From Ilex aquifolium (taxonomy: Eukaryota; Streptophyta; Magnoliopsida; Aquifoliales; Aquifoliaceae), in the NCBI GenBank assembly GCA_951799425.1, contig OX637405.1:20743089-20807088 (forward strand): 64,000 nt of DNA, read 5' to 3'. Positions 1-64,000 of this stretch are shown here, piece after piece. Every line of letters begins with the position of its first letter. Positions within the stretch are counted from its first letter, which is position 1. Below the pieces are notes generated by a model. It was not told the DNA's origin. It searched no databases and worked only from the letters and a program-made list of their open reading frames with translations. Position numbers and translations under genes: made by a program.

Positions 1-2566
1 GTGAGAAGAAGTTGAGATTTCTGATATTGGAGTGGCATTGGAGGAAATGGAAAACTTCTTCATAGATTTAGTCTATTTTACTCTCTGGCTGCTCAGAAAA
101 TTTAGGAAAATAACACATATTTGAATTTTGGGAGCTTAGACATTTTACCCATTTTAAATGGAAACGGGGATAATCTACTTGGAGATTTACTATATGGCCG
201 GGTACAATTCTTGAGGAAATGTAGGATGGTAGTTAATGTAACTTATATTTGTATTCACTTTCGGAAAAAAATTATTTGTATTCAATTTTTTCGTTTTTCA
301 AAAAAGTACTATGAGCATGGTACAGTTGGATTGATACTACACCTTCAAGAATGTAGGATTGCAGTTTATGTAACTAATATTTGTATTCAAAATTTTCCTT
401 TTTGATAAAAGAAATTGATTCTACACCTTCAAAATTTTACTTTGAAATTAACTTAGAATCCTCAGATTATGAAGAGAATACTAGTTAACATCCCTTGAAT
501 ACCCAGAAGCTTCTAGCCCTTTTGCTTGGTGGGACGATGCAGGACCAGAAACCAAATTTCTATTTGGGATCTTTGAATTACCATAACTTGGAGCTAACAA
601 ATGGGAATTTTCAATCAACTTAGTCGTACACAATTATGTATTGAAAGTATCTTGATCGACTGAATATTCTGTGTTTATTGTATACTTGGTCTTCTTTCTA
701 TGCAAACAAAATGACACTTCATTTCTTAAAAGACACTTCATACCCTTTTGAAGGATATGAAATATTGCTTCATTTGGTTGCTGAGGATGTGTTGGCAAAG
801 AGGAGTTGAAGTCTTGGCCCTACCACATTGTAGGAGGTGCAAATGAAGTAGAATTTTGGATCTTAAATTCTTCATTGTTTCAATGCAAACCTTGTTCTAG
901 CTTTCTGAAAAGAAAAGAAAAAGCATAAATTCAGAATTACCATGTGTTTTACTTTGTTTTCTTTCCAATCAAATGGAGGGTTGCATCTAGGGATGAAGCG
1001 AGGATTGTTTTCTTAGAGGCCCAAATAGTGATGTAACTAGACATTTGTCTTCAATGGGGGGTCATTCACTAAGCAACAACTAATGTTAAATTTTTAGTTG
1101 AGTAAAATATATCAAAATCAATTTTTTTACATGATCCATCATAATATTATTTATTCTTAGTAAATAGAGAAATTTGATTCAAGCTTGCTGAGTGAATTAG
1201 TTTTAGAACACTTTTAGATTAATTCGTGAAACAATCAATAATTTAAGTCAATTTTATTGCATATCATTTGAGAACAACTAAAATTTATCATGTCTTTGCA
1301 AATTGCGAAAAACAACACAAAAGTAAACAAAGAGTGTGCAGGTCTTTCAAAAACATATTTTATACGGATTTGAACCCTTTGTATGTAGGTTCTGGTAAAT
1401 GATATTTTGTTCCCATAAACTATGACCTTGTTTTCACTCCATCCATGTAGGATTGATTTAGATATATTGCACCACTAATCGTTCAAATGTGTGATATTTT
1501 ATACAAATTTTTAAATTTAATTTCGCACAACTCGTTAAATTGAAAAAAAAAATTCCACAACAATATTCTAAATGGTTAGTATAACATGTTCAATCAATAA
1601 TTGACAGATACAAGAAAACCAAAATCATAATTTTTAAGAATATAAAGTATAATTTTAAAACTTGAGAGGGTCATATAAAAATAAAAAAACTTAAGTTAAG
1701 GAGGAGGCAAATATAATTTCAAGGGTGTAAACATGATTTTTGAAACGGGGGGGGGGGGGGGGGGGGGGGCGTGTGGACCCCTTGGCCATAACATGGCTCT
1801 GGCCATGGTTGCATATTTTTTCTGATGTGTCTTTATGCATATTGTTTTCAAGGAAACAAGAATAAAATGAATGATAAAAGTTTGAAGAGTACATGAGAAA
1901 AAAGGGGGTCCTGTAGATAATACAAAATTGAAAATATAATCGAAAATAAGATTAAGAAGCTAAAAGCAAAAAATCAACAATGATCCTTAATCGAAAAGAG
2001 TGGAATGCCTTCGAAAATTCTTTTGTTGTGGAAGCCTAAAGAGGTGCCATGAATGAAATTTCATACCATATATCTTCCCAGGACTCATCATCATAACAAA
2101 TCCTCCCATTTCCTTGCAACCTTACTATACAATGAAATGCCAGTACCACCCATTATTATTAATTTTTGACGGTGTGAAATTATTTTAGAGACTCTTATAA
2201 AATGTTTCTACAAGCTTCTGTCCTGTTTTAATATTTTGTTTGCATGCATTTCCTTGCTAAGTCAACTCAAAAAAAATAGAATCCTAGGTTTGTATTAAGC
2301 TGTTATATGTTGTAGTAAATCATGAATTGAGAAAATCTTTTATAGTGGGAAGGTTTTCTCTTATGCGTCCCAATTATGTGTGGAATATCTTAGCACCTAA
2401 ATATGTTCTTTGGGTATGGTCATTCATTTGCATTTCCAAGCTTTTTGAAGCAGATATAGAGTATTGTTAGTGATAGAAGAAAAGGGAAACAAAAGTAATT
2501 GGTCTGGTTGGTTCCCAATGATTTGTGCATATTGTTGAAATGAAGTTTTGATTCTTCTGAGTGAAG
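1..2566. other. Intronic or upstream DNA of COG2, no exon found
   Basis: AT-rich non-coding sequence left of the first recognisable COG2 exon. The COG2 reading frame enters the window part-way through the protein, so this is most simply a large intron. I looked for the conserved residues that precede the first visible exon in plant COG2 and did not find them. The stretch contains a 23-base G run at 1747-1769 and an old repeat-like block at about 960-1800, for which I found no clean termini. Confidence 0.5.
1747..1769. repeat. Poly-G tract (23 G)
   Basis: Uninterrupted run of 23 G in an otherwise AT-rich intron. One of three long G homopolymers in the window. Confidence 0.9.
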
Positions 2567-5500
2567 GTTGAGAAACTGATAAAAGAGCTGCCTAGTTTAC
2601 CTGCCGATTGGTCCAATGGAGATGTGAATTATACAGAAAATGGTCATTTAAGCAATGGTATCTCCTTACAACATGCTGAAAATGGAACAAGTCTCAGGGA
2701 GACTCAAAGCATGCTTTTGGAGAGAATTGCCAGCGAAATGAACAGGCTCAACTTCTACATTTCCCATGCGCAGGTCTTATCATGCTCTCATCCTTATGTT
2801 AAGTCCTTTTTGATTGTTGTACTTGTCCTAGGATTTGTGATTATGGTAACATTAAACTACTATTGCTTGTGATATGTTTTGGAGATCTGTTACTGCAACT
2901 TGTAAGTTTTTTCCCCTGAAAGATAAAAGTTTAGTGTTGGTCCAGAGCATCACTTGGTTGCCTCTAGTAGAACCTATGATTGCCAAGGTGAAATGTGCTG
3001 CTGAGCAAATAGGTGCTAGTTCTTAGTTTACACAATTCATTTAACATTTATGATAGATTATATATATAGCTGTAGCCCAATCTAAGAGAAATAGCAAGGA
3101 GGATTTGAAGCACTGCTGAGTCGACAATATAGAATTTGAAGTGGGTTTGGGCCATATGAAATACTTTGAAACAAATGCGAATTTTTAAACCCCTCATCTC
3201 AATGGTACTAGAGCATTGAAGTAATGAAATATCAAGTAGAATGCGAATTTTTAAACTTCATATCTCAGTGGTACCAGAGCATTGAAGTATGAAATATCGA
3301 GTAGAAACACAGATTATTTAATCAATGTACCAATAATCAATCAAATATTCTTGCCTACATGTGTATATTATGTGGATAAACAGGAGCTGAGGCTGCTGAG
3401 CTACATAGATCCCTAGGTCACTCTTTCCCTTCCAGTATAAAAAAGCAAAATTGCCTTTTTGTCAAAGAAGCTGGCAATTATGATAACCTTCTTACACGCA
3501 TATAATAATGCTAATGCAATTAACTCTTTCTTCACTAGCCCAAATCACTGTGCTGCCAGATAGCTATAATTTTTGTGGTATAATAGTTGTCCTCTTGTGA
3601 CCTTTTCTTTTATTTTTCTCACCCTATGTATCTAATGCATTTTCAGCTTGCGTATGAGTCTCATCATACTGGTTGTTATGCAACATTTAGGGCAATAACC
3701 TAGACATTCCTTACAAACAAGTAGCTATCTTTGCTTGAGCTATTGCAACGCATGCATGGAAGAACAGTCAATACCTTTTCATCAGATGTGCTATCTCAAA
3801 TGTGTTTGAAATTCTCAATTCCTGTATCCTGAGGATATGGTGGAATTATGTTTGTGTAATATTTTATTGTTTTTGAAATGGTTAATTTCCTCTGGTATAT
3901 GTTAATGCTCTATTGAGGATCTGCATCCACCTAGTTTCTATAGATTAAATTCCATTGTGAAGAATCAGTGGATTCTAAATAATGGTGTTAATAACTTATG
4001 CAAAGTCTTTTCTCTATTATGGCAGTACAGAATCTGCCCTTCATTGAGAACATGGAAAAGAGGATACAGAGTGCTAGTGCATTGTTGCACACAAGCTTGG
4101 GATGCTGTTTTGTGGATGGCCTGGAACATCGGGATTCAATTGCAATATACAATTGCTTACGTGCATATGCAGCGATTGATAATACCAAGAGCGCCGAAGA
4201 AATTTTTCGTACAAATGTTGTGGCACCGTTGATACAGAAAATTATTCCAAACAATTCATTGGGGGTCACTGGTGGGGCATCTGGAGATGCACTTGAGGAG
4301 GATTATAAAGAAGTCAAGCAATTTGTTGAAAAAGATTGTAAATTTTTATTGGAAATTTCTTCTACAGGTATAATCATTAACCTTTCTTGCTGGGTTCATG
4401 AATTTTGTTTCAACAATCTCTTGCTTTTCCAATTTTCGTTTCTGATATGACTGCCTCAGATATGAGCATTTTATTTCTTTAATACCTTTTATTTGACTGG
4501 GGTCTATTTGGATGCTGAACCAGAAATTCTTTCTATCTTCGCATATCCTTCTCCAATCCTATTTACTTCTTTGGTCATCCTGTTTTTAATCTGCTTGATG
4601 TTCTTTAATCTCTCTTTCATTTTGAGTAACTGATCAATATGAAGAAAATAGGCTTGCATTTCATACTCTGAAATAATAAAAGGTGTGCTGTATGCCTGCG
4701 ATTTCTTGCTAGTTTCTTATGTTTCAAAGTTGGCAGCAAAAAAGGATAGGAAACAACAAATTTTTTATTTTATGTTTATTAACTATGTGCAGTGTTTGAC
4801 ATGGCGTGCAGAAAATTCAGGTTTGCATGTATTTAGCTTCCTGGCTAACTCAATCCTTAAAGAGGTTCTCTCGGCAATCCAAAGGGAAAAACCAGGGGCC
4901 TTTTCTCCTGGAAGACCTACAGAGTTTCTTAAAAATTACATATCAAGCCTGGATTTCTTGACTCATTTAGAAGGTAGTAGAAAGACTTCTGTTGTATCTC
5001 TATTTCCAATTATGGCCGGTTAAAATCATTGTATATGCATATAACTTTTTTATTTGGGTTATGACATCCAATGGTTATGCAAGGCTACTGCCCGTCCAGA
5101 TCTGCGGTTGTGAAATTTCGAGCGGAGGCAGTCTATATTGATTTTATGAAGCAGTGGAATGTTGGGGTCTATTTCTCATTGAGGTACTCAGTATTATTAG
5201 ACAATTGCTAGTCTGTCAGAATAGAAAAATCAATGTATTTCTATGTCCTTAGCTGCTTATCCTCCCGTTCCCCTCACCCTCACCCCACCCTCACAAAATC
5301 AAAAAAAGAAAGAGAAAGGTTAAAAAAAACCAATAAGAACATAAAGCAATGTCATGAGCAACTGATATAAATTTGTAGCCTCAGGTTTCAGGAGATTGCC
5401 AGGGCTTTGGATTCTGCACTTGTGGTTGCTAGTCTTATACCAGTTCAGAACTCAAATTCTTACCAACGAAATTCTCGAGATTTAAAATTAAAGCAAAGTG

Positions 5501-8500
5501 TCTCTCTTTTAGAGTGCTTGAGATCCTGCTGGAGAGAGGATGTTCTTGTTCTTTCTTGCTCTGACAAGTTTCTTCGCTTATCTTTGCAGCTCCTTGCTAG
5601 GTCAGTGTGAATTTTGGAATGAGAAAAATTGAACTTTCTTATATATTAGAACTAATTTGCTGACCTTCGAATTATTTGATTGCATAATCCTTATAGATAC
5701 TCAAATTGGTTGTCAGCTGGACTGGCTACTCGTAAAGCTGGTAATGCAGGCTCGAGCACTGGGTCTGAATGGGCTATTTCTGCTATCCCAGATGATCTCA
5801 TATATGTATGTATGCATCATTTGTTAATATCAGTATATTGTACTTTCTTCTCTGGAACAATTTTTTTCTATGATCAGTTTGCTATTTGCTCTTTCCAGGG
5901 TACACATTTTGTTGGTTGTTTTTTTTTTTTGTTTTGGGGGGGGGGGGGGGGGGGGGGTGGGGTTCAATGATGGAGGAATATCTTTCTGTGATAATGATCA
6001 TCGTGGCAAATGAAATCTGTTTGAACTATAAATAGAATAGTTACTGCATGCCAATACCGACTTACTGACCTAGTTTTTGGGCATCCTAACCGGAACTACC
6101 TAGAAAGACTCAGGTTCTTGGCATATGCTATTTGATGTTTTAAAATGTCCAAGGATATCTCTTAGGATGTATTTGCCGGCAGCACATGTTGAACCTGAAC
6201 CAAGCAAACTATCTGTTTTCTTTGGGCTAATGATGCAATCTGTCAATGGAATTGCAAAAGAAGCCTTGATGCCTATGTTATATACTCTGCAGCCAATCTT
6301 TCTGCTGGGGATTGAAGAGTTTGCATTTAAATTTTACTTTTGAGTAGTATTACATATAAACAATCACTTATTCAAATAACCTTTATATAGGATGTTTGAT
6401 ATATCGTCTTGCTTATGTGAAATAGCCAATTAAGAAGGAAAAATTACCTGATTTGCATTTTGTTCTTCATTAAGCCTCTACATGGAGATATTACTGGTTG
6501 TCAATTCAAATCCCTGACTTCCTTTTGCAATTTCAATTTAGAGACTGCCTGGGTTTAGTGCTAGCAGTATGTGCCATGTAGTGGCACCTAATTGGTCTTT
6601 ACGGTATATGAGCATGGAAATTAAGTGGATTCTTATCTTGTAGTAAAAGTATATATAGTTTGGTGTTCTACTCTATGAGCGTCGTGGCGTGGTACAATGG
6701 TAAAAGCTCAGGCTGTCAAAAGCAAGAATGCTGTTACATTTACAATATTTCTTTGGTATCTCTAGTGTGATGTACTTTAAAACAAGCAAAAGTAGGTTGG
6801 CTAAATATGAAAGATCTGGATTCACACTGAAGACGCCAGGGCAGTTACCTTATATCCGTGATTTCTTTGGGTCCATTACCTTTCTCAATTACAATTTTTT
6901 TCTTCCATTTTTTACATCCATATTTTTTTTCACTTACTCCTGAATTCTGGTTAGAGAAACTTGTTAACAATTTGAGAAGCTTGAGCTTCATGTTTTTATG
7001 TGTGCGACTTATGATGTATAGACTACATCTTATTGATGCCATTATACCATATGCCGTAGGTAACCATGCTTAATTTACATGAAATTTTCTTTTGCAGGTG
7101 ATTCATGATTTAGATTGTCTGGTGATGGAGATTTGTGGTGATTACCTTGGACAAGTACTTGAGCTTCTCAAGTCATGCTCTGCCGAAATACTTGATCTTG
7201 TAAAACAGAGCATTTTACAGGGTGGAAAATCTTTAAAGGAGCTTGTACCTCAAGTGATGAACTCGATAGTAGAAACACTAGTTGAGAAGTCTGTGGAGGT
7301 AAGCTATATATCTAATCAAGGATCAAAATATCGTTTCGAAACGGTCGAAACGTCCGAAATATTTCCGTTTTCAAGGAGACAGAATCGAATTAGTGATGGA
7401 ATCGAAATTCTAATATTTCAAGGTATTTCATAATGTTTTGAGATGTATCATAATATTTCAATGCATTTGCACAATTGTTTCGGAATATTTCAAGATATAC
7501 TTTGATATATTTAAATTAATGTTTTAGAAAAATAATTCTTAAATTTTTTATTTTTTTATTATGTTTCCGAAACGGGTCGAAACGTTTCCGAAACACATCG
7601 AAACGTTTCAATTTTCTAAGTAACCGAAATAATACACCGAAACGAAATTTTGATCCTTGTATCTAATCATAATTTTTCTTTGAGTTTGCTATGCAATGTT
7701 GAATGGGTGGGTTGTTTAATGTTGAATGGGTGAATCTAAGTGGAGATGTGGTGCCAGATTTTATGTTCAACTTTAATGCTTGTAATTAATTCATATTGTT
7801 TAAAATTGATGTAGGACTTGAGACAACTGAAAGGAATAACTGCAACGTACAGGATGACTAATAAACCTCTCCCTGTTAGACATTCACCATACGTCACAGG
7901 AGTGTTACGACCTTTGAAGGTATGCATTCTTCTTCCAATTATAGGATATATTGCATCAGTCTTCCTCTTGTTTTGAGTACAGTACTACTACTACGACTGC
8001 TACTAGTAGTAGTAGTAGAAGAAGAAATACTGTTTTAGCAGTAGTGCAGGATCTGGAGTGATAACAAGGTAGCCATACTGGAAGGTGCAGCTGTATCACC
8101 TCCTTTTCCGAGGGGGAGTTACTGCTTGTTGGTTATATTGGTTTGACTCTGCTTCATGCAAAAAGGTGGATGCTCTATATAAGTTTAACTTGGAGATGAG
8201 AGTCTTATTTTGTTTGTTGGTGATAAAGTGACCAAACACATGAGCTTATTACCATAGATCAGGAAAAGTTGATAGGATCCCCTTTTTCATGTACTCATGT
8301 CCCCTGGATGGCAACATGGGACGGGAAAAGGAAAAAGGGGGGTGGGGTTTCTCTTGCTTTTGGCATAACAGGCCTCCAATGAGATATGCTGGTACGATGG
8401 GCTGTTAGCTCCGTGGTAGAGTACACCCCCGATAATTGTGTCATTTGCTTGGGTTGGGAGGGTTCTCAACTACATGGATTCAAAGTGCTCATTGTGCCTG

Positions 8501-10557
8501 ACCCTCAGATGTCAATTCTCCACAGCACCTTAGCATGGCATAACATCTTGTTCGAATCGACAATTCATTCACTATATTAAAGTGGGAAATTTAATCATGG
8601 TGAAGTAATATTGAGAGTATTCTAGATCACAATGCAGTCATCTCTTTTAAAATTGATTATTAGTGCCTGCCTGAGATTCCATTATATCTGATCCTTCTTG
8701 CTTGGGAAGAGTTATTTAATTTTACAACCTTTTCTAGTTTGCAATTGCAATGCCACGAACATTTCTGAGGATGTTATGTGATTTATGTTGATGTTTTGAC
8801 CTTTATGAATGAGAAAGGCACAATTTATTAATTTATCAATCAATTTTCTGGGGACTTCTTTCGCTTGGCATTTTGGGTTGCTGTTCAGCCTGATATTGTG
8901 GTTTGGGGGGATTTGGCATAACTTCTGTAAGAGGCAAAAAATCACTTACCTTCAAGAGTTTTGATTTGATTTTTATTTGGGAAGGTGAGCAAGGATTGCA
9001 CTACCGTTGGTCCCTACAAAATGATCAAATTGCCAGAGACCGAGGGTAGGCCGGTCGGAGGCACTCCAATGCCCAAGTCAGTAATGGTTCTGAAAGAGAG
9101 GAACGGAATTTGCAGGATTCTTTTGTGTACCTTTGACTCAGGCTTAACCTGGTTTTTATAAGGTTGTACGGCAAGGTCTATGCCACGATTTTAGCTTTTG
9201 GACATATTAGGTGGCACATCTAATGTTTAGCCGAATCTTTTTTGGATGCTAGGATCTCTCCTAAACTTCTTCTGTCTGCTTATAAGGATGTGATGAATGT
9301 TCTCCTGTGATTAGGGCAACTTTTCTGTCAATTCAGCCTTGTCTTGCTCTCTTGCTTGTCGAAGGGTCTCCATAAAAGGCTATTTGTGCGTTGTGCTTGG
9401 TTGTGCTTTTTGAATTTACTATTTTGACGTCATCTGCATGGTTTGACTGTGGTTGATATTGTGCTTCCCTTGTGTTTCTTGCACGTGCTTTTGGTCACGT
9501 GTTTCAGGGCACGTAATCTCATTAACTATCCTAATCATGCACAATTGTTTTATGCTCCTTCATCTTCTATCTTTTGTTATTTTTCATAATACAAGATCTG
9601 ACACATGCAGGTTTTGTTCACATTTATTGTACCGATGTTATTTCGAATAAAATACAGAAAATATAACTTGTTATGATTTATGACACTCCTAATTGTAGGA
9701 ATCATGTCATCATCCTTAAAAACCTAGAAATACTCCTTGGTCTGTGCCATGATTGGACTGGTTACATTAGACTGTAGACATAATATTTCTTTGCATAAGC
9801 AAGTTATACATGCCTGGGGTTAATTTGGGGGCAATGTTATATTTTCACCGTATTTAAATTCTTTGTTCCATCCTGTTCTAAAGGAAAGTGTGATGCTATG
9901 CATAGGATCTATATCCGAGTGCTTTTGCTAATCAATTAACTTCAAAAATATCACACTTTCATTTAGGCCCCACTTTTTGCAGGCATTTTTGGATGGAGAG
10001 CGAGCGGTCACATATCTAACAACTGAAATCAAGAATGAAATCTTACACGGCGCTGCCTTTGAGATTACTGGTCGTTATAATGAATTAGCTGCAGACCTTG
10101 TTAATGTGGTTAGTATATTTTATCGATATTCTGTAGTGAAATTTTAGCTCCCCACCTCTTCTTCTTGTACTTCCTTTTTTGTCTTGAACACTCCTGATTT
10201 ATAGGTTTTTGTCATCTTGGCCAGGCTAGGAGAACAGAGTCTTCACTTCAGAAGATACGTCTGGGTGCACAAAGGCGAGCTGGAGCAAGCTCAGATGTCT
10301 CAGACCATAATGTGTCTGATACTGACAAAATATGTATGCAATTGTTTCTTGATATTCAGGTAATCTTTGAATAAATCTTGTAATTAGTAAAGAGTGGAAG
10401 CTTTCAAAAGTTTCAATTTTTTAACTTTTCTTCATTTCACCAGGAGTATGGGCGCAACCTTAATGCTCTTGGAGTTGACGCAACAAAAATTCCTGCATTT
10501 CGTTCTTTGTGGCAGTGTGTTTCTCCTTCAGACAGGCAGAATACAATAAACTTCTAG
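2567..10557 (+). CDS. COG2: Conserved oligomeric Golgi complex subunit 2 (COG2), 3' part, eleven exons
   Basis: COG2 is a lobe-A subunit of the octameric COG tether that guides retrograde vesicles within the Golgi. Exons I place by GT/AG sites and reading frame: 2567-2773, 4031-4367, 4812-4973, 5084-5183, 5385-5600, 5697-5805, 7098-7298, 7815-7919, 9983-10108, 10225-10359 and 10444-10557, with the stop at 10555-10557. They join in frame to about 603 codons. Recognisable plant COG2 segments include AQNLPFIENMEKRIQSAS at the second exon, QWNVGVYFSLRFQEIA across exons 4-5, TNKPLPVRHSPYV in exon 8, and the C-terminal EYGRNLNALGVDA followed by LWQCVSPSDRQNTINF. Plant COG2 is about 750 residues, so roughly 150 N-terminal residues lie outside the window. 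The first exon's acceptor is uncertain (2562 or 2567). No exon shows a stop or frameshift, so the gene looks intact despite insertions in its introns. Confidence 0.93.
5936..5957. repeat. Poly-G tract (22 G) in COG2 intron
   Basis: Run of 22 G directly after a T-rich stretch, inside the intron between exons 5697-5805 and 7098-7298. Confidence 0.9.
6680..6732 (+). repeat. Possible tRNA-derived SINE head
   Basis: A short stretch in a COG2 intron resembles the A-box end of plant tRNA-derived SINEs (GGCGTGGTACAATGG, then GCTCAGGCTGTCAAAAGC). No B box or tail follows, so this would be a truncated relic. Weak call. Confidence 0.25.
7317..7659. mobile_element. hAT-type MITE in COG2 intron
   Basis: 343-bp element with perfect 13-bp terminal inverted repeats (CAAGGATCAAAAT and its complement). 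The inverted similarity extends inward through CGTTTCG-rich arms. It is flanked by the 8-bp duplication TATCTAAT at 7309-7316 and 7660-7667, the size made by hAT transposases. There is no coding capacity. It sits ten bases into the intron, just past the 5' splice site of exon 7098-7298. Confidence 0.85.
8003..8025. repeat. Trinucleotide (TAG/AGA)n microsatellite
   Basis: Short TAG repeat followed by AGA units, immediately left of the plastid-derived segment. Confidence 0.7.
8045..8106 (+). pseudogene. rrn16: Plastid 16S rRNA 3' terminus, fragment
   Basis: TAACAAGGTAGCCATACTGG, then GAAGGTGCAGCTGTATCACC and TCCTTTT. This is the universally conserved 3' end of bacterial/plastid 16S rRNA with a few substitutions (GCGGCTGGATC has become GCAGCTGTATC). 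The rest of the gene is absent. Not a functional rRNA. Confidence 0.93.
8399..8435 (+). pseudogene. trnI-GAU: Plastid trnI-GAU 5' exon, decayed
   Basis: GGGCTGTTAGCTCCGTGGTA then GAGTACACCCCCGATAA. The D-arm and the GAU anticodon are recognisable, with several substitutions, followed by group II intron sequence. The 3' exon is not present in the window. Confidence 0.88.
8576..9982. other. Remainder of COG2 intron, no gene seen
   Basis: Non-coding DNA between the plastid insertion and COG2 exon 9983-10108. A moderately GC-rich block at about 8985-9250 differs in composition from the surrounding intron and may be an old repeat. I see no termini or coding frame. Confidence 0.5.
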
Positions 10558-11836
10558 TTTGGTTACTAAAAACTGCATGACTGGAAAAAGATGTACTTGG
10601 CGGCGAGTAGTAGTAGTGTATTTTTGTCCTTTTGGGCAAGTGGTTATCTTGCGACTGGGAGCAGCAGCATTTGGCATTAGAGGCTTGTAGACATACCATT
10701 TCTTTTTCTCTGCAAAATATTCATGTGGAAAAGTGGCAGATCATATGGCTGCTGAGCATTTCACAACTGGGAGAAGAAGCATTTTCGCGTGAGAGGCACA
10801 TGAGTATACATTTCCCTTTTCCCTTCTAATTATTTTTGTAGTTAGGTTTTTGTTCTTGTAATGCATTTTTGGTTGCTGCTATGTATTTAGTAGATACGAC
10901 TTCACATCCATCTTATTTCCAATTGACATTCATCTTACACAATCCAATAAGCAAGAGGGTTGTACTTTGTAAATTCGTACTGCTGTGTTAATGATGAATA
11001 AATTCTTACATTCAATCTGTCCAAGACAAGAATACAGTTCAGTAGCTTTTGGTAAAATACAACATGCTTCCATTTTTGTTCTATTTTTCCGTTGTCGGCC
11101 TGGCTGCAATCTCCATCCATCTGTGCCCCTCCCGCCACCCCCATTGCCCCTAGAAGGGCTCCAACCGGACATTTTGCATGGGGATACATTCCAAAGTCTG
11201 AAAGAACTAGCACCAAGAATATTGCTTGGTTTTCCTTTTCTCAAGCATCTATGAAGTATGGTAATTGGTAACTCTTTTTCTATGTATTTTTTTTTAAAAA
11301 AAAAATTTAAGTAGAGTTTATTTTTGTGTATTTAATTTTTTATTATTTTTTCGTTCATATTTATTTATTTTTGTTTTTTCCTTCTCATATACATTCATGA
11401 TTTTCATCTCCGCAGTGGTGATTCAATGCATGTGCCTATTGGGACGACTGCTATGAAGTGATAAAATATACTTCGGCTTTTATGATGCAATTATTTTTTT
11501 ACTTAAAAAAATTCATAAAAATACTTCACCAAACAATAGCTTAAATTCTCAATGTCTGCACCAAATTTATACCCCCCCCGGGGTGGGGAAAAACAAAAAA
11601 GAATAGCTCCGAGGACCATTGATTTATTCTCAGCAACAGAATGGAGCTTGCAGATGTCATTAGTCGAATTGATTGAAAAAATTAGAATCTCAATGCTTGT
11701 TAACAGGCAAGATCGTAACAGGTATCCTGTTATGTACAAAGCCCAGATTAATAATATTTCATTGTGAAAGTAACATGCATTGCAAAACATTCATTAGGAG
11801 ATTTATTACACACTCCTGATTCATTGACCAGAACCA
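10558..11836. other. COG2 3' flank, no further gene supported
   Basis: Contains the presumed 3' UTR of COG2; an AATAAA at about 10995 is one possible poly(A) signal. Overlapping short frames occur on both strands at 10930-11254, but none has a recognisable domain. Confidence 0.5.
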
Positions 11837-11845
11837 CTAGATTTA

Positions 11846-12477
11846 GGGAGAATTACACTCATACCTCTTGAAGTTTATCATTTAATCACTTAGATCCCTG
11901 ATATTTAAAATATTACATACAGACCCTTTAAGGTTTGTGCACGCGTAACAATTAGACCCCGTCGTCAATGTCCATTAGAATATCCCTTAGCAAATTATAT
12001 TTAGACCCCCTAAAATTTGTATGTGTATAATATTTAGACCCCTCTAGTTTAAAATATTATACTTAGACAAAATATTATAGTTGGGATAGTTTGATTGTTT
12101 AATAGATAGTATAATTGTATATTAATTACGATTTTTTAAATAAAAAATTGAATTTTTATTTTTGATTTTATTTTAATAAATGACATAATAGAACATGAAT
12201 TTTGGTTATAAAATTTTAAATATTTGATATTCTATCTTTGATTGAATTATTTTTTGTCTAAGTATAATATTTTAAACTTGAAAGGTCTAAGCATTATACG
12301 TCTATAAATTTTAGGGGGTCTAAGTATAATTTATTAACAGATATTCTAACAAACATTGACGATAGAGGTCTAAGTGTTACGCACGTACAAACCTTAAAAG
12401 ATTTGTGTGTAATATTTCAAATGTCGGGTCTAAATAATTAAGTGACAAATCTCAAGAGGTGTAGGTGTAATTCTCCC
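11846..12477. mobile_element. Mutator-like foldback element (632 bp)
   Basis: The termini GGGAGAATTACAC and GTGTAATTCTCCC begin inverted arms that remain alignable for roughly 220 bp or more on each side, so most of the element folds back on itself. It is flanked by a perfect 9-bp duplication CTAGATTTA at 11837-11845 and 12478-12486, as Mutator-like transposases make. No coding frame; non-autonomous. Confidence 0.87.
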
Positions 12478-12703
12478 CTAGATTTATGGACATCTCTCTC
12501 TCTTCGTATTCTTTCATCAGGTTTACTTGTACAAAGTTTGTCCATGGCATCTCAGTGAAATTAATACAAATGCACCACTAATCATTAAGATCACAAGTAA
12601 AACAAAACCGTCCCAAAACCATGCTCAATCACCAATTTACTCCCAAGACAGGCTATGAGACTAATTTCTATCTGTTCTCCTTACGTATCAACATAGATTT
12701 ACA

Positions 12704-13586
12704 CAGGGGTGGCTCAAGACAATTTGGGGCCTAAAGCGATACTTCTAAATGAGGCCTTCCATGTTTAGTGTTAATAATTTTTATTTAAAATTAATTTTTC
12801 TTGATTTTTGAGTTGCAAAAATATTAATTAAGGTTTTATATTCAAGTTGTGCTACCATATCTTTTTCAATTGATAGTATCGCTAATCCAGTTAATCTTTC
12901 TTGTGACATAGCCGATCTTAAGTAAGATTTTATCAATTTTAATTTTGAAAAGCTTCTTTCCGCAGAAGCAACTGTTACAGAAATTGTTAATAATATTCTA
13001 TAAGCAATGCATTCATTTGAAAAAGAATCTAACTTTTTTTATATAATTTAATATCTCAATTGGAGTATTTTCTTTCGTTGTAAAATTTCTTTTAAAACAT
13101 TTAGTTCTAAAAACATCGAGTTCTCCGCTGTAACACTTGGCAAAAAAAAAATAAAAGTGATCTGTGAGTTCACTGAGTTGAGACTTGAGAGCACTGTGAG
13201 AGAGAGAGGGGGAAGAAGAAGAGTTTTTTTTTTTTTTTTTCAATTTAAGGAGAGAGAGAAAGAAAAAGAATTATTTTTGTGTTGTTGGATTGTTTGGTTT
13301 ACCGAGAGAGAGAGAGAGAGTTAAAAGGAAGATATGATTTGATTTTTTGATTTTTTTGGTGGCTTTGATATGACCTTTCAGTTTTTTTTTTTTTTTTAAT
13401 TGTTAATTTTTTTTAAATATTTAATGTTTTGATTGAATTATGGGCTTTAAATGGTTGATTGGGCTTATATTTTTATAAGATTTTTTTTTTGCATGAATTA
13501 TTTACAATGTTTAAAAATTTGGGGCCTTCCTTTGAAATGGGGCCTAAAGCCCAGGCTTTTTTAAACCTGCTGTTGGGCCGGCCCTG
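12704..13586. mobile_element. Non-autonomous hAT element (883 bp)
   Basis: The termini CAGGGGTGGCTCAAG and GTTGGGCCGGCCCTG form an imperfect hAT-type inverted repeat. A perfect 8-bp duplication GATTTACA lies at 12696-12703 and 13587-13594. The interior keeps only the end of a transposase gene on the minus strand plus AG-rich filler, so the element is a deletion derivative. Confidence 0.88.
12781..13243 (-). pseudogene. hAT transposase C-terminal (hATC dimerisation) remnant
   Basis: Read on the minus strand, the last 80 or so residues match the hAT C-terminal dimerisation domain. Visible pieces are AYRILLTISVTVASAERSFS, KLKLIKSYLRSAMSQERL and TGLAILSIE, ending at a stop at 12781-12783. The upstream part is in another frame (ELDVFRTKCFKRNF, then PIEILNYIKK), so a frameshift separates the pieces. 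The zinc finger and the catalytic N-terminal region are gone. A fossil of the autonomous parent inside its own deletion derivative. Confidence 0.85.
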
Positions 13587-13842
13587 GATTTACAGCAGAA
13601 ACAAAGATAATATTGTTGCTGATGATATATTCTTACTACTGAGTTGGCTTCGTTATACCGACAACGTGAATTAATTTTGTTGACCTTTTAAAAAAAAAAA
13701 TCCAGAGGGCAAGCCACTTCTACCACTTTTCCAATCATTTAGTTCCCATTGCCTACTGGAAGGCGATCTTTTTTCCGCATTCTTCCACTTATTTTGCTAC
13801 CGTCGCCTCCAAATCAGATAAAATCATATTCATATCCTCGAA

Positions 13843-14006
13843 GAGCAATGCTATGTATTCCAAATGTGCAACTCAAATTTACATCCCAAATGAAGGGAGA
13901 CCGTTGGATGAGTGGGTCTTTTTTAAATGGGACTCACTCATCCAACGATCATCTTTCATTTGGGATGCAAATTTGGATTATAAATTTAGGATACATAGCA
14001 TTTCCC
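13843..14006. mobile_element. Mutator-like MITE (164 bp)
   Basis: An inverted-repeat element whose arms, GAGCAATGCTATGTA and its near complement TACATAGCATTTCCC, pair almost to the centre (CCACTCATCCAACG hairpin). Flanked by the 9-bp duplication ATCCTCGAA at 13834-13842 and 14007-14015. Non-coding. Confidence 0.83.
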
Positions 14007-14084
14007 ATCCTCGAAATACGGCCAACTACTCTTGCTTTTCTCATCACTCTTATTTTCCTCTTAACAGCAGGATCAAATCAGTAA

Positions 14085-14654
14085 CGAGGAACAGAAAGTA
14101 ATTACCATCACATGTAACAAAGAAGCAGAATTGAATGATGTAGGATTTCAAGGGTTACCATACAGCAGGTGGAATGTGAATGAGTTTCCTCATACAGTGA
14201 GGGAGAGGTTGGACAGTGTGTGGGGTTCTCCTTCTTGGTTGAATGCATTTCCAGGAAGTATGGTTACCCACATCCCTAATTCTAACTACGATAATTATCA
14301 GCTACTGTTAAAAGAAGGGGGGGGGGGGGGGGGGGGGGGGGGCTACGTTGAGCAGAGTCGTAGGCATGGAAAGAGAAGAAGGTTCAAATTTGAACAAATG
14401 TGGGCTACTGATCCAACTTGTGATGAGGTTAGTTGGAGTTGCTGGAAAGTGGCAAGGACATATGAAAAAGCAATGCAGTTCATAAACAATATTAGATCAG
14501 GTCGATTTTAGAATTTTGAAGTGGAAAAAGGAAAAGTTTGGTAATATGTATGAGCAGTTGAGAGCAAATAATGAAAGGATATCACAACTACACTCAAAAG
14601 TTATTACTCAAACTTCTAAAGTTGAGTTGTAGAAGAATCTCTCATGCACCAATT
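14085..14654 (+). pseudogene. LINE (L1-type) fragment, endonuclease end and linker
   Basis: The frame at 14131-14511 resembles the end of plant L1 endonuclease and the spacer before reverse transcriptase. ERLDSVWGSPSWLNAFPGSM corresponds to the ERLDR..SPxW..LFP signature; FKFEQMWATDP and ARTYEKAMQF follow. The frame is interrupted by a 26-base G run at 14317-14342 coding a glycine string. It continues with a stop to about 14654, where a transposon nest splits the LINE; the next part resumes at 45484. The 5' part of the LINE is missing. Confidence 0.75.
14317..14342. repeat. Poly-G tract (26 G)
   Basis: Homopolymer within the LINE relic and the longest of the three G runs in the window. Confidence 0.9.
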
Positions 14655-15870
14655 TTCATTAAAGCGTGCTTTAATAAAAAGTAATTTTTATCCCAAAAAT
14701 TTTTCTTGGTTTACAATAATATTTGAATGAAATGAAACATTTGATTTAATCAAAACATATTTTTTCAAAAATTTCGACAGAATTTTATTTGAAAATCTGG
14801 CTTCTAACCAGTTAGTAATAGCATCCCTGTGAGAACTTAACATAATTTAAACTAACTAAATATCATCAACATGTATCCATCAAAATATAATCCAACTAAA
14901 GTCATGGTGGCAATTAGAGGTCCACAGAGTCCTCCCAAACTCGGATACATCCAATACCAATATATATCAAAACTTAATACCAAAAGTCATAACTTTATAT
15001 TAAAATACCCAAAATAATAATATCTCTATGATATGATCAAATGTACATTTGCAAATACAATGTTTGTGTGCTAACATTTGCAAATAAGTTCTACGGGTAA
15101 ATACAAAAGGATTCCAAAAGAGATTCTTCTTAATCCAAGTTTCCACCAATGTTTTCCATCACCTACGCCCCAAGATGCATGCTTGTTTCTGAAAATATTA
15201 GTAAGGAATGAACAACCACAGCCTAATAGGATAATCATTTTTTCAAGTATGTACAAAGTTTTAAATACCAACATTTTCCATACTATACGAACAAGTAATG
15301 AAAGCTTTCTATAATTAAGTATAGGTACAATGTAATAAGTAGAATATTTATAAAAATCTCCCAACACATTATCATTAAAAATATACAAGTTATAAATCAA
15401 AGGTTTATATATTTGAAGTCAAACCATCATAGACAATATAATTAGTCAAACATTAGTACATGCATGAACCATTCCCCGAAAATCTTTTGGGTCTTGCACC
15501 CTAAGATCTCATCGCTCTTCTTACTTTTCAAAAGGGACGTGTAAGACACAATTTGTGATGTCACACATGCCATCACCGAAAATCACTACTATAACCAATC
15601 CCCCATAGGACAAGTAGTCGCCCTGACAACCCACTCAATAGGGTCAATCGTCTACTAACCCTCTGTCTATCAGTATCAAGCATACACTTTTTAAAAATCA
15701 TTATTTGCTATATCTATAAACCCTTTTGAAAACAATGTCATAACCTTGACATTTTATCAAATATGTAGTAAGCTCAAAATCTCAAATTTTGCATTTTCAA
15801 AGAAACACAAAAAATTTCAAGAGAATAAGTCATATACATTATGTACAAGATCATAACATACTCCAAAACA
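14655..15870. mobile_element. Left arm of an unclassified insertion (probable old LTR) inside the LINE
   Basis: This stretch and 44571-45475 together fill the gap between two collinear LINE pieces, and the 8-bp direct repeat CACCAATT flanks them (14647-14654 and 45476-45483). Read on the minus strand, the right end starts TGTTGGTTATGAATTTGTGA, which suggests an LTR, but I cannot find a matching left terminus. Element A is inserted inside it. No coding frame. Confidence 0.45.
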
Positions 15871-15875
15871 TCAAA

Positions 15876-16675
15876 TGTGATGATCTGATCCCGAAAAAGA
15901 AATGAATTGTTAAAAATTAGAGGGATCTAATTATGATTATTAAAACTCTAATAATTAATGTAAATTGGAGGGACTAAAACAAATAACTAGAAAAATATCT
16001 TGGGAAGAAAGTGAAGTCAAAAAAAAAAAAAAAAAAACTTAAAGGATTCAATGCTCAAGTGTCCATTAAATATTAGTCCATTGATGCCATGATGTAAGCT
16101 AAACATGTCAACATGCATATGTGTGTGTCTTGCATCATCACCCAAGGAACATTTGGCTATAAAAAGGCAGCAGTAATTCAAAATGGAGGAAAGAAAGAAA
16201 AGAGAGAAAAAAGAAGGGAGAAAAAAGAAAAGAAAAGAAAAAAATAATGAGGTTTTTGGGTTCAAAGTTGGATGGTGATTTTAGTCTCGAATTTTATGAA
16301 ATTGAAATATGTTGTTCTTAATACGGTAGTGATCAAATTTATCAGAATCCCTTGGTGATTTGAGGTACATGATAGTATACAATATGCTTTTTTCTTTAAT
16401 TTTTTTTTGCAAAGAGTATCATTTTGATCATCTGAAATTTTTATTCCTATTGATTATTTTCTGTTTATATGAAATTTTATAAATTTTGTTGATATGACCT
16501 GTATTTTGGGCTAAATACTTTGATATTGATTGATACATGTACAGAGTGTGCTTGGAACATAGTATTTTTGAAATATGATTGTGGCGCTGCGAGGTGTGAT
16601 TATTCGGTTTCATTATAACCCTTCAGGGTGTGAATTGTTTGATATGAGTATGAATTTACATGCTCAAGTGTCACT
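15876..16675 (+). repeat. Element A 5' LTR, first part
   Basis: Aligns with 43473 onward in the 3' LTR (shared GAAAAAGAAATGAATTG, then TTAGAGGGATCTAATTA). Broken at TCACT by element B. Confidence 0.85.
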
Positions 16676-18761
16676 TGTGAGACCCGAACTTGCAAATGCA
16701 TAACATTTATTAAATGTTAGGGTCTAGTATGTAATTTATGATAATTAATCTGGGGTTAAATTATAGTAATTGAAATTATGGGTATTGCATTATATTTTTA
16801 AAAAATCAACCCTGGGGGTTGATTTATTTGATGACAGAATGTTTTGAGTTAAACTATTCGGTGGCAAACAGATTTTGGGTGTAACTTATAAATGATTATA
16901 ACTTATGTGGATGTTATAAGAAGTAGGGGAAACAAAGGGGGATCTAAGTGGAATTTAGGAGTTTTGGGTGTGTAAATAAAGACAATTGTCACTTTTTGGC
17001 CAACCTTTGCCTATATATACATATACATATATATATGTGTGTGTGTGTGTGTAGGTGTGTGTATGTGTGTTTAACGTTAAGATTCAGAGAGAAGAAGAAA
17101 AAGGGAAAAGAAATAAAGAAGAGAGAGGGAGATGAGTTAGCCAGATTTTTGTGTTCAGGTTGTTTTTGGTGTTGGGTTGAAGAACTGGTGGGTATGGAGA
17201 AGAAGTTCCTCCCAGTAGGTAAATCCTTTCCTTTTAATTTATATATTTTGTGATTTATTGTGGTTATTAGGAAGAGTTTGATGTAAGAGTTGTAATTTTG
17301 ATTGTATGGGGGAGAGGTTTCGGTTTCGATTTCGATTTTTGGAATTTTATTATTGGGTAAGAATTTGTATGTAAATAATGTTTAGAGTGGATGCGTTAGG
17401 GTTTGAGGGTGCTAAAGTTGAAAGAAGTAGGTTAAGGAAGAAGATGGAACAAAGAAGGGTTTCTGTTAGACTTTTACCGGTAGAAAGTGGTGTTCTACCA
17501 GTAGAACGACATTCTATGAGGTGATCTACCGGTAGAACGATATTCTGTGAAGTGTTCTACCCGTTGGAAGTAATGTTCTACTGGTAAGAACATGAAATTT
17601 CCAGCATTATGCATGGCATTCTAGTGGGTTCAAATTAACTTTAGTCGATTTTAATTACCTAAAAATACCTCGATAAACCTACGGGTTTGAGTACACTATA
17701 GTAAAGGAAAGGGGGTATTGGGAAGGTATCGGGTTTAGTCGATTCATCATTTATGCATGTGTAGGATTCATCATTGAGGCAACAACGTCAGTGTTGGATT
17801 CACTTAAAACTACACTGGGAGACTGAATCCAGGTTTGGATTTAACCCGAGGTGAGTGTATTGATTCATATTTATTGAAATTGTGATTATATGTTTATTGG
17901 TCATACTTATGTGAAATAGTTGGAAAATAATTTGGTAGGGTATGAATTATGAAATGGTGATTGTTTGTTACCAACTATATTTATTTGTAATGGTTAAATG
18001 GTGACTTAATGGTTTAAGAATTGTGAATTTGTGTTGGGTGAATTGATTGTGGATGCTTACCAATATGAGGTTGTCGAGACTACTAGACATAAACGATAGC
18101 GATATAATAGTTGAGACTGCCGAGCCTAAATGGTAGCAATGGGACTGTTGAGGCTGCTGGGCAAAAACAGTAACAATATAATTGCCGAGACTCTCGGGCG
18201 AAAATGGGTAGCGTTAACTGTTATTGGATATTGGATATTGGATATTAGATGGTAGATATTGTATATTGTATATTGTTATTTGGGATGTTGGGTATTGGTA
18301 GTTGGGAATTGGATGTTAGGTATTTAATGTGACATTCATTATAAATGTGTATGTGAGATATGATTATAATTGTTTAATGTTTATGCATTTTCTTTTAATA
18401 TGTCTCAAATATACTCACATAGCATGTGGTTTGCTCACTCCCCAATAGTTGTTTGTTTTCAGGTTCTTGAAATTTAGGAGATGGTCCACTGAACAATCTA
18501 GTTTGACATGGAGGAGTTGACATCAGTTTGTACCATTTTTCATTTGTTGTTTGTATATGTGTAGTAAAGTCACTTAAGGGTATGGTGCCTTAGTTGTTGT
18601 AACACTGCGTTGAGTGGTATATTTACATGAGAAAATATTTATTGGGCGGATAAGTTTGATTAAGGAAGCATAGGTTATATTACTGTGGTTTAAATAATGA
18701 TTTAAGGATTAAAATGATAAGATTAACCACACCCTAACTCTTTTTCGGATGGGGTGTGACA
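16676..18761 (+). repeat. Element B 5' LTR (2086 bp)
   Basis: Contains a (TA)n/(TG)n stretch near 17010-17070, the palindrome cluster at 17474-17590, and about four degenerate 38-45-bp tandem units at 18068-18215 (GTTGTCGAGACTACTAGAC-like). Ends GGGTGTGACA. Confidence 0.88.
17474..17590. repeat. TACCGGTA palindrome cluster in LTR B (5' copy)
   Basis: Five copies of a 12-15-bp near-palindrome: TTACCGGTAGAA, TTCTACCAGTAGAA, TCTACCGGTAGAA, TTCTACCCGTTGGAA and TTCTACTGGTAAGAA, spaced about 20-31 bp apart. Confidence 0.85.
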
Positions 18762-18766
18762 ATTTT

Positions 18767-18778
18767 TGGTATCAAATC
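18767..18778 (+). other. Element B primer-binding site (initiator Met type)
   Basis: TGGTATCAAATC follows the 5' LTR by five bases. It is a mutated version of the TGGTATCAGAGC site complementary to the 3' end of plant initiator tRNA-Met. Confidence 0.7.
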
Positions 18779-21700
18779 TAGAGTTTGATTGGTTCTATAG
18801 ACTAGTCAAGTCTAGCTGTTAAAGTGGAACGTTAGGATAATGTTTGTCAAGTTGGATAGAATGGTTTGTGCGTAATGTGTAACGTCTTGTAAAAGTTTTG
18901 CCTTCTTGAAGTCAAGAGTTCAAGTCCCCCTCCCCTTCCCCTTCCCCTTCCCCAAAAAAAAATAAAAAAAATATAGCATAATGAATTATGGATCTTCCAA
19001 ATGGTTAATATTTCGGCGAAAAGGAAGGGTTTATATGCTCTTAATATGGTTAATTAGGCAATGACTAGAGTATGCTTATATATTACTAATGTATGGCTAT
19101 GTGGGTTATTGACTTGTAATGGATAATGTGAGTATGATGATTTGTCTTATAGGCAAATATAACCTTAAAGGCGGATGCATGACCTTAGTAGTAAATATTG
19201 CTTAAATGGTAAGGAGGTAGCCTTTATGGCGGATTGCCTAAATGACAGAAATATAGCCCTGTGTGGCAAATCGTCTAAATGACTGATATAGACTCAGTGG
19301 TGGATATTGCTTATGTGATGAATTTTGGTAGCCTCTGTGTGGCACATGTGGTACAAATTATAGTCTTAATAGTTTTTATTTGAGTTACTTTTGTGGCAAA
19401 ATAGCCATGATAATTGTTATGTAGTGTTGGTGACGAGATATATCACCATATTGGCGATTTGTGTTACAATAAAGGTGGGTGTGTATCTATATTATTTTAA
19501 ATGGTATGTATATAACATATATTGCAAGCCACATTTCTGTAGTTCTATGGATGAACTATGGTGTAATGGTGGTTAACAAATGATTAGTATAGTTTTTAAG
19601 AGTGAACATATGATTATTTTGATTACAAGGTTGTTTCTATTTAAGGTAGTTTGCATGTGTGATAAGGTAAATTCTTCAGCTTGAGTACAAAAATGGGAGT
19701 AAAAAGGATGGTGATATGACTAAACCTAATTATGGAGGGTTATATTATGATTTGACTGTATAATGTTATATATCATGTGTGAAGGAGATTATTGAGAATC
19801 AACATGGTGGTTGATTGAGATTATTATATTAATCCTTAGTGTGGAGATTGTGTTATAATATAGAATTTAATAGTGTGGTTAAGTGGGGATGGATAAATTT
19901 TGGGTTGTGATATTTATCTTTGGGATTATTTTGATAGTACGAGTATATGTAATTGTAGGAACTTATGAATAGGTTTCACGGTAACAAAAAGTTTTATAGA
20001 TTAAATTTGTTATGTTTTGATATAAGTGTGTATATTTGCGGAGTTGAGGTAACTGAAATAAAAACTATATGAGGGAAGGAAAGGAAAGGAAAGGAAATGT
20101 TTTGATGGAATGTTGGATAACTTGTGTTTGATATGTATATAAATAGATCTATGTATATATTGACATCAAAGATGGGAAATTATGAGAAGGAAATAATATT
20201 AAGTAACTAATTGAGTGAAAAATATTGTGTTGGTACTCATATGCTGTTAAATGTGTTGGAATTTGATTTACTAGTGTGAAGATGTTTAATGAATGATAAA
20301 CGTGTAGATGCATAGATACCGTTTATAGGGGTTGTGATATATGTTTGTGTACTCGTGAATTATTAGTAGATTTGATTTCTTTTGACATGTGAGATCTTGA
20401 TTTGATATTGAGAACGATATAATCAGGAATGAAATTTTCACAAAGATAAGAGTTATTAAGTGTGTGATTTAATGGGTAAGTTTGGATTTCATGAGTAGAA
20501 ATAGTAGTTTTGTATTCTTGTGATTGTTTCATTAAGCTACTATGTTGTGTATTAGAGTTTGTCCTATTGTTCTAAATTGGTTGTGATATTATATGAGGTT
20601 TTGTTGCATGGTGTGACAATGTCTATTTTTTATAAATATTAGTGTAAGCAAAGCGTGATTTCACAACTGTGGAAGGAAAGAGTGTAAAACATATTAAAGT
20701 GAATATGTAGTCGTGACTCTGGTGTGAGATATCGGTAGCGAATATGTAGCTATGGTGGTGAGGAATGATATAATGGGAAATGACATAACTATTTTACTTG
20801 AATATTTTTGGATAATCAAGGGACTGTTGTGTGGCATACAATTTGTAAGAACCTAGTGTTAAATGTGAGATGGTGATTCTATCTCAAATATTCAGAGATT
20901 TATGATAATCTCTAAATTGAGTATTTATGTTGATTTGCTTGTGTTAGAAATGTTGAGTAGCGTGGAATCTTATGGTATGATGAGTTAGTGTTGGATGATC
21001 TGTTGTTGATGTGAAAGATTCTTACTACTCACATTATAATGGTGATGTTCATTTAATTGATAATCAGATGTTCGTGAGATATAACTAGTTTATCTTTATA
21101 GCTGATTGATTTCAAATAGTGAGTAGGGTGTTTAGAACATGTTTGTGAAGTGATTTATATATATGTGTAGCTTTTGATAGATAGTGTACTCGAGATCAGG
21201 AGTTTCTTGGAGTAATAAGTTATTATCACAGATTCATTCAAGGTTTTAACTTTTATGTTATTGATTTGACTAACGAGAAAGGATGTAAAGTTTAAGTGGA
21301 ATGATAAATGTAGTAGAGTTTTCAAGAGTTGAAATTAGGTTAGTTCCAGCTTCAATGATATTTATTTCTTTTGGAAGGAAATGCTTATGATTTATGATGA
21401 CGACTTCAGGGAAGGTAAATGAAGTTATGGATGTTTTTAATCATAAAACATCGGGGTTATTAGCTTGTGTATAGTGTGTATATATTGATATTATATTGAG
21501 ACAGAATTTTTAGGTGTGGAGTTGCTTTTGATTAAAGCTAATACATTGTTAGCTCGATTCAAGGTGAGAAAAAAGTTAGTAAATTGTGCATAGGATGTGT
21601 AAACTTAACATCCTCATTTAAGGATTATAAAGAAGCTGGAGATGAGCTTCAAACTGATTCTAGTAGTACAAAAAGATGACATATTATTATTTAATTCCTG

Positions 21701-21900
21701 CATTTATATGTTAAGAGACTTGGTGTTGAAAACAAGAGTTTATAGAAAGAGTATATTGTATAGTTTAGGCTATGCACTTTGGCAACATTAAGTTATATCG
21801 GGAATCTGTGGAAAAATTATTGATGGGTGGGAATGAAACGAAAAGTTATTAAATTTTTGACTAAGTGTTTGGCATGACAGTGGATTTGTTACAACCACTT
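18779..21900 (+). pseudogene. Element B interior, decayed gag-pol
   Basis: No open frame survives. A recognisable remnant at about 21190-21310 reads FLGVISYYHRFIQGF with LTNEKG downstream, the segment after the reverse transcriptase catalytic core in gypsy elements (canonical FLG..YYRRFI.GF). Degenerate tandem units occur at about 19140-19420. A C-rich SINE-like stretch at 18875-18965 ends in A-rich sequence. Confidence 0.6.
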
Positions 21901-22324
21901 TGATGTAAGACGAGAATGACTAGAAATCACAGAATAGAAAGAGAAGAAGAAAGAAGAGGGAGTGTAAGGGATTTACCTCATCCTCGTAAGGAATCGGTGA
22001 AGAAACACACAAATTCTCCACGGAAAATCACTTTTTATTATATCACTCTCTTTCTAATAAAAATAGTTGGGATTACACCATTATATATAGGCCAAGTTCC
22101 CTACTAAAATAAAAACTATTCTCCGACTAAAAATTTTAAAGGAGTTTCATAATCAAACTCTCAAATCCTTATCCTACTAAAACTCTATAATAATTTCCTA
22201 GTCAAACTCTAATTAATAGTCCTAGTCAAACAAATATTTTTCTAAATAATAAAATAATATAAAACAAATAATAAAATTCAATATTTAAATTTGAGCTCAT
22301 CCAATCCTTTTTTGATCTCTATCA
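21901..22324 (-). repeat. Element C 3' LTR
   Basis: 424 bp and closely similar to 23374-23794. The end of the internal reading frame runs into it. Confidence 0.88.
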
Positions 22325-22830
22325 ATTCTCCCCGGCTGAAAAAAACTCTTCTCCAAAGAGTTGGAATGCCACAAGTACTCCAAAAAAACTGAAGAAGCTT
22401 GTGTTCCAAGAAAATAGCATTGTAAATCTTCATAATAGAAAACAATCACTTCGTGCATTGCATCCATCACAGTCTTATCCACATACACTATTATAGGTGA
22501 AGGAAGCATATAATCTAGTGGAGACAAAAAAGCAACTCCATTTGTAGTGGTACCCTTTGAAACTCCTTTAACTTCTTCTACAAGAAGATCCTTTGAGATC
22601 AACTTATCAAAAACAATTGATGTATGATGAGGACAACTTTTAGGCTCATTAATGGTATCTAATTTCAACTCATCATTCAATTGAACTGGAGCTTGCAATT
22701 GTGGAGGAACTTCTTGGGGCAAAACTTGTTCAACTATTTGTTGATGATCAATGGATGAAGAAGATGAATCAAAATCTACCTTGTTCGCAAGATCCTTATT
22801 TGGGAGCTTAACTCCAAACACGGTAGCCAA
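22297..22830 (-). CDS. Unknown 177-residue protein of element C
   Basis: An uninterrupted frame starting MATVFGVKLPNKDLANKV and ending SFFQPGRIDRDQKRIG. The last nine codons lie in the 3' LTR. I recognise no enzymatic domain, zinc knuckle or membrane segment. The N-terminal third is serine- and glutamine/proline-rich (QVLPQEVPPQLQAPVQ); the C-terminal part is more hydrophobic and aromatic (VFYYEDLQCYFLGT). It lies where gag would be expected in this short element. It may be a degenerate gag-like product or an incidental frame. Confidence 0.4.
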   Translation of the reverse strand: MATVFGVKLPNKDLANKVDFDSSSSSIDHQQIVEQVLPQEVPPQLQAPVQLNDELKLDTINEPKSCPHHTSIVFDKLISKDLLVEEVKGVSKGTTTNGVAFLSPLDYMLPSPIIVYVDKTVMDAMHEVIVFYYEDLQCYFLGTQASSVFLEYLWHSNSLEKSFFQPGRIDRDQKRIG

Positions 22831-22984
22831 CTTGTGTACACCTCCATGTATATATTCTATTGATGTGTGTAGCTAACTCATTGATGCTTGGAGCGAATCA
22901 AGCTTAGCATCACAGGCTTCAAGTTTGACAAGTAATTCAACATTGGTAACCATCTTGATTGAAGAAGTAACATGAAAAGTTGTA

Positions 22985-23225
22985 GAAAATTTTAGGATCA
23001 AACTGTAATTTCTAAAAATTTTGGGGTTGACCTGTAATTTTTGAAAATTCTTGGGCCAAACTATAATTTTAAAACCTTAGGAGCAAAAATGTAATTTCTA
23101 AACTTTGGGGGCCCAAAGTGTAATGTCAAAAAATTTTGGGGGCCAAAGTGTAATTTCTAAAACTTTTGGGGGGGATAAAAGTGCAATTTCAAAAATTTTA
23201 GGGGTTAAATCTGTAATTTCAGAAA
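22985..23225. repeat. Degenerate minisatellite in element C
   Basis: About seven units of roughly 35 bp built on GGGGCCAAAGTGTAATTTC followed by TAAAAATTTT, with drift between units. On the minus strand they give a repeated LEITLWPPKFFDITLW-like peptide. The units sit next to the primer site in the 5' leader. Confidence 0.75.
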
Positions 23226-23373
23226 TCTCAAGGTTACACGGTTGGATTTTTTTGGTAGGACAGCAGGATGGGTTTTTAGGCCTAGAACAAAGGGCTGAAA
23301 CATAAGATATCAGACGAATCTCAAAAACACAACGACAATTGAGAATGATCGAAGTTAGGCTCTGATACCAAAC

Positions 23374-23794
23374 TGATGTAAGACGGGAAGGACTAGAAAT
23401 CACAGAATAGAAAGAGAAGAATAAAGAAAAGGGGGTGGAAGGGGTTTACCTCATCCTCGCAAGGAATCGTTGAAGAAACACATAAATTCTCCACGGAGAA
23501 TCATTTTTTATTATATCACTCTCTTTAATAAAAATAGTTGGGATTACACCATTATTTATAGGCCAATTTCCCTACTAAAATAAAAACTATTCTCCTACTA
23601 AAATTCTAAAAGAGTTTCATAATTAAACTCTCAAATCCTTATCCTACTAAAACTCTATAATAATTTCCTAGTCAAACTCTAATTAATAGTCATAGTCAAA
23701 CAAATATTTTTCTAAATAATAAAATAATATAAAACAAATAATAAAATTCAATTCTTAAATTTAAGCTCATCCAATCCATTTTCGATCTCTATCA
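23374..23794 (-). repeat. Element C 5' LTR
   Basis: 421 bp. TGATGTAAGACG start, ATCTCTATCA end. The primer-site complement GGCTCTGATACCA lies at 23358-23370, three bases outside it. Confidence 0.88.
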
Positions 23795-24575
23795 CACTCC
23801 CTATTCCAGTATGGGGATGAGAACATATTAAATTCAATTTTGGTAAAAAATATTTATGTAGATGAGATTGTGTATTTGCATAGAGTGACAATATCAGTTG
23901 TTGTTGTTAAATGTTGTGTATAATAATAGTTATCAGACGAGTGTTAGTATATTTATATGAGATTTTTATGGTAAATGATTATGCAAAATGTGTGTGAATA
24001 GTGATATCGTTTAATTTCGAGGTATGAGATATGATATGTATTTTGTTTAATCTTGGAATTTTGATATTTCGATTGAATTTCTCATTTAACATTAGTTGTT
24101 GTGATAGTTGGGTGAAATATTTGCAAAATTATTGACACATGCGTGAGACACACTAGAGATATGGTTATGGTTATGATACATGTTTGTGGCCCTAAGGGTG
24201 TATATAAACAAATGAAATACTCCGAATGATGATGTATTGTTGATATGAACCCAGGAATATTCAGGTTTATTGACATGTTCTATTTTTTTATGTTCTGTAA
24301 ATATTTGGTTAAAATAATCTTATTCAATTATTGTGGCATAGCATTTGAGTTGGGTAAATATTTATCCTATGTTGAGCAATTAACGAAAATTTTGGATTGT
24401 AAGGAAATTTTTTTGCGCACAAAGACTATTCTGTTAGTGAAAAGGTTTTGTGGTGTAGTCATTCAGTAGGAGAGGTGACATAAAGAGTGAAGAGCTTATA
24501 CGTGATCAGAAACCTTATTTGTTTACTTGTGATAAGTAAATTTTGGGGTCAAAATTTTATTTAGTGGGGGAGAGT
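23795..24575 (+). other. Element B interior, 3' part with polypurine tract
   Basis: Non-coding, decayed. It ends in the purine-rich AGTGGGGGAGAG (24563-24574) next to the 3' LTR, the expected plus-strand primer. Confidence 0.65.
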
Positions 24576-24920
24576 TGTGAGACCCGAACTTGCAAATACA
24601 TAACATTTATTAAATGTTAGGGTCTAGTGTATAATTTATGATAATTAATCTGGGGGTTAAATTATAGTAATTGGAATTTATGGGTTTGCGTTATATTTTT
24701 TTAAAAAAATAACCCTGGGGGTTGATTTATTTGATGACGGAATGTTTTGAGTTAAATTTTTTGATGGCAAAAAATTTTTGGGTGTAATTTATAAGTGATT
24801 TATGGAGGTTATAAGAAGGAGGGGAAACAAAGGGGGATCTAAGTGAAATTTAGGAGGTTTTGGTTGTGTCAACAAAGACACCCGTAAGTTTTTGTCCAAC
24901 CTCTACCTAATATATATATA
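24576..24920 (+). repeat. Element B 3' LTR, first part
   Basis: Repeats 16676 onward (TGTGAGACCCGAACTTGC). Interrupted in a TA stretch by Helitron D; continues at 40940. Confidence 0.88.
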
Positions 24921-24933
24921 CTAGAAATTGCCC

Positions 24934-24947
24934 ATGCCTGAAAGCAT
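24934..24947 (-). other. Helitron D 3' terminal hairpin
   Basis: ATGCCTGAAAGCAT on the + strand, a short stem-loop nine bases from the CTAG terminus. Confidence 0.75.
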
Positions 24948-25404
24948 TATGTAACTTAAAATAAAAAAAACATTAGTCCAAGTCTCATCCAATTTAGTGT
25001 ATATTAGTTAACGGTCATCTGACGAGAAATGCAATATGAGATCCAAGAGTAACCTATTCACCTTAGTTTTGTTGTTTCTTACCATTCTTTATCACAAATT
25101 TACCACCTATAGAACACTCGGGTCAAAATAATTGGTGTAACAAACAAAAATCCGATAGCTGATATGAGCAAACATTATTTTAAAAAAAAAATTGACAAAA
25201 CTTCCTTTAAAAACATGATCCCTAAGCAATATTAACTAGTATGTACAACTTATATAATCAAACATTTATGTAAATAAATACTACTTTGCATAATCTCATC
25301 ACATCACGTTAGTACCACTATTTATCAACCACTACAATATGATAATTCAAAGCAACTAAATATGAACCCCAATGGAGCATAAACCTTAATAAATAAAAAA
25401 GCTC

Positions 25405-25418
25405 GTGCCTGAAGGCAC
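25405..25418 (-). other. Second Helitron-like hairpin, internal
   Basis: GTGCCTGAAGGCAC is a perfect five-pair stem whose sequence parallels the terminal hairpin at 24934-24947. It lies about 470 bp inside. It may be a former 3' end that was read through. Confidence 0.5.
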
Positions 25419-26352
25419 TTTGTTAAATAAAACTCACCAATTAAATTGACTTGATCCGAAATGTGTACACCCAAGTGCAGGCGGTCAAGTTGTAGTAATA
25501 ATCTGGTTTGAGTCCAGAGTCGAATCCTCAGGGAACTATGGTTGGTGTTCTTTGAAGTAAATAGTGAGAAAGACTTGTAATTGGAAATATTATGATTTTG
25601 AAGTTGTGGGAAGTTTTGGATAGAATGTAAGATTCTTTCCAATGGGTATTTTGCTAGACAAAATATAAGATGATTAAATGTAACAAACACTCTTTGGTTC
25701 GGGAATCAGAATATGTAGTTGATTGTCCGGTGCATTATGTTTGTGCTTTATAACTCAATTAACTCCCGTGTCAACGGCAAATTAATCGGAAGATAGGAAT
25801 GAAGTGCAATAATTGTGGACATTGAAAGTTTGTCATGAAGAGTTAGTTAGGGTACTTGCCTTGAATCAATGGATCTTTCCATGTAGGAGTCATCCATTTA
25901 TCATAGAAAGATCCGTTGATTATACAAAGTACCTTTACTTTGCTAGGTGCATTCAATCACCCAAAAATCAAGTGGAGTATAGAACATTTAAGCATAAAGG
26001 TGATACACAAACATAATGTCTGGATTAATCTTTTACATATCTATCATCCCTTCCCAAAGAGTGAATGAGGACTACTCACCCTTCATAGCTATGGTAAAGC
26101 TAGAATGATGAATGATACTCATCCCCAAAAGGTGTTACAAAGTAAAATGCTCAAGCACTAGAAGTGAAATGCTTTAAAGTAAAATAGCTAAACAAGGAGC
26201 CGATCTTCGACAAAGAATGAGTGAATCACGTTCCACCCTTCACGGCTTTGGTAAAGCTCTAGAAAAGTGGAAGAGTTTCACTCTTATAAGGGGAAGAAGG
26301 AAGCTCCAACAATGGAAGTAAAAGAAAACAATACTTAAATTAAAAGAAAGCA

Positions 26353-26625
26353 ATAAATACTTGGTGTTTAATCCACAACCAAGAGATGATAATACATAAA
26401 AGAAAACAACAACTTCTTGGTGTTTAATCCACAACCAAGATATAATAAAAACATAAAAGAAAACAATAACTTCTTGGTGTTTAATTCACAACCAAGATAT
26501 AATAAAAACATAAAAGAAAACAATAACTTCTTGGTGTTTAATTCACAACCAAGATCTAATAAAAAGAAAACAACAACTTCTTGCTGTTTAATTCACAACC
26601 AAGATCTAATAAAAAGAAAACAACA
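26353..26625. repeat. LTR E array 1: CTTGGT...ACCAAG units
   Basis: Six tandem units of about 42-58 bp, each with CTTGGTGTTTAATTCACAAC followed by CAAG, so each unit can form a stem CTTGGT/ACCAAG. One unit is mutated (CTTGCTG at 26580). The identical array is in the other LTR at 38643-38915. Confidence 0.85.
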
Positions 26626-26789
26626 ACTCAAGAAAGTAAATAAAGCAATAATACTTGAAAGATGATTCAAGAAAAAGATTCAAGACCTTTGGAGTGTTTT
26701 CCACTAGGAAGAAATGTTCTTTACAAGAAAAATGAAACAAGAGAAGGATGCCCATTACAAGCCCCCAAGGGGGGTATTTATAGGCATCC

Positions 26790-26997
26790 AAATTACAAAT
26801 ATCCTAAAAGATATTTATCCTAAAATATATTTAATTACAAATATCCTAAAAGATATTTATCCTAAAAGATATTTAATTACAAATATCCTAAAAGATATTT
26901 ATCCTAAAAGATATTTAATTACAAATATCCTAAAAGATATTTATCCTAAAAGATATTTAATTACAAATATCCTAAAAGATATTTAATTACAAATATC
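26790..26997. repeat. LTR E array 2: AAATATCC...GATATTT units
   Basis: Tandem units built on AAATATCCTAAAAGATATTT, each a perfect stem AAATATC/GATATTT with a six-base loop, separated by AATTAC or short links. Copied at 39080-39287. Confidence 0.88.
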
Positions 26998-27262
26998 AAG
27001 AAGATCTTGATTTACACTTTGATCTCCCTTTGTTTTGAGCTTTAATAATTTACACCCTATACTTTGATAAGTTGCTCTCCATGCTTTGATAATTGGCTCC
27101 CGTCGTTTTGACGCATAAAAACCTGAAAAGAACAACATTCAATGCATTATCCTTAATTCACACATTAACCCTAATTAGATTTATTTTGACTAGTTTAACT
27201 TTATTTAATTACACAATTGACCTTTTAATTTAATTACATTTTGCATTAATTAGGGTTAATCA

Positions 27263-27285
27263 CACCCCCCAACCTAAACATTACT
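27263..27285 (-). other. Element E 3' polypurine tract
   Basis: On the minus strand GTTTAGGTTGGGGGGTG directly before the 3' LTR. Two similar purine motifs occur internally (30661-30697 and 31591-31627). Confidence 0.75.
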
Positions 27286-28762
27286 AGTCCCTAGTAATAA
27301 ATAACAGCATAACAAAATCACTTTCGTAGATAACACGATTGCATTTAGCATATACAATAAGCCGTTAAACCCCTAGGTGATTCCTAGTGGACGAGTTTTG
27401 TCTCGTGAAGGTTTTCAGTGAAGCTACCTACAAACTCCATTTGAAAAAAAATGTGTATATGCATTAGCACCATGATAGCTGAGACGCCGAATTTTTTTTT
27501 TTTTTTTTTTTAGCAAAATAAAACACTTCTCTGTCATTGGTACGTAATATATGCAAAAATAAACACTTGTTATATTGGTATTTGAAATTCCCTATGTAGT
27601 AAGAATGATCATTCTAGCAACAAGAATTGTTATATAACAAACACTCCACTTTACTACCTTCCATGGATAGCTTCGATTTCACAAACCTCTCGTAGAATGC
27701 TCTCAGCAAAAATTCACTCCGATTATAGTGACTTGTCTCTCACGGGGCATGTGATCAGAAGGTGGCCAATCGAAAAATCACATGCACAATTAGGAAGGAA
27801 GTGAAGTTTACGGAAACAAACTAATCATGTTTGGCATAATCTCATGAAAGAATATTGATGCAATTTAAAGAAATACTATTTACCATACCCCAATTTTGAT
27901 TAACAACACACACATGTAACAGACTTGAGATCAATTAGGGCTTTTCATAGGTTGTAGCGTGGCCAGAGGTCAGTGGCTAATGAAATGACGTCAGAGGTTT
28001 TCAAAAGCTATCTTTTCATTCTGTAATGTAGCACACTTCTTTCTAGCTTTTCGACATTTTGCCCAGAAATGATTTTTTTTTTTTTTTTTTTTTTCATTTG
28101 TTCCCATTGATTCTCCTTATCATCGAAAAGTAATCTCCACAGTTTTCCCATTTCTTTGCATTTCTGTGTCATATTGATTAATAAGAGTGTGCAAGAAAAT
28201 TAGATAGCAATGGTGTGTCCAGTATGTTTTCTTGTGGCTTGGTAAATATTTGGGTTTATCAAAGAAGAAATCATACATTGAGGGCTCAAACATGGCTGAC
28301 TAGGGAAATAATTTTGCAGAAAAAATGGCTAAGGCTCAATATCAAATCAAAGATGGCCTAAAATCCTTTCTCAAGTATGTGAACATGTATGTGTCGTATG
28401 AACAGATTTCTTGGGGATATGTCAACAGATTACCTTAGTTGCGTCAATCAAAGCAAATTTAATGAGATTATTCAAAAATAGAGAATGAAAGACCTTACTT
28501 GAATAAATGTTAATTATCTCTCAAAAGTATGGTAAGGCTCAAAACTTACCATGGTATTCTTTATCATCTCTACTGGTAATGTCAGGTTTTTCATGGAATG
28601 TCGGTTATATACCGATTCTATTTTTGAGTCTGGTCATTCTGTACCTTAAGAATAACAAATAGCAATATACATTTGACATTTAAGCATAGAGAAAATACCA
28701 TTTTTCAAAGAAGTGAGTTTTTTTTTTTTTAAAAAAGAAGAAATAAAATTCAAAATTATAAA
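27286..28762 (-). other. Element E 3' untranslated region
   Basis: AT-rich, no coding frame over 60 codons. Long T runs on the + strand at about 27489-27512 and 28073-28094. Confidence 0.6.
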
Positions 28763-29025
28763 CATACTCATTTATCTATGAAAATTGAAAGAAGACTAGA
28801 TGCACCAATTAAACTTGAAAAACTATGACGTCTCAGGATAAGTCCCTACCCACACTACAGGTTGGCATTTTAGGACATTCCTTACTCAGCCCACATACTC
28901 ATTTATCTATGAAAATTGAAAGAAGATAAAATGCACAAATTGAACTTGGAAATTTATGGCGTCTCAGGATCAAATCCCTACCTACACTGTTAGTTGGTAG
29001 TTCGGGACGTTCCTTACTCGGCCCA
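28763..29025 (-). repeat. Two 131-bp tandem units holding decayed pieces of the zinc-finger gene
   Basis: The units start at 28763 and 28894 with CATACTCATTTATCTATGAA. Each contains ATGRCGTCTCAGGAT and CCTTACTCRGCCCA. These match the stretch encoding GLSKDYPDTP in the two intact zinc-finger genes (29231-29263 and 31062-31094), separated here by about 35 bases. I read them as 3' fragments of earlier copies of the cassette. Confidence 0.55.
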
Positions 29026-29139
29026 TATTTTTATTTCAACAACCAGACTTTGTACAAAAATATTTTACAAAAGAGTTCAGACCCTTAACCTTCATTCCAA
29101 AACATATTTTTCCACAGCTTTGTCTTTAATAGTCAAAAT

Positions 29140-29565
29140 CTAATCCGAGTCATTGCTTGGATCTATGTCATTATCAGTGACCCTTCCAACTTCTTGTCGC
29201 ACATAACTTGTAAGTCCTGGACTGGCATAAGATGGCGTGTCAGGATAATCCTTACTTAGCCCATACACTATCCAGTTTAATCGATCGGTTGCACGACCCG
29301 AAATTGGTTCAGAACACTGATTATGTTTTTTCATATGAAATATCCTGCCACAATGGTAACAAGCACCCAGTCGTTTGGAACGACGATGTTTAGCAAAATT
29401 GCTTCTGCCACACAATGGTTGTTGTTGTTTCTCTCGGATCTCAATTTTTCTCACATCCCTTGCTTTTCTCATTATCACAGCATGCACATCAGATGGGAAA
29501 ATGCGTAGAACTCCTAGACTAAACCAAAAAAGTTTAGGATCCATGCTTGCTAAGACTAAATACAT
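29140..29565 (-). CDS. Accessory zinc-finger protein, copy 2 (virus CRP-like), 141 aa
   Basis: The frame starts MYLVLASMDPKLFWFSLG; M8 is a second possible start that aligns with copy 1. Seen: a conserved N-terminal block, a basic region at residues 53-65 (RSNFAKHRRSKRL), then C69-x2-C72-x4-H77-x6-C84, the motif ISGRATDRLNWI, and an acidic tail. It matches copy 1 without gaps through residue 130, with about 90 identities by hand count. The layout (basic patch, then a CxxC finger, then an IS..WI..G-type block) resembles the small cysteine-rich nucleic-acid-binding proteins at the 3' end of carlavirus-type genomes, some of which suppress RNA silencing. This similarity is judged by eye. An independent CCHC finger is the alternative. 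Confidence 0.7.
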   Translation of the reverse strand: MYLVLASMDPKLFWFSLGVLRIFPSDVHAVIMRKARDVRKIEIREKQQQPLCGRSNFAKHRRSKRLGACYHCGRIFHMKKHNQCSEPISGRATDRLNWIVYGLSKDYPDTPSYASPGLTSYVRQEVGRVTDNDIDPSNDSD

Positions 29566-30101
29566 TCTATCTGGTTCTTTAACGTCTGCCAGTCACAAAG
29601 ACAGTTGAAGCTGCATCCGATGTGATCATGAAATACAGGTACAAATACTAAAAAAACGCGATCCAGAAAAAATAAAAATTTTTTTTTTTTTTTTTTTTCA
29701 GATCTAAAACTAAAATTACAAATACGAAACTAGAGAAAGTATATCAAAATACAAGCGGAAGGAAGAAGATTTAGGATGAAACAAACAAATTAACGAAGAA
29801 GGAATAAACCCAGAATACATAGGATTGAGGAGGATTATTTGGCAAATTATCAGATCTTACTGTAACAGCAATTACAACATAGTCATTGGAGGGCATAGCA
29901 AATTCACAAGGAATCTTATAAAGACAAATAGCCATGAGAATCACAAGCTGTAGATATCAAATTTCAAATATATATATAAATGAAATTACAAACAAGCAAT
30001 ACTTACAACACTAGCACTAGTGGGCTAGTGGAGATAAGGTTGTAAGGTACAGATCTGTTCATCTGCCGAAACCTACAAACAAAATACAACAATTACTCAA
30101 C
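29566..30101 (-). other. Spacer between membrane protein 2 and zinc-finger gene 2
   Basis: Non-coding. An acceptor-like TTTGTTTGTAG/G (minus strand, near 30073) precedes a block CAGATGAACAGATCT that is similar to one in the first cassette near 31680, so a leader intron is possible. A T run lies at about 29678-29698. Confidence 0.45.
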
Positions 30102-30233
30102 TCAAGGAATATCTGGGTTTCTCTGGAAACTCCTCATCCTAAGTGTGAGAACACAAAGAGCACCCAGGTACACATACAAACATATAAGACAAATTATTAA
30201 ACAAAAGACTGGATCGTCGGCGTATATGGTCAT
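30102..30233 (-). CDS. Small membrane protein, copy 2 (43 aa)
   Basis: Reads MTIYADDPVFCLIICLICLY, then a continuing hydrophobic stretch to about residue 31, then LRMRSFQRNPDIP and a stop. One transmembrane segment is clear. It aligns with the 48-residue frame of cassette 1: M-x4-D-D-P, hydrophobic helix, R/K-containing turn, N-P-D-x-P at the end. Conservation of both ends and the matching distance (about 150 bases) from a TATA-like box argue that it is a real gene. Function unknown. Single-span miniproteins of this size occur in plant-virus movement gene blocks, but I see no specific signature. Confidence 0.55.
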   Translation of the reverse strand: MTIYADDPVFCLIICLICLYVYLGALCVLTLRMRSFQRNPDIP

Positions 30234-30383
30234 GGATTTACAGGGGGTGAGTTGTTTTTACAGAGAACAGAAAGAACGACGACGAAGAAGAAGAGAAGAA
30301 AAAGAAAGAGAAGAAGAGAAGGGAAAGAGAAAAGGGGGAACCAACACCGGTGATGGTGGAAGAAAAAGAAAAAGGTGGAAGGC

Positions 30384-30393
30384 CTAATAAAGG
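30384..30393 (-). promoter_or_regulatory. TATA-like box, cassette 2
   Basis: The minus strand reads GCCTTTATTAGGCC, the counterpart of the stronger GCCTTTATAAGGC of cassette 1, followed by a long pyrimidine-rich leader. Confidence 0.45.
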
Positions 30394-30660
30394 CATTCCT
30401 CAGATTTTTTTTTTTTTTTTTTTTTAAAAAAAAAATGTCGGCAGGAGTTGGCATAAGAAAAGAAAAAGAAGAAGAAAAAGAAGAAGAAAAAGAATGGGAG
30501 GCCCCCCCCCCCTTTTTACTTTCGGCAGTGTCGACATACGCAAATCATGGCAGCAGGCACAATAATGGTGCAGGCTTGAAATTTTTTTTTTTTTTTTTTA
30601 ATGGTGCGCAGTGTCGGCAGAGTGGATATCCATGCAGAATATTCCCACAAATAATGCAAC

Positions 30661-30697
30661 CTCACCCCCTAACTTGGTTCATGCATTGTCCTCAATG
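30661..30697 (-). other. Internal purine motif 2 of element E
   Basis: Minus strand ACATTGAGGACAATG, then AAGTTAGGGGGTGAG. Resembles the GGGGACAATG...GGTTGGGGGG motif at 31591-31627 and the true 3' tract. Confidence 0.5.
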
Positions 30698-30965
30698 TAA
30701 CAAAAAGATATGATAATTAATGACGCACAATAAAAAAAAAAAATGAGTAGGGTAAGAGAACACCTTGCCCTTGAGCTTTGACCTGGCACCGATATCTGAA
30801 AATAGGAACAACAAAACTATACAACAAAAGAAAGTGACATGCATTAAAAATAACAGAGTTTGTACAGAACATAAAAAAATAACATAAAATTAAATAAAAT
30901 AAAATTTTTTACAGACTCGGACCTTCAGCTTTCATTCCCAACCTCAGTACACTTTTCCACAGAGG

Positions 30966-31397
30966 TCAATCCGATTCCCCCTCCGTATCTGTGTAAAATG
31001 GACAACCAGTAACTCTCCCAACTTCCTCTCTCACAAATCGGTTAAGCACAGTACCGGAATAGCATGGCGTATCAGGGTAATCCTTACTCAGCCCATGTTT
31101 TATCCAGTTTAATCGATCGGTTGCGCGACCGGAAATTAGTTCAGAACATTTGTTGTATCTTTTCTCATGAAAGTATCTGCCACACTGTTTACAGGCACCA
31201 AGTCGTGTAGCACGACGACGTTTAGAATAACTGCTTCGGCCACAGAGGGGTTTCGCTTGTTTTTCTTTGATTTCAGTCTTCCTTACTAATCTTGCTTTTC
31301 TCATGATCATGGTATGTACATCAGATGGAAAAGTACGTAGGACTCCTAGACTAAACCAAAAAAGATTTACATCCATGATTGCTACTCTATGACCCAT
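30966..31397 (-). CDS. Accessory zinc-finger protein, copy 1 (virus CRP-like), 143 aa
   Basis: Starts MGHRVAIMDVNLFWFSLG; M8 is a possible alternative start. Basic patch at residues 58-66 (SKRRRATRL), zinc-binding pattern C69-x2-C72-x4-H77-x6-C84, then ISGRATDRLNWI and GLSKDYPDTP, and an acidic C-terminus. Nearly all substitutions relative to copy 2 fall outside these motifs, as expected if both copies were kept for function. The spacing H-x6-C differs from the CCHC knuckle of the element's own Gag (H-x4-C), so it is not a simple Gag duplicate. The best family guess is the carlavirus-type cysteine-rich protein, expected in nucleus or cytoplasm and binding nucleic acid. Inference from pattern only. 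Confidence 0.72.
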   Translation of the reverse strand: MGHRVAIMDVNLFWFSLGVLRTFPSDVHTMIMRKARLVRKTEIKEKQAKPLCGRSSYSKRRRATRLGACKQCGRYFHEKRYNKCSELISGRATDRLNWIKHGLSKDYPDTPCYSGTVLNRFVREEVGRVTGCPFYTDTEGESD

Positions 31398-31590
31398 TAT
31401 CTGGTTCTTTTACGTCTTCCAGTCACAAAGACGATCAAAACTGACTCACAGATATTATCATTAATACAAGGTACATAATCTGAACAGATACAACAATAAA
31501 AACAAAAAAAATTTACAGAAAATTTTACGGGTTCAACCTGCGCAGATCAACTACTGTAAACTGCAGATCAACTACTGTAAACTGTAGATC

Positions 31591-31627
31591 TCACCCCCCA
31601 ACCTAGACTGAACATTGTCCCCAATGT
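31591..31627 (-). other. Internal purine motif 1 of element E
   Basis: Minus strand ACATTGGGGACAATG, then AGGTTGGGGGGTGAG. Comparable motifs lie downstream of integrase in other Athila elements. It could be an extra plus-strand primer or an RNA signal. Confidence 0.5.
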
Positions 31628-31717
31628 TTCGATTTTTTCGGTTTGTAGAGCTTGAATACGCAGTTAACTGTGGAGATCTGTTCAATCGCCGATGACCTAT
31701 ACCAAAAAAAACAGAGA

Positions 31718-31864
31718 TTAAGCATCTTTGGGGTGGTCTGGGTTTTCATTGGGACAAAAACCCTTGATCATCAGTGCGGCCCGAAGAAGAACAGCCATAA
31801 GTAAATAATACAAACAAATGTAGATCATGAGAAGGAGGATAGGGTCATCGAAAAATGCAGACAT
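31718..31864 (-). CDS. Small membrane protein, copy 1 (48 aa)
   Basis: MSAFFDDPILLLMIYICLYY, a hydrophobic helix through about residue 33, then KGFCPNENPDHPKDA. The frame is open further upstream through the pyrimidine-rich leader, but the ATG at 31864 is chosen because it aligns with copy 2 (shared D-D-P at residues 6-8 and N-P-D-x-P near the end). One membrane span, with short acidic N-terminus and polar C-terminus. It lies about 150 bases downstream of the TATA-like box at 32012-32020 and upstream of the zinc-finger gene. No known family recognised. Confidence 0.55.
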   Translation of the reverse strand: MSAFFDDPILLLMIYICLYYLLMAVLLRAALMIKGFCPNENPDHPKDA

Positions 31865-32011
31865 GGTACTGTTATGGGTTGGATCGTGGTACAGAAGACC
31901 AGATGCAGTGGAGAAGAAGAAGAAAAGAGAAGAAAAAGAAGAAGAAAAAGAAAAGAAAAGAGTAAAGGCGGTGGGGAAAAGAAAAAGGAAAAAAAAAAAA
32001 AACGATGGGAG

Positions 32012-32020
32012 CCTTATAAA
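32012..32020 (-). promoter_or_regulatory. TATA-like box overlapping the pol stop codon
   Basis: The minus strand reads CTGCCTTTATAAGGC. The TAA that ends the gag-pol frame (32014-32016) is part of the TATA box. A TC-rich leader of about 150 bases, typical of plant core promoters and 5' leaders, follows before the membrane-protein ATG. Suggests a separate internal transcript for the accessory genes. Confidence 0.5.
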
Positions 32021-35000
32021 GGCAGTCCATCGTGTCGGGTGTCTGATTGACCCGACCCTTTTTTGTGTCGGCAAGCGTAATCTCCGGAGTGATTTCCGGA
32101 GATACTTTCTGGATCCATAAAAAAAATGGTCTCCACATTTTGGACAAAATTCTCCACAAAGGGTTTTAATCGCTGACCATTGACGGTAAAAATGTTACCG
32201 TTTGATGGGTTCTCCACTTCCACTGCCCCATGTTCAAATACCTTTTTAACAATGTATGGTCCAGTCCATCTTGATTTCAACTTACCAGGAAATAGGCGAA
32301 GTCTCGAATTGAAAAGTAGAACCTTTTGATCAGGTTCAAAAGATTTTCGCACTATGTTCTTGTCATGAAAAATTTTCATCCTGGTTTTTGCAATCTTAGC
32401 ATTTTCAGATGCTTCATTTCTCAATTCCTCCAATTCATTAATCTGAAGCTTCCGTGACAGTCCAGCCTTGTCTAAGTCAAAATTCATTGCTTTAATAGCC
32501 CAGTATGCCCTATGTTCCAATTCCACAGGCAAGTGACATGGCTTTCCATAGACTAATCGATAGGGAGACATGCCCAAAATTGTTTTAAAAGCAGTTCGGT
32601 ATGCCCAGAGCGCATCAGTTAGTCTTAATGACCAATCTTTGCGATCTGGGTTCACCGTTTTTTCCAAAATTAATTTGATCTCCCGATTAGCTAACTCAGC
32701 TTGTCCACTGGTCTGTGGATGATAAGGGGTTGCAATTTTGTGAAAAATCAAGTATTTTTTCATTAAATTCCAGAAGGGACGATTGCAAAAATGAGAACCC
32801 CCATCACTTATAATGGATTTTGGAATTCCAAACCGAGATAAAATATTTTCTTTTAAAAACTTGATCACTGTTTGATGATCATTATTTCGGCATGGAATTG
32901 CTTCAACCCATTTGGATACATAGTCTACGGCTACTAAAATGTATAGATAGCCAAAGGAGGGGGGAAATGGTCCCATAAAATCGATACCCCAACAGTCAAA
33001 AATTTCGATTACCAAAATTGGGTTTAAGGGCATCATGTTTCTTTTTGAAATGTTTCCCAACCTTTGACATCTATCGCAAGTTACGCAAAAAGCATGGACA
33101 TCTTTGAAAAGTGTGGGCCAGTAAAATCCACACTGCAAGATTTTTGCAGCGGTTTTTCGAGATGAAAAATGACCACCACATGCTTCTGAATGACAAAATG
33201 TTATTACCTGTCTACTTTCCTGAGCGGGGATGCAACGTCTTATGATCTGATCCTTACAGTACTTGAATACGTAGGGATCTTCCCAAAAGAAATTGCGGAC
33301 CTCCCTCAGAAACTTCTTTTTGTCCATGGGAGTGAAAAATGGAGGAAGTGTTCCGGTAGCAAGGAAATTAGCAATATCAGCATACCATGGGGTCTCATCA
33401 ATCCTGAATAGTTGTTCATCGGGGAATTTTTCATTGATTGGCAGTCCATCCTCATGAAATTCATAAGTTAATCTCGACAGATGATCTGCCACCACATTTT
33501 CCACACCCTTTTTGTCCTTAATGACTAAATCAAATTCTTGGAGCAAGAGGATCCATCTCAAGAGCCTTGGTTTGGCATCTTTTTTTGTAAGCAAAAATTT
33601 CAGTGCTGCATGGTCAGTAAATACAGTAACAGAAGAACCAACAAGATAAGATCGAAATTTTTCCAATGCAAATACTACAGCAAGTAATTCCTTTTCAGTT
33701 GTTGAGTAATTCATTTGGGCATCATTTAAAGTTTTACTTGCATAGTAAATCACATGTGGCTTCTTATCTTTTCTTTGTCCCAAAACAGCACCTACAGCAT
33801 AGTCACTAGCATCACACATCAATTCAAAGGGTAGAGTCCAGTCAGGAGGTTGCATTATTGGGGCAGAAATTAACATGCCTTTGAGTTTGTCAAAGGATTT
33901 TTGGCACGCTTCATTCCAGTCAAAAATGACATCCTGACTCAAAAGATGACACATAGGTTTTGCTATGGTGCTGAAGTCTTTTATGAACCTTCTGTAGAAT
34001 CCTGCATGACCTAAGAATGATCGAACATCCTTCACAACCCTAGGAGCAGGAAGATTCCTTATCAAATCAATTTTTGCTTTATCAACTTTCATGCCTTCAG
34101 ACGACACAATGTGACCCAAGACAATGCCTTGATTCACCATGAAATGACATTTCTCCCAGTTAAGCACCAGATTTGCCTCTTTGCATCTCATCAAAACTTT
34201 TTCTAGGTTAACTAGACACAAATCAAATGAGTCACCATATACCGAGAAATCATCCATGAAGATTTCCAAAATTTTTTCGACCATGTCACTGAACAAGCTC
34301 AGCATACATCTTTGAAATGTTGCAGGAGCGTTACAAAGTCCGAATGACATCCTTTTGAATGCAAAAGTGCCAAATGGACATGTGAATGTGGTCTTTTCTT
34401 GGTCATTCAGAGCTATCTCAATTTGATTGTATCCGGAATACCCATCCAGGAAACAGTAAAATTCATGGCCTGCTATTCTCTCGAGGACTTGGTCAAGGAA
34501 GGGAAGAGGAAAATGGTCTTTTCTAGTCACCAGATTGAGTTTTCGATAGTCAATGCACATTCGCCATCCTGTGACGACTCGTGTTGGCACGAGTTCATTT
34601 GCATCATTTTTGACTATTGTGACTCCAGATTTCTTTGGTACAACTTGGGTTGGACTAACCCATTTGCTATCGGAGATAGGAAAAATTATCCCTGCATCCA
34701 GGAGTTTGAGCACTTCCAGTCTCACAACCTCTTTCATGTGAGGATTCGATCGTCGCTGCATTTGACGAGAGGGTTTTGAGTCCTCTTCAAGGTATATGGC
34801 ATGATTACAAATTAACGGGCTTATACCTTTCAAATCAGCGATGGTCCACCCAATGGTGCTTTTATGACTTTTAAGAACTTCAATTAATTGAGCTTCTTGC
34901 AAGTCTGTGATTTTTGAAGAAATTACCACTGGGTAAGATTTATCCTCACCTAAACATGCATACTTGAGATCAGATGGGAGCGGTTTCAGTTCAGGCTTTG

Positions 35001-37614
35001 GTGGCCTGTCACTTGAAGATAGTGGTTTTGTACCACTTGATGAAATTTCTTCAAATTTAGGAGCCCATGTCCCCACATTGAAGGTAGGGCACTCAATGGA
35101 GTTTTGTTCCAGAGAGTCAGATGAGTCAGATTTTGACAAAGTTGATTCACTAAGATCCTCACAGAATGAGTCATTCAGATGTGCTTGTATCAATGACTCA
35201 ATGGAATTTATTTCTCCTACCTCCTCGTACTCTCTTGGGTGTTTTGCAATGTCAAAGACGTTCATTTCGAGAGTCATATCCCCAAAAGTCAATTTCATAA
35301 TACCATTCCTGCAATTGATTAGTGCATTGGAGGTTGCTAGAAAAGGTCGACCAAGAATGACAGGAATTGGAGTTTCTGAATGAACTTCTGGATGAGTATC
35401 TAGAACAATGAAGTCTACAGGGAAGACAAAATTATCCACTTGGACAAGTACATCTTCAACAATACCCCTAGGAATTTTTACAGATCTATCTGCCAATTGG
35501 AGTGTGGTGCAAGTGGGTTTCAGTTCACCTAAACCCAACTGCTGGTAGACAGAGAAAGGAAGCAAGTTGACACTAGCTCCAAGGTCTAACAATGCTTGCT
35601 CAATTTTGAAATTTCCAATGACACATGACACAGTGGGACACCCTGGATCTTCGCACTTTGAAGGGATTTTGTGTTGAAGTAGGGCACTGGCTTGCTCTGT
35701 GAGGAAGGCTCTTTTTTGAACATTTTGGCTTCTTTTGACTGTGCACAAGTCTTTTAGAAACTTGGCATAAGCTGGAACCTGTTGGATTGCATCCAGAAGT
35801 GGGATGTTGATTTTTACTTGCTTGAAAAGCTCGTAAATTTCAGACTGATTGTTTGCTTTCTGTATGCTCTTGAGTCTATGAGGGAAAGGAGCAGGAATAG
35901 AACACGAGGGTTCTTCTTCCCTTGATGGCTCTGGTTCTTGTTCAATCATGGGATCACAGTCATTTTTTTTTTCAAGTTCTGGCTCACTTAATGGGTTGGC
36001 TGGAATTGAGACTGGTTTTGGGTCTGGAATCAGCATGTTTCTGATGGACTTGTCAATCTTTTTGCCACTTCTCAATGTGGTGACAGTTTTGGCTTGGTCT
36101 TGTGGAGTTTCCATAGTTGATGGATTTCCCACCTGAAATTGGCCTTGTGGAGGCTTTGGTTGGGCAGGAAATTTTCCCTTCTCATGTGTGCTCATGGACT
36201 GGGTCAGCTTTTGAATGTGGCCTTTGAGATCCTCAAAAGATTGTGTGGTCTGGGCCTTGAAATCAATAAAAGCCTGAGTAGAACTATTGTTATAGCTCAT
36301 TTGGGTTTGCATGAATTGATTCAATGTATCTTCAAGGCTCCTTTTGTGTGGTGGTTGATATGGAGGATATTGTGGAGGTACTTGAGGTGGATGTGGTGGC
36401 CCTTGTTGATGAGGATATTGTGGAGGTCCTTGAGGTGGTTGTTGTGGACCTTGTTGCTGATTCATGGGGGTTGGTTGTGTGTTTCTCCAACTGAAATTTG
36501 GGTGGTTCCGCCACCCTGGATTGTATGTTTCAGAGTATGGGTTGGAGTAAGGCTTGTTGAAATTGGAAATGGCATTTGTTTGTTCCAACAAAACTTCTTT
36601 GAATGCCGGTATGGTCGGGCATTCCCCAGTAGGATGCCCTGTTAGCGCACAAATCCCACACACTTGTTCTGTGGAAGGGACAACATCAACTTGATGGATC
36701 TTTTTCATCTCTAAAGCTTCAAGCTTTCGAGACAAAGTGGACATTTTTGCTCTAAGATCATCATCTTCTCTCAAGACATACTTACCCCCTTGGAAAGTAG
36801 GTGGTTTGGCTTCTACAGTGGTAGGAGAGGCTGAGTCCCACATTTGAGAACTGTCAGATATGGTATCAAAAAAATTGAATGCCTCCTCCGGACTTTTTCC
36901 CATGAACTCTCCTTGAGCCATCATTTCGACAAACTGTCGTAACCTAGTGGGCAAGGAATCATAAAAAAAACCTGCCAAAGTCCAATTTTCAAAAGCATGG
37001 TGTGGACAAGATTGGAGAAGATCTTTGAATCTCTCCCAGCTTTGATAAAAAGTTTCCCCTTCTTTGACCGAAAAATTCATGATTTGTCTTTTGAGTGTAT
37101 TAGTGCGGTGCAGAGGAAAGAATTTTCTGAAAAATTCATTCTGTAGAGCCTGCCAATTAGGGATTGAAAGAGATTTTAAAGAATGTAACCATTGTTTGGC
37201 TTTATCCCTCAAAGAGAAAGAAAACAATTTCATTTTTGTCAATTCAGAATTGTCTTGAAATGTTCCACACACTTCTTCGAAGTCTTTGATATGCAGATAC
37301 GGATTTTCTGCATCCAATCCATGAAACACGGGCAATAACTGCACTGTCCCCGGCTTTACAGTAAAGAGGGGAGCATTTTCAGGAAAAATAAAACAAGAGG
37401 GGACACTATTCCTTGTGGGATGTAAGTAATCTCGCAATGTTCGAATGTTGGGTACTTCCCCCTCTCTCACATGATCTTCACCCTGCCTATCAATATTTGC
37501 CATATTGAAGTTACAAGAATCGGCTTCTGATTTGGGTGAAGGTGGTTCAAGTTGATTTACAGACCCAGAAGATTCAGCAGGCAAATTTTGAAAGAGGCGA
37601 TTGGTGTCAGTCAT
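32014..37614 (-). CDS. Gag-Pol polyprotein of element E (1866 aa, Athila lineage)
   Basis: One uninterrupted frame. Gag core about residues 65-260; CCHC knuckle C319-x2-C322-x4-H327-x4-C332; a proline/glutamine-rich linker to about 425. Aspartic protease with D677-L-G-A-S. Reverse transcriptase with FMDD (D1121, D1122) in [10 protein letters not shown], typical of Athila. RNase H with D1268, E1307/1309 and D1334. Integrase with an HHCC finger (H1475, H1482, C1513, C1516) and D1545, D1604, E1640, giving the D,D-35-E spacing. No chromodomain follows. The product would assemble particles, copy the RNA and integrate the cDNA. All catalytic residues are present and nothing is frameshifted, so the element looks recently active. 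The first in-frame ATG is 97 bases from the primer site. Confidence 0.96.
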
Positions 37615-37710
37615 AAAACAAAATTATTCACAATAAGGCAAAAATATAAACAAAAAGAGAGGTTTTTTTTTTTTTTTTTTTCACTTTTTTCTAAAAAAAC
37701 ACCTTTTATG

Positions 37711-37730
37711 ATTCCCCGGCAACGGCGCCA
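37711..37730 (-). other. Element E primer-binding site (tRNA-Asp)
   Basis: Minus strand TGGCGCCGTTGCCGGGGAAT, complementary to the 3' end of plant tRNA-Asp(GUC) including CCA, six bases from the 5' LTR. Confidence 0.9.
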
Positions 37731-37736
37731 AAAACT

Positions 37737-39552
37737 TGACTTGATCCGAAATGTGTACACCCAAGTGCAGGCGGTCAAGTTGTAGTAATAATCTGGTTTG
37801 AGTCCAGAGTCGAATCCTCAGGGAACTATGGTTGGTGTTCTTTGAAGTAAATAGTGAGAAAGACTTGTAATTGGAAATATTATGATTTTGAAGTTGTGGG
37901 AAGTTTTGGATAGAATGTAAGATTCTTTCCAATGGGTATTTTGCTAGACAAAATATAAGATGATTAAATGTAACAAACACTCTTTGGTTCGGGAATCAGA
38001 ATATGTAGTTGATTGTCCGGTGCATTATGTTTGTGCTTTATAACTCAATTAACTCCCGTGTCAACGGCAAATTAATCGGAAGATAGGAATGAAGTGCAAT
38101 AATTGTGGACATTGAAAGTTTGTCATGAAGAGTTAGTTAGGGTACTTGCCTTGAATCAATGGATCTTTCCATGTAGGAGTCATCCATTTATCATAGAAAG
38201 ATCCGTTGATTATACAAAGTACCTTTACTTTGCTAGGTGCATTCAATCACCCAAAAATCAAGTGGAGTATAGAACATTTAAGCATAAAGGTGATACACAA
38301 ACATAATGTCCGGATTAATCTTTTACATATCTATCATCCCTTCCCAAAGAGTGAATGAGGACTACTCACCCTTCATAGCTATGGTAAAGCTAGAATGATG
38401 AATGATACTCATCCCCAAAAGGTGTTACAAAGTAAAATGCTCAAGCACTAGAAGTGAAATGCTTTAAAGTAAAATAGCTAAACAAGGAGCCGATCTTCGA
38501 CAAAGAATGAGTGAATCACGTTCCACCCTTCACGGCTTTGGTAAAGCTCTAGAAAAGTGGAAGAGTTTCACTCTTCTAAGGGGAAGAAGGAAGCTCCAAC
38601 AATGGAAGTAAAAGAAAACAATACTTAAATTAAAAGAAAGCAATAAATACTTGGTGTTTAATCCACAACCAAGAGATGATAATACATAAAAGAAAACAAC
38701 AACTTCTTGGTGTTTAATCCACAACCAAGATATAATAAAAACATAAAAGAAAACAATAACTTCTTGGTGTTTAATTCACAACCAAGATATAATAAAAACA
38801 TAAAAGAAAACAATAACTTCTTGGTGTTTAATTCACAACCAAGATCTAATAAAAAGAAAACAACAACTTCTTGGTGTTTAATTCACAACCAAGATCTAAT
38901 AAAAAGAAAACAACAACTCAAGAAAGTAAATAAAGCAATAATACTTGAAAGATGATTCAAGAAAAAGATTCAAGACCTTTGGAGTGTTTTCCACTAGGAA
39001 GAAATGTTCTTTACAAGAAAAATGAAACAAGAGAAGGATGCCCATTACAAGCCCCCAAGGGGGGTATTTATAGGCATCCAAATTACAAATATCCTAAAAG
39101 ATATTTATCCTAAAATATATTTAATTACAAATATCCTAAAAGATATTTATCCTAAAAGATATTTAATTACAAATATCCTAAAAGATATTTATCCTAAAAG
39201 ATATTTAATTACAAATATCCTAAAAGATATTTATCCTAAAAGATATTTAATTACAAATATCCTAAAAGATATTTAATTACAAATATCAAGAAGATCTTGA
39301 TTTACACTTTGATCTCCCTTTGTTTTGAGCTTTAATAATTTACACCCTATACTTTGATAAGTTGCTCTCCATGCTTTGATAATTGGCTCCCGTCGTTTTG
39401 ACGCATAAAAACCTGAAAAGAACAACATTCAATGCATTATCCTTAATTCACACATTAACCCTAATTAGATTTATTTTGACTAGTTTAACTTTATTTAATT
39501 ACACAATTGACCTTTTAATTTAATTACATTTTGCATTAATTAGGGTTAATCA
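37737..39552 (-). repeat. Element E 5' LTR
   Basis: 1816 bp, same length as the 3' LTR. Contains the same two inverted-repeat arrays (38643-38915 and 39080-39287). Confidence 0.95.
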
Positions 39553-39557
39553 TAAAT

Positions 39558-40544
39558 CACTATTTTTCTATTGAATGACATCATGTGTTCAAAATTCAAA
39601 GCATGGGTTCAAGATTATTAGCCATTTATGATACGCTATCATTCACATGCATTAATAAACAAACATCTAGTAGAAACTTGTGGTTATATCAATGCATCTC
39701 ACCAAAAAGCAATAAGCCAAGCACAATGTTAAACAAAATTACTATAAGCCAAGCACAACACTGAGGACTACAATATTCACCAACTTTTTAATTTGTTTTC
39801 ACCAGAAGTCATGACAAAGAAGTACTTGTTCTCCTTTTTTTGGAAATTCAAAACTACTTGCTTAGAAAAAAAAATCCAAGATTTTCATGAGAGTTTTGAA
39901 CAAATAAACAAACACCGTCACAAATACCAAGGTAAAGCTCACTAATTCTAACAGAACCAACAAAACCCATTAAATCCAAAGTCAAATTTTAGTTATTTTT
40001 GGGAGTCATTGATATGAATAAAGGTTTAGTATTGTGGCTTGTATGAATAAAGGTTCAGTATTGTGGCTTGTATGAATAAAGGTTTAGTATTGTGGCTTGC
40101 AGACCTAATGGACTTCACCTGCAACATATATCTAACATTAATTTAAATGATCAAATGAAAATTGAATAGAGTAGTTCCTCTTTTCGTACAAACTTTAAGA
40201 CCATAGAAAAGCATTTGAAAGACAACAACCTTTAAAAATGAACTCCTAGTTGCCATAAAGAAATTGTAGGAACTGTTTAGAAAAATGATGACGCCTTCTA
40301 ATCCTATGATGGTAAAAATTACATAAGCCTCGAATTTAAGAAAAAAATATGCTCTATTACAAATGAATTTCAAAACCTGCAAAAAGTGAATTCCAAATGA
40401 ATTTCAAAACCTGTAAAAATATGCTCTATTACAAATGAATTCCAAAAAGTGTATACATATATATATATACATTGAGAGGCTAATCGCTGACTTCAGCGGC
40501 GGCGTGTGTGTGTTGGCAGGTGTAGGCAGAGACTACGAGGGAGG

Positions 40545-40583
<39 letters not shown>

Positions 40584-40939
40584 AGGTGAACATATTATGT
40601 GTGTGTTTAAAAGGAATGTGAGAGAGCGAGAGATAGCAGAGAGAGTGTGGCAGACAGAGAGGAAGGGGGAGAGAGAAGTATTGAGGAAATGAGAGAAATA
40701 GGTGTTGGGTGAGGTATCAGATAGTATGAGATAGGGAGAGAGAGTTAGATGAAAGATATGAGTCTTAGAGTTAGGGAGAGAGAGTTGTATCAGTTAGTAT
40801 GAGATCGCGAGAGAGAGTTAGATGAGAGATAGGAGCCTTAGAAAAATTTTACACGAGGACCATCGGATCAATAATCTTCTTAAACGATCTGAGCCACGAA
40901 AAGTTTAAGATAAACAATCTAGCTACTTTATTATATAGA
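39558..40939 (-). other. Helitron D body, right part
   Basis: Non-coding. Holds three 29-bp units TATGAATAAAGGTTTAGTAT + TGTGGCTTG at about 40014-40100 and an (AG)n microsatellite at 40549-40582, with further AG-rich sequence to about 40830. Confidence 0.6.
40549..40582. repeat. (AG)n microsatellite
   Basis: Seventeen AG units inside Helitron D. Confidence 0.9.
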
Positions 40940-42732
40940 TATGTATGTGTATGTGTGTGTAGGGGGTGTGTGTTTAACGTTAAGCTTCAAAGAGAAAAAG
41001 AGAAGGGGAAAAGAAATATAGAAGACAGAGAGAGAGGCGTTAGCTAGGTTTTTGTGTTCAGGTTGTTTTTGGTGTTAGGTTGAAGAACTGGTGGGTATGG
41101 AGAAGAAGTTCCTCCTAGTAGGTAAATCCTTTCCTTTTAATTTATATGTTTTGAGATTTATTGTTCTTATTGGGAAGAGTTTGATGTAAGGGTTGTAATT
41201 TTGGTTGTGTAGGGGAGAGGTTTCAGCTTCAATTTTTATTTTCAGAATTTGATTATTGGGTAAGAATTTGTATGTAAATAACGTTTATAGTGGATGTGTA
41301 AGGGTTTGAGGGTGTTAAAGTTGAAAGAAGTAGGTTGAGGAAGAAGATAGAACGAAGAAGGGTTTCTGCCAGCCTTCTACCAGTAGGAAATGGTGTTCTA
41401 CCAGTAGAATGACATTCTGTGAGGTGTTCTACCGATAGAAAGTGATGCTTTATTGGTAGAACGACCTTCTGTGAGGTGTTCTACTTGTAGAAAGTAATGT
41501 TTTACAGGTAGGAACATAAAATTTCCATCATTATGCCATATTGTCTCTAATTGTTTAACCACTCAACTTCAAGGTTTTCCTAGGCATTCTAGTGGGTTCA
41601 AATTAACTTTATTGATTTTAATTACCTATAAATATCTCGATAAACCTACGACTTTGAGTACATTATAGTAAAGGAAAGAGACTATTTGGAAGGTATCGGG
41701 TTAAGTCGATTAATTATTTATTCATGTGTAGCATAACAATTATGTGTTCAGAATGATATTTATGTGACTTATGACGATGTAAGTTAGGTATTGAGGCAAT
41801 GAAGTTAGTGTCAGATTCACCTAAAACTACACAGAGAGAATAAATTCGGGTTTGGATTTAACCTGAGGTGACTGTATTGATTCATATTGATTGAAATTAT
41901 GATTACATGTTTATTGGCCATACTTATGTGAAATAGCTAAAAGGTAATTTGATAAGGTATGAATTGTGAAATGGTGTTTGTTTGTTACCAGCTATATTTA
42001 TTTGTAATGGGTAGATGGTGGCTTAATGGTTTAAGGATTGTGAATTGGTGTTGGGTGTGGTTTAATTACTTGAATTGATCGTGATTGCCTACCAATATGA
42101 GGTTGTCGAGACTACTAGACATAAATGATAGTGATATAATAGTCGAGACTGCCGGGCGTAAATGGTAGCGATAGGATTGTCGAGACTGCTGGGTGAAAGC
42201 AGTAACAATATAATTGTCGAGACTCCTAGGCGAAAACGGGTAGTGTTAACTGTTATTGGATATCAGATATTGGATATTGTTATTTGGAATGTTGGTTTTG
42301 GTTGTTGGGCATTGGATGTTGGATATTTAATTTGAATTTCATTGTAAATGTGTATGTGAGATATGATTATAATTGTTTAGTGCTTAAGCATTTCCTTTTA
42401 ATATGTTACCCCCTAACAATTGTTTGTTTTCAGGTTCTTGGAATTTAGGAGATGGTCCACTTAACAGTCTAGTTTGATGTGGAGGAGTTGACATCAGTTT
42501 GTACCATCTGCCATTTTTTGTTTGTACACATGTAGTAAAGTCACTTAAGGGTATGGTGCCTTAGTTGTTGTACCACTGCGTTGAGTTGTATATTTACATG
42601 GAAAAATCTTTATTGAGTGGATAAGTTTGATTAAGGAAGCACATGTTATATTACTATGGTTTAAATAATGATTAAAGGATTAACATGATAGCATTAACCA
42701 CACCTAACTCTTTTTCGGGATGGGGTGTGACA
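40940..42732 (+). repeat. Element B 3' LTR, second part
   Basis: Resumes after Helitron D (TGTTTAACGTTAAGCTTCA matches 17070 onward) and ends GGGTGTGACA. With 24576-24920 it makes about 2138 bp. Confidence 0.88.
41374..41512. repeat. Palindrome cluster in LTR B (3' copy)
   Basis: Counterpart of 17474-17590: TTCTACCAGTAGGAA, TTCTACCAGTAGAA, TTCTACCGATAGAA, TTTATTGGTAGAA, TTCTACTTGTAGAA, TTTTACAGGTAGGAA. More diverged from a perfect palindrome than the 5' copy. Confidence 0.8.
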
Positions 42733-42737
42733 TCACT

Positions 42738-43175
42738 TGTCATGTCACCAAGATGATCCGAGTATGAGACTATATTTGATAGCAGTTGAGCTATGTGACC
42801 TGTCAAATTTGATTCTTGATTCTGTTATTCATGATTCATATCATCTGAGTTGTTTGATATTTTTTACCATTCGTATTTTTATCGTTGAGCATATTGTTTC
42901 TTGTTGTATTGTATATTTCTCCGCTTTTAATATTTTTCATAATGATTCAGAAGAAAATGACTAGATTTGATATTTGAAGAATCAGAGATTGATGAATCTC
43001 GATATAATGTTTATTAAATTGAAATTCTAAGTATTATGGGTCTTTGAAAATAAAATTTTGAATTATAATTTTTATTGAGGTATTTAGAGTTTTGACACTG
43101 TATTCGAATATATATTTTGTGGAATTTTAGCGGTTGATTTATCAAGTAACATGTTCAAAAAATCGTGGCGTTACA
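42738..43175 (+). repeat. Element A 5' LTR, second part
   Basis: Resumes at TGTCATGTCACCAAGATG, as in the uninterrupted 3' LTR at about 44222, and ends GGCGTTACA. Confidence 0.85.
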
Positions 43176-43472
43176 AGCGATATCAGAGCTTATGTATCAA
43201 ATCTTATATGGGTATTATGAGAAGTGAATCTATCAATTGTAGTTGTAAGTATAAAAGTTTGAAGTATTAGATAATAGACTTTAGATCTTACATGGATACT
43301 GTGTAGAGTGAGTTAACTAGTTTTCCATTGGATAGGTGTATATGTTAGAATTGGTATTAGAAGTATAGGTTATGAACAAAATAATTGAAAATGGTCTCCA
43401 AATGCACAGCAAAACCAACTAGCTTACCGAGTATAAAATTTCGAGGACGAAATTTCTAGAAGGTGGGGAGTA
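43176..43472 (+). other. Element A interior remnant (297 bp)
   Basis: Begins AGCGATATCAGAGCTT, a degenerate initiator-Met primer site. Ends with TTTCGAGGACGAAATTT and the purine tract AAGGTGGGGAGTA. No coding sequence remains. Confidence 0.7.
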
Positions 43473-44570
43473 TGTGACGACCTAACCCCGAAAAAGAAAT
43501 GAATTGCTAAAAATTAGAGGGATCTAATTACGATTATAAAAAATATAATAATTAATGTAAATAGGAGGGACTAAAACAAATAGCTAGGAAAATATCTTGG
43601 GAAGAAAATGAAGTCAAAAAAAAAAAAGTATCCATTAATCCATTGGTGTCATTATGTAAGCTAAGCATGTAAAAGCATGCATATGTGTGTCTTGCATCAT
43701 CACCTTGGAGCCCAAAGAACATTTAGCTATAAAAAGACAGTAGCTCAGTAGTTCAAAACGGAAGAAAGAAAGGAAGAAAGAAAAGAGAAAAAGGAGAAGG
43801 GAGAAAAAGGAAAGAAAAGAAAAATAATAATGAGGTATTGGGTTCAAAGTTAGATGGTGATTTAAGTCTCAAAATTTATGAAATTGAGATATGTTGTGCT
43901 TAATATGGTGGTAATCAAAATTATCAGAATTCCTTAGTGATTTGAGGTACGGGATAGTATACAAGCCCCTGTCTTTAAATCTCTTTGCAAAGAGTGTCAT
44001 TTTCTTCATCTAAAATTTGTATTCCTATTGATTTTTTTTAGTTGATATGAAAAATTGCAAATTTTGTTGATCTGACCTATATTTTAGGTTAAATATTTTG
44101 GTATTGTTTGGTACATATACGAAGTGTGCATGAGACATAGTATTTTGTGAAATATGATTGTAACCCTGAAAGGTATGAATTGTTCGATTTGAGTATAGAT
44201 TTATATGTCCAAGTGTCACTTGTCATGTCACCAAGATGAACCGAGTATGAGGCTATGTTTGATAATAGTTGAGCTATGTGAATGTCGAATTTGATTATTG
44301 ATTCCTATCATCGGAGTTATTTGGTATTTGATTATTCGTATTTTTATCCTTGAGGATAATGATTCCTATCATATTGTATATTTTCCCGCTTTTAATATTT
44401 TTCAAGATGATTTTGGAAGGAAATGACTACAGTTGATATTTGAGTAATCAGAGATTGACAAATCTTGATATGATTTTTTTTGACCTCTGGCCCTGTATTC
44501 AAATATATATTTTGTGGAATTTTAGCGATTGATTTATCAAGTAACGTGTCTGAAAAATTGGGACGTTACA
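43473..44570 (+). repeat. Element A 3' LTR
   Basis: TGTGACGACCTAACCCCG...GGGACGTTACA. Uninterrupted copy showing the pre-insertion sequence at the element B target. Confidence 0.87.
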
Positions 44571-45475
44571 CCAAATCATAGGTTTAATCAAATATCCATA
44601 AACAAAATAAAACTAGGGTTTCAAACCCACAACACTAAAATCATTTTTATGCATGTAGGTTCACAATTCATGGCATACCCAATATTAAATCAAGATTTAT
44701 AATAAGTATTTTGCCATTAAATACATATTAAGCTTTGGATAAATAAAATAAATGAGATGCACAATGTAAATTCAAGAGAGAGGAAAACCCTACCTAGGAA
44801 TCAAGAATTCCAAATCAAGTTCCTAGAATTCCCAAGCAAAGCCGAAGCCCTATAGACCTTCTTCTTCCTCCTTTTTTCCTTTATCTTGTCCTAGGGTTTT
44901 AAGAGTGGTATTGGGTGAGAATGGTGAGAAATAATGGGAGAAATGGATTGAAAATGGAGTTTTATACCCAAAAATTTTTGTTAGTTACTGTTCACAGGGC
45001 CAAAAAATGCATTTTCTCCAAAATTATGGTTTTGCCCCTAAACATCTTCAATTTGATCCCTATGATTAACCCAATGTTTTTCGATGTTCCGGATTCATTT
45101 TTAATTTTTTTTAACCTAAAAATATTTAGTTTTATGATTTATCTCAAAACCAAAGTCAATTTACACCCGAAATACCAAAATAATCACTTTATCCATCTAA
45201 ACTGTTATATGAGGTAAACGTCTATCCCAAGGTTTCTTGATCTCCCGAATTCAATGGTAATGTAATTTTGACCTAACAAAAATTAATTAAATTTACGTAG
45301 TTACCCTTATCAACTTTAAACACCTCAAAAATTAAATTTGACCCGAAACTCAAACTTTATGCGACTATTCATTTAACAACGATTCAAAATTTCTCTCATC
45401 ATTTTAAAAATACTAGCAAGTTTATGTCATTTATATTTATATGAAACATGGGATCTCACAAATTCATAACCAACA
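44571..45475. mobile_element. Right arm of the unclassified insertion in the LINE
   Basis: Non-coding; ends ATAACCAACA next to the second CACCAATT. Partner of 14655-15870. Confidence 0.45.
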
Positions 45476-45483
45476 CACCAATT

Positions 45484-45713
45484 GTTAGAAGCTAAGGAGT
45501 TGATCTGGAAGCAAAGGTCAAAAGCTCTATGGCTGAAAGAAGGGGATACATAATACAAGGTTTTTCATACTCATGTTAGCACAAAAAGATAGAGAAATAT
45601 TATAAAAGGCATAAGGCAGATGGAGAGAATTGTAGTTGGGTACTTCACAGGGTTATTTAAATCGACATCTCCGTTAAATGATGTGCTCAATATGGTTTTA
45701 GACTGTGCACTAA
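45484..45713 (+). pseudogene. LINE fragment, continuation toward reverse transcriptase
   Basis: Reads LLEAKELIWKQRSKALWLKE, then GDT and FHTHVSTK, then VVGYFTGLF in nearby frames. This is the plant L1 block between endonuclease and reverse transcriptase (canonical WxQRSRxxWLKEGDxNTxFFH). It is collinear with 14085-14654. Cut at its right end by Athila-type LTR sequence. Confidence 0.75.
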
Positions 45714-47130
45714 TGAGCACAAAATATTGTATATTTGACGGCCTCATTAGATGCATTTTAACTCAACTTTGTATTTAAGTACTTAGAGTTAGCCGAAATT
45801 ATGAATAATGTTGAATTTTCGATGTTGCAGGTAATTATAGCGTAAATGATGGATTTTATAACCTTGCAACTAAGGATGAATGAGTGGTGAAGAGATGTAC
45901 ACATTCAATGAGGATTTGGAGGCTTAAATGTGAAGAAACCAAGAAAAATGAAATTTGGAAGGTTTAGCCCACTGGTTTCCCAAAGTTTTGACACAATACC
46001 GCTGTTTTTCTCATTTTCAACCATGATCCACTTCGAATCTGAAAAAGTGCAAAACATGAAAGTTGTAGATCTGGATGTCTTCTGTATTGTGTCAAACTTT
46101 CAGCTCAATCTAATGGTTGATCAAAAGTTATGACAATTCTACAAAAACTGGTCCGGAGTAGAAGGGTACCGGTACGCTGAAGCCACTGGAGTTCGATGTA
46201 CCGGTATGCGTACCGGTACGCTATTCTGAAACAGCCCAAAATGCCCAGAACTCCTGCAAGTCTTCTCCAAGTTCTTGGGGGGCCCACCTACACTTCTCCC
46301 ACGCCTACCTTGACATATTCTACACATAACCATGCCATCCTTACACAATTTCAAGACTTTGGAGGCAAGGGCATTAATGAGGATGGGAGAGAAGGGGGCT
46401 GCCTGGGGAGTTGCTAGATAGGCTGCTCCTAGCCTGTCCAAGCCATCAAATCTCTTCCCATTGATGGGAAGCCTGCACACACAGGCTAGGGGAGCCTCAT
46501 GGACGAAATTTGAAGTCTCTACACTCCATATATTCAACATTCACAAGCTTTGAAGGTGGTGGCTACCTAAGCTTAGGAGTAGTTTTGGTGAAGAAGATGA
46601 TGAATAGTTAAATTTTTGCATTGTCTTCACCCATTTTTACTTGTAATCTTTTGTAAGGATCTTGTAAGCTTCATTTATTGTCTTTAATGTCATTTATTTC
46701 TAATGCTTTGCAAGTTTAGTTACATGTTCTAGATTTCACCATTGTTGTCTTTAAGTTTTCTTCATTTCAAGTTTTAAATTGGGTTTTGAATATTTGTCTT
46801 CTTAGTTTAAGTTTTCTTGTATTAGTTCAAGTTCCATGCTTCATTTCTTGATTATGTCCATTTACATTATGCATGTCTTTCATTTTATCATGAGTAGCTA
46901 GAGTTTTAGTTGGTTAATCCAAGGGAGACCTCCCCGTGAGGATTCCATTTCAACTCTTCTTTTTTTCTCCACTCGGTGTACGGTGGTTCGGTTTGACTGG
47001 GTTGAGAGTGGACGTGGTTGTGAGTCTTTGATATCCCGTAGGCCTGGTCACGGGTTATGCTTGGATCCTCACATCCATTTGGTTGTGAGTTCTTGATACA
47101 CCGTAGGCATTGTCACGGTGTATTAGATCA
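45714..47130 (+). repeat. LTR fragment G, Athila-type, + orientation
   Basis: Starts TGAGCACAAAATATTGTATA, similar to the minus-strand start of LTR F (TGATTAGCACAAAATATTGC). The two match again at several points in inverted orientation: 46625-46750 with 50870-51010, and 46915-47125 with 50570-50720. No internal region or second LTR of its own is found. Confidence 0.65.
46165..46221. repeat. TACCGGTA palindrome cluster in LTR G
   Basis: GGTACCGGTACG, GTACCGGTATGC and GTACCGGTACGC within 57 bp. Flank letters differ from the other LTR families. Confidence 0.8.
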
Positions 47131-47139
47131 ATTTAACTA

Positions 47140-47787
47140 GACATTAGGTTCCGTTGCAGTCTTAATAAAAATTTAGTTCATAATGTAATTGAAAAATATC
47201 CTTCTCAAATTAAACAACATCTCAGAAAATCAAGAAGTAAAAGTAAGAGAAAAGGAATGAAAACTTAGTTGCAATCTTCAATCTCTCTCTAGCCTTCAAT
47301 CCCGATTTTCTTCGTGTCGGTTCCTTCGATTCTTGCCTTCAATTTTCTATCAATCCTTGGTCTTCTTCTTATGTTTTCAGCCCCCAAAATCAGTATCTCT
47401 CTTTCCAACTCAAACCCTAGCATATATGCAGCATTAGAGTCCAATTTCGGGTTAAAAACAAGTCAGAATTTGCGTCAAGAGCCAACACAAGCACCAAGGC
47501 GCTGAAAAGGCACTGCTTGGACAGAATGTGGGTGCTAGGGCGTTGGAAAGGCGCTGCCCCTTTTTAAGCCTAAAGCCTCCCTTGTTGCTTAGCCTTCAAA
47601 AATCCAACATTTAGGCTCCAAATTGACCTTGTTTCCTTCCAAATGATCTTGTTTGCTTCCAATAATGATTCCTACCAAATAACATCAAAACACACAGAAT
47701 AAATAAAAAAGAACATAAAATAATTGAAAACTTACAAATTCCTCAAGCCAAAAATACTCAATTCGTAGGTATAAAACCGACTCATCA
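47140..47787 (-). repeat. LTR fragment H, minus orientation
   Basis: On the minus strand starts TGATGAGTCGGTTTTATACC and ends near 47140 where it meets fragment G. Contains a cluster of GGCGCTG-type short motifs at 47494-47560. It abuts the broken gag-protease region of element F with no purine tract, so it belongs to another element. Confidence 0.5.
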
Positions 47788-49907
47788 ATGACAATGATAG
47801 GGCAGCCGGGGTCTTTAAACTTTGGTGGGGGTGTTTGTCCTCAAGATTGAGCTCACTTGCTCGATGAGCAATGCCTTCTTGTGGACATTGAGTTTCCTCT
47901 TCACTGTGCACAAGTCCTTCAAGATCTTTGCACAAGATGAAATTTGTTTTATGACATCGAGGAATGGAATGTTAATTTTCACCTGCTTGAACATTTCAAT
48001 GATATCAGAATAGTTAGCCACCTTGACGGGTGGCTTCAAACGATTAGGGAAAGGAGCAGGAATGGGGGAAACATGCACAGTTTTATCAATCAAATTTTCT
48101 TTTTCAACTACCTCATCACTCACCTCACCACTCACCTCATCACTTTCGATGTCACCATTAGTTTCTTTCTCTATTGGAAATGTGGCTTTGGTAGAGACCT
48201 TTGGCACAATGGTTTTATCAATTTGTTTGTCACTTCGAAGGATAATAACCGCATTGAGTTGCTCACAACTCTCTCTTAGAGGCTTCGATGACTCAACGAC
48301 ATGTCGACCTCTAGGGTTCTCTTAGGGTTGAGTGGGGAATTTCCCCTTCTCTTGTTGTGATGCCCCCATGCAGTTTGTCAACTTTGTGAGTTAGGTCCTA
48401 ATGTCATTAAAAGCTGTGGCATTTTAATTGTTGATGGTGGTTTGGTTTTGATTGAAAGTATTCTAGATTTGAATGAAAGCATGAACCATATCCTCCAAAC
48501 TTCTTTTATGAGGAGATTGGTATGTGGATGAGTTGGATGGTCCTTGGGAAAAATTTTGTGGAGGTGAACTTTGGAAGAAGTTTTGTGTGGGTGGATTCGG
48601 TGAATACCCTTATGGATTGGACCGGGGGTATTGGGAGCTAGACGCTTGCCCTTGACCTTGGTAATGACCTTGCTTAGGAGGCACGGGAGGTGAATAGGCA
48701 TTTGAACCATGAGGAGTGGAATTCTCATTTCTCCAACTAAAGTTCGGGTGATTACTCCAACCCGCATTGTAAGTGTTCGAGTGCGGAGAGAATGACTGCA
48801 TCGTTTGGTTAAAGCATTGGCTTGCTCATGGTACACTTCCTTAAGTGTCAGAATGTTGGGGCACTCCGATATGGAATGTTCCACACTCTCACAAATTGAG
48901 CAGCCCTCCTCAATCTTTGAAACATTAGACACCTCGTGTCTCCTATTGACCTCAAGACTCTCCACTTTCCTAGACAACTTGGCAATTTTAGAAAGCAAGT
49001 CTTCTTAGTCTCTCAAATCATACATCCCTCCCCCTTGTGGTTGACTACTACCCAGAGATGACCTAGGTACATCGGTGGGATCCGTAATATCCCATGATTG
49101 TTCATTTTGGGCCAATGTACTAAAGTAGTTGAGCGCCTCATCGGGGTCTTTATTCAAGAACTCGCCATTACACATTATGTCAATGAATTGTCTATGGCTC
49201 GGTGTGATTCCTTCGTAGAAGAAACTTACCAATTGCCACGATTCAAAACCATGATGTGGAATGGATTGGAGTAATTCCTTGTAGCGATCCCAACAGTGAT
49301 AGAATTGCTCATTGGGCTTTTTCGAAAAATTTTGAATTTGCTTTTTTAAAGTGGTGGTTCTATGCACTGGGAAAAATTTATTCAAAAACTCAGAAAGCAT
49401 TTGAGCCTAAGAGGTGATGGATCGAGGCCGCAAGAAATTCAACCATGTTTTGGCTTTGTCCTTGAGGGAGAAGGGGAACAATTTTAAATGAGCTATGTCT
49501 TCCATAGCATAGTTAGCATTGAAGTTTGCAACTATATCCTCAAATTCTTTGATGTGCAAATAAGGGTTTTCATTTTCAATTCTGTGGAATGTAGGAAGTA
49601 GTTGTAATATCCCCGGTTTAACTAGGAAGAGTTGAGCTTGGACCGGTAAGAGGATGCATGAAGGTGTGGTGCTACGGGTTGGTTGAAGGAATTCCCTCAT
49701 TGACCTCGCCGGAGGATCAACTTGGATATTGTTCCCTTCATTCATAGGGGGGGAAAATTGCACTCGTGGATTAGGCATTCTAGGTTTGTGCACTCCCCCA
49801 CCCCTTTGCATGTTTGGATTGGCACCTACATTCTCAAAATTATCACCCGCATCCTCGGGTGGGTCTTGGTCAATGTTCATGTTGGGGGCTAAAGGTTGTC
49901 TAACCAA
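47788..49907 (-). pseudogene. Element F gag and start of protease region, broken
   Basis: Four minus-strand pieces are collinear with Gag of element E: 49407-49907, 49005-49400, 48378-48998 (with the CCHC knuckle CSICESVEHSISEC) and 47815-48207 (IPAPFPNRLK, then VKINIPFLDVIKQ). Stops and frameshifts separate them, and the frame ends at DPGCP just before the protease active site. Protease, reverse transcriptase and integrase are missing. Same Athila lineage as E but a different family, and clearly older. Confidence 0.8.
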
Positions 49908-50061
49908 TCGGTTTTATTTGTCCCGTCCCCACATGCAACAAACTATCTACAAATAAAAGTGTAAACAACAAAAGTATGTACAATGAACAACTCAGCCCAT
50001 GATGAACACCAAGGGACTTACCTTCATTGTTCGAAAATCACCTTTTAGATTCAACACTGGC

Positions 50062-50081
50062 CTTCCCCAGCAACGGCGCCA
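50062..50081 (-). other. Element F primer-binding site (tRNA-Asp)
   Basis: Minus strand TGGCGCCGTTGCTGGGGAAG, one mismatch from the site of element E, four bases from the LTR. Confidence 0.8.
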
Positions 50082-50085
50082 AAAA

Positions 50086-51050
50086 TGCTTGATGTTTTCC
50101 GTTGCGTTCCCTAATCTTCGCACATCACCCTCAATTGTGTGTATGGCTTATACGGATAGGGGAGTGTCACTCTCCCTCGAAATGATGTCAAAAGAAAGGG
50201 CAACGGAATGGTGGATGAATGAAATGTACTATGTGAACAAAAGTGCTCCCCAAGCACATGGAGACTTTCTGATGTCGTGTTTTACTTGAAAATCGTATTC
50301 CAAGGTCGTCTCCTTAGGGAAGGAGGTGAATCGTGTTGAAAGTGATTTTGGTGAAAAGGGCAAAGTGTAAAAATCTTTTGTTGTTTGAAGTGTGGTTTGA
50401 TGAGTGTATCTTGATGGAATTGAAATGGGAAACAAGTTTTGGCTAATCCGAAGGGTTCATTCCAATGAGAATGTCAAATCAACTCGAGACCTTCCCCCAA
50501 TGGTGTCTAGATGTTCGATTGATTCGTGGGAAGCATGGGACTAAAAAGGAGGTGAGGATTCAAGCATACCCCATGACAATGCCTATGGTGTATCAAGAAC
50601 TCACAATCACATCCACACTCAACCCAGTCAAACCAAACCAACGCACACTACGAGGGGGAAAGAAAATGAGTTAAAATGGCATACCCAAGAGGAGGTCTCC
50701 CTTGGATTAGCCAACTTAAAAGTTTAGCTACTCATACTTAAAGCTAGGACAATAATGTAATGGAAAAACATTGTAGATGAATGAATATTTGAGCTAAGTT
50801 AGTGCAAGAAAACATAAACAAATAGAAAGTGCATTTAAGACCCATCTTAAAGCTTGAAAATGCAGAACTTGAATGCATTAATGGTGAAATCCAAAGTACA
50901 AGACTACACTTGAAATGTGCTTGCAATAAATGACATTAAAGAGACTAAACAAAGCTTAAACAAGTCTTACAATAGATTACAAGGCAATGTATGGAAGAAA
51001 ATGCAAAAATATTCACTTCTCTCTCATCACTATTCATCTTCTTACTTGGA

Positions 51051-51092
<42 letters not shown>

Positions 51093-51782
51093 TCCACGTA
51101 TATCTTTTCTAATGCTCAATAATGGTCAATGAGCTTCCTCTCACGTCCATGGAGCCCCCCCTAGCTTGTGTGATGTGATCCCAATCAATAGGGGGCTGCC
51201 AAGGGATGGGTTGGACAGGCTAGTGCAGGCATAGCCTGCACACCCAGCATCTTCTCTCTCCTCTCTCCTCTCTCCTCATTAATGTCCAACACTCCAAAAG
51301 TCCAAGCATAAGTGTATGAGGGGATGTCTGTGTGTAAGGCATGTAAAGAATGAGTGGGAGAGTGCTTGGTGGGACCCCCAAAGTTGAAGAGCTTGAGATG
51401 CAGAATCTGTCCTGTCTCAGTAAAATCTACCGGTAGGTCGATGAAAACCTACCGGTAGGTTTCACTCCAGTGAGCAAAACCTATCGGTAGGTTTGCGGTA
51501 GGTGCAGGACCAATAGCTAAAACCTACCGGTAGGTTTTTCCTTATTTTGCAAAATTCTTGGTTTCTCCACCTTTTAAGCAAACATCGAGCCTCCACCTCA
51601 TCTCTAATCGACTCAAGCATCATGATAGGGCCTAATAAGCATCATCTGAACACCATTTTGCGCAAAACATAACAAAACTCCATTAAAAGCTTGAACAATG
51701 CAATTCCACTCATTTTAACCGCAAAATCCAATGTAAAAGGGATGTAAATGCACATAAAATATGCAATATTTTGTGCTAATCA
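50086..51782 (-). repeat. Element F 5' LTR
   Basis: On the minus strand TGATTAGCACAAAATATTGC...CATCAAGCA, about 1697 bp. Contains a (CT)n/(TA)n microsatellite at 51046-51092 and the palindrome cluster at 51426-51538. The matching 3' LTR in the same orientation is not in the window. Confidence 0.78.
51426..51538. repeat. TACCGGTA palindrome cluster in LTR F
   Basis: TCTACCGGTAGG, AAACCTACCGGTAGGTTT, AAACCTATCGGTAGGTTT, and AAACCTACCGGTAGGTTT; a half unit GCGGTAGGT lies between the last two. The full units are 18-bp palindromes. Confidence 0.88.
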
Positions 51783-51786
51783 GTCG

Positions 51787-52995
51787 TGCTCTAGTAGTGC
51801 GGTTTGATTATCAACCTTAATTGTATGTTACTTCCAAGAAATCCTAAAACTTGGTAAAAACATCAGACATGACACTCAGAAATTTACTTAATAAGGATAT
51901 ATGGGGATAATGTGTAAATTATGGGATGTGATGACCACTTTATAGACAAGTACTTGAGTTTAAATTGTTTAACCATTCACCAATCATTTTTATGGAAACT
52001 ATACAGAATATGACAGTAGTTTCGATTGATAAAAAAAAAATACAATGCGTCTAGTAGGGCTCGCCGAGTGCTTCGATTTGATATATTATGGGGCCCGAAA
52101 CTCCAAACGGATCAAAAGTTATGGTCAAAACAGTGTCAACCCTTCTTAGACTTGGATTTCTGACGTGCTGATCTTCTAACTCAAGGTATCTCAACGTCAT
52201 CAACGTGCCATCTGATAACTCAGCATCACCTGACTCGGATCCTCCAGCATCAATGTCTATGTTTCATATGCAGCAATTAAAATAAATTGCCTATAAATAA
52301 TTATTTCTTAAACTCAATTGTAGAGCATTTGACCATCTTCCAAAAGCTACACCAGCTTTCCATATGAATCACTGTAACAGAGATGAATACAAGACACTGG
52401 CATGTCATTGCCTTAATTGGGTCCTACTTTCTAAGACAAGCAGTGTCAATGTATCCATGTCCTGTTTCGTTTGTAAATTATGTTCATGTCTATGCTTCAT
52501 ACACAGCAATTAAAATAAATTGCCTATAATAAAATGGCAAGATGACTGAAAGGAAAGTGTCATATTTAAACTTAGTGATCAGAACACACACAAAAATCGA
52601 CAAGACAAATTACAGGCTCAATGTTACCTACAAAAGCATCACTGGGCAGGCCAGTGATTTCTTGCAACATCCTTGCATGCCTTCCATCATCTTCCTCTTC
52701 AAGGTCACCTCCTTTGTGGTTTTTCCTAGTACCATCAACGTCTTCATCTTCATTTTCATCTTCCTCATCATCTGATGCTACATTCTCATCCTATAAAAAG
52801 AAAATAACAACATTGAACCGGCAGGTGTACTCGGACTAACATATTAAGGTCACAGGGTAAACATCTGTAATCGACAGTTGCAAATATTAATCAATAATGA
52901 ATTCTTTATCCACTGCCGGATCGTGGACTTTTGTGGATAGATACCGGATAGGCCCATTAGACTTTTCTCTTGGTAAGTTAGTGGACTGGACCATC
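51787..52995. repeat. Tandem unit 1, left part
   Basis: Homologous to 61540-62722 and to 63575-64000. Interrupted by element I; the rest of the unit continues at 60693. Confidence 0.85.
52628..52790 (-). pseudogene. UTP14-like exon, copy 1 (isolated)
   Basis: A 163-base exon bounded by TATAG/ and /GTAAC. It is acidic (DENVASDDEEDENEDEDVDG), then DDGRHARMLQEITGLPSDAF, which resembles the conserved part of plant UTP14, a U3 snoRNP-associated factor of 18S rRNA processing in the nucleolus. It has no stop. I find no neighbouring exons in either direction, so it is a gene fragment carried in the tandem unit. The UTP14 assignment is from memory of the RMLQ.ITG.PS.AF block. Confidence 0.5.
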
Positions 52996-54689
52996 TGTAA
53001 CACCCCAAATACCACCCTGGACGGCATTACACTATGAAACCATTCATGTCATGAGAGCAACTGAATATATATCCATCGAATAAGAAACATTCTTAATTTT
53101 AACAAAATTTGGGCAGAGTCTCCTTTGTACAGGAAGCTCCACCCAAAAATCACAACCTGTGCAATTCTATTAACTTGACCACACAGGGTCCATTTAACCA
53201 TCCAATAACAATAAAATTTCTATTTATCATCTATACTATCCTTAACATTATCCCAAAAGAATAGGCCAGATATGGCAATTACATTCCCCAAAAGAATTAC
53301 ATGAATATATCGCAGCGGAGTTTCAAAAGAATCTAGACTTTACATTGTTCAGAAATAAATCTCCTAGTCTAGAACAAAATAAGCTATATCTCTAAATGTC
53401 CCATTCGGGATCTAGGTACCCCTCCAAGGAAGCTTCCCCAAGGCCCGGCTCATTCACACCGAGCTCCTCCTCTAAAGCCAAATCTGAAAAATATTAATTG
53501 TAGGGGATGAGCACGAAGCTCTGTAGCAAAATCTTCCCAAACTCAAACAAGGTTTAGAAAAGCATATAAAACGGTTGGTCTCATTTTCAAAAATAGCATA
53601 TATACCATTTTGAAGGAAAAGCAGGATATTTTAAATAGATCTCAAGTTTAAATGTTCACAATAATTTAAATGAACCATAAAGCTCAGTCACAATTATCAC
53701 CATAACCATTTCCAACAGGTCCTTGTGGAGTCCCATACCTCCACAAGCACTTGTTGGAAACCATTCCGTAACAATAATAATAATCTCATGTTCTCATGTA
53801 TATTGATTGCTTCCCATGAATCTACCCAACGACTTATACCTAGTTCACCAATCACCATCACAATCACAAGTACTTTAGGAAGGGGCGTCTACCATCCCAA
53901 TGGCAGTGACGAGTCCCTTCCCAGGAAAGGTATACCACCCCTCGTTCGAACTCCAGTGAACAATAGTGGTGGTTATTACCAAATAACCACCCACTACAAG
54001 TGTTAGGCAACCATCTCACCCCCACCGGGATAGACTAACCTCTAACACTCTACGGCAATGCTCGAAGGCAATCCAAGTCCATCACAACAATTATACAAGA
54101 GAGATCATTACAAACATTTCTCAATTCACAAGAAATCCCCAAATTTCACCATTTGTACCATAGCATAATTGAAGAAAAAGAGCAAGAGATCACCATAAAC
54201 ATCATTTGGTTGTACAATATCAAGCACTAAGGTTTTGATGGTGAGAACAAAGGAAATGTAAAGAAGAAAAATTCATTTTTCTTAAAACTAGGGTTTGAAG
54301 AAGTAAAAGAGAGCTTTAATGGCTACCCAACCATCACAATGTTTAAAACATGGCAATAAATGCAAGAAGACCAAGAATCAAGTAATTAATAGCAAGTATA
54401 TATGATTTCAAACCACAAGAATACATATAAGTTAACCCTAACATCAATGTAAGAGAATAGGAAGAAATCCCCTACCTTAATGTTCTTGGAGAAATTAGGG
54501 CTTTGATCTTGAATCAACTCTTCAATCTCTTGTTTTCTCTTGATCTTGTGTATCTCTCTTTATCTCTTCCTCTCTTATGTTTTCTAGGGTTTGGAGTGGT
54601 GTAATGAAGGCTAAGGAGGTGACAAAATGTATTTATAGTGGAGGAAAAATAGGCTTGTTCGCGACTTAAAATCTCAGATTTTTACAGTG

Positions 54690-54821
54690 AGTACCGGTAG
54701 CTCATTTTGACTACCGGTAGCTCGGGTACACTGGAAACTCGACTACCTGTTGACTACCGGTAGCTCGGACACACTGGACCATTGACTACCGGTAGCTGAT
54801 AGTGACTACCGGTAGTCACTA
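54690..54821. repeat. TACCGGTA palindrome cluster in LTR I (3' copy)
   Basis: Five CTACCGGTAG-type units and one CTACCTGTTG variant between short spacers containing ACACTGG. ACCGGT cores near 54693, 54713, 54757, 54788 and 54808. Confidence 0.9.
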
Positions 54822-55276
54822 TCCAAATTTTTCTATTTCCATTTCCAGTGCATTTTTGACCCATTTAGAGGTCGAATTGAAAAATTTTCATGAGATACAC
54901 TTTTGTAGCCCTAGATGTCTACTATCTACTTTCAAAATTTCAGGTCATTTGGAATTAAGAATAAAAAGTTATGTCCAAAATACTAAGAAGTATTCAATAC
55001 CCATTTTTACCCAAATTCTCGCTAAAGTGTATTTTAACTCCGGGACACTTCCTAACTTCCAATACATCCATATTACCACTCCCAATGTTTTTCGACCTTC
55101 CGGATTCAATGTAATCATTATTTTGACCTACAAACTTTTAGAAACTTGTCTAATCACCCTTTCCAAGTTTAAACATCTTCGACACGTAACTTCCCAATCA
55201 AATTGTCTCCATAGCATTTATTCCTACGGTTTATTCTTATGTCACTACATATATCTACATCTTTACAAATATTATT

Positions 55277-55279
<3 letters not shown>

Positions 55280-55336
<57 letters not shown>
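55280..55336. repeat. (TA)n microsatellite
   Basis: About 28 TA units, much shorter in the other LTR (60639-60655). Confidence 0.9.
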
Positions 55337-55340
<4 letters not shown>

Positions 55341-55414
55341 ATAAATATATAAAAGAAGATTCGGGGTGTTACAATCCACCCCCCTTAAAGAAAGTTTCAT
55401 CCTCGAAACTTACC

Positions 55415-55980
55415 TCAAGTAGCGAACAAATATGGATACTTCTCCCGCATTTCTTGCTCCGGTTCCCATGTAGCTTCTTCCACGCCATGATGTCGCCACA
55501 AAACCTTCACGAGTCGGATGACTTTGTTGCGGAGCACCTTTTCCTTGGCATCAAGAATCTCCACCGGTTGTTCTTCATATGTTGCTCCATCTTGAATTTC
55601 AATATCCTCTAAATCCACGACTGGAGTTGCATCCGATTGACACCTTCTCAACATGGACACGTGGAACACGTCATGTACTCCGGATAGCTGGGCTGGTAGT
55701 CGAAGTTGATATGCCGCCTTGCCTACCGCTCTGATTACCTCAAACGGTCCGGTATATCTTGGCGCTAACTTCCCCTTCTTGCCGAATCTAAATACTCCTT
55801 CTTGTGTGACACCTTGGAAAACATGTAATCTCCCACTTTTAATTCCAAGGATCTTCGTCTATGGTCTGCGTAGCTCTTCTGTCTACTTCGCACCGTGCGT
55901 AGCCTCTCCCGGATGAGTTGAATCTTCTCCGTAGTTTCCCCATTGTAGTCCTTACTCCGTTAGTTCGCTGCGCACTCTAA
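55415..55980 (-). pseudogene. Element I integrase C-terminus and chromodomain
   Basis: The frame at 55415-55669 reads EQPVEILDAKEKVLRNKVIR, then WRHHGVEEATWEPEQEMR and YPYLF. This is the chromodomain that ends chromovirus integrases and directs them to marked chromatin. Upstream sequence to about 55980 keeps the integrase C-terminal region in shifted frames. Just downstream, GTTTCGAGGATGAAACTTTC and AAGGGGGGTGG lead into the LTR. Confidence 0.85.
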
Positions 55981-56164
55981 TATAAATTACAATCCACCAA
56001 AGGTTACAGTTGAAACCTAACCAGACTTGTCCTCCCATCTTAGCTTCCAAATCCATATACATTTTTCCAACGAAATAATTTAAGAAAAATTAACATAATA
56101 TCATCGAAAATACCATTTTATTGGTCAATACCAATCTTTAGAATTTTGAATTAAGGAACCAATA

Positions 56165-56885
56165 AATAATCAAGCTTGGGAATCAAGAACAAAGTAACAA
56201 TCGAGTCTTGAAGTCAATAACAGATGCATATCAAGCTTTGTAACCAAGAACTAAAGAGTATCGAGTTTTGAACTCAAGGACAAGGAGAAATCAAGTATTG
56301 AAATCAAGAGCAATTGAATGTCAAGTCTTGAAATCAAGAACCAAAGGATGTCAAGTATTGAATATCAAGAATACATGACTTACAATAGTTATAATCAATC
56401 AAATGAATATCAAATTTGGCTATCAAGAGCAAATAAATATTAAGTTTGGAAATCCAGAATAAAGGCGTATCAAGCGTGAAAGTCGTGAACAAAGGAGAAA
56501 TTAAGATTTAACGGAACGATCATGTATGGAAATCAATAACAAACAACTGTTAAGGTGTGAAATCAAGAACAAAGGATTATGACGCTTAGAAATCAAGACC
56601 AAAAGAACACTCAAGTCTTGGAACCAAGAATAAAGAATATCAAGTATTGAATATTGAAAATAATTGAATCACAGGGGTAGAATCAATAACAAACGAATAT
56701 CAAATTTTTGATACCAAGAACAAATGGATCATTAAGCTTAGGAAGTTAAGGACAAGGAAACAATCAAGTCTCGAGATCAATAACAACGGAGATCAAGCTT
56801 GGAATCAGAGATAAAGTAACAATCATGTATTGGAATCGATAACAAACGACTATCAAGGTTTGAAATCAATGAAAGAGGCAAGATA
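56165..56885. repeat. Degenerate tandem array in the place of pol, element I
   Basis: About twenty diverged units of roughly 32-45 bp with the core TCAAGTCTTGAAATCAAGAA followed by CAAAGGA. Occupies the region where reverse transcriptase and integrase should be. Confidence 0.8.
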
Positions 56886-57069
56886 AAGAGAAAACACCTC
56901 TCCCTTGAAACTAGGATTTCAAGGGCATACCAAAAGGATTTGGTGGTCACCCACCCATAACATAGCTTAGAACAAATAATATTTAAGTTCAGGAATCAAG
57001 AACAAAGGAGAAATCAAGAGAAAAACACATCTCCTTTGTAAACTAGGGTTTGAAGGCATAAGAAAAGAT

Positions 57070-58152
57070 TTAAGGTTTACCCCACCATAATATATTTTGG
57101 AACAAGGTAGTATTATCCAGAATGGCAAGACATGATGATTTCCTAGCAAGTAGATATAAATTAGAGTCAAACAAATACATATAAGTAAACCTACTGGTAA
57201 CTGAAATGTAATCCGTTTGCACATAACCCTTACAGACCAGTCTGGTATCCCCCTGTTCTCCCGTAGGCAAGTCAACATATAAAGCATGTTCTAGCTCCTC
57301 GGAACCCAATCCCAATTCCACAGCGTCCGCAGTACGTATAAAAGAATGAGTCGCATAGGAATCCAATAAAATTCGGGCCCAAGAATGGTATAGAAGAACA
57401 ATACCTTCCACAATGGCGTTGGAGGCATCTTCCTCCGGTTGAGTCAAAGAAAAAACCCTTCCTTGATTGGCGCCGCCGGGGGCATGAGCTTGTAACGGTC
57501 TCTGTGGTGGTAATGGCTGTCGTAGCGGTGGCCTGTTTGCATTCACTCGTCCAGTTGCTTGGTTGGTCTTGGTAGAAAGTAATGGACAATTATCTATGAA
57601 GTGCCCAACACCTCCACAGGCAAAACATCGGCGTGCATCCGTGCCTATTCTCTCTAGTACGCCTCCCGCTCCTCGAGCTATCTGAGGTCTCTGCTGTGCT
57701 GGCCTTTGTAGAGGTGGCTTGTTTGCTGGTACTTGCTCGGTTGCTTGATTGCTCCTGGGTGAAAACGATGGAAAGTTATTTCTGAAGTGCTCAATCCCTC
57801 CGCATCCGAAGCATTGACGCGAGTCAGTGTCTACTCTATTCTGAGTAACCCCAGCTCCTCGAATGGCTTGATTCCTTGGCCCCGAAGCTTGGTCAGGTCG
57901 GCAGTACGGAGTTGCCTTTTGTGTGACTTCATTGCTGCAACCGGCTCTCAAGGGACCACCTTTAGCGAAAAATTTTCTTCGTTTGATCTCCTCTGTGTCT
58001 TTCTCCAGCAAGTTCGTCCACTCCACTAGATCCTTGTATTCTTGAATTCGGAGTGCAACCAGCTTCTCGCGGATGGAGCGCCTCAAACCTTGTTCAAAGT
58101 GTTTAACCCTCTTTGCATCCGTGGCCACAAGCTCGATTGCGTAGCGAGACAA
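57070..58152 (-). CDS. Element I Gag C-terminal part and protease start (360 codons)
   Basis: Begins SRYAIELVATDAKRVKHFEQ, the middle of chromovirus Gag; roughly the first hundred Gag residues are missing. Two zinc knuckles: the first (C114, C117, H122) has F127 in place of the last cysteine, the second (C176, C179, H184, C189) is complete. The protease begins ILLDSYATHSFI, with tyrosine where the catalytic D-S-G glycine should be. After about residue 325 the homology ends and the frame runs into LTR-like sequence. Probably a non-functional relic, though the frame is open. Confidence 0.8.
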   Translation of the reverse strand: MSRYAIELVATDAKRVKHFEQGLRRSIREKLVALRIQEYKDLVEWTNLLEKDTEEIKRRKFFAKGGPLRAGCSNEVTQKATPYCRPDQASGPRNQAIRGAGVTQNRVDTDSRQCFGCGGIEHFRNNFPSFSPRSNQATEQVPANKPPLQRPAQQRPQIARGAGGVLERIGTDARRCFACGGVGHFIDNCPLLSTKTNQATGRVNANRPPLRQPLPPQRPLQAHAPGGANQGRVFSLTQPEEDASNAIVEGIVLLYHSWARILLDSYATHSFIRTADAVELGLGSEELEHALYVDLPTGEQGDTRLVCKGYVQTDYISVTSRFTYMYLFDSNLYLLARKSSCLAILDNTTLFQNILWWGKP

Positions 58153-58328
58153 CTCATCGAATTCGAGTAAAAATATAAATAAATAAATAAATCCCTAACC
58201 TAACTAAACAACAAATCACACCTATTTCATACACATATAACCTCAAACCAATTCAAGCTTAAAGTTTCTTCAACCATAGTCTTACTTTACTTGTGGTAAT
58301 CCATAACCTACAGCTCCCATGTAATACC

Positions 58329-58352
58329 TAAAGCCTAAGCTCTGATACCAAC
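58329..58352 (-). other. Element I primer-binding site (initiator Met)
   Basis: Minus strand TTGGTATCAGAGCTTAGG, complementary to the initiator tRNA-Met 3' end, beside the 5' LTR. Confidence 0.85.
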
Positions 58353-58354
58353 TT

Positions 58355-60692
58355 TGTAACACCCCAAATACCACCCTGGACGACATTACACTATGAAACC
58401 ATTCATGTCATGAGAGCAACTAAATATATATCCATCGAATAAGAAACATTCTTAATTTTAACAAAATTTGGACAGAGTCTCCTTTGTACAGGAAGCTCCA
58501 CCCAAAAATCACAACCTGTGCAATTCTATTAACTTGACCACAGAGGGTCCATTTAACCATCCAATAACAATAAAATTTTTATTTACCATCTATACTATCC
58601 TTAACATTATCCCAAAAGAATAGGCCAGATATGGCAATTACATTCCCCAAAAGAATTACATGAATATATCGCAGCGGAGTTTCAAAAGAATCTAGACTTT
58701 ACATTGTTCAGAAATAAATCTCCTAGTCTAGAACAAAATAAGCTATATCTCTAGATGTCCCATTCGGGATCTAGGTACCCCTCCAAGGAAGCTTCCCCAA
58801 GGCCCGGCTCATTCACACCGAGCTCCTCCTCTAAAGCCAAATCTGAAAAATATTAATTGTAGGGGATGAGCACGAAGCTCTGTAGCAAAATCTTCCCAAA
58901 CTCAAACAAGGTTTAGAAAAGCATATAAAACGGTTGGTCTCATTTTCAAAAATAGCATATATACCATTTTGAAGGAAAAGCAGGATATTTTAAATAGATC
59001 TCAAGTTTAAATGTTCACAATAATTTAAATGAACCATAAAGCTCAGTCACAATTATCACCATAACCATTTCCAACAGGTCCTTGTGGAGTCTCATACCTC
59101 CACAAGCACTTGTTGGAAACCATTCCGTAACAATAATAATAATCTCATGTTCTCATGTATATTGATTGCTTCCCATGAATCTACCCAACGACTTATACCT
59201 AGTTCACCAATCACCATCACAATCACAAGTACTTTAGGAAGGGGCGTCTACCATCCCAATGGCAGTGACGAGTCCCTTCCCAGGAAAGGTATACCACCCC
59301 TCGTTCGAACTCCAGTGAACAATAGTGGTGGTTATTACCAAATAACCACCCACTACAAGTGTTAGGCAACCATCTCACCCCCACCGGGATAGACTAACCT
59401 CTAACACGCTACGGCAATGCTCGAAGGCAATCCAAGTCCATCACAACAATTATACAAGAGAGATCATTACAAACATTTCTCAATTCACAAGAAATCCCCA
59501 AATTTCACCATTTGTACCATAGCATAATTGAAGAAAAAGAGCAAGAGATCACCATAAACATCATTTGGTTGTACAATATCAAGCACTAAGGTTTTGATGG
59601 TGAGAACAAAGGAAATGTAAAGAAGAAAAATTCATTTTTCTTAAAACTAGGGTTTGAAGAAGTAAAAGAGAGCTTTAATGGCTACCCAACCATCACAATG
59701 TTTAAAACATGGCAATAAATGCAAGAAGACCAAGAATCAAGTAATTAATAGCAAGTATATATGATTTCAAACCACAAGAATACATATAAGTTAACCCTAA
59801 CATCAATGTAAGAGAATAGGAAGAAATCCCCTACCTTAATGTTCTTGGAGAAATTAGGGCTTTGATCTTGAATCAACTCTTCAATCTCTTGTTTTCTCTT
59901 GATCTTGTGTTTCTCTCTTTCTCTCTTCCTCTCTTATGTTTTCTAGGGTTTGGAGTGGTGTAATGAAGGCTAAGGAGGTGACAAAATGTATTTATAGTGG
60001 AGGAAAAATAGGCTTGTTCGCGACTTAAAATCTCAGATTTTTACAGTGAGTACCGGTAGCTCATTTTGACTACCGGTAGCTCGGGTACACTGGAAACTCG
60101 ACTACCTGTTGACTACCGGTAGCTCGGACACACTGGACCATTGACTACCGGTAGCTGATAGTGACTACCGGTAGTCACTATCCAGATTTTTCTACTTCCA
60201 CTTCCAGTGTATTTTTGACCCATTTAGAGGTCGAATTGGAAAATTTTCATGAGATACACTTTTGTAGCCCTAGATGTATACTATCTACTTTCAAAATTTC
60301 AGGTCATTTGGAATTAAGAATAAAAAGTTATGTCCAAAATACTAAGAAGTATTCAATACCCATTTTTACCCAAATTCTCGCTAAAGTATATTTTAACTCC
60401 GGGACACTTCCTAACTTCCAATACATCCATATTACCACTCCCAATGTTTTTCGACCTTCCGGATTCAATGGAATCATTATTTTGACCTACAAACTTTTAG
60501 AAACTTGTCTAATCACCCTTTCCAAGTTTAAACATCTTCGACACGTAACTTCCCAATCAAATTGTCTCCATAGCATTTATTCCTACGGTTTATTCTTATG
60601 TCACTACATATATCTACATCTTTACAAATATTATTTACTATATATATATATATATCTCTATAAATATATAAAAGAAGATTCGGGGTGTTACA
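58355..60692 (-). repeat. Element I 5' LTR
   Basis: 2338 bp, closely similar to 52996-55371, including the palindrome cluster. Confidence 0.92.
60050..60180. repeat. TACCGGTA palindrome cluster in LTR I (5' copy)
   Basis: Same units and order as 54690-54821, with no change in the palindrome cores that I can see. Confidence 0.9.
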
Positions 60693-61545
60693 CCATCATT
60701 CAATTAAACTACACCGTGGACATTTGTAGTTCAGCCCAGCCCAACCCAATAATGAAGTCAAAGTCTACAATACATAGTCTGCCTAATTAATCAGAGGGAA
60801 AAGCTTTCGTTTCTGTGTATCAACTGCTGGGACTCACAGAGGGAGCTTCTTCGATTGTGTGAGTTAAGCGTTCACTCTCTTACAGAGAAAAGCGATGGCA
60901 GAGATCACTACCACCCCTGCCGGTGACATTCCTCCAAATATGACTATTTACATCAACAACCTCAACGAGAAAGTCAACCTCGAAGGTATTATCCGTTCTC
61001 CCTCTATCTCGCCGGTGTCTCTGCTGAATCTTTTAGCCTAGAACACGTAATTATATGCATTTGTATGAGACTTAAATTGGACTGAAAATTGTAGAGTTGA
61101 AGAAATCGCTGAATACGGTGTTCTCTCAATTTGGAAAGATATTGGAGGTTTTAGCATTCAAAACCCTCAAACACAAAGGTCAAGCTTGGGTCATTTTCCA
61201 GGACACTTCTTCCGCCACCAAGGCGCTTCGCCAGATGCAGAGCTTCCCTTTCTATGACAAGCCCATGGAACTGTATTTTTCTTTATTTTTCTATTGATTT
61301 TTTTCTTAATTTATGGCGTTTTTCTCCTTATTTATTTATTTATATTTTTTAAGTTGTTTCTTTCAGAACAGTTTCTAAGAACAAATATTCTTTGAATCTC
61401 TAATTGTATGTAGGGCTGATAATTGAAAAAGGCTCGGGCCTGTGAGCTTAAGAGAGCATAAAAAATTGTTTAAGTTTAGCTCGTTTAGAAAACGAGTTGA
61501 TCGTGAATGAGCCTAAAACGATCCGAACCCGAGTTGAGCTCTAGT
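60693..61545. repeat. Tandem unit 1, right part
   Basis: Holds the promoter and first two exons of a U1A-like gene. Homologous to 62718-63580. Confidence 0.85.
60895..61267 (+). pseudogene. U1A/U2B''-type snRNP protein, 5' fragment, copy 1
   Basis: Exon 1 is 60895-60985 and exon 2 is 61095-61267, joined in frame. IPPNMTIYINNLNEKV holds the RNP2-type block; [10 protein letters not shown] holds RNP1; PFYDKPM ends the first RRM. The family binds U1 or U2 snRNA stem-loops in the spliceosome. The sequence is closest to plant U1A as I remember it. The frame is open, but the 5' splice site after CCCATG is GA instead of GT (61268-61269), and no third exon or second RRM follows. The upstream region has CAGCCCAGCCCAACCCAATA, a site-II-like GCCCA repeat typical of housekeeping promoters. 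Confidence 0.8.
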
Positions 61546-62717
61546 TGCTCGGTTTGATAATCAACCTTAATTGTATGTCACTTCCAAGAAATCCGAAAAC
61601 TTGGTAAAAACATCAGACATGACACTCAGAAATTTACATAATAAGGATATATGGGGATAATGTGTAAATTATGGGATGTTATGACCACTTTGCAGACAAG
61701 TATTTGAGTTTAAATTTTTCACCAATCAATTTTATGCAAACTATACAAAATATGATAGTATTTCTGATTGATAAAAAAAACACAATGAGGCATTTAGGGC
61801 TCGTCGAGAGCTTCGATTTGATACATTATGGGTCCCGAAACTCCAAACGGATCAAAAGTTATGGTCAAAACCGCGTCAACCCTTCTTTGACTTGGATTTC
61901 TGACCGCACCGATCTTCTAACTCATGGTATCTCAACGCCATCAACGTGTCATCTGATAACTCAGCATCACCTGACTCAAATCCTCCAGCATCAATGTTGA
62001 TGCTTCATATGTAGTGATTAAAATAAATTGCCTATAAATAATTATATCTTAAACTCTATTGTAGAGCATTTGACCTTCTTCCAAAAGCTACACCAACTTT
62101 CCATATGAATCACTGTAATAGAGATGAATTTAGGACACTAGCATGTCATTGCCTTATTTGGGTCCTACTTTCTAAGACAAGCAGTGTCAATGTATCCACG
62201 TCTTGTTTTGTCTGTAAATTGGGTCCATGTCTATGCTTCATACACAGCAATTAAAATAAATTGCCTATAATAAAATGGCAAGATGACTGAAAGGAGAGTG
62301 TCATATTTAAAATTAGTGATCAAAACACACACAAAAATCGACTAGACAAATTTCAAGAGCAATGTTACCTTCAAAAGCATCATTGGGCAAGCCAGTGATT
62401 TCTTGCAACATCATTGCATACCTTCCATCATCTTCCTATTCAAGGTGACCTCCTTTGGGGTTTTCCTTAGTACCATCAACGTCTTCATCTTCGTTTTCAT
62501 CATCCTCGTCATCTGATGCTACATTCTCATCCTATAAAAGGAAAATAACAACATTGAACCGACAGGTGTGCCCGGATTAACATATTAAGATCACAGGGTA
62601 AACATCTGTGATCGAAAGTTACAAATATTAATCAATAATGAATTCTTTATCCACTGCTAGATCGTGGACTTTTGTGGATAGATACCGGATAGGCGCATTA
62701 CATTATCTCTTGGTAAG
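61546..62717. repeat. Tandem unit 2, left part
   Basis: Collinear with 51787-52995. Continues without interruption into the second U1A fragment, so it shows the empty site of element I (ACCATCATTC at about 62732). Confidence 0.85.
62369..62531 (-). pseudogene. UTP14-like exon, copy 2 (with stop)
   Basis: Same 163-base exon as 52628-52790 with splice sites retained. A TAG (62436-62438 on the minus strand) interrupts it after GGHLE, and RHARMLQ has become RYAMMLQ. Confidence 0.5.
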
Positions 62718-62931
62718 TTAGTGGACTAGACCATCATTCAGTTAAATTGGATCGTGGACTTTTTTCGTTCAGCCCAGCCCAACCCAATAATGATGTCTAC
62801 GTCTACAATACATGTTCTGCCAAATTAATCAGAGGAAAAACCTTCGTTTCTGTGTATCGGCCGCTGGGACTTGCAGTGGGAGCTCCTTCGATTGTGTGAG
62901 TTAAGCTTTCACTTTGTTATAGAGAGAAACG

Positions 62932-63301
62932 ATGGCAGAGATAACTACCACCCCCGGCGGTAACATTCCTCCAAATATGACTATTTACATCGACAACCTC
63001 AACGAGAAAGTCAAGCTCGAAGGTATTGTCCGCTCTCTCTCTTTCTCGTCGATGTCTCTATTGAAACTTTTAGCCTAGAGCACGTAATTATATGTATTTG
63101 CATGGGACTGAAATTGGACTGAAAATTGTAGAGTTAAAATCTCTGAAAGCGGTGTTCTCTCAATTTGGAAAGATATTGGAGGTTTTAGCATTCAAAACCC
63201 TCCAACACAAAGGTCAAGCTTGGGTTGTTTTCTAGGACGCTTCTTCCGCCACCAAGGCGCTTCGCCAGATGCAGGGCTTCCCTTTCTATGACAAGCCCAT
63301 G
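62932..63301 (+). pseudogene. U1A/U2B''-type fragment, copy 2
   Basis: Exon 1 is 62932-63022 and exon 2 is 63132-63301. Exon 2 has lost one codon (ELKSLK for ELKKSL) and carries a TAG at 63233-63235 within RNP1-proximal sequence. The 5' splice site GT at 63302 is intact, opposite to copy 1. No downstream exons follow. Confidence 0.8.
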
Positions 63302-64000
63302 GTACTGAATGTTTCTTTATTTTTTTTGTTGATTTTGTTCTTTATTTATGGTGCTTTTCTCTTTATTTATTTATTTATTATTTTAAAGGTGTCTCTTTCA
63401 GAACAGTTTCTAAGAACAAATATTCTTTGAATCTCTAATTGTATGTAGGGCTGATAATCGAACATGGCTCGAGCCTGTGAGCTTAAGAAAGCATAAAAAA
63501 TTATTTAAGTTCAGCTCGTTTAGAAAACGAGTCGATCGTGAATGAGCCTAAAACGATCCAAACCCAAGTCAAGCTCTAGTAGCTCGAATTGATTATCAAC
63601 CTTAATTGTATGTTACTTCCAAGAAATCCTAAATCTTGGTAAAAACATCAGACATGACACTCAAAAATTTTCATAATAAGGATATATGGGGATAATGTGC
63701 AAATTATGGGATGTGATGACCACTTTGCAGACAAGTACTTGAGTTTAAATTTTTTAACCATTCACCAATCAATTTTCTGGAAACTATACATAATATGATA
63801 GTAGTTCCGATTGATAAAAAAAAATACCCTGAGTCTTTGAGGGCTCGTCGAGAGCTTCGATTTGATATATTATGGGCCCCGAAACTCCAAACGGATCAAA
63901 ATTTATGGTCAAAACTGCGTCAACCCTTCTTAGACTTGGATTTATGACCGCGCTGATCTTCTAACTCAAGGTATCTCAACGCCATCAACGCGCCATCTGA
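63302..64000. repeat. End of tandem unit 2 and start of unit 3
   Basis: After the fragment, sequence matches 61268 onward. From about 63575 the left part of the unit begins a third time (CCGAAACTCCAAACGGATCA near 63880, as at 61835 and 52095) and runs off the window. Confidence 0.8.

Follow-up and report, generated by a model that had tools for sequence, protein, structure and literature searches.

Why a holly retrotransposon should carry, twice over, a gene for a small basic zinc-finger protein of plant-virus type is the question raised by the window analyzed here, a 64,000-nt stretch of Ilex aquifolium contig OX637405.1. It has long been asked how LTR retrotransposons escape being shut down by RNA silencing, and the roles of their extra genes are largely unknown. 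Our best overall explanation, to which we give a probability of about 0.6, is that this Athila-type element (E) bears a duplicated, selected accessory gene related to the viral cysteine-rich nucleic-acid-binding proteins (NABP/CRP), the products of which would counter silencing.

E is an intact 14.1-kb Ty3/gypsy (Athila-type) element on the minus strand (25447-39552), with the following parts:

25442..25446, no strand: target-site duplication TAAAT, left copy, 5 bp
25447..27262, minus strand: 3' LTR, 1816 bp, TG...CA
27263..27274, minus strand: polypurine tract GGTTGGGGGGTG, adjoining the 3' LTR
32014..37614, minus strand: uninterrupted gag-pol ORF of 1866 aa (gag, protease, RT, one RNase H, integrase)
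37713..37730, minus strand: primer-binding site TGGCGCCGTTGCCGGGGA, near the 5' LTR
37737..39552, minus strand: 5' LTR, 1816 bp, TG...CA, with 3 substitutions relative to the 3' LTR
39553..39557, no strand: target-site duplication TAAAT, right copy, 5 bp

The element is complete, young, and recently inserted. Its primer-binding site is presumably of the tRNA-Asp type, and a Pfam scan of the 1866-aa ORF gave no match to a chromodomain or to a second (archaeal-type) RNase H. Together with the gag-pol domain set, these features fit the Athila clade, to which we assign E by its structure and primer-binding site. In the passages of PMC6317226 that define it, this clade (non-chromovirus OTA) lacks both the chromodomain and the second RNase H.

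Several further repeats were noted in and around E. Each LTR contains inner tandem repeats (26334-26627 and 26749-27069 in the 3' LTR, likewise in the 5' LTR), with 57-bp units and spacings of 16, 26, and 42 bp. A hairpin-plus-polypurine motif resembling the true polypurine tract recurs inside the element on the minus strand (31592-31603 and ~30645-30700) and at 2575-2612 of a related contig described below (L001); the 12-mer GGTTGGGGGGTG itself occurs twice in the window, a count not above chance, and the inner copies resemble the tract in their flanks too. Positions 16675-17537 match 24575-24921 plus 40933-41440; these two segments flank E but adjoin each other near 17026, so E probably inserted into an older repeat of that family. 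A second gag remnant of the same kind lies at 47800-49715 (minus strand; 47% and 38% identical to the gag region of E), beside which tblastn found no NABP-like sequence. The window also holds a 2.3-kb repeat with 99% identity (52996-55311 and 58355-60670) and ~1.2-kb repeats with 90-91% identity (51782-52995 and 60689-64000).

Between the integrase and the 3' LTR, outside the polyprotein, lie the two NABP-like genes together with smaller features:

28762..29025, minus strand: pair of ~131-bp units, probably remnants of the 3' part of the NABP-like gene
29140..29565, minus strand: NABP-like gene copy 1, 141 aa (PF05515 48.7 bits, PF01623 24.2 bits; viral-only HMM E=8.5e-17)
29573..29600, minus strand: 28-nt conserved block directly 5' of copy 1, possibly a splice or leader signal
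30102..30233, minus strand: 43-aa hydrophobic ORF, unsupported as a gene
30966..31397, minus strand: NABP-like gene copy 2, 143 aa (PF05515 46.7 bits, PF01623 26.4 bits; viral-only HMM E=3.2e-17)
31403..31430, minus strand: 28-nt conserved block directly 5' of copy 2
31718..31864, minus strand: 48-aa hydrophobic ORF, unsupported as a gene

Both proteins are basic (pI 9.5 for copy 1 and 9.8 for copy 2) and share a finger C-x2-C-x4-H-x6-C starting at residue 69, preceded by an arginine/lysine-rich patch (GRSxxxKxRRxxRLGA), and a GLSKDYPDTP block at residue 102. The ORFs with their places, the finger, the basic patch, and the GLSKDYPDTP block are all as given in a preliminary description of this DNA, as is the gapless alignment over 130 residues, for which that description estimated about 90 identities and we counted 90 of the first 130 (91 of 134 in the part aligned from the shared methionine). 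The duplication of a whole cassette, likewise proposed there, is borne out at the DNA level (75% identity over 300 nt; 77% over 484 nt), and both cassettes carry a TC-rich leader and a TATA-like motif, CCTTTAT[AT]AGGC. The two units at 28762-29025, which that description does not mention, are, from their sequence, probably degenerate pieces of the 3' part of the same gene: in three of four comparisons with that part none of 300 shuffles scored as high, and in the fourth 13 of 300 did.

We then asked what these proteins are related to. Both copies exceed the Pfam cut-offs of PF05515 (Viral_NABP, 23 bits; E about 1e-12) and PF01623 (Carla_C4, 20.9 bits), two families that occur in carla-, viti-, allexi-, mandari-, tricho-, and pruneviruses. 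As a yardstick, the NABP of Grapevine virus H scores 30.4 bits against PF05515 and that of Peach mosaic virus 17.9 bits, below the cut-off. When six named viral proteins were combined in one HMM, it matched exactly copies 1 and 2 among the 671 ORFs of the window, and each of the six viral sequences used singly detected both copies (E 4e-9 or better). In the reverse direction, a profile of 13 element-type proteins matched 21 of 726 candidates, including two proteins from Peach mosaic virus and one from Grapevine virus H. The spacing within the finger varies among viral members.

An ordinary Gag fragment or a transduced host zinc-finger gene, its viral likeness being due to chance, might be read into a weak similarity to ribosomal protein eL43 (E=0.012) and into the label ribosomal protein L37AE/L43A that one relative, P0004, carries from its source. 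However, no Pfam family other than the two viral ones reaches its cut-off; the remaining matches are to two zinc-finger families, one per copy, with scores far too low. The Gag knuckle C-x2-C-x4-H-x4-C is absent from the NABP-like proteins, in which six residues precede the last cysteine, and zf-CCHC gave no Pfam match to either copy at E up to 10. This origin is, in the main, refuted by the viral-only HMM (E about 1e-17), and we consider it extremely improbable. The matches are thus not confined to Gag or host zinc fingers, and the kinship with carlavirus-type cysteine-rich nucleic-acid-binding proteins, first suggested from the pattern of residues, holds under both Pfam and the viral-only HMM. 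On sequence grounds, we regard homology of the two copies to the viral NABP/CRP proteins as nearly certain.

A structure model points the same way, built from 60 sequences with viral rows in the alignment (pLDDT 73, pTM 0.40). Against a library of viral folds, plant-virus proteins took ranks 1-31 of the 50 matches listed; three of these 31 are unnamed and 28 named, and nine of the named ones bear the name RNA silencing suppressor. By taxonomy, we take 27 of the 28 to be flexivirus proteins, and rank 30 is p23 of Citrus tristeza virus. Given the low TM-scores to these 31 viral models (0.27-0.38, query side), the matches are better evidence of belonging to the family than of a shared fold.

The gene is not peculiar to one element. 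When the copy-2 protein was compared with its own genome (800 Mb), 150 of 4104 candidates were scored, and all 150 were full-length, stop-free, and 97-100% identical. A more distant homologue, P0012, revealed a second family (150 scored of 3844 candidates, 82-94% identity), in which 54 of the 150 matches contain stops by visual count and the NABP-like gene is single-copy as far as seen. By eye, an integrase lies upstream on the same strand in seven of eight E-type loci (the window's own included) and in 23 of 30 second-family loci; none was found beside the other one and seven, respectively. Copy 1 was within reach of the flank in six of the eight E-type loci. The order gag-RT-RH-INT-NABP was seen in all six 9.9-kb stretches, which were chosen from loci already known to hold integrase, and at further diverged places the integrase end lies upstream on the same strand in 6 of 10.

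Apart from these loci, a 3.3-kb contig (DAIEQH010000041.1, L001) encodes an RNase H/integrase that is 73.6% identical to that of E across 526 residues and is interrupted by a single in-frame stop close to its start, and 204 nt past the pol stop an NABP of another type (182 aa), which is above the PF05515 cut-off and just under that of PF01623 (19.8 vs 20.9). This contig belongs to a Candidatus Nomurabacteria MAG record, which looks contaminated given that the DNA is plant-type retrotransposon DNA. NABPs of the L001 type are annotated as hypothetical proteins in Populus, Orobanche, Rhamnella, and Xanthoceras (at least nine named plant entries among the 120 listed of 481 matches). The preliminary picture of one element with a captured gene was therefore right in that the gene follows the integrase in E, but too narrow, as the gene is also present in the second family and in L001.

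Divergence of pol and of NABP ranks alike, with the second family nearer to E and L001 farther, a parallel that fits descent of the NABP together with the element. A single clade of both plant types is neither recovered nor rejected by the protein tree (AU p=0.16). Within it, the two E paralogues fall in separate groups (support 82/83, not starred, and 97/96, starred), each of which also holds proteins from other contigs; from the tree, the paralogues seem to predate the divergence of E from related sequences. P0004 resembles copy 2, and the fragment P0013 has the ending of copy 1; both come from the same source with a longest contig of 2941 bases, which suggests that this source also has a tandem pair.

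Selection was assessed through dN/dS, for which a value near 1 between copies had been named in the preliminary description as a refuting result. We obtained 0.21 for copy 1 versus copy 2 (p=4e-9), 0.10-0.17 for locus L014 versus ten diverged second-family copies (dS 0.64-0.85), and 0.18 and 0.23 for L014 versus two closer ones. As the ten were picked among stop-free sequences, they tell of selection on retained genes rather than on all copies. The decayed gene pieces downstream of copy 1 might suggest a passenger, i.e., a viral or other fragment carried without function, and passages of PMC3136472 place a betaflexivirus-like sequence of cucumber near retrotransposon-like sequence. Against this stand the dN/dS values of 0.10-0.21, by which the passenger reading is in the main refuted, and the matching location of the gene in different families as well as in L001; we give it almost no credence. 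The NABP-like gene has long been part of this element lineage, where purifying selection maintains it, and we are highly confident that it is a selected accessory gene of the lineage.

The same cannot be said of the other cassette members. The 43- and 48-residue membrane proteins of the preliminary description do exist as hydrophobic ORFs in both cassettes, but they do not behave as conserved genes: they have little in common (14 of 43 residues identical), give no signal of purifying selection (omega 0.66, p=0.41, with low power at 43 codons), and have no counterpart in the second family, where four of five stretches examined held only an unrelated 34-aa ORF. They may be by-products of T-rich DNA and not genes. 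The 28-nt block recurs with at most 4 substitutions at 54 of 54 loci in the same genome (L003-L056) and only twice in the window; at this tolerance it is absent from L001. Its position directly before the ORF was read in the window and in several second-family copies, and at L012 and L049 it lies inside an open frame, upstream of the likely start. Since the block contains TGGCAG preceded by a run rich in T, it may plausibly be a splice acceptor, and the NABP-like genes would probably be expressed from a spliced or internally started RNA via this block.

What, then, might the proteins do? They would act by binding small RNAs or the RNA of the element, by entering the nucleus, or both, and would there weaken host silencing, so that transcripts and copies of the element would increase. 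This proposal draws on the protein family: passages of PMC12172455 describe CRPs as silencing suppressors, and parts of PMC12786186 report that a viral suppressor raised the circular DNA of plant LTR elements (Galadriel clade). By this analogy, silencing suppression is a serious candidate for the main role of the NABP-like proteins, held tentatively and at slightly less than even odds.

Viral CRPs have more than one activity according to the same passages of PMC12172455, where p12 of Chrysanthemum virus B, of the same protein family, is described as both a weak suppressor and a transcription factor. The NABP-like proteins could likewise be nuclear regulators, entering the nucleus via the basic patch shared by both copies, binding DNA, and activating transcription of the LTR or of host genes, with suppression a minor activity. 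The nine fold matches named as silencing suppressors argue against this, and we consider it rather unlikely. Somewhat less probable again is a replication helper, in which a basic zinc-finger protein would package or chaperone element RNA as a second nucleocapsid-like protein. In favor of such a role, three second-family stretches in the same genome (L048, L051, and L054) show matches to NABP and to all or part of gag but none to pol on that strand; these are possibly a non-autonomous class retaining gag and NABP. However, the NABP-like gene sits outside the polyprotein, and the helper role is weakened by gag seeming to have its own C-x2-C-x4-H-x4-C knuckle, which was read from the translation and not matched by Pfam.

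Silencing suppression thus remains our preferred role. With an extra gene that belongs to a clear viral family with several known silencing suppressors, is selected and multicopy, and occurs in more than one plant lineage, the suppressor idea is testable by standard reporter assays. Plant transposable elements may thus be equipped with a protein against host defence, and the finding raises the matter of genes passing between retrotransposons and plus-strand RNA viruses. A wider speculation, which we think improbable, is that Athila-type elements of many flowering plants carry an RNA-silencing suppressor exchanged with flexiviruses, with retrotransposons perhaps the source for the viruses.

Compared with known systems, the closest counterparts are the viral NABP/CRP proteins themselves, which are homologous to the E proteins over the finger, basic patch, and flanks, are similar in size, and are encoded 3' of the replication genes. 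The E gene differs in sitting, being selected, and being duplicated within an LTR retrotransposon, and its activity is a prediction. VANC, reportedly an anti-silencing factor of an Arabidopsis DNA transposon, would be another case of a plant transposon with an anti-silencing protein (the role we propose in E), although it belongs to a DNA transposon and is an unrelated protein. Ty3/gypsy elements of Phalaenopsis with an AlkB-type RNA demethylase, described in parts of PMC9289625, similarly form a lineage that has gained a protein acting on RNA, presumably against control by the host; their AlkB domain is, however, close to plant demethylases rather than viral-type and confined to one genus in that screen of 121 genomes, the consulted text of which does not name NABP. 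Searches of open-access papers turned up no report of NABP genes in retrotransposons, and the large survey in PMC6317226, which applied a 250-codon minimum, would miss genes of this size. Antisense extra ORFs lack similarity to viruses and sense ones are env-like, according to passages of PMC7264820. Athila-type elements with extra ORFs (sense aORF or eORF-3'F) match E in the position and orientation of the extra gene and in having a single RNase H and no chromodomain; the extra genes covered in those parts of PMC7264820 and PMC6317226 are env-like or Athila ORF-1 and none is an NABP, whereas that of E is.
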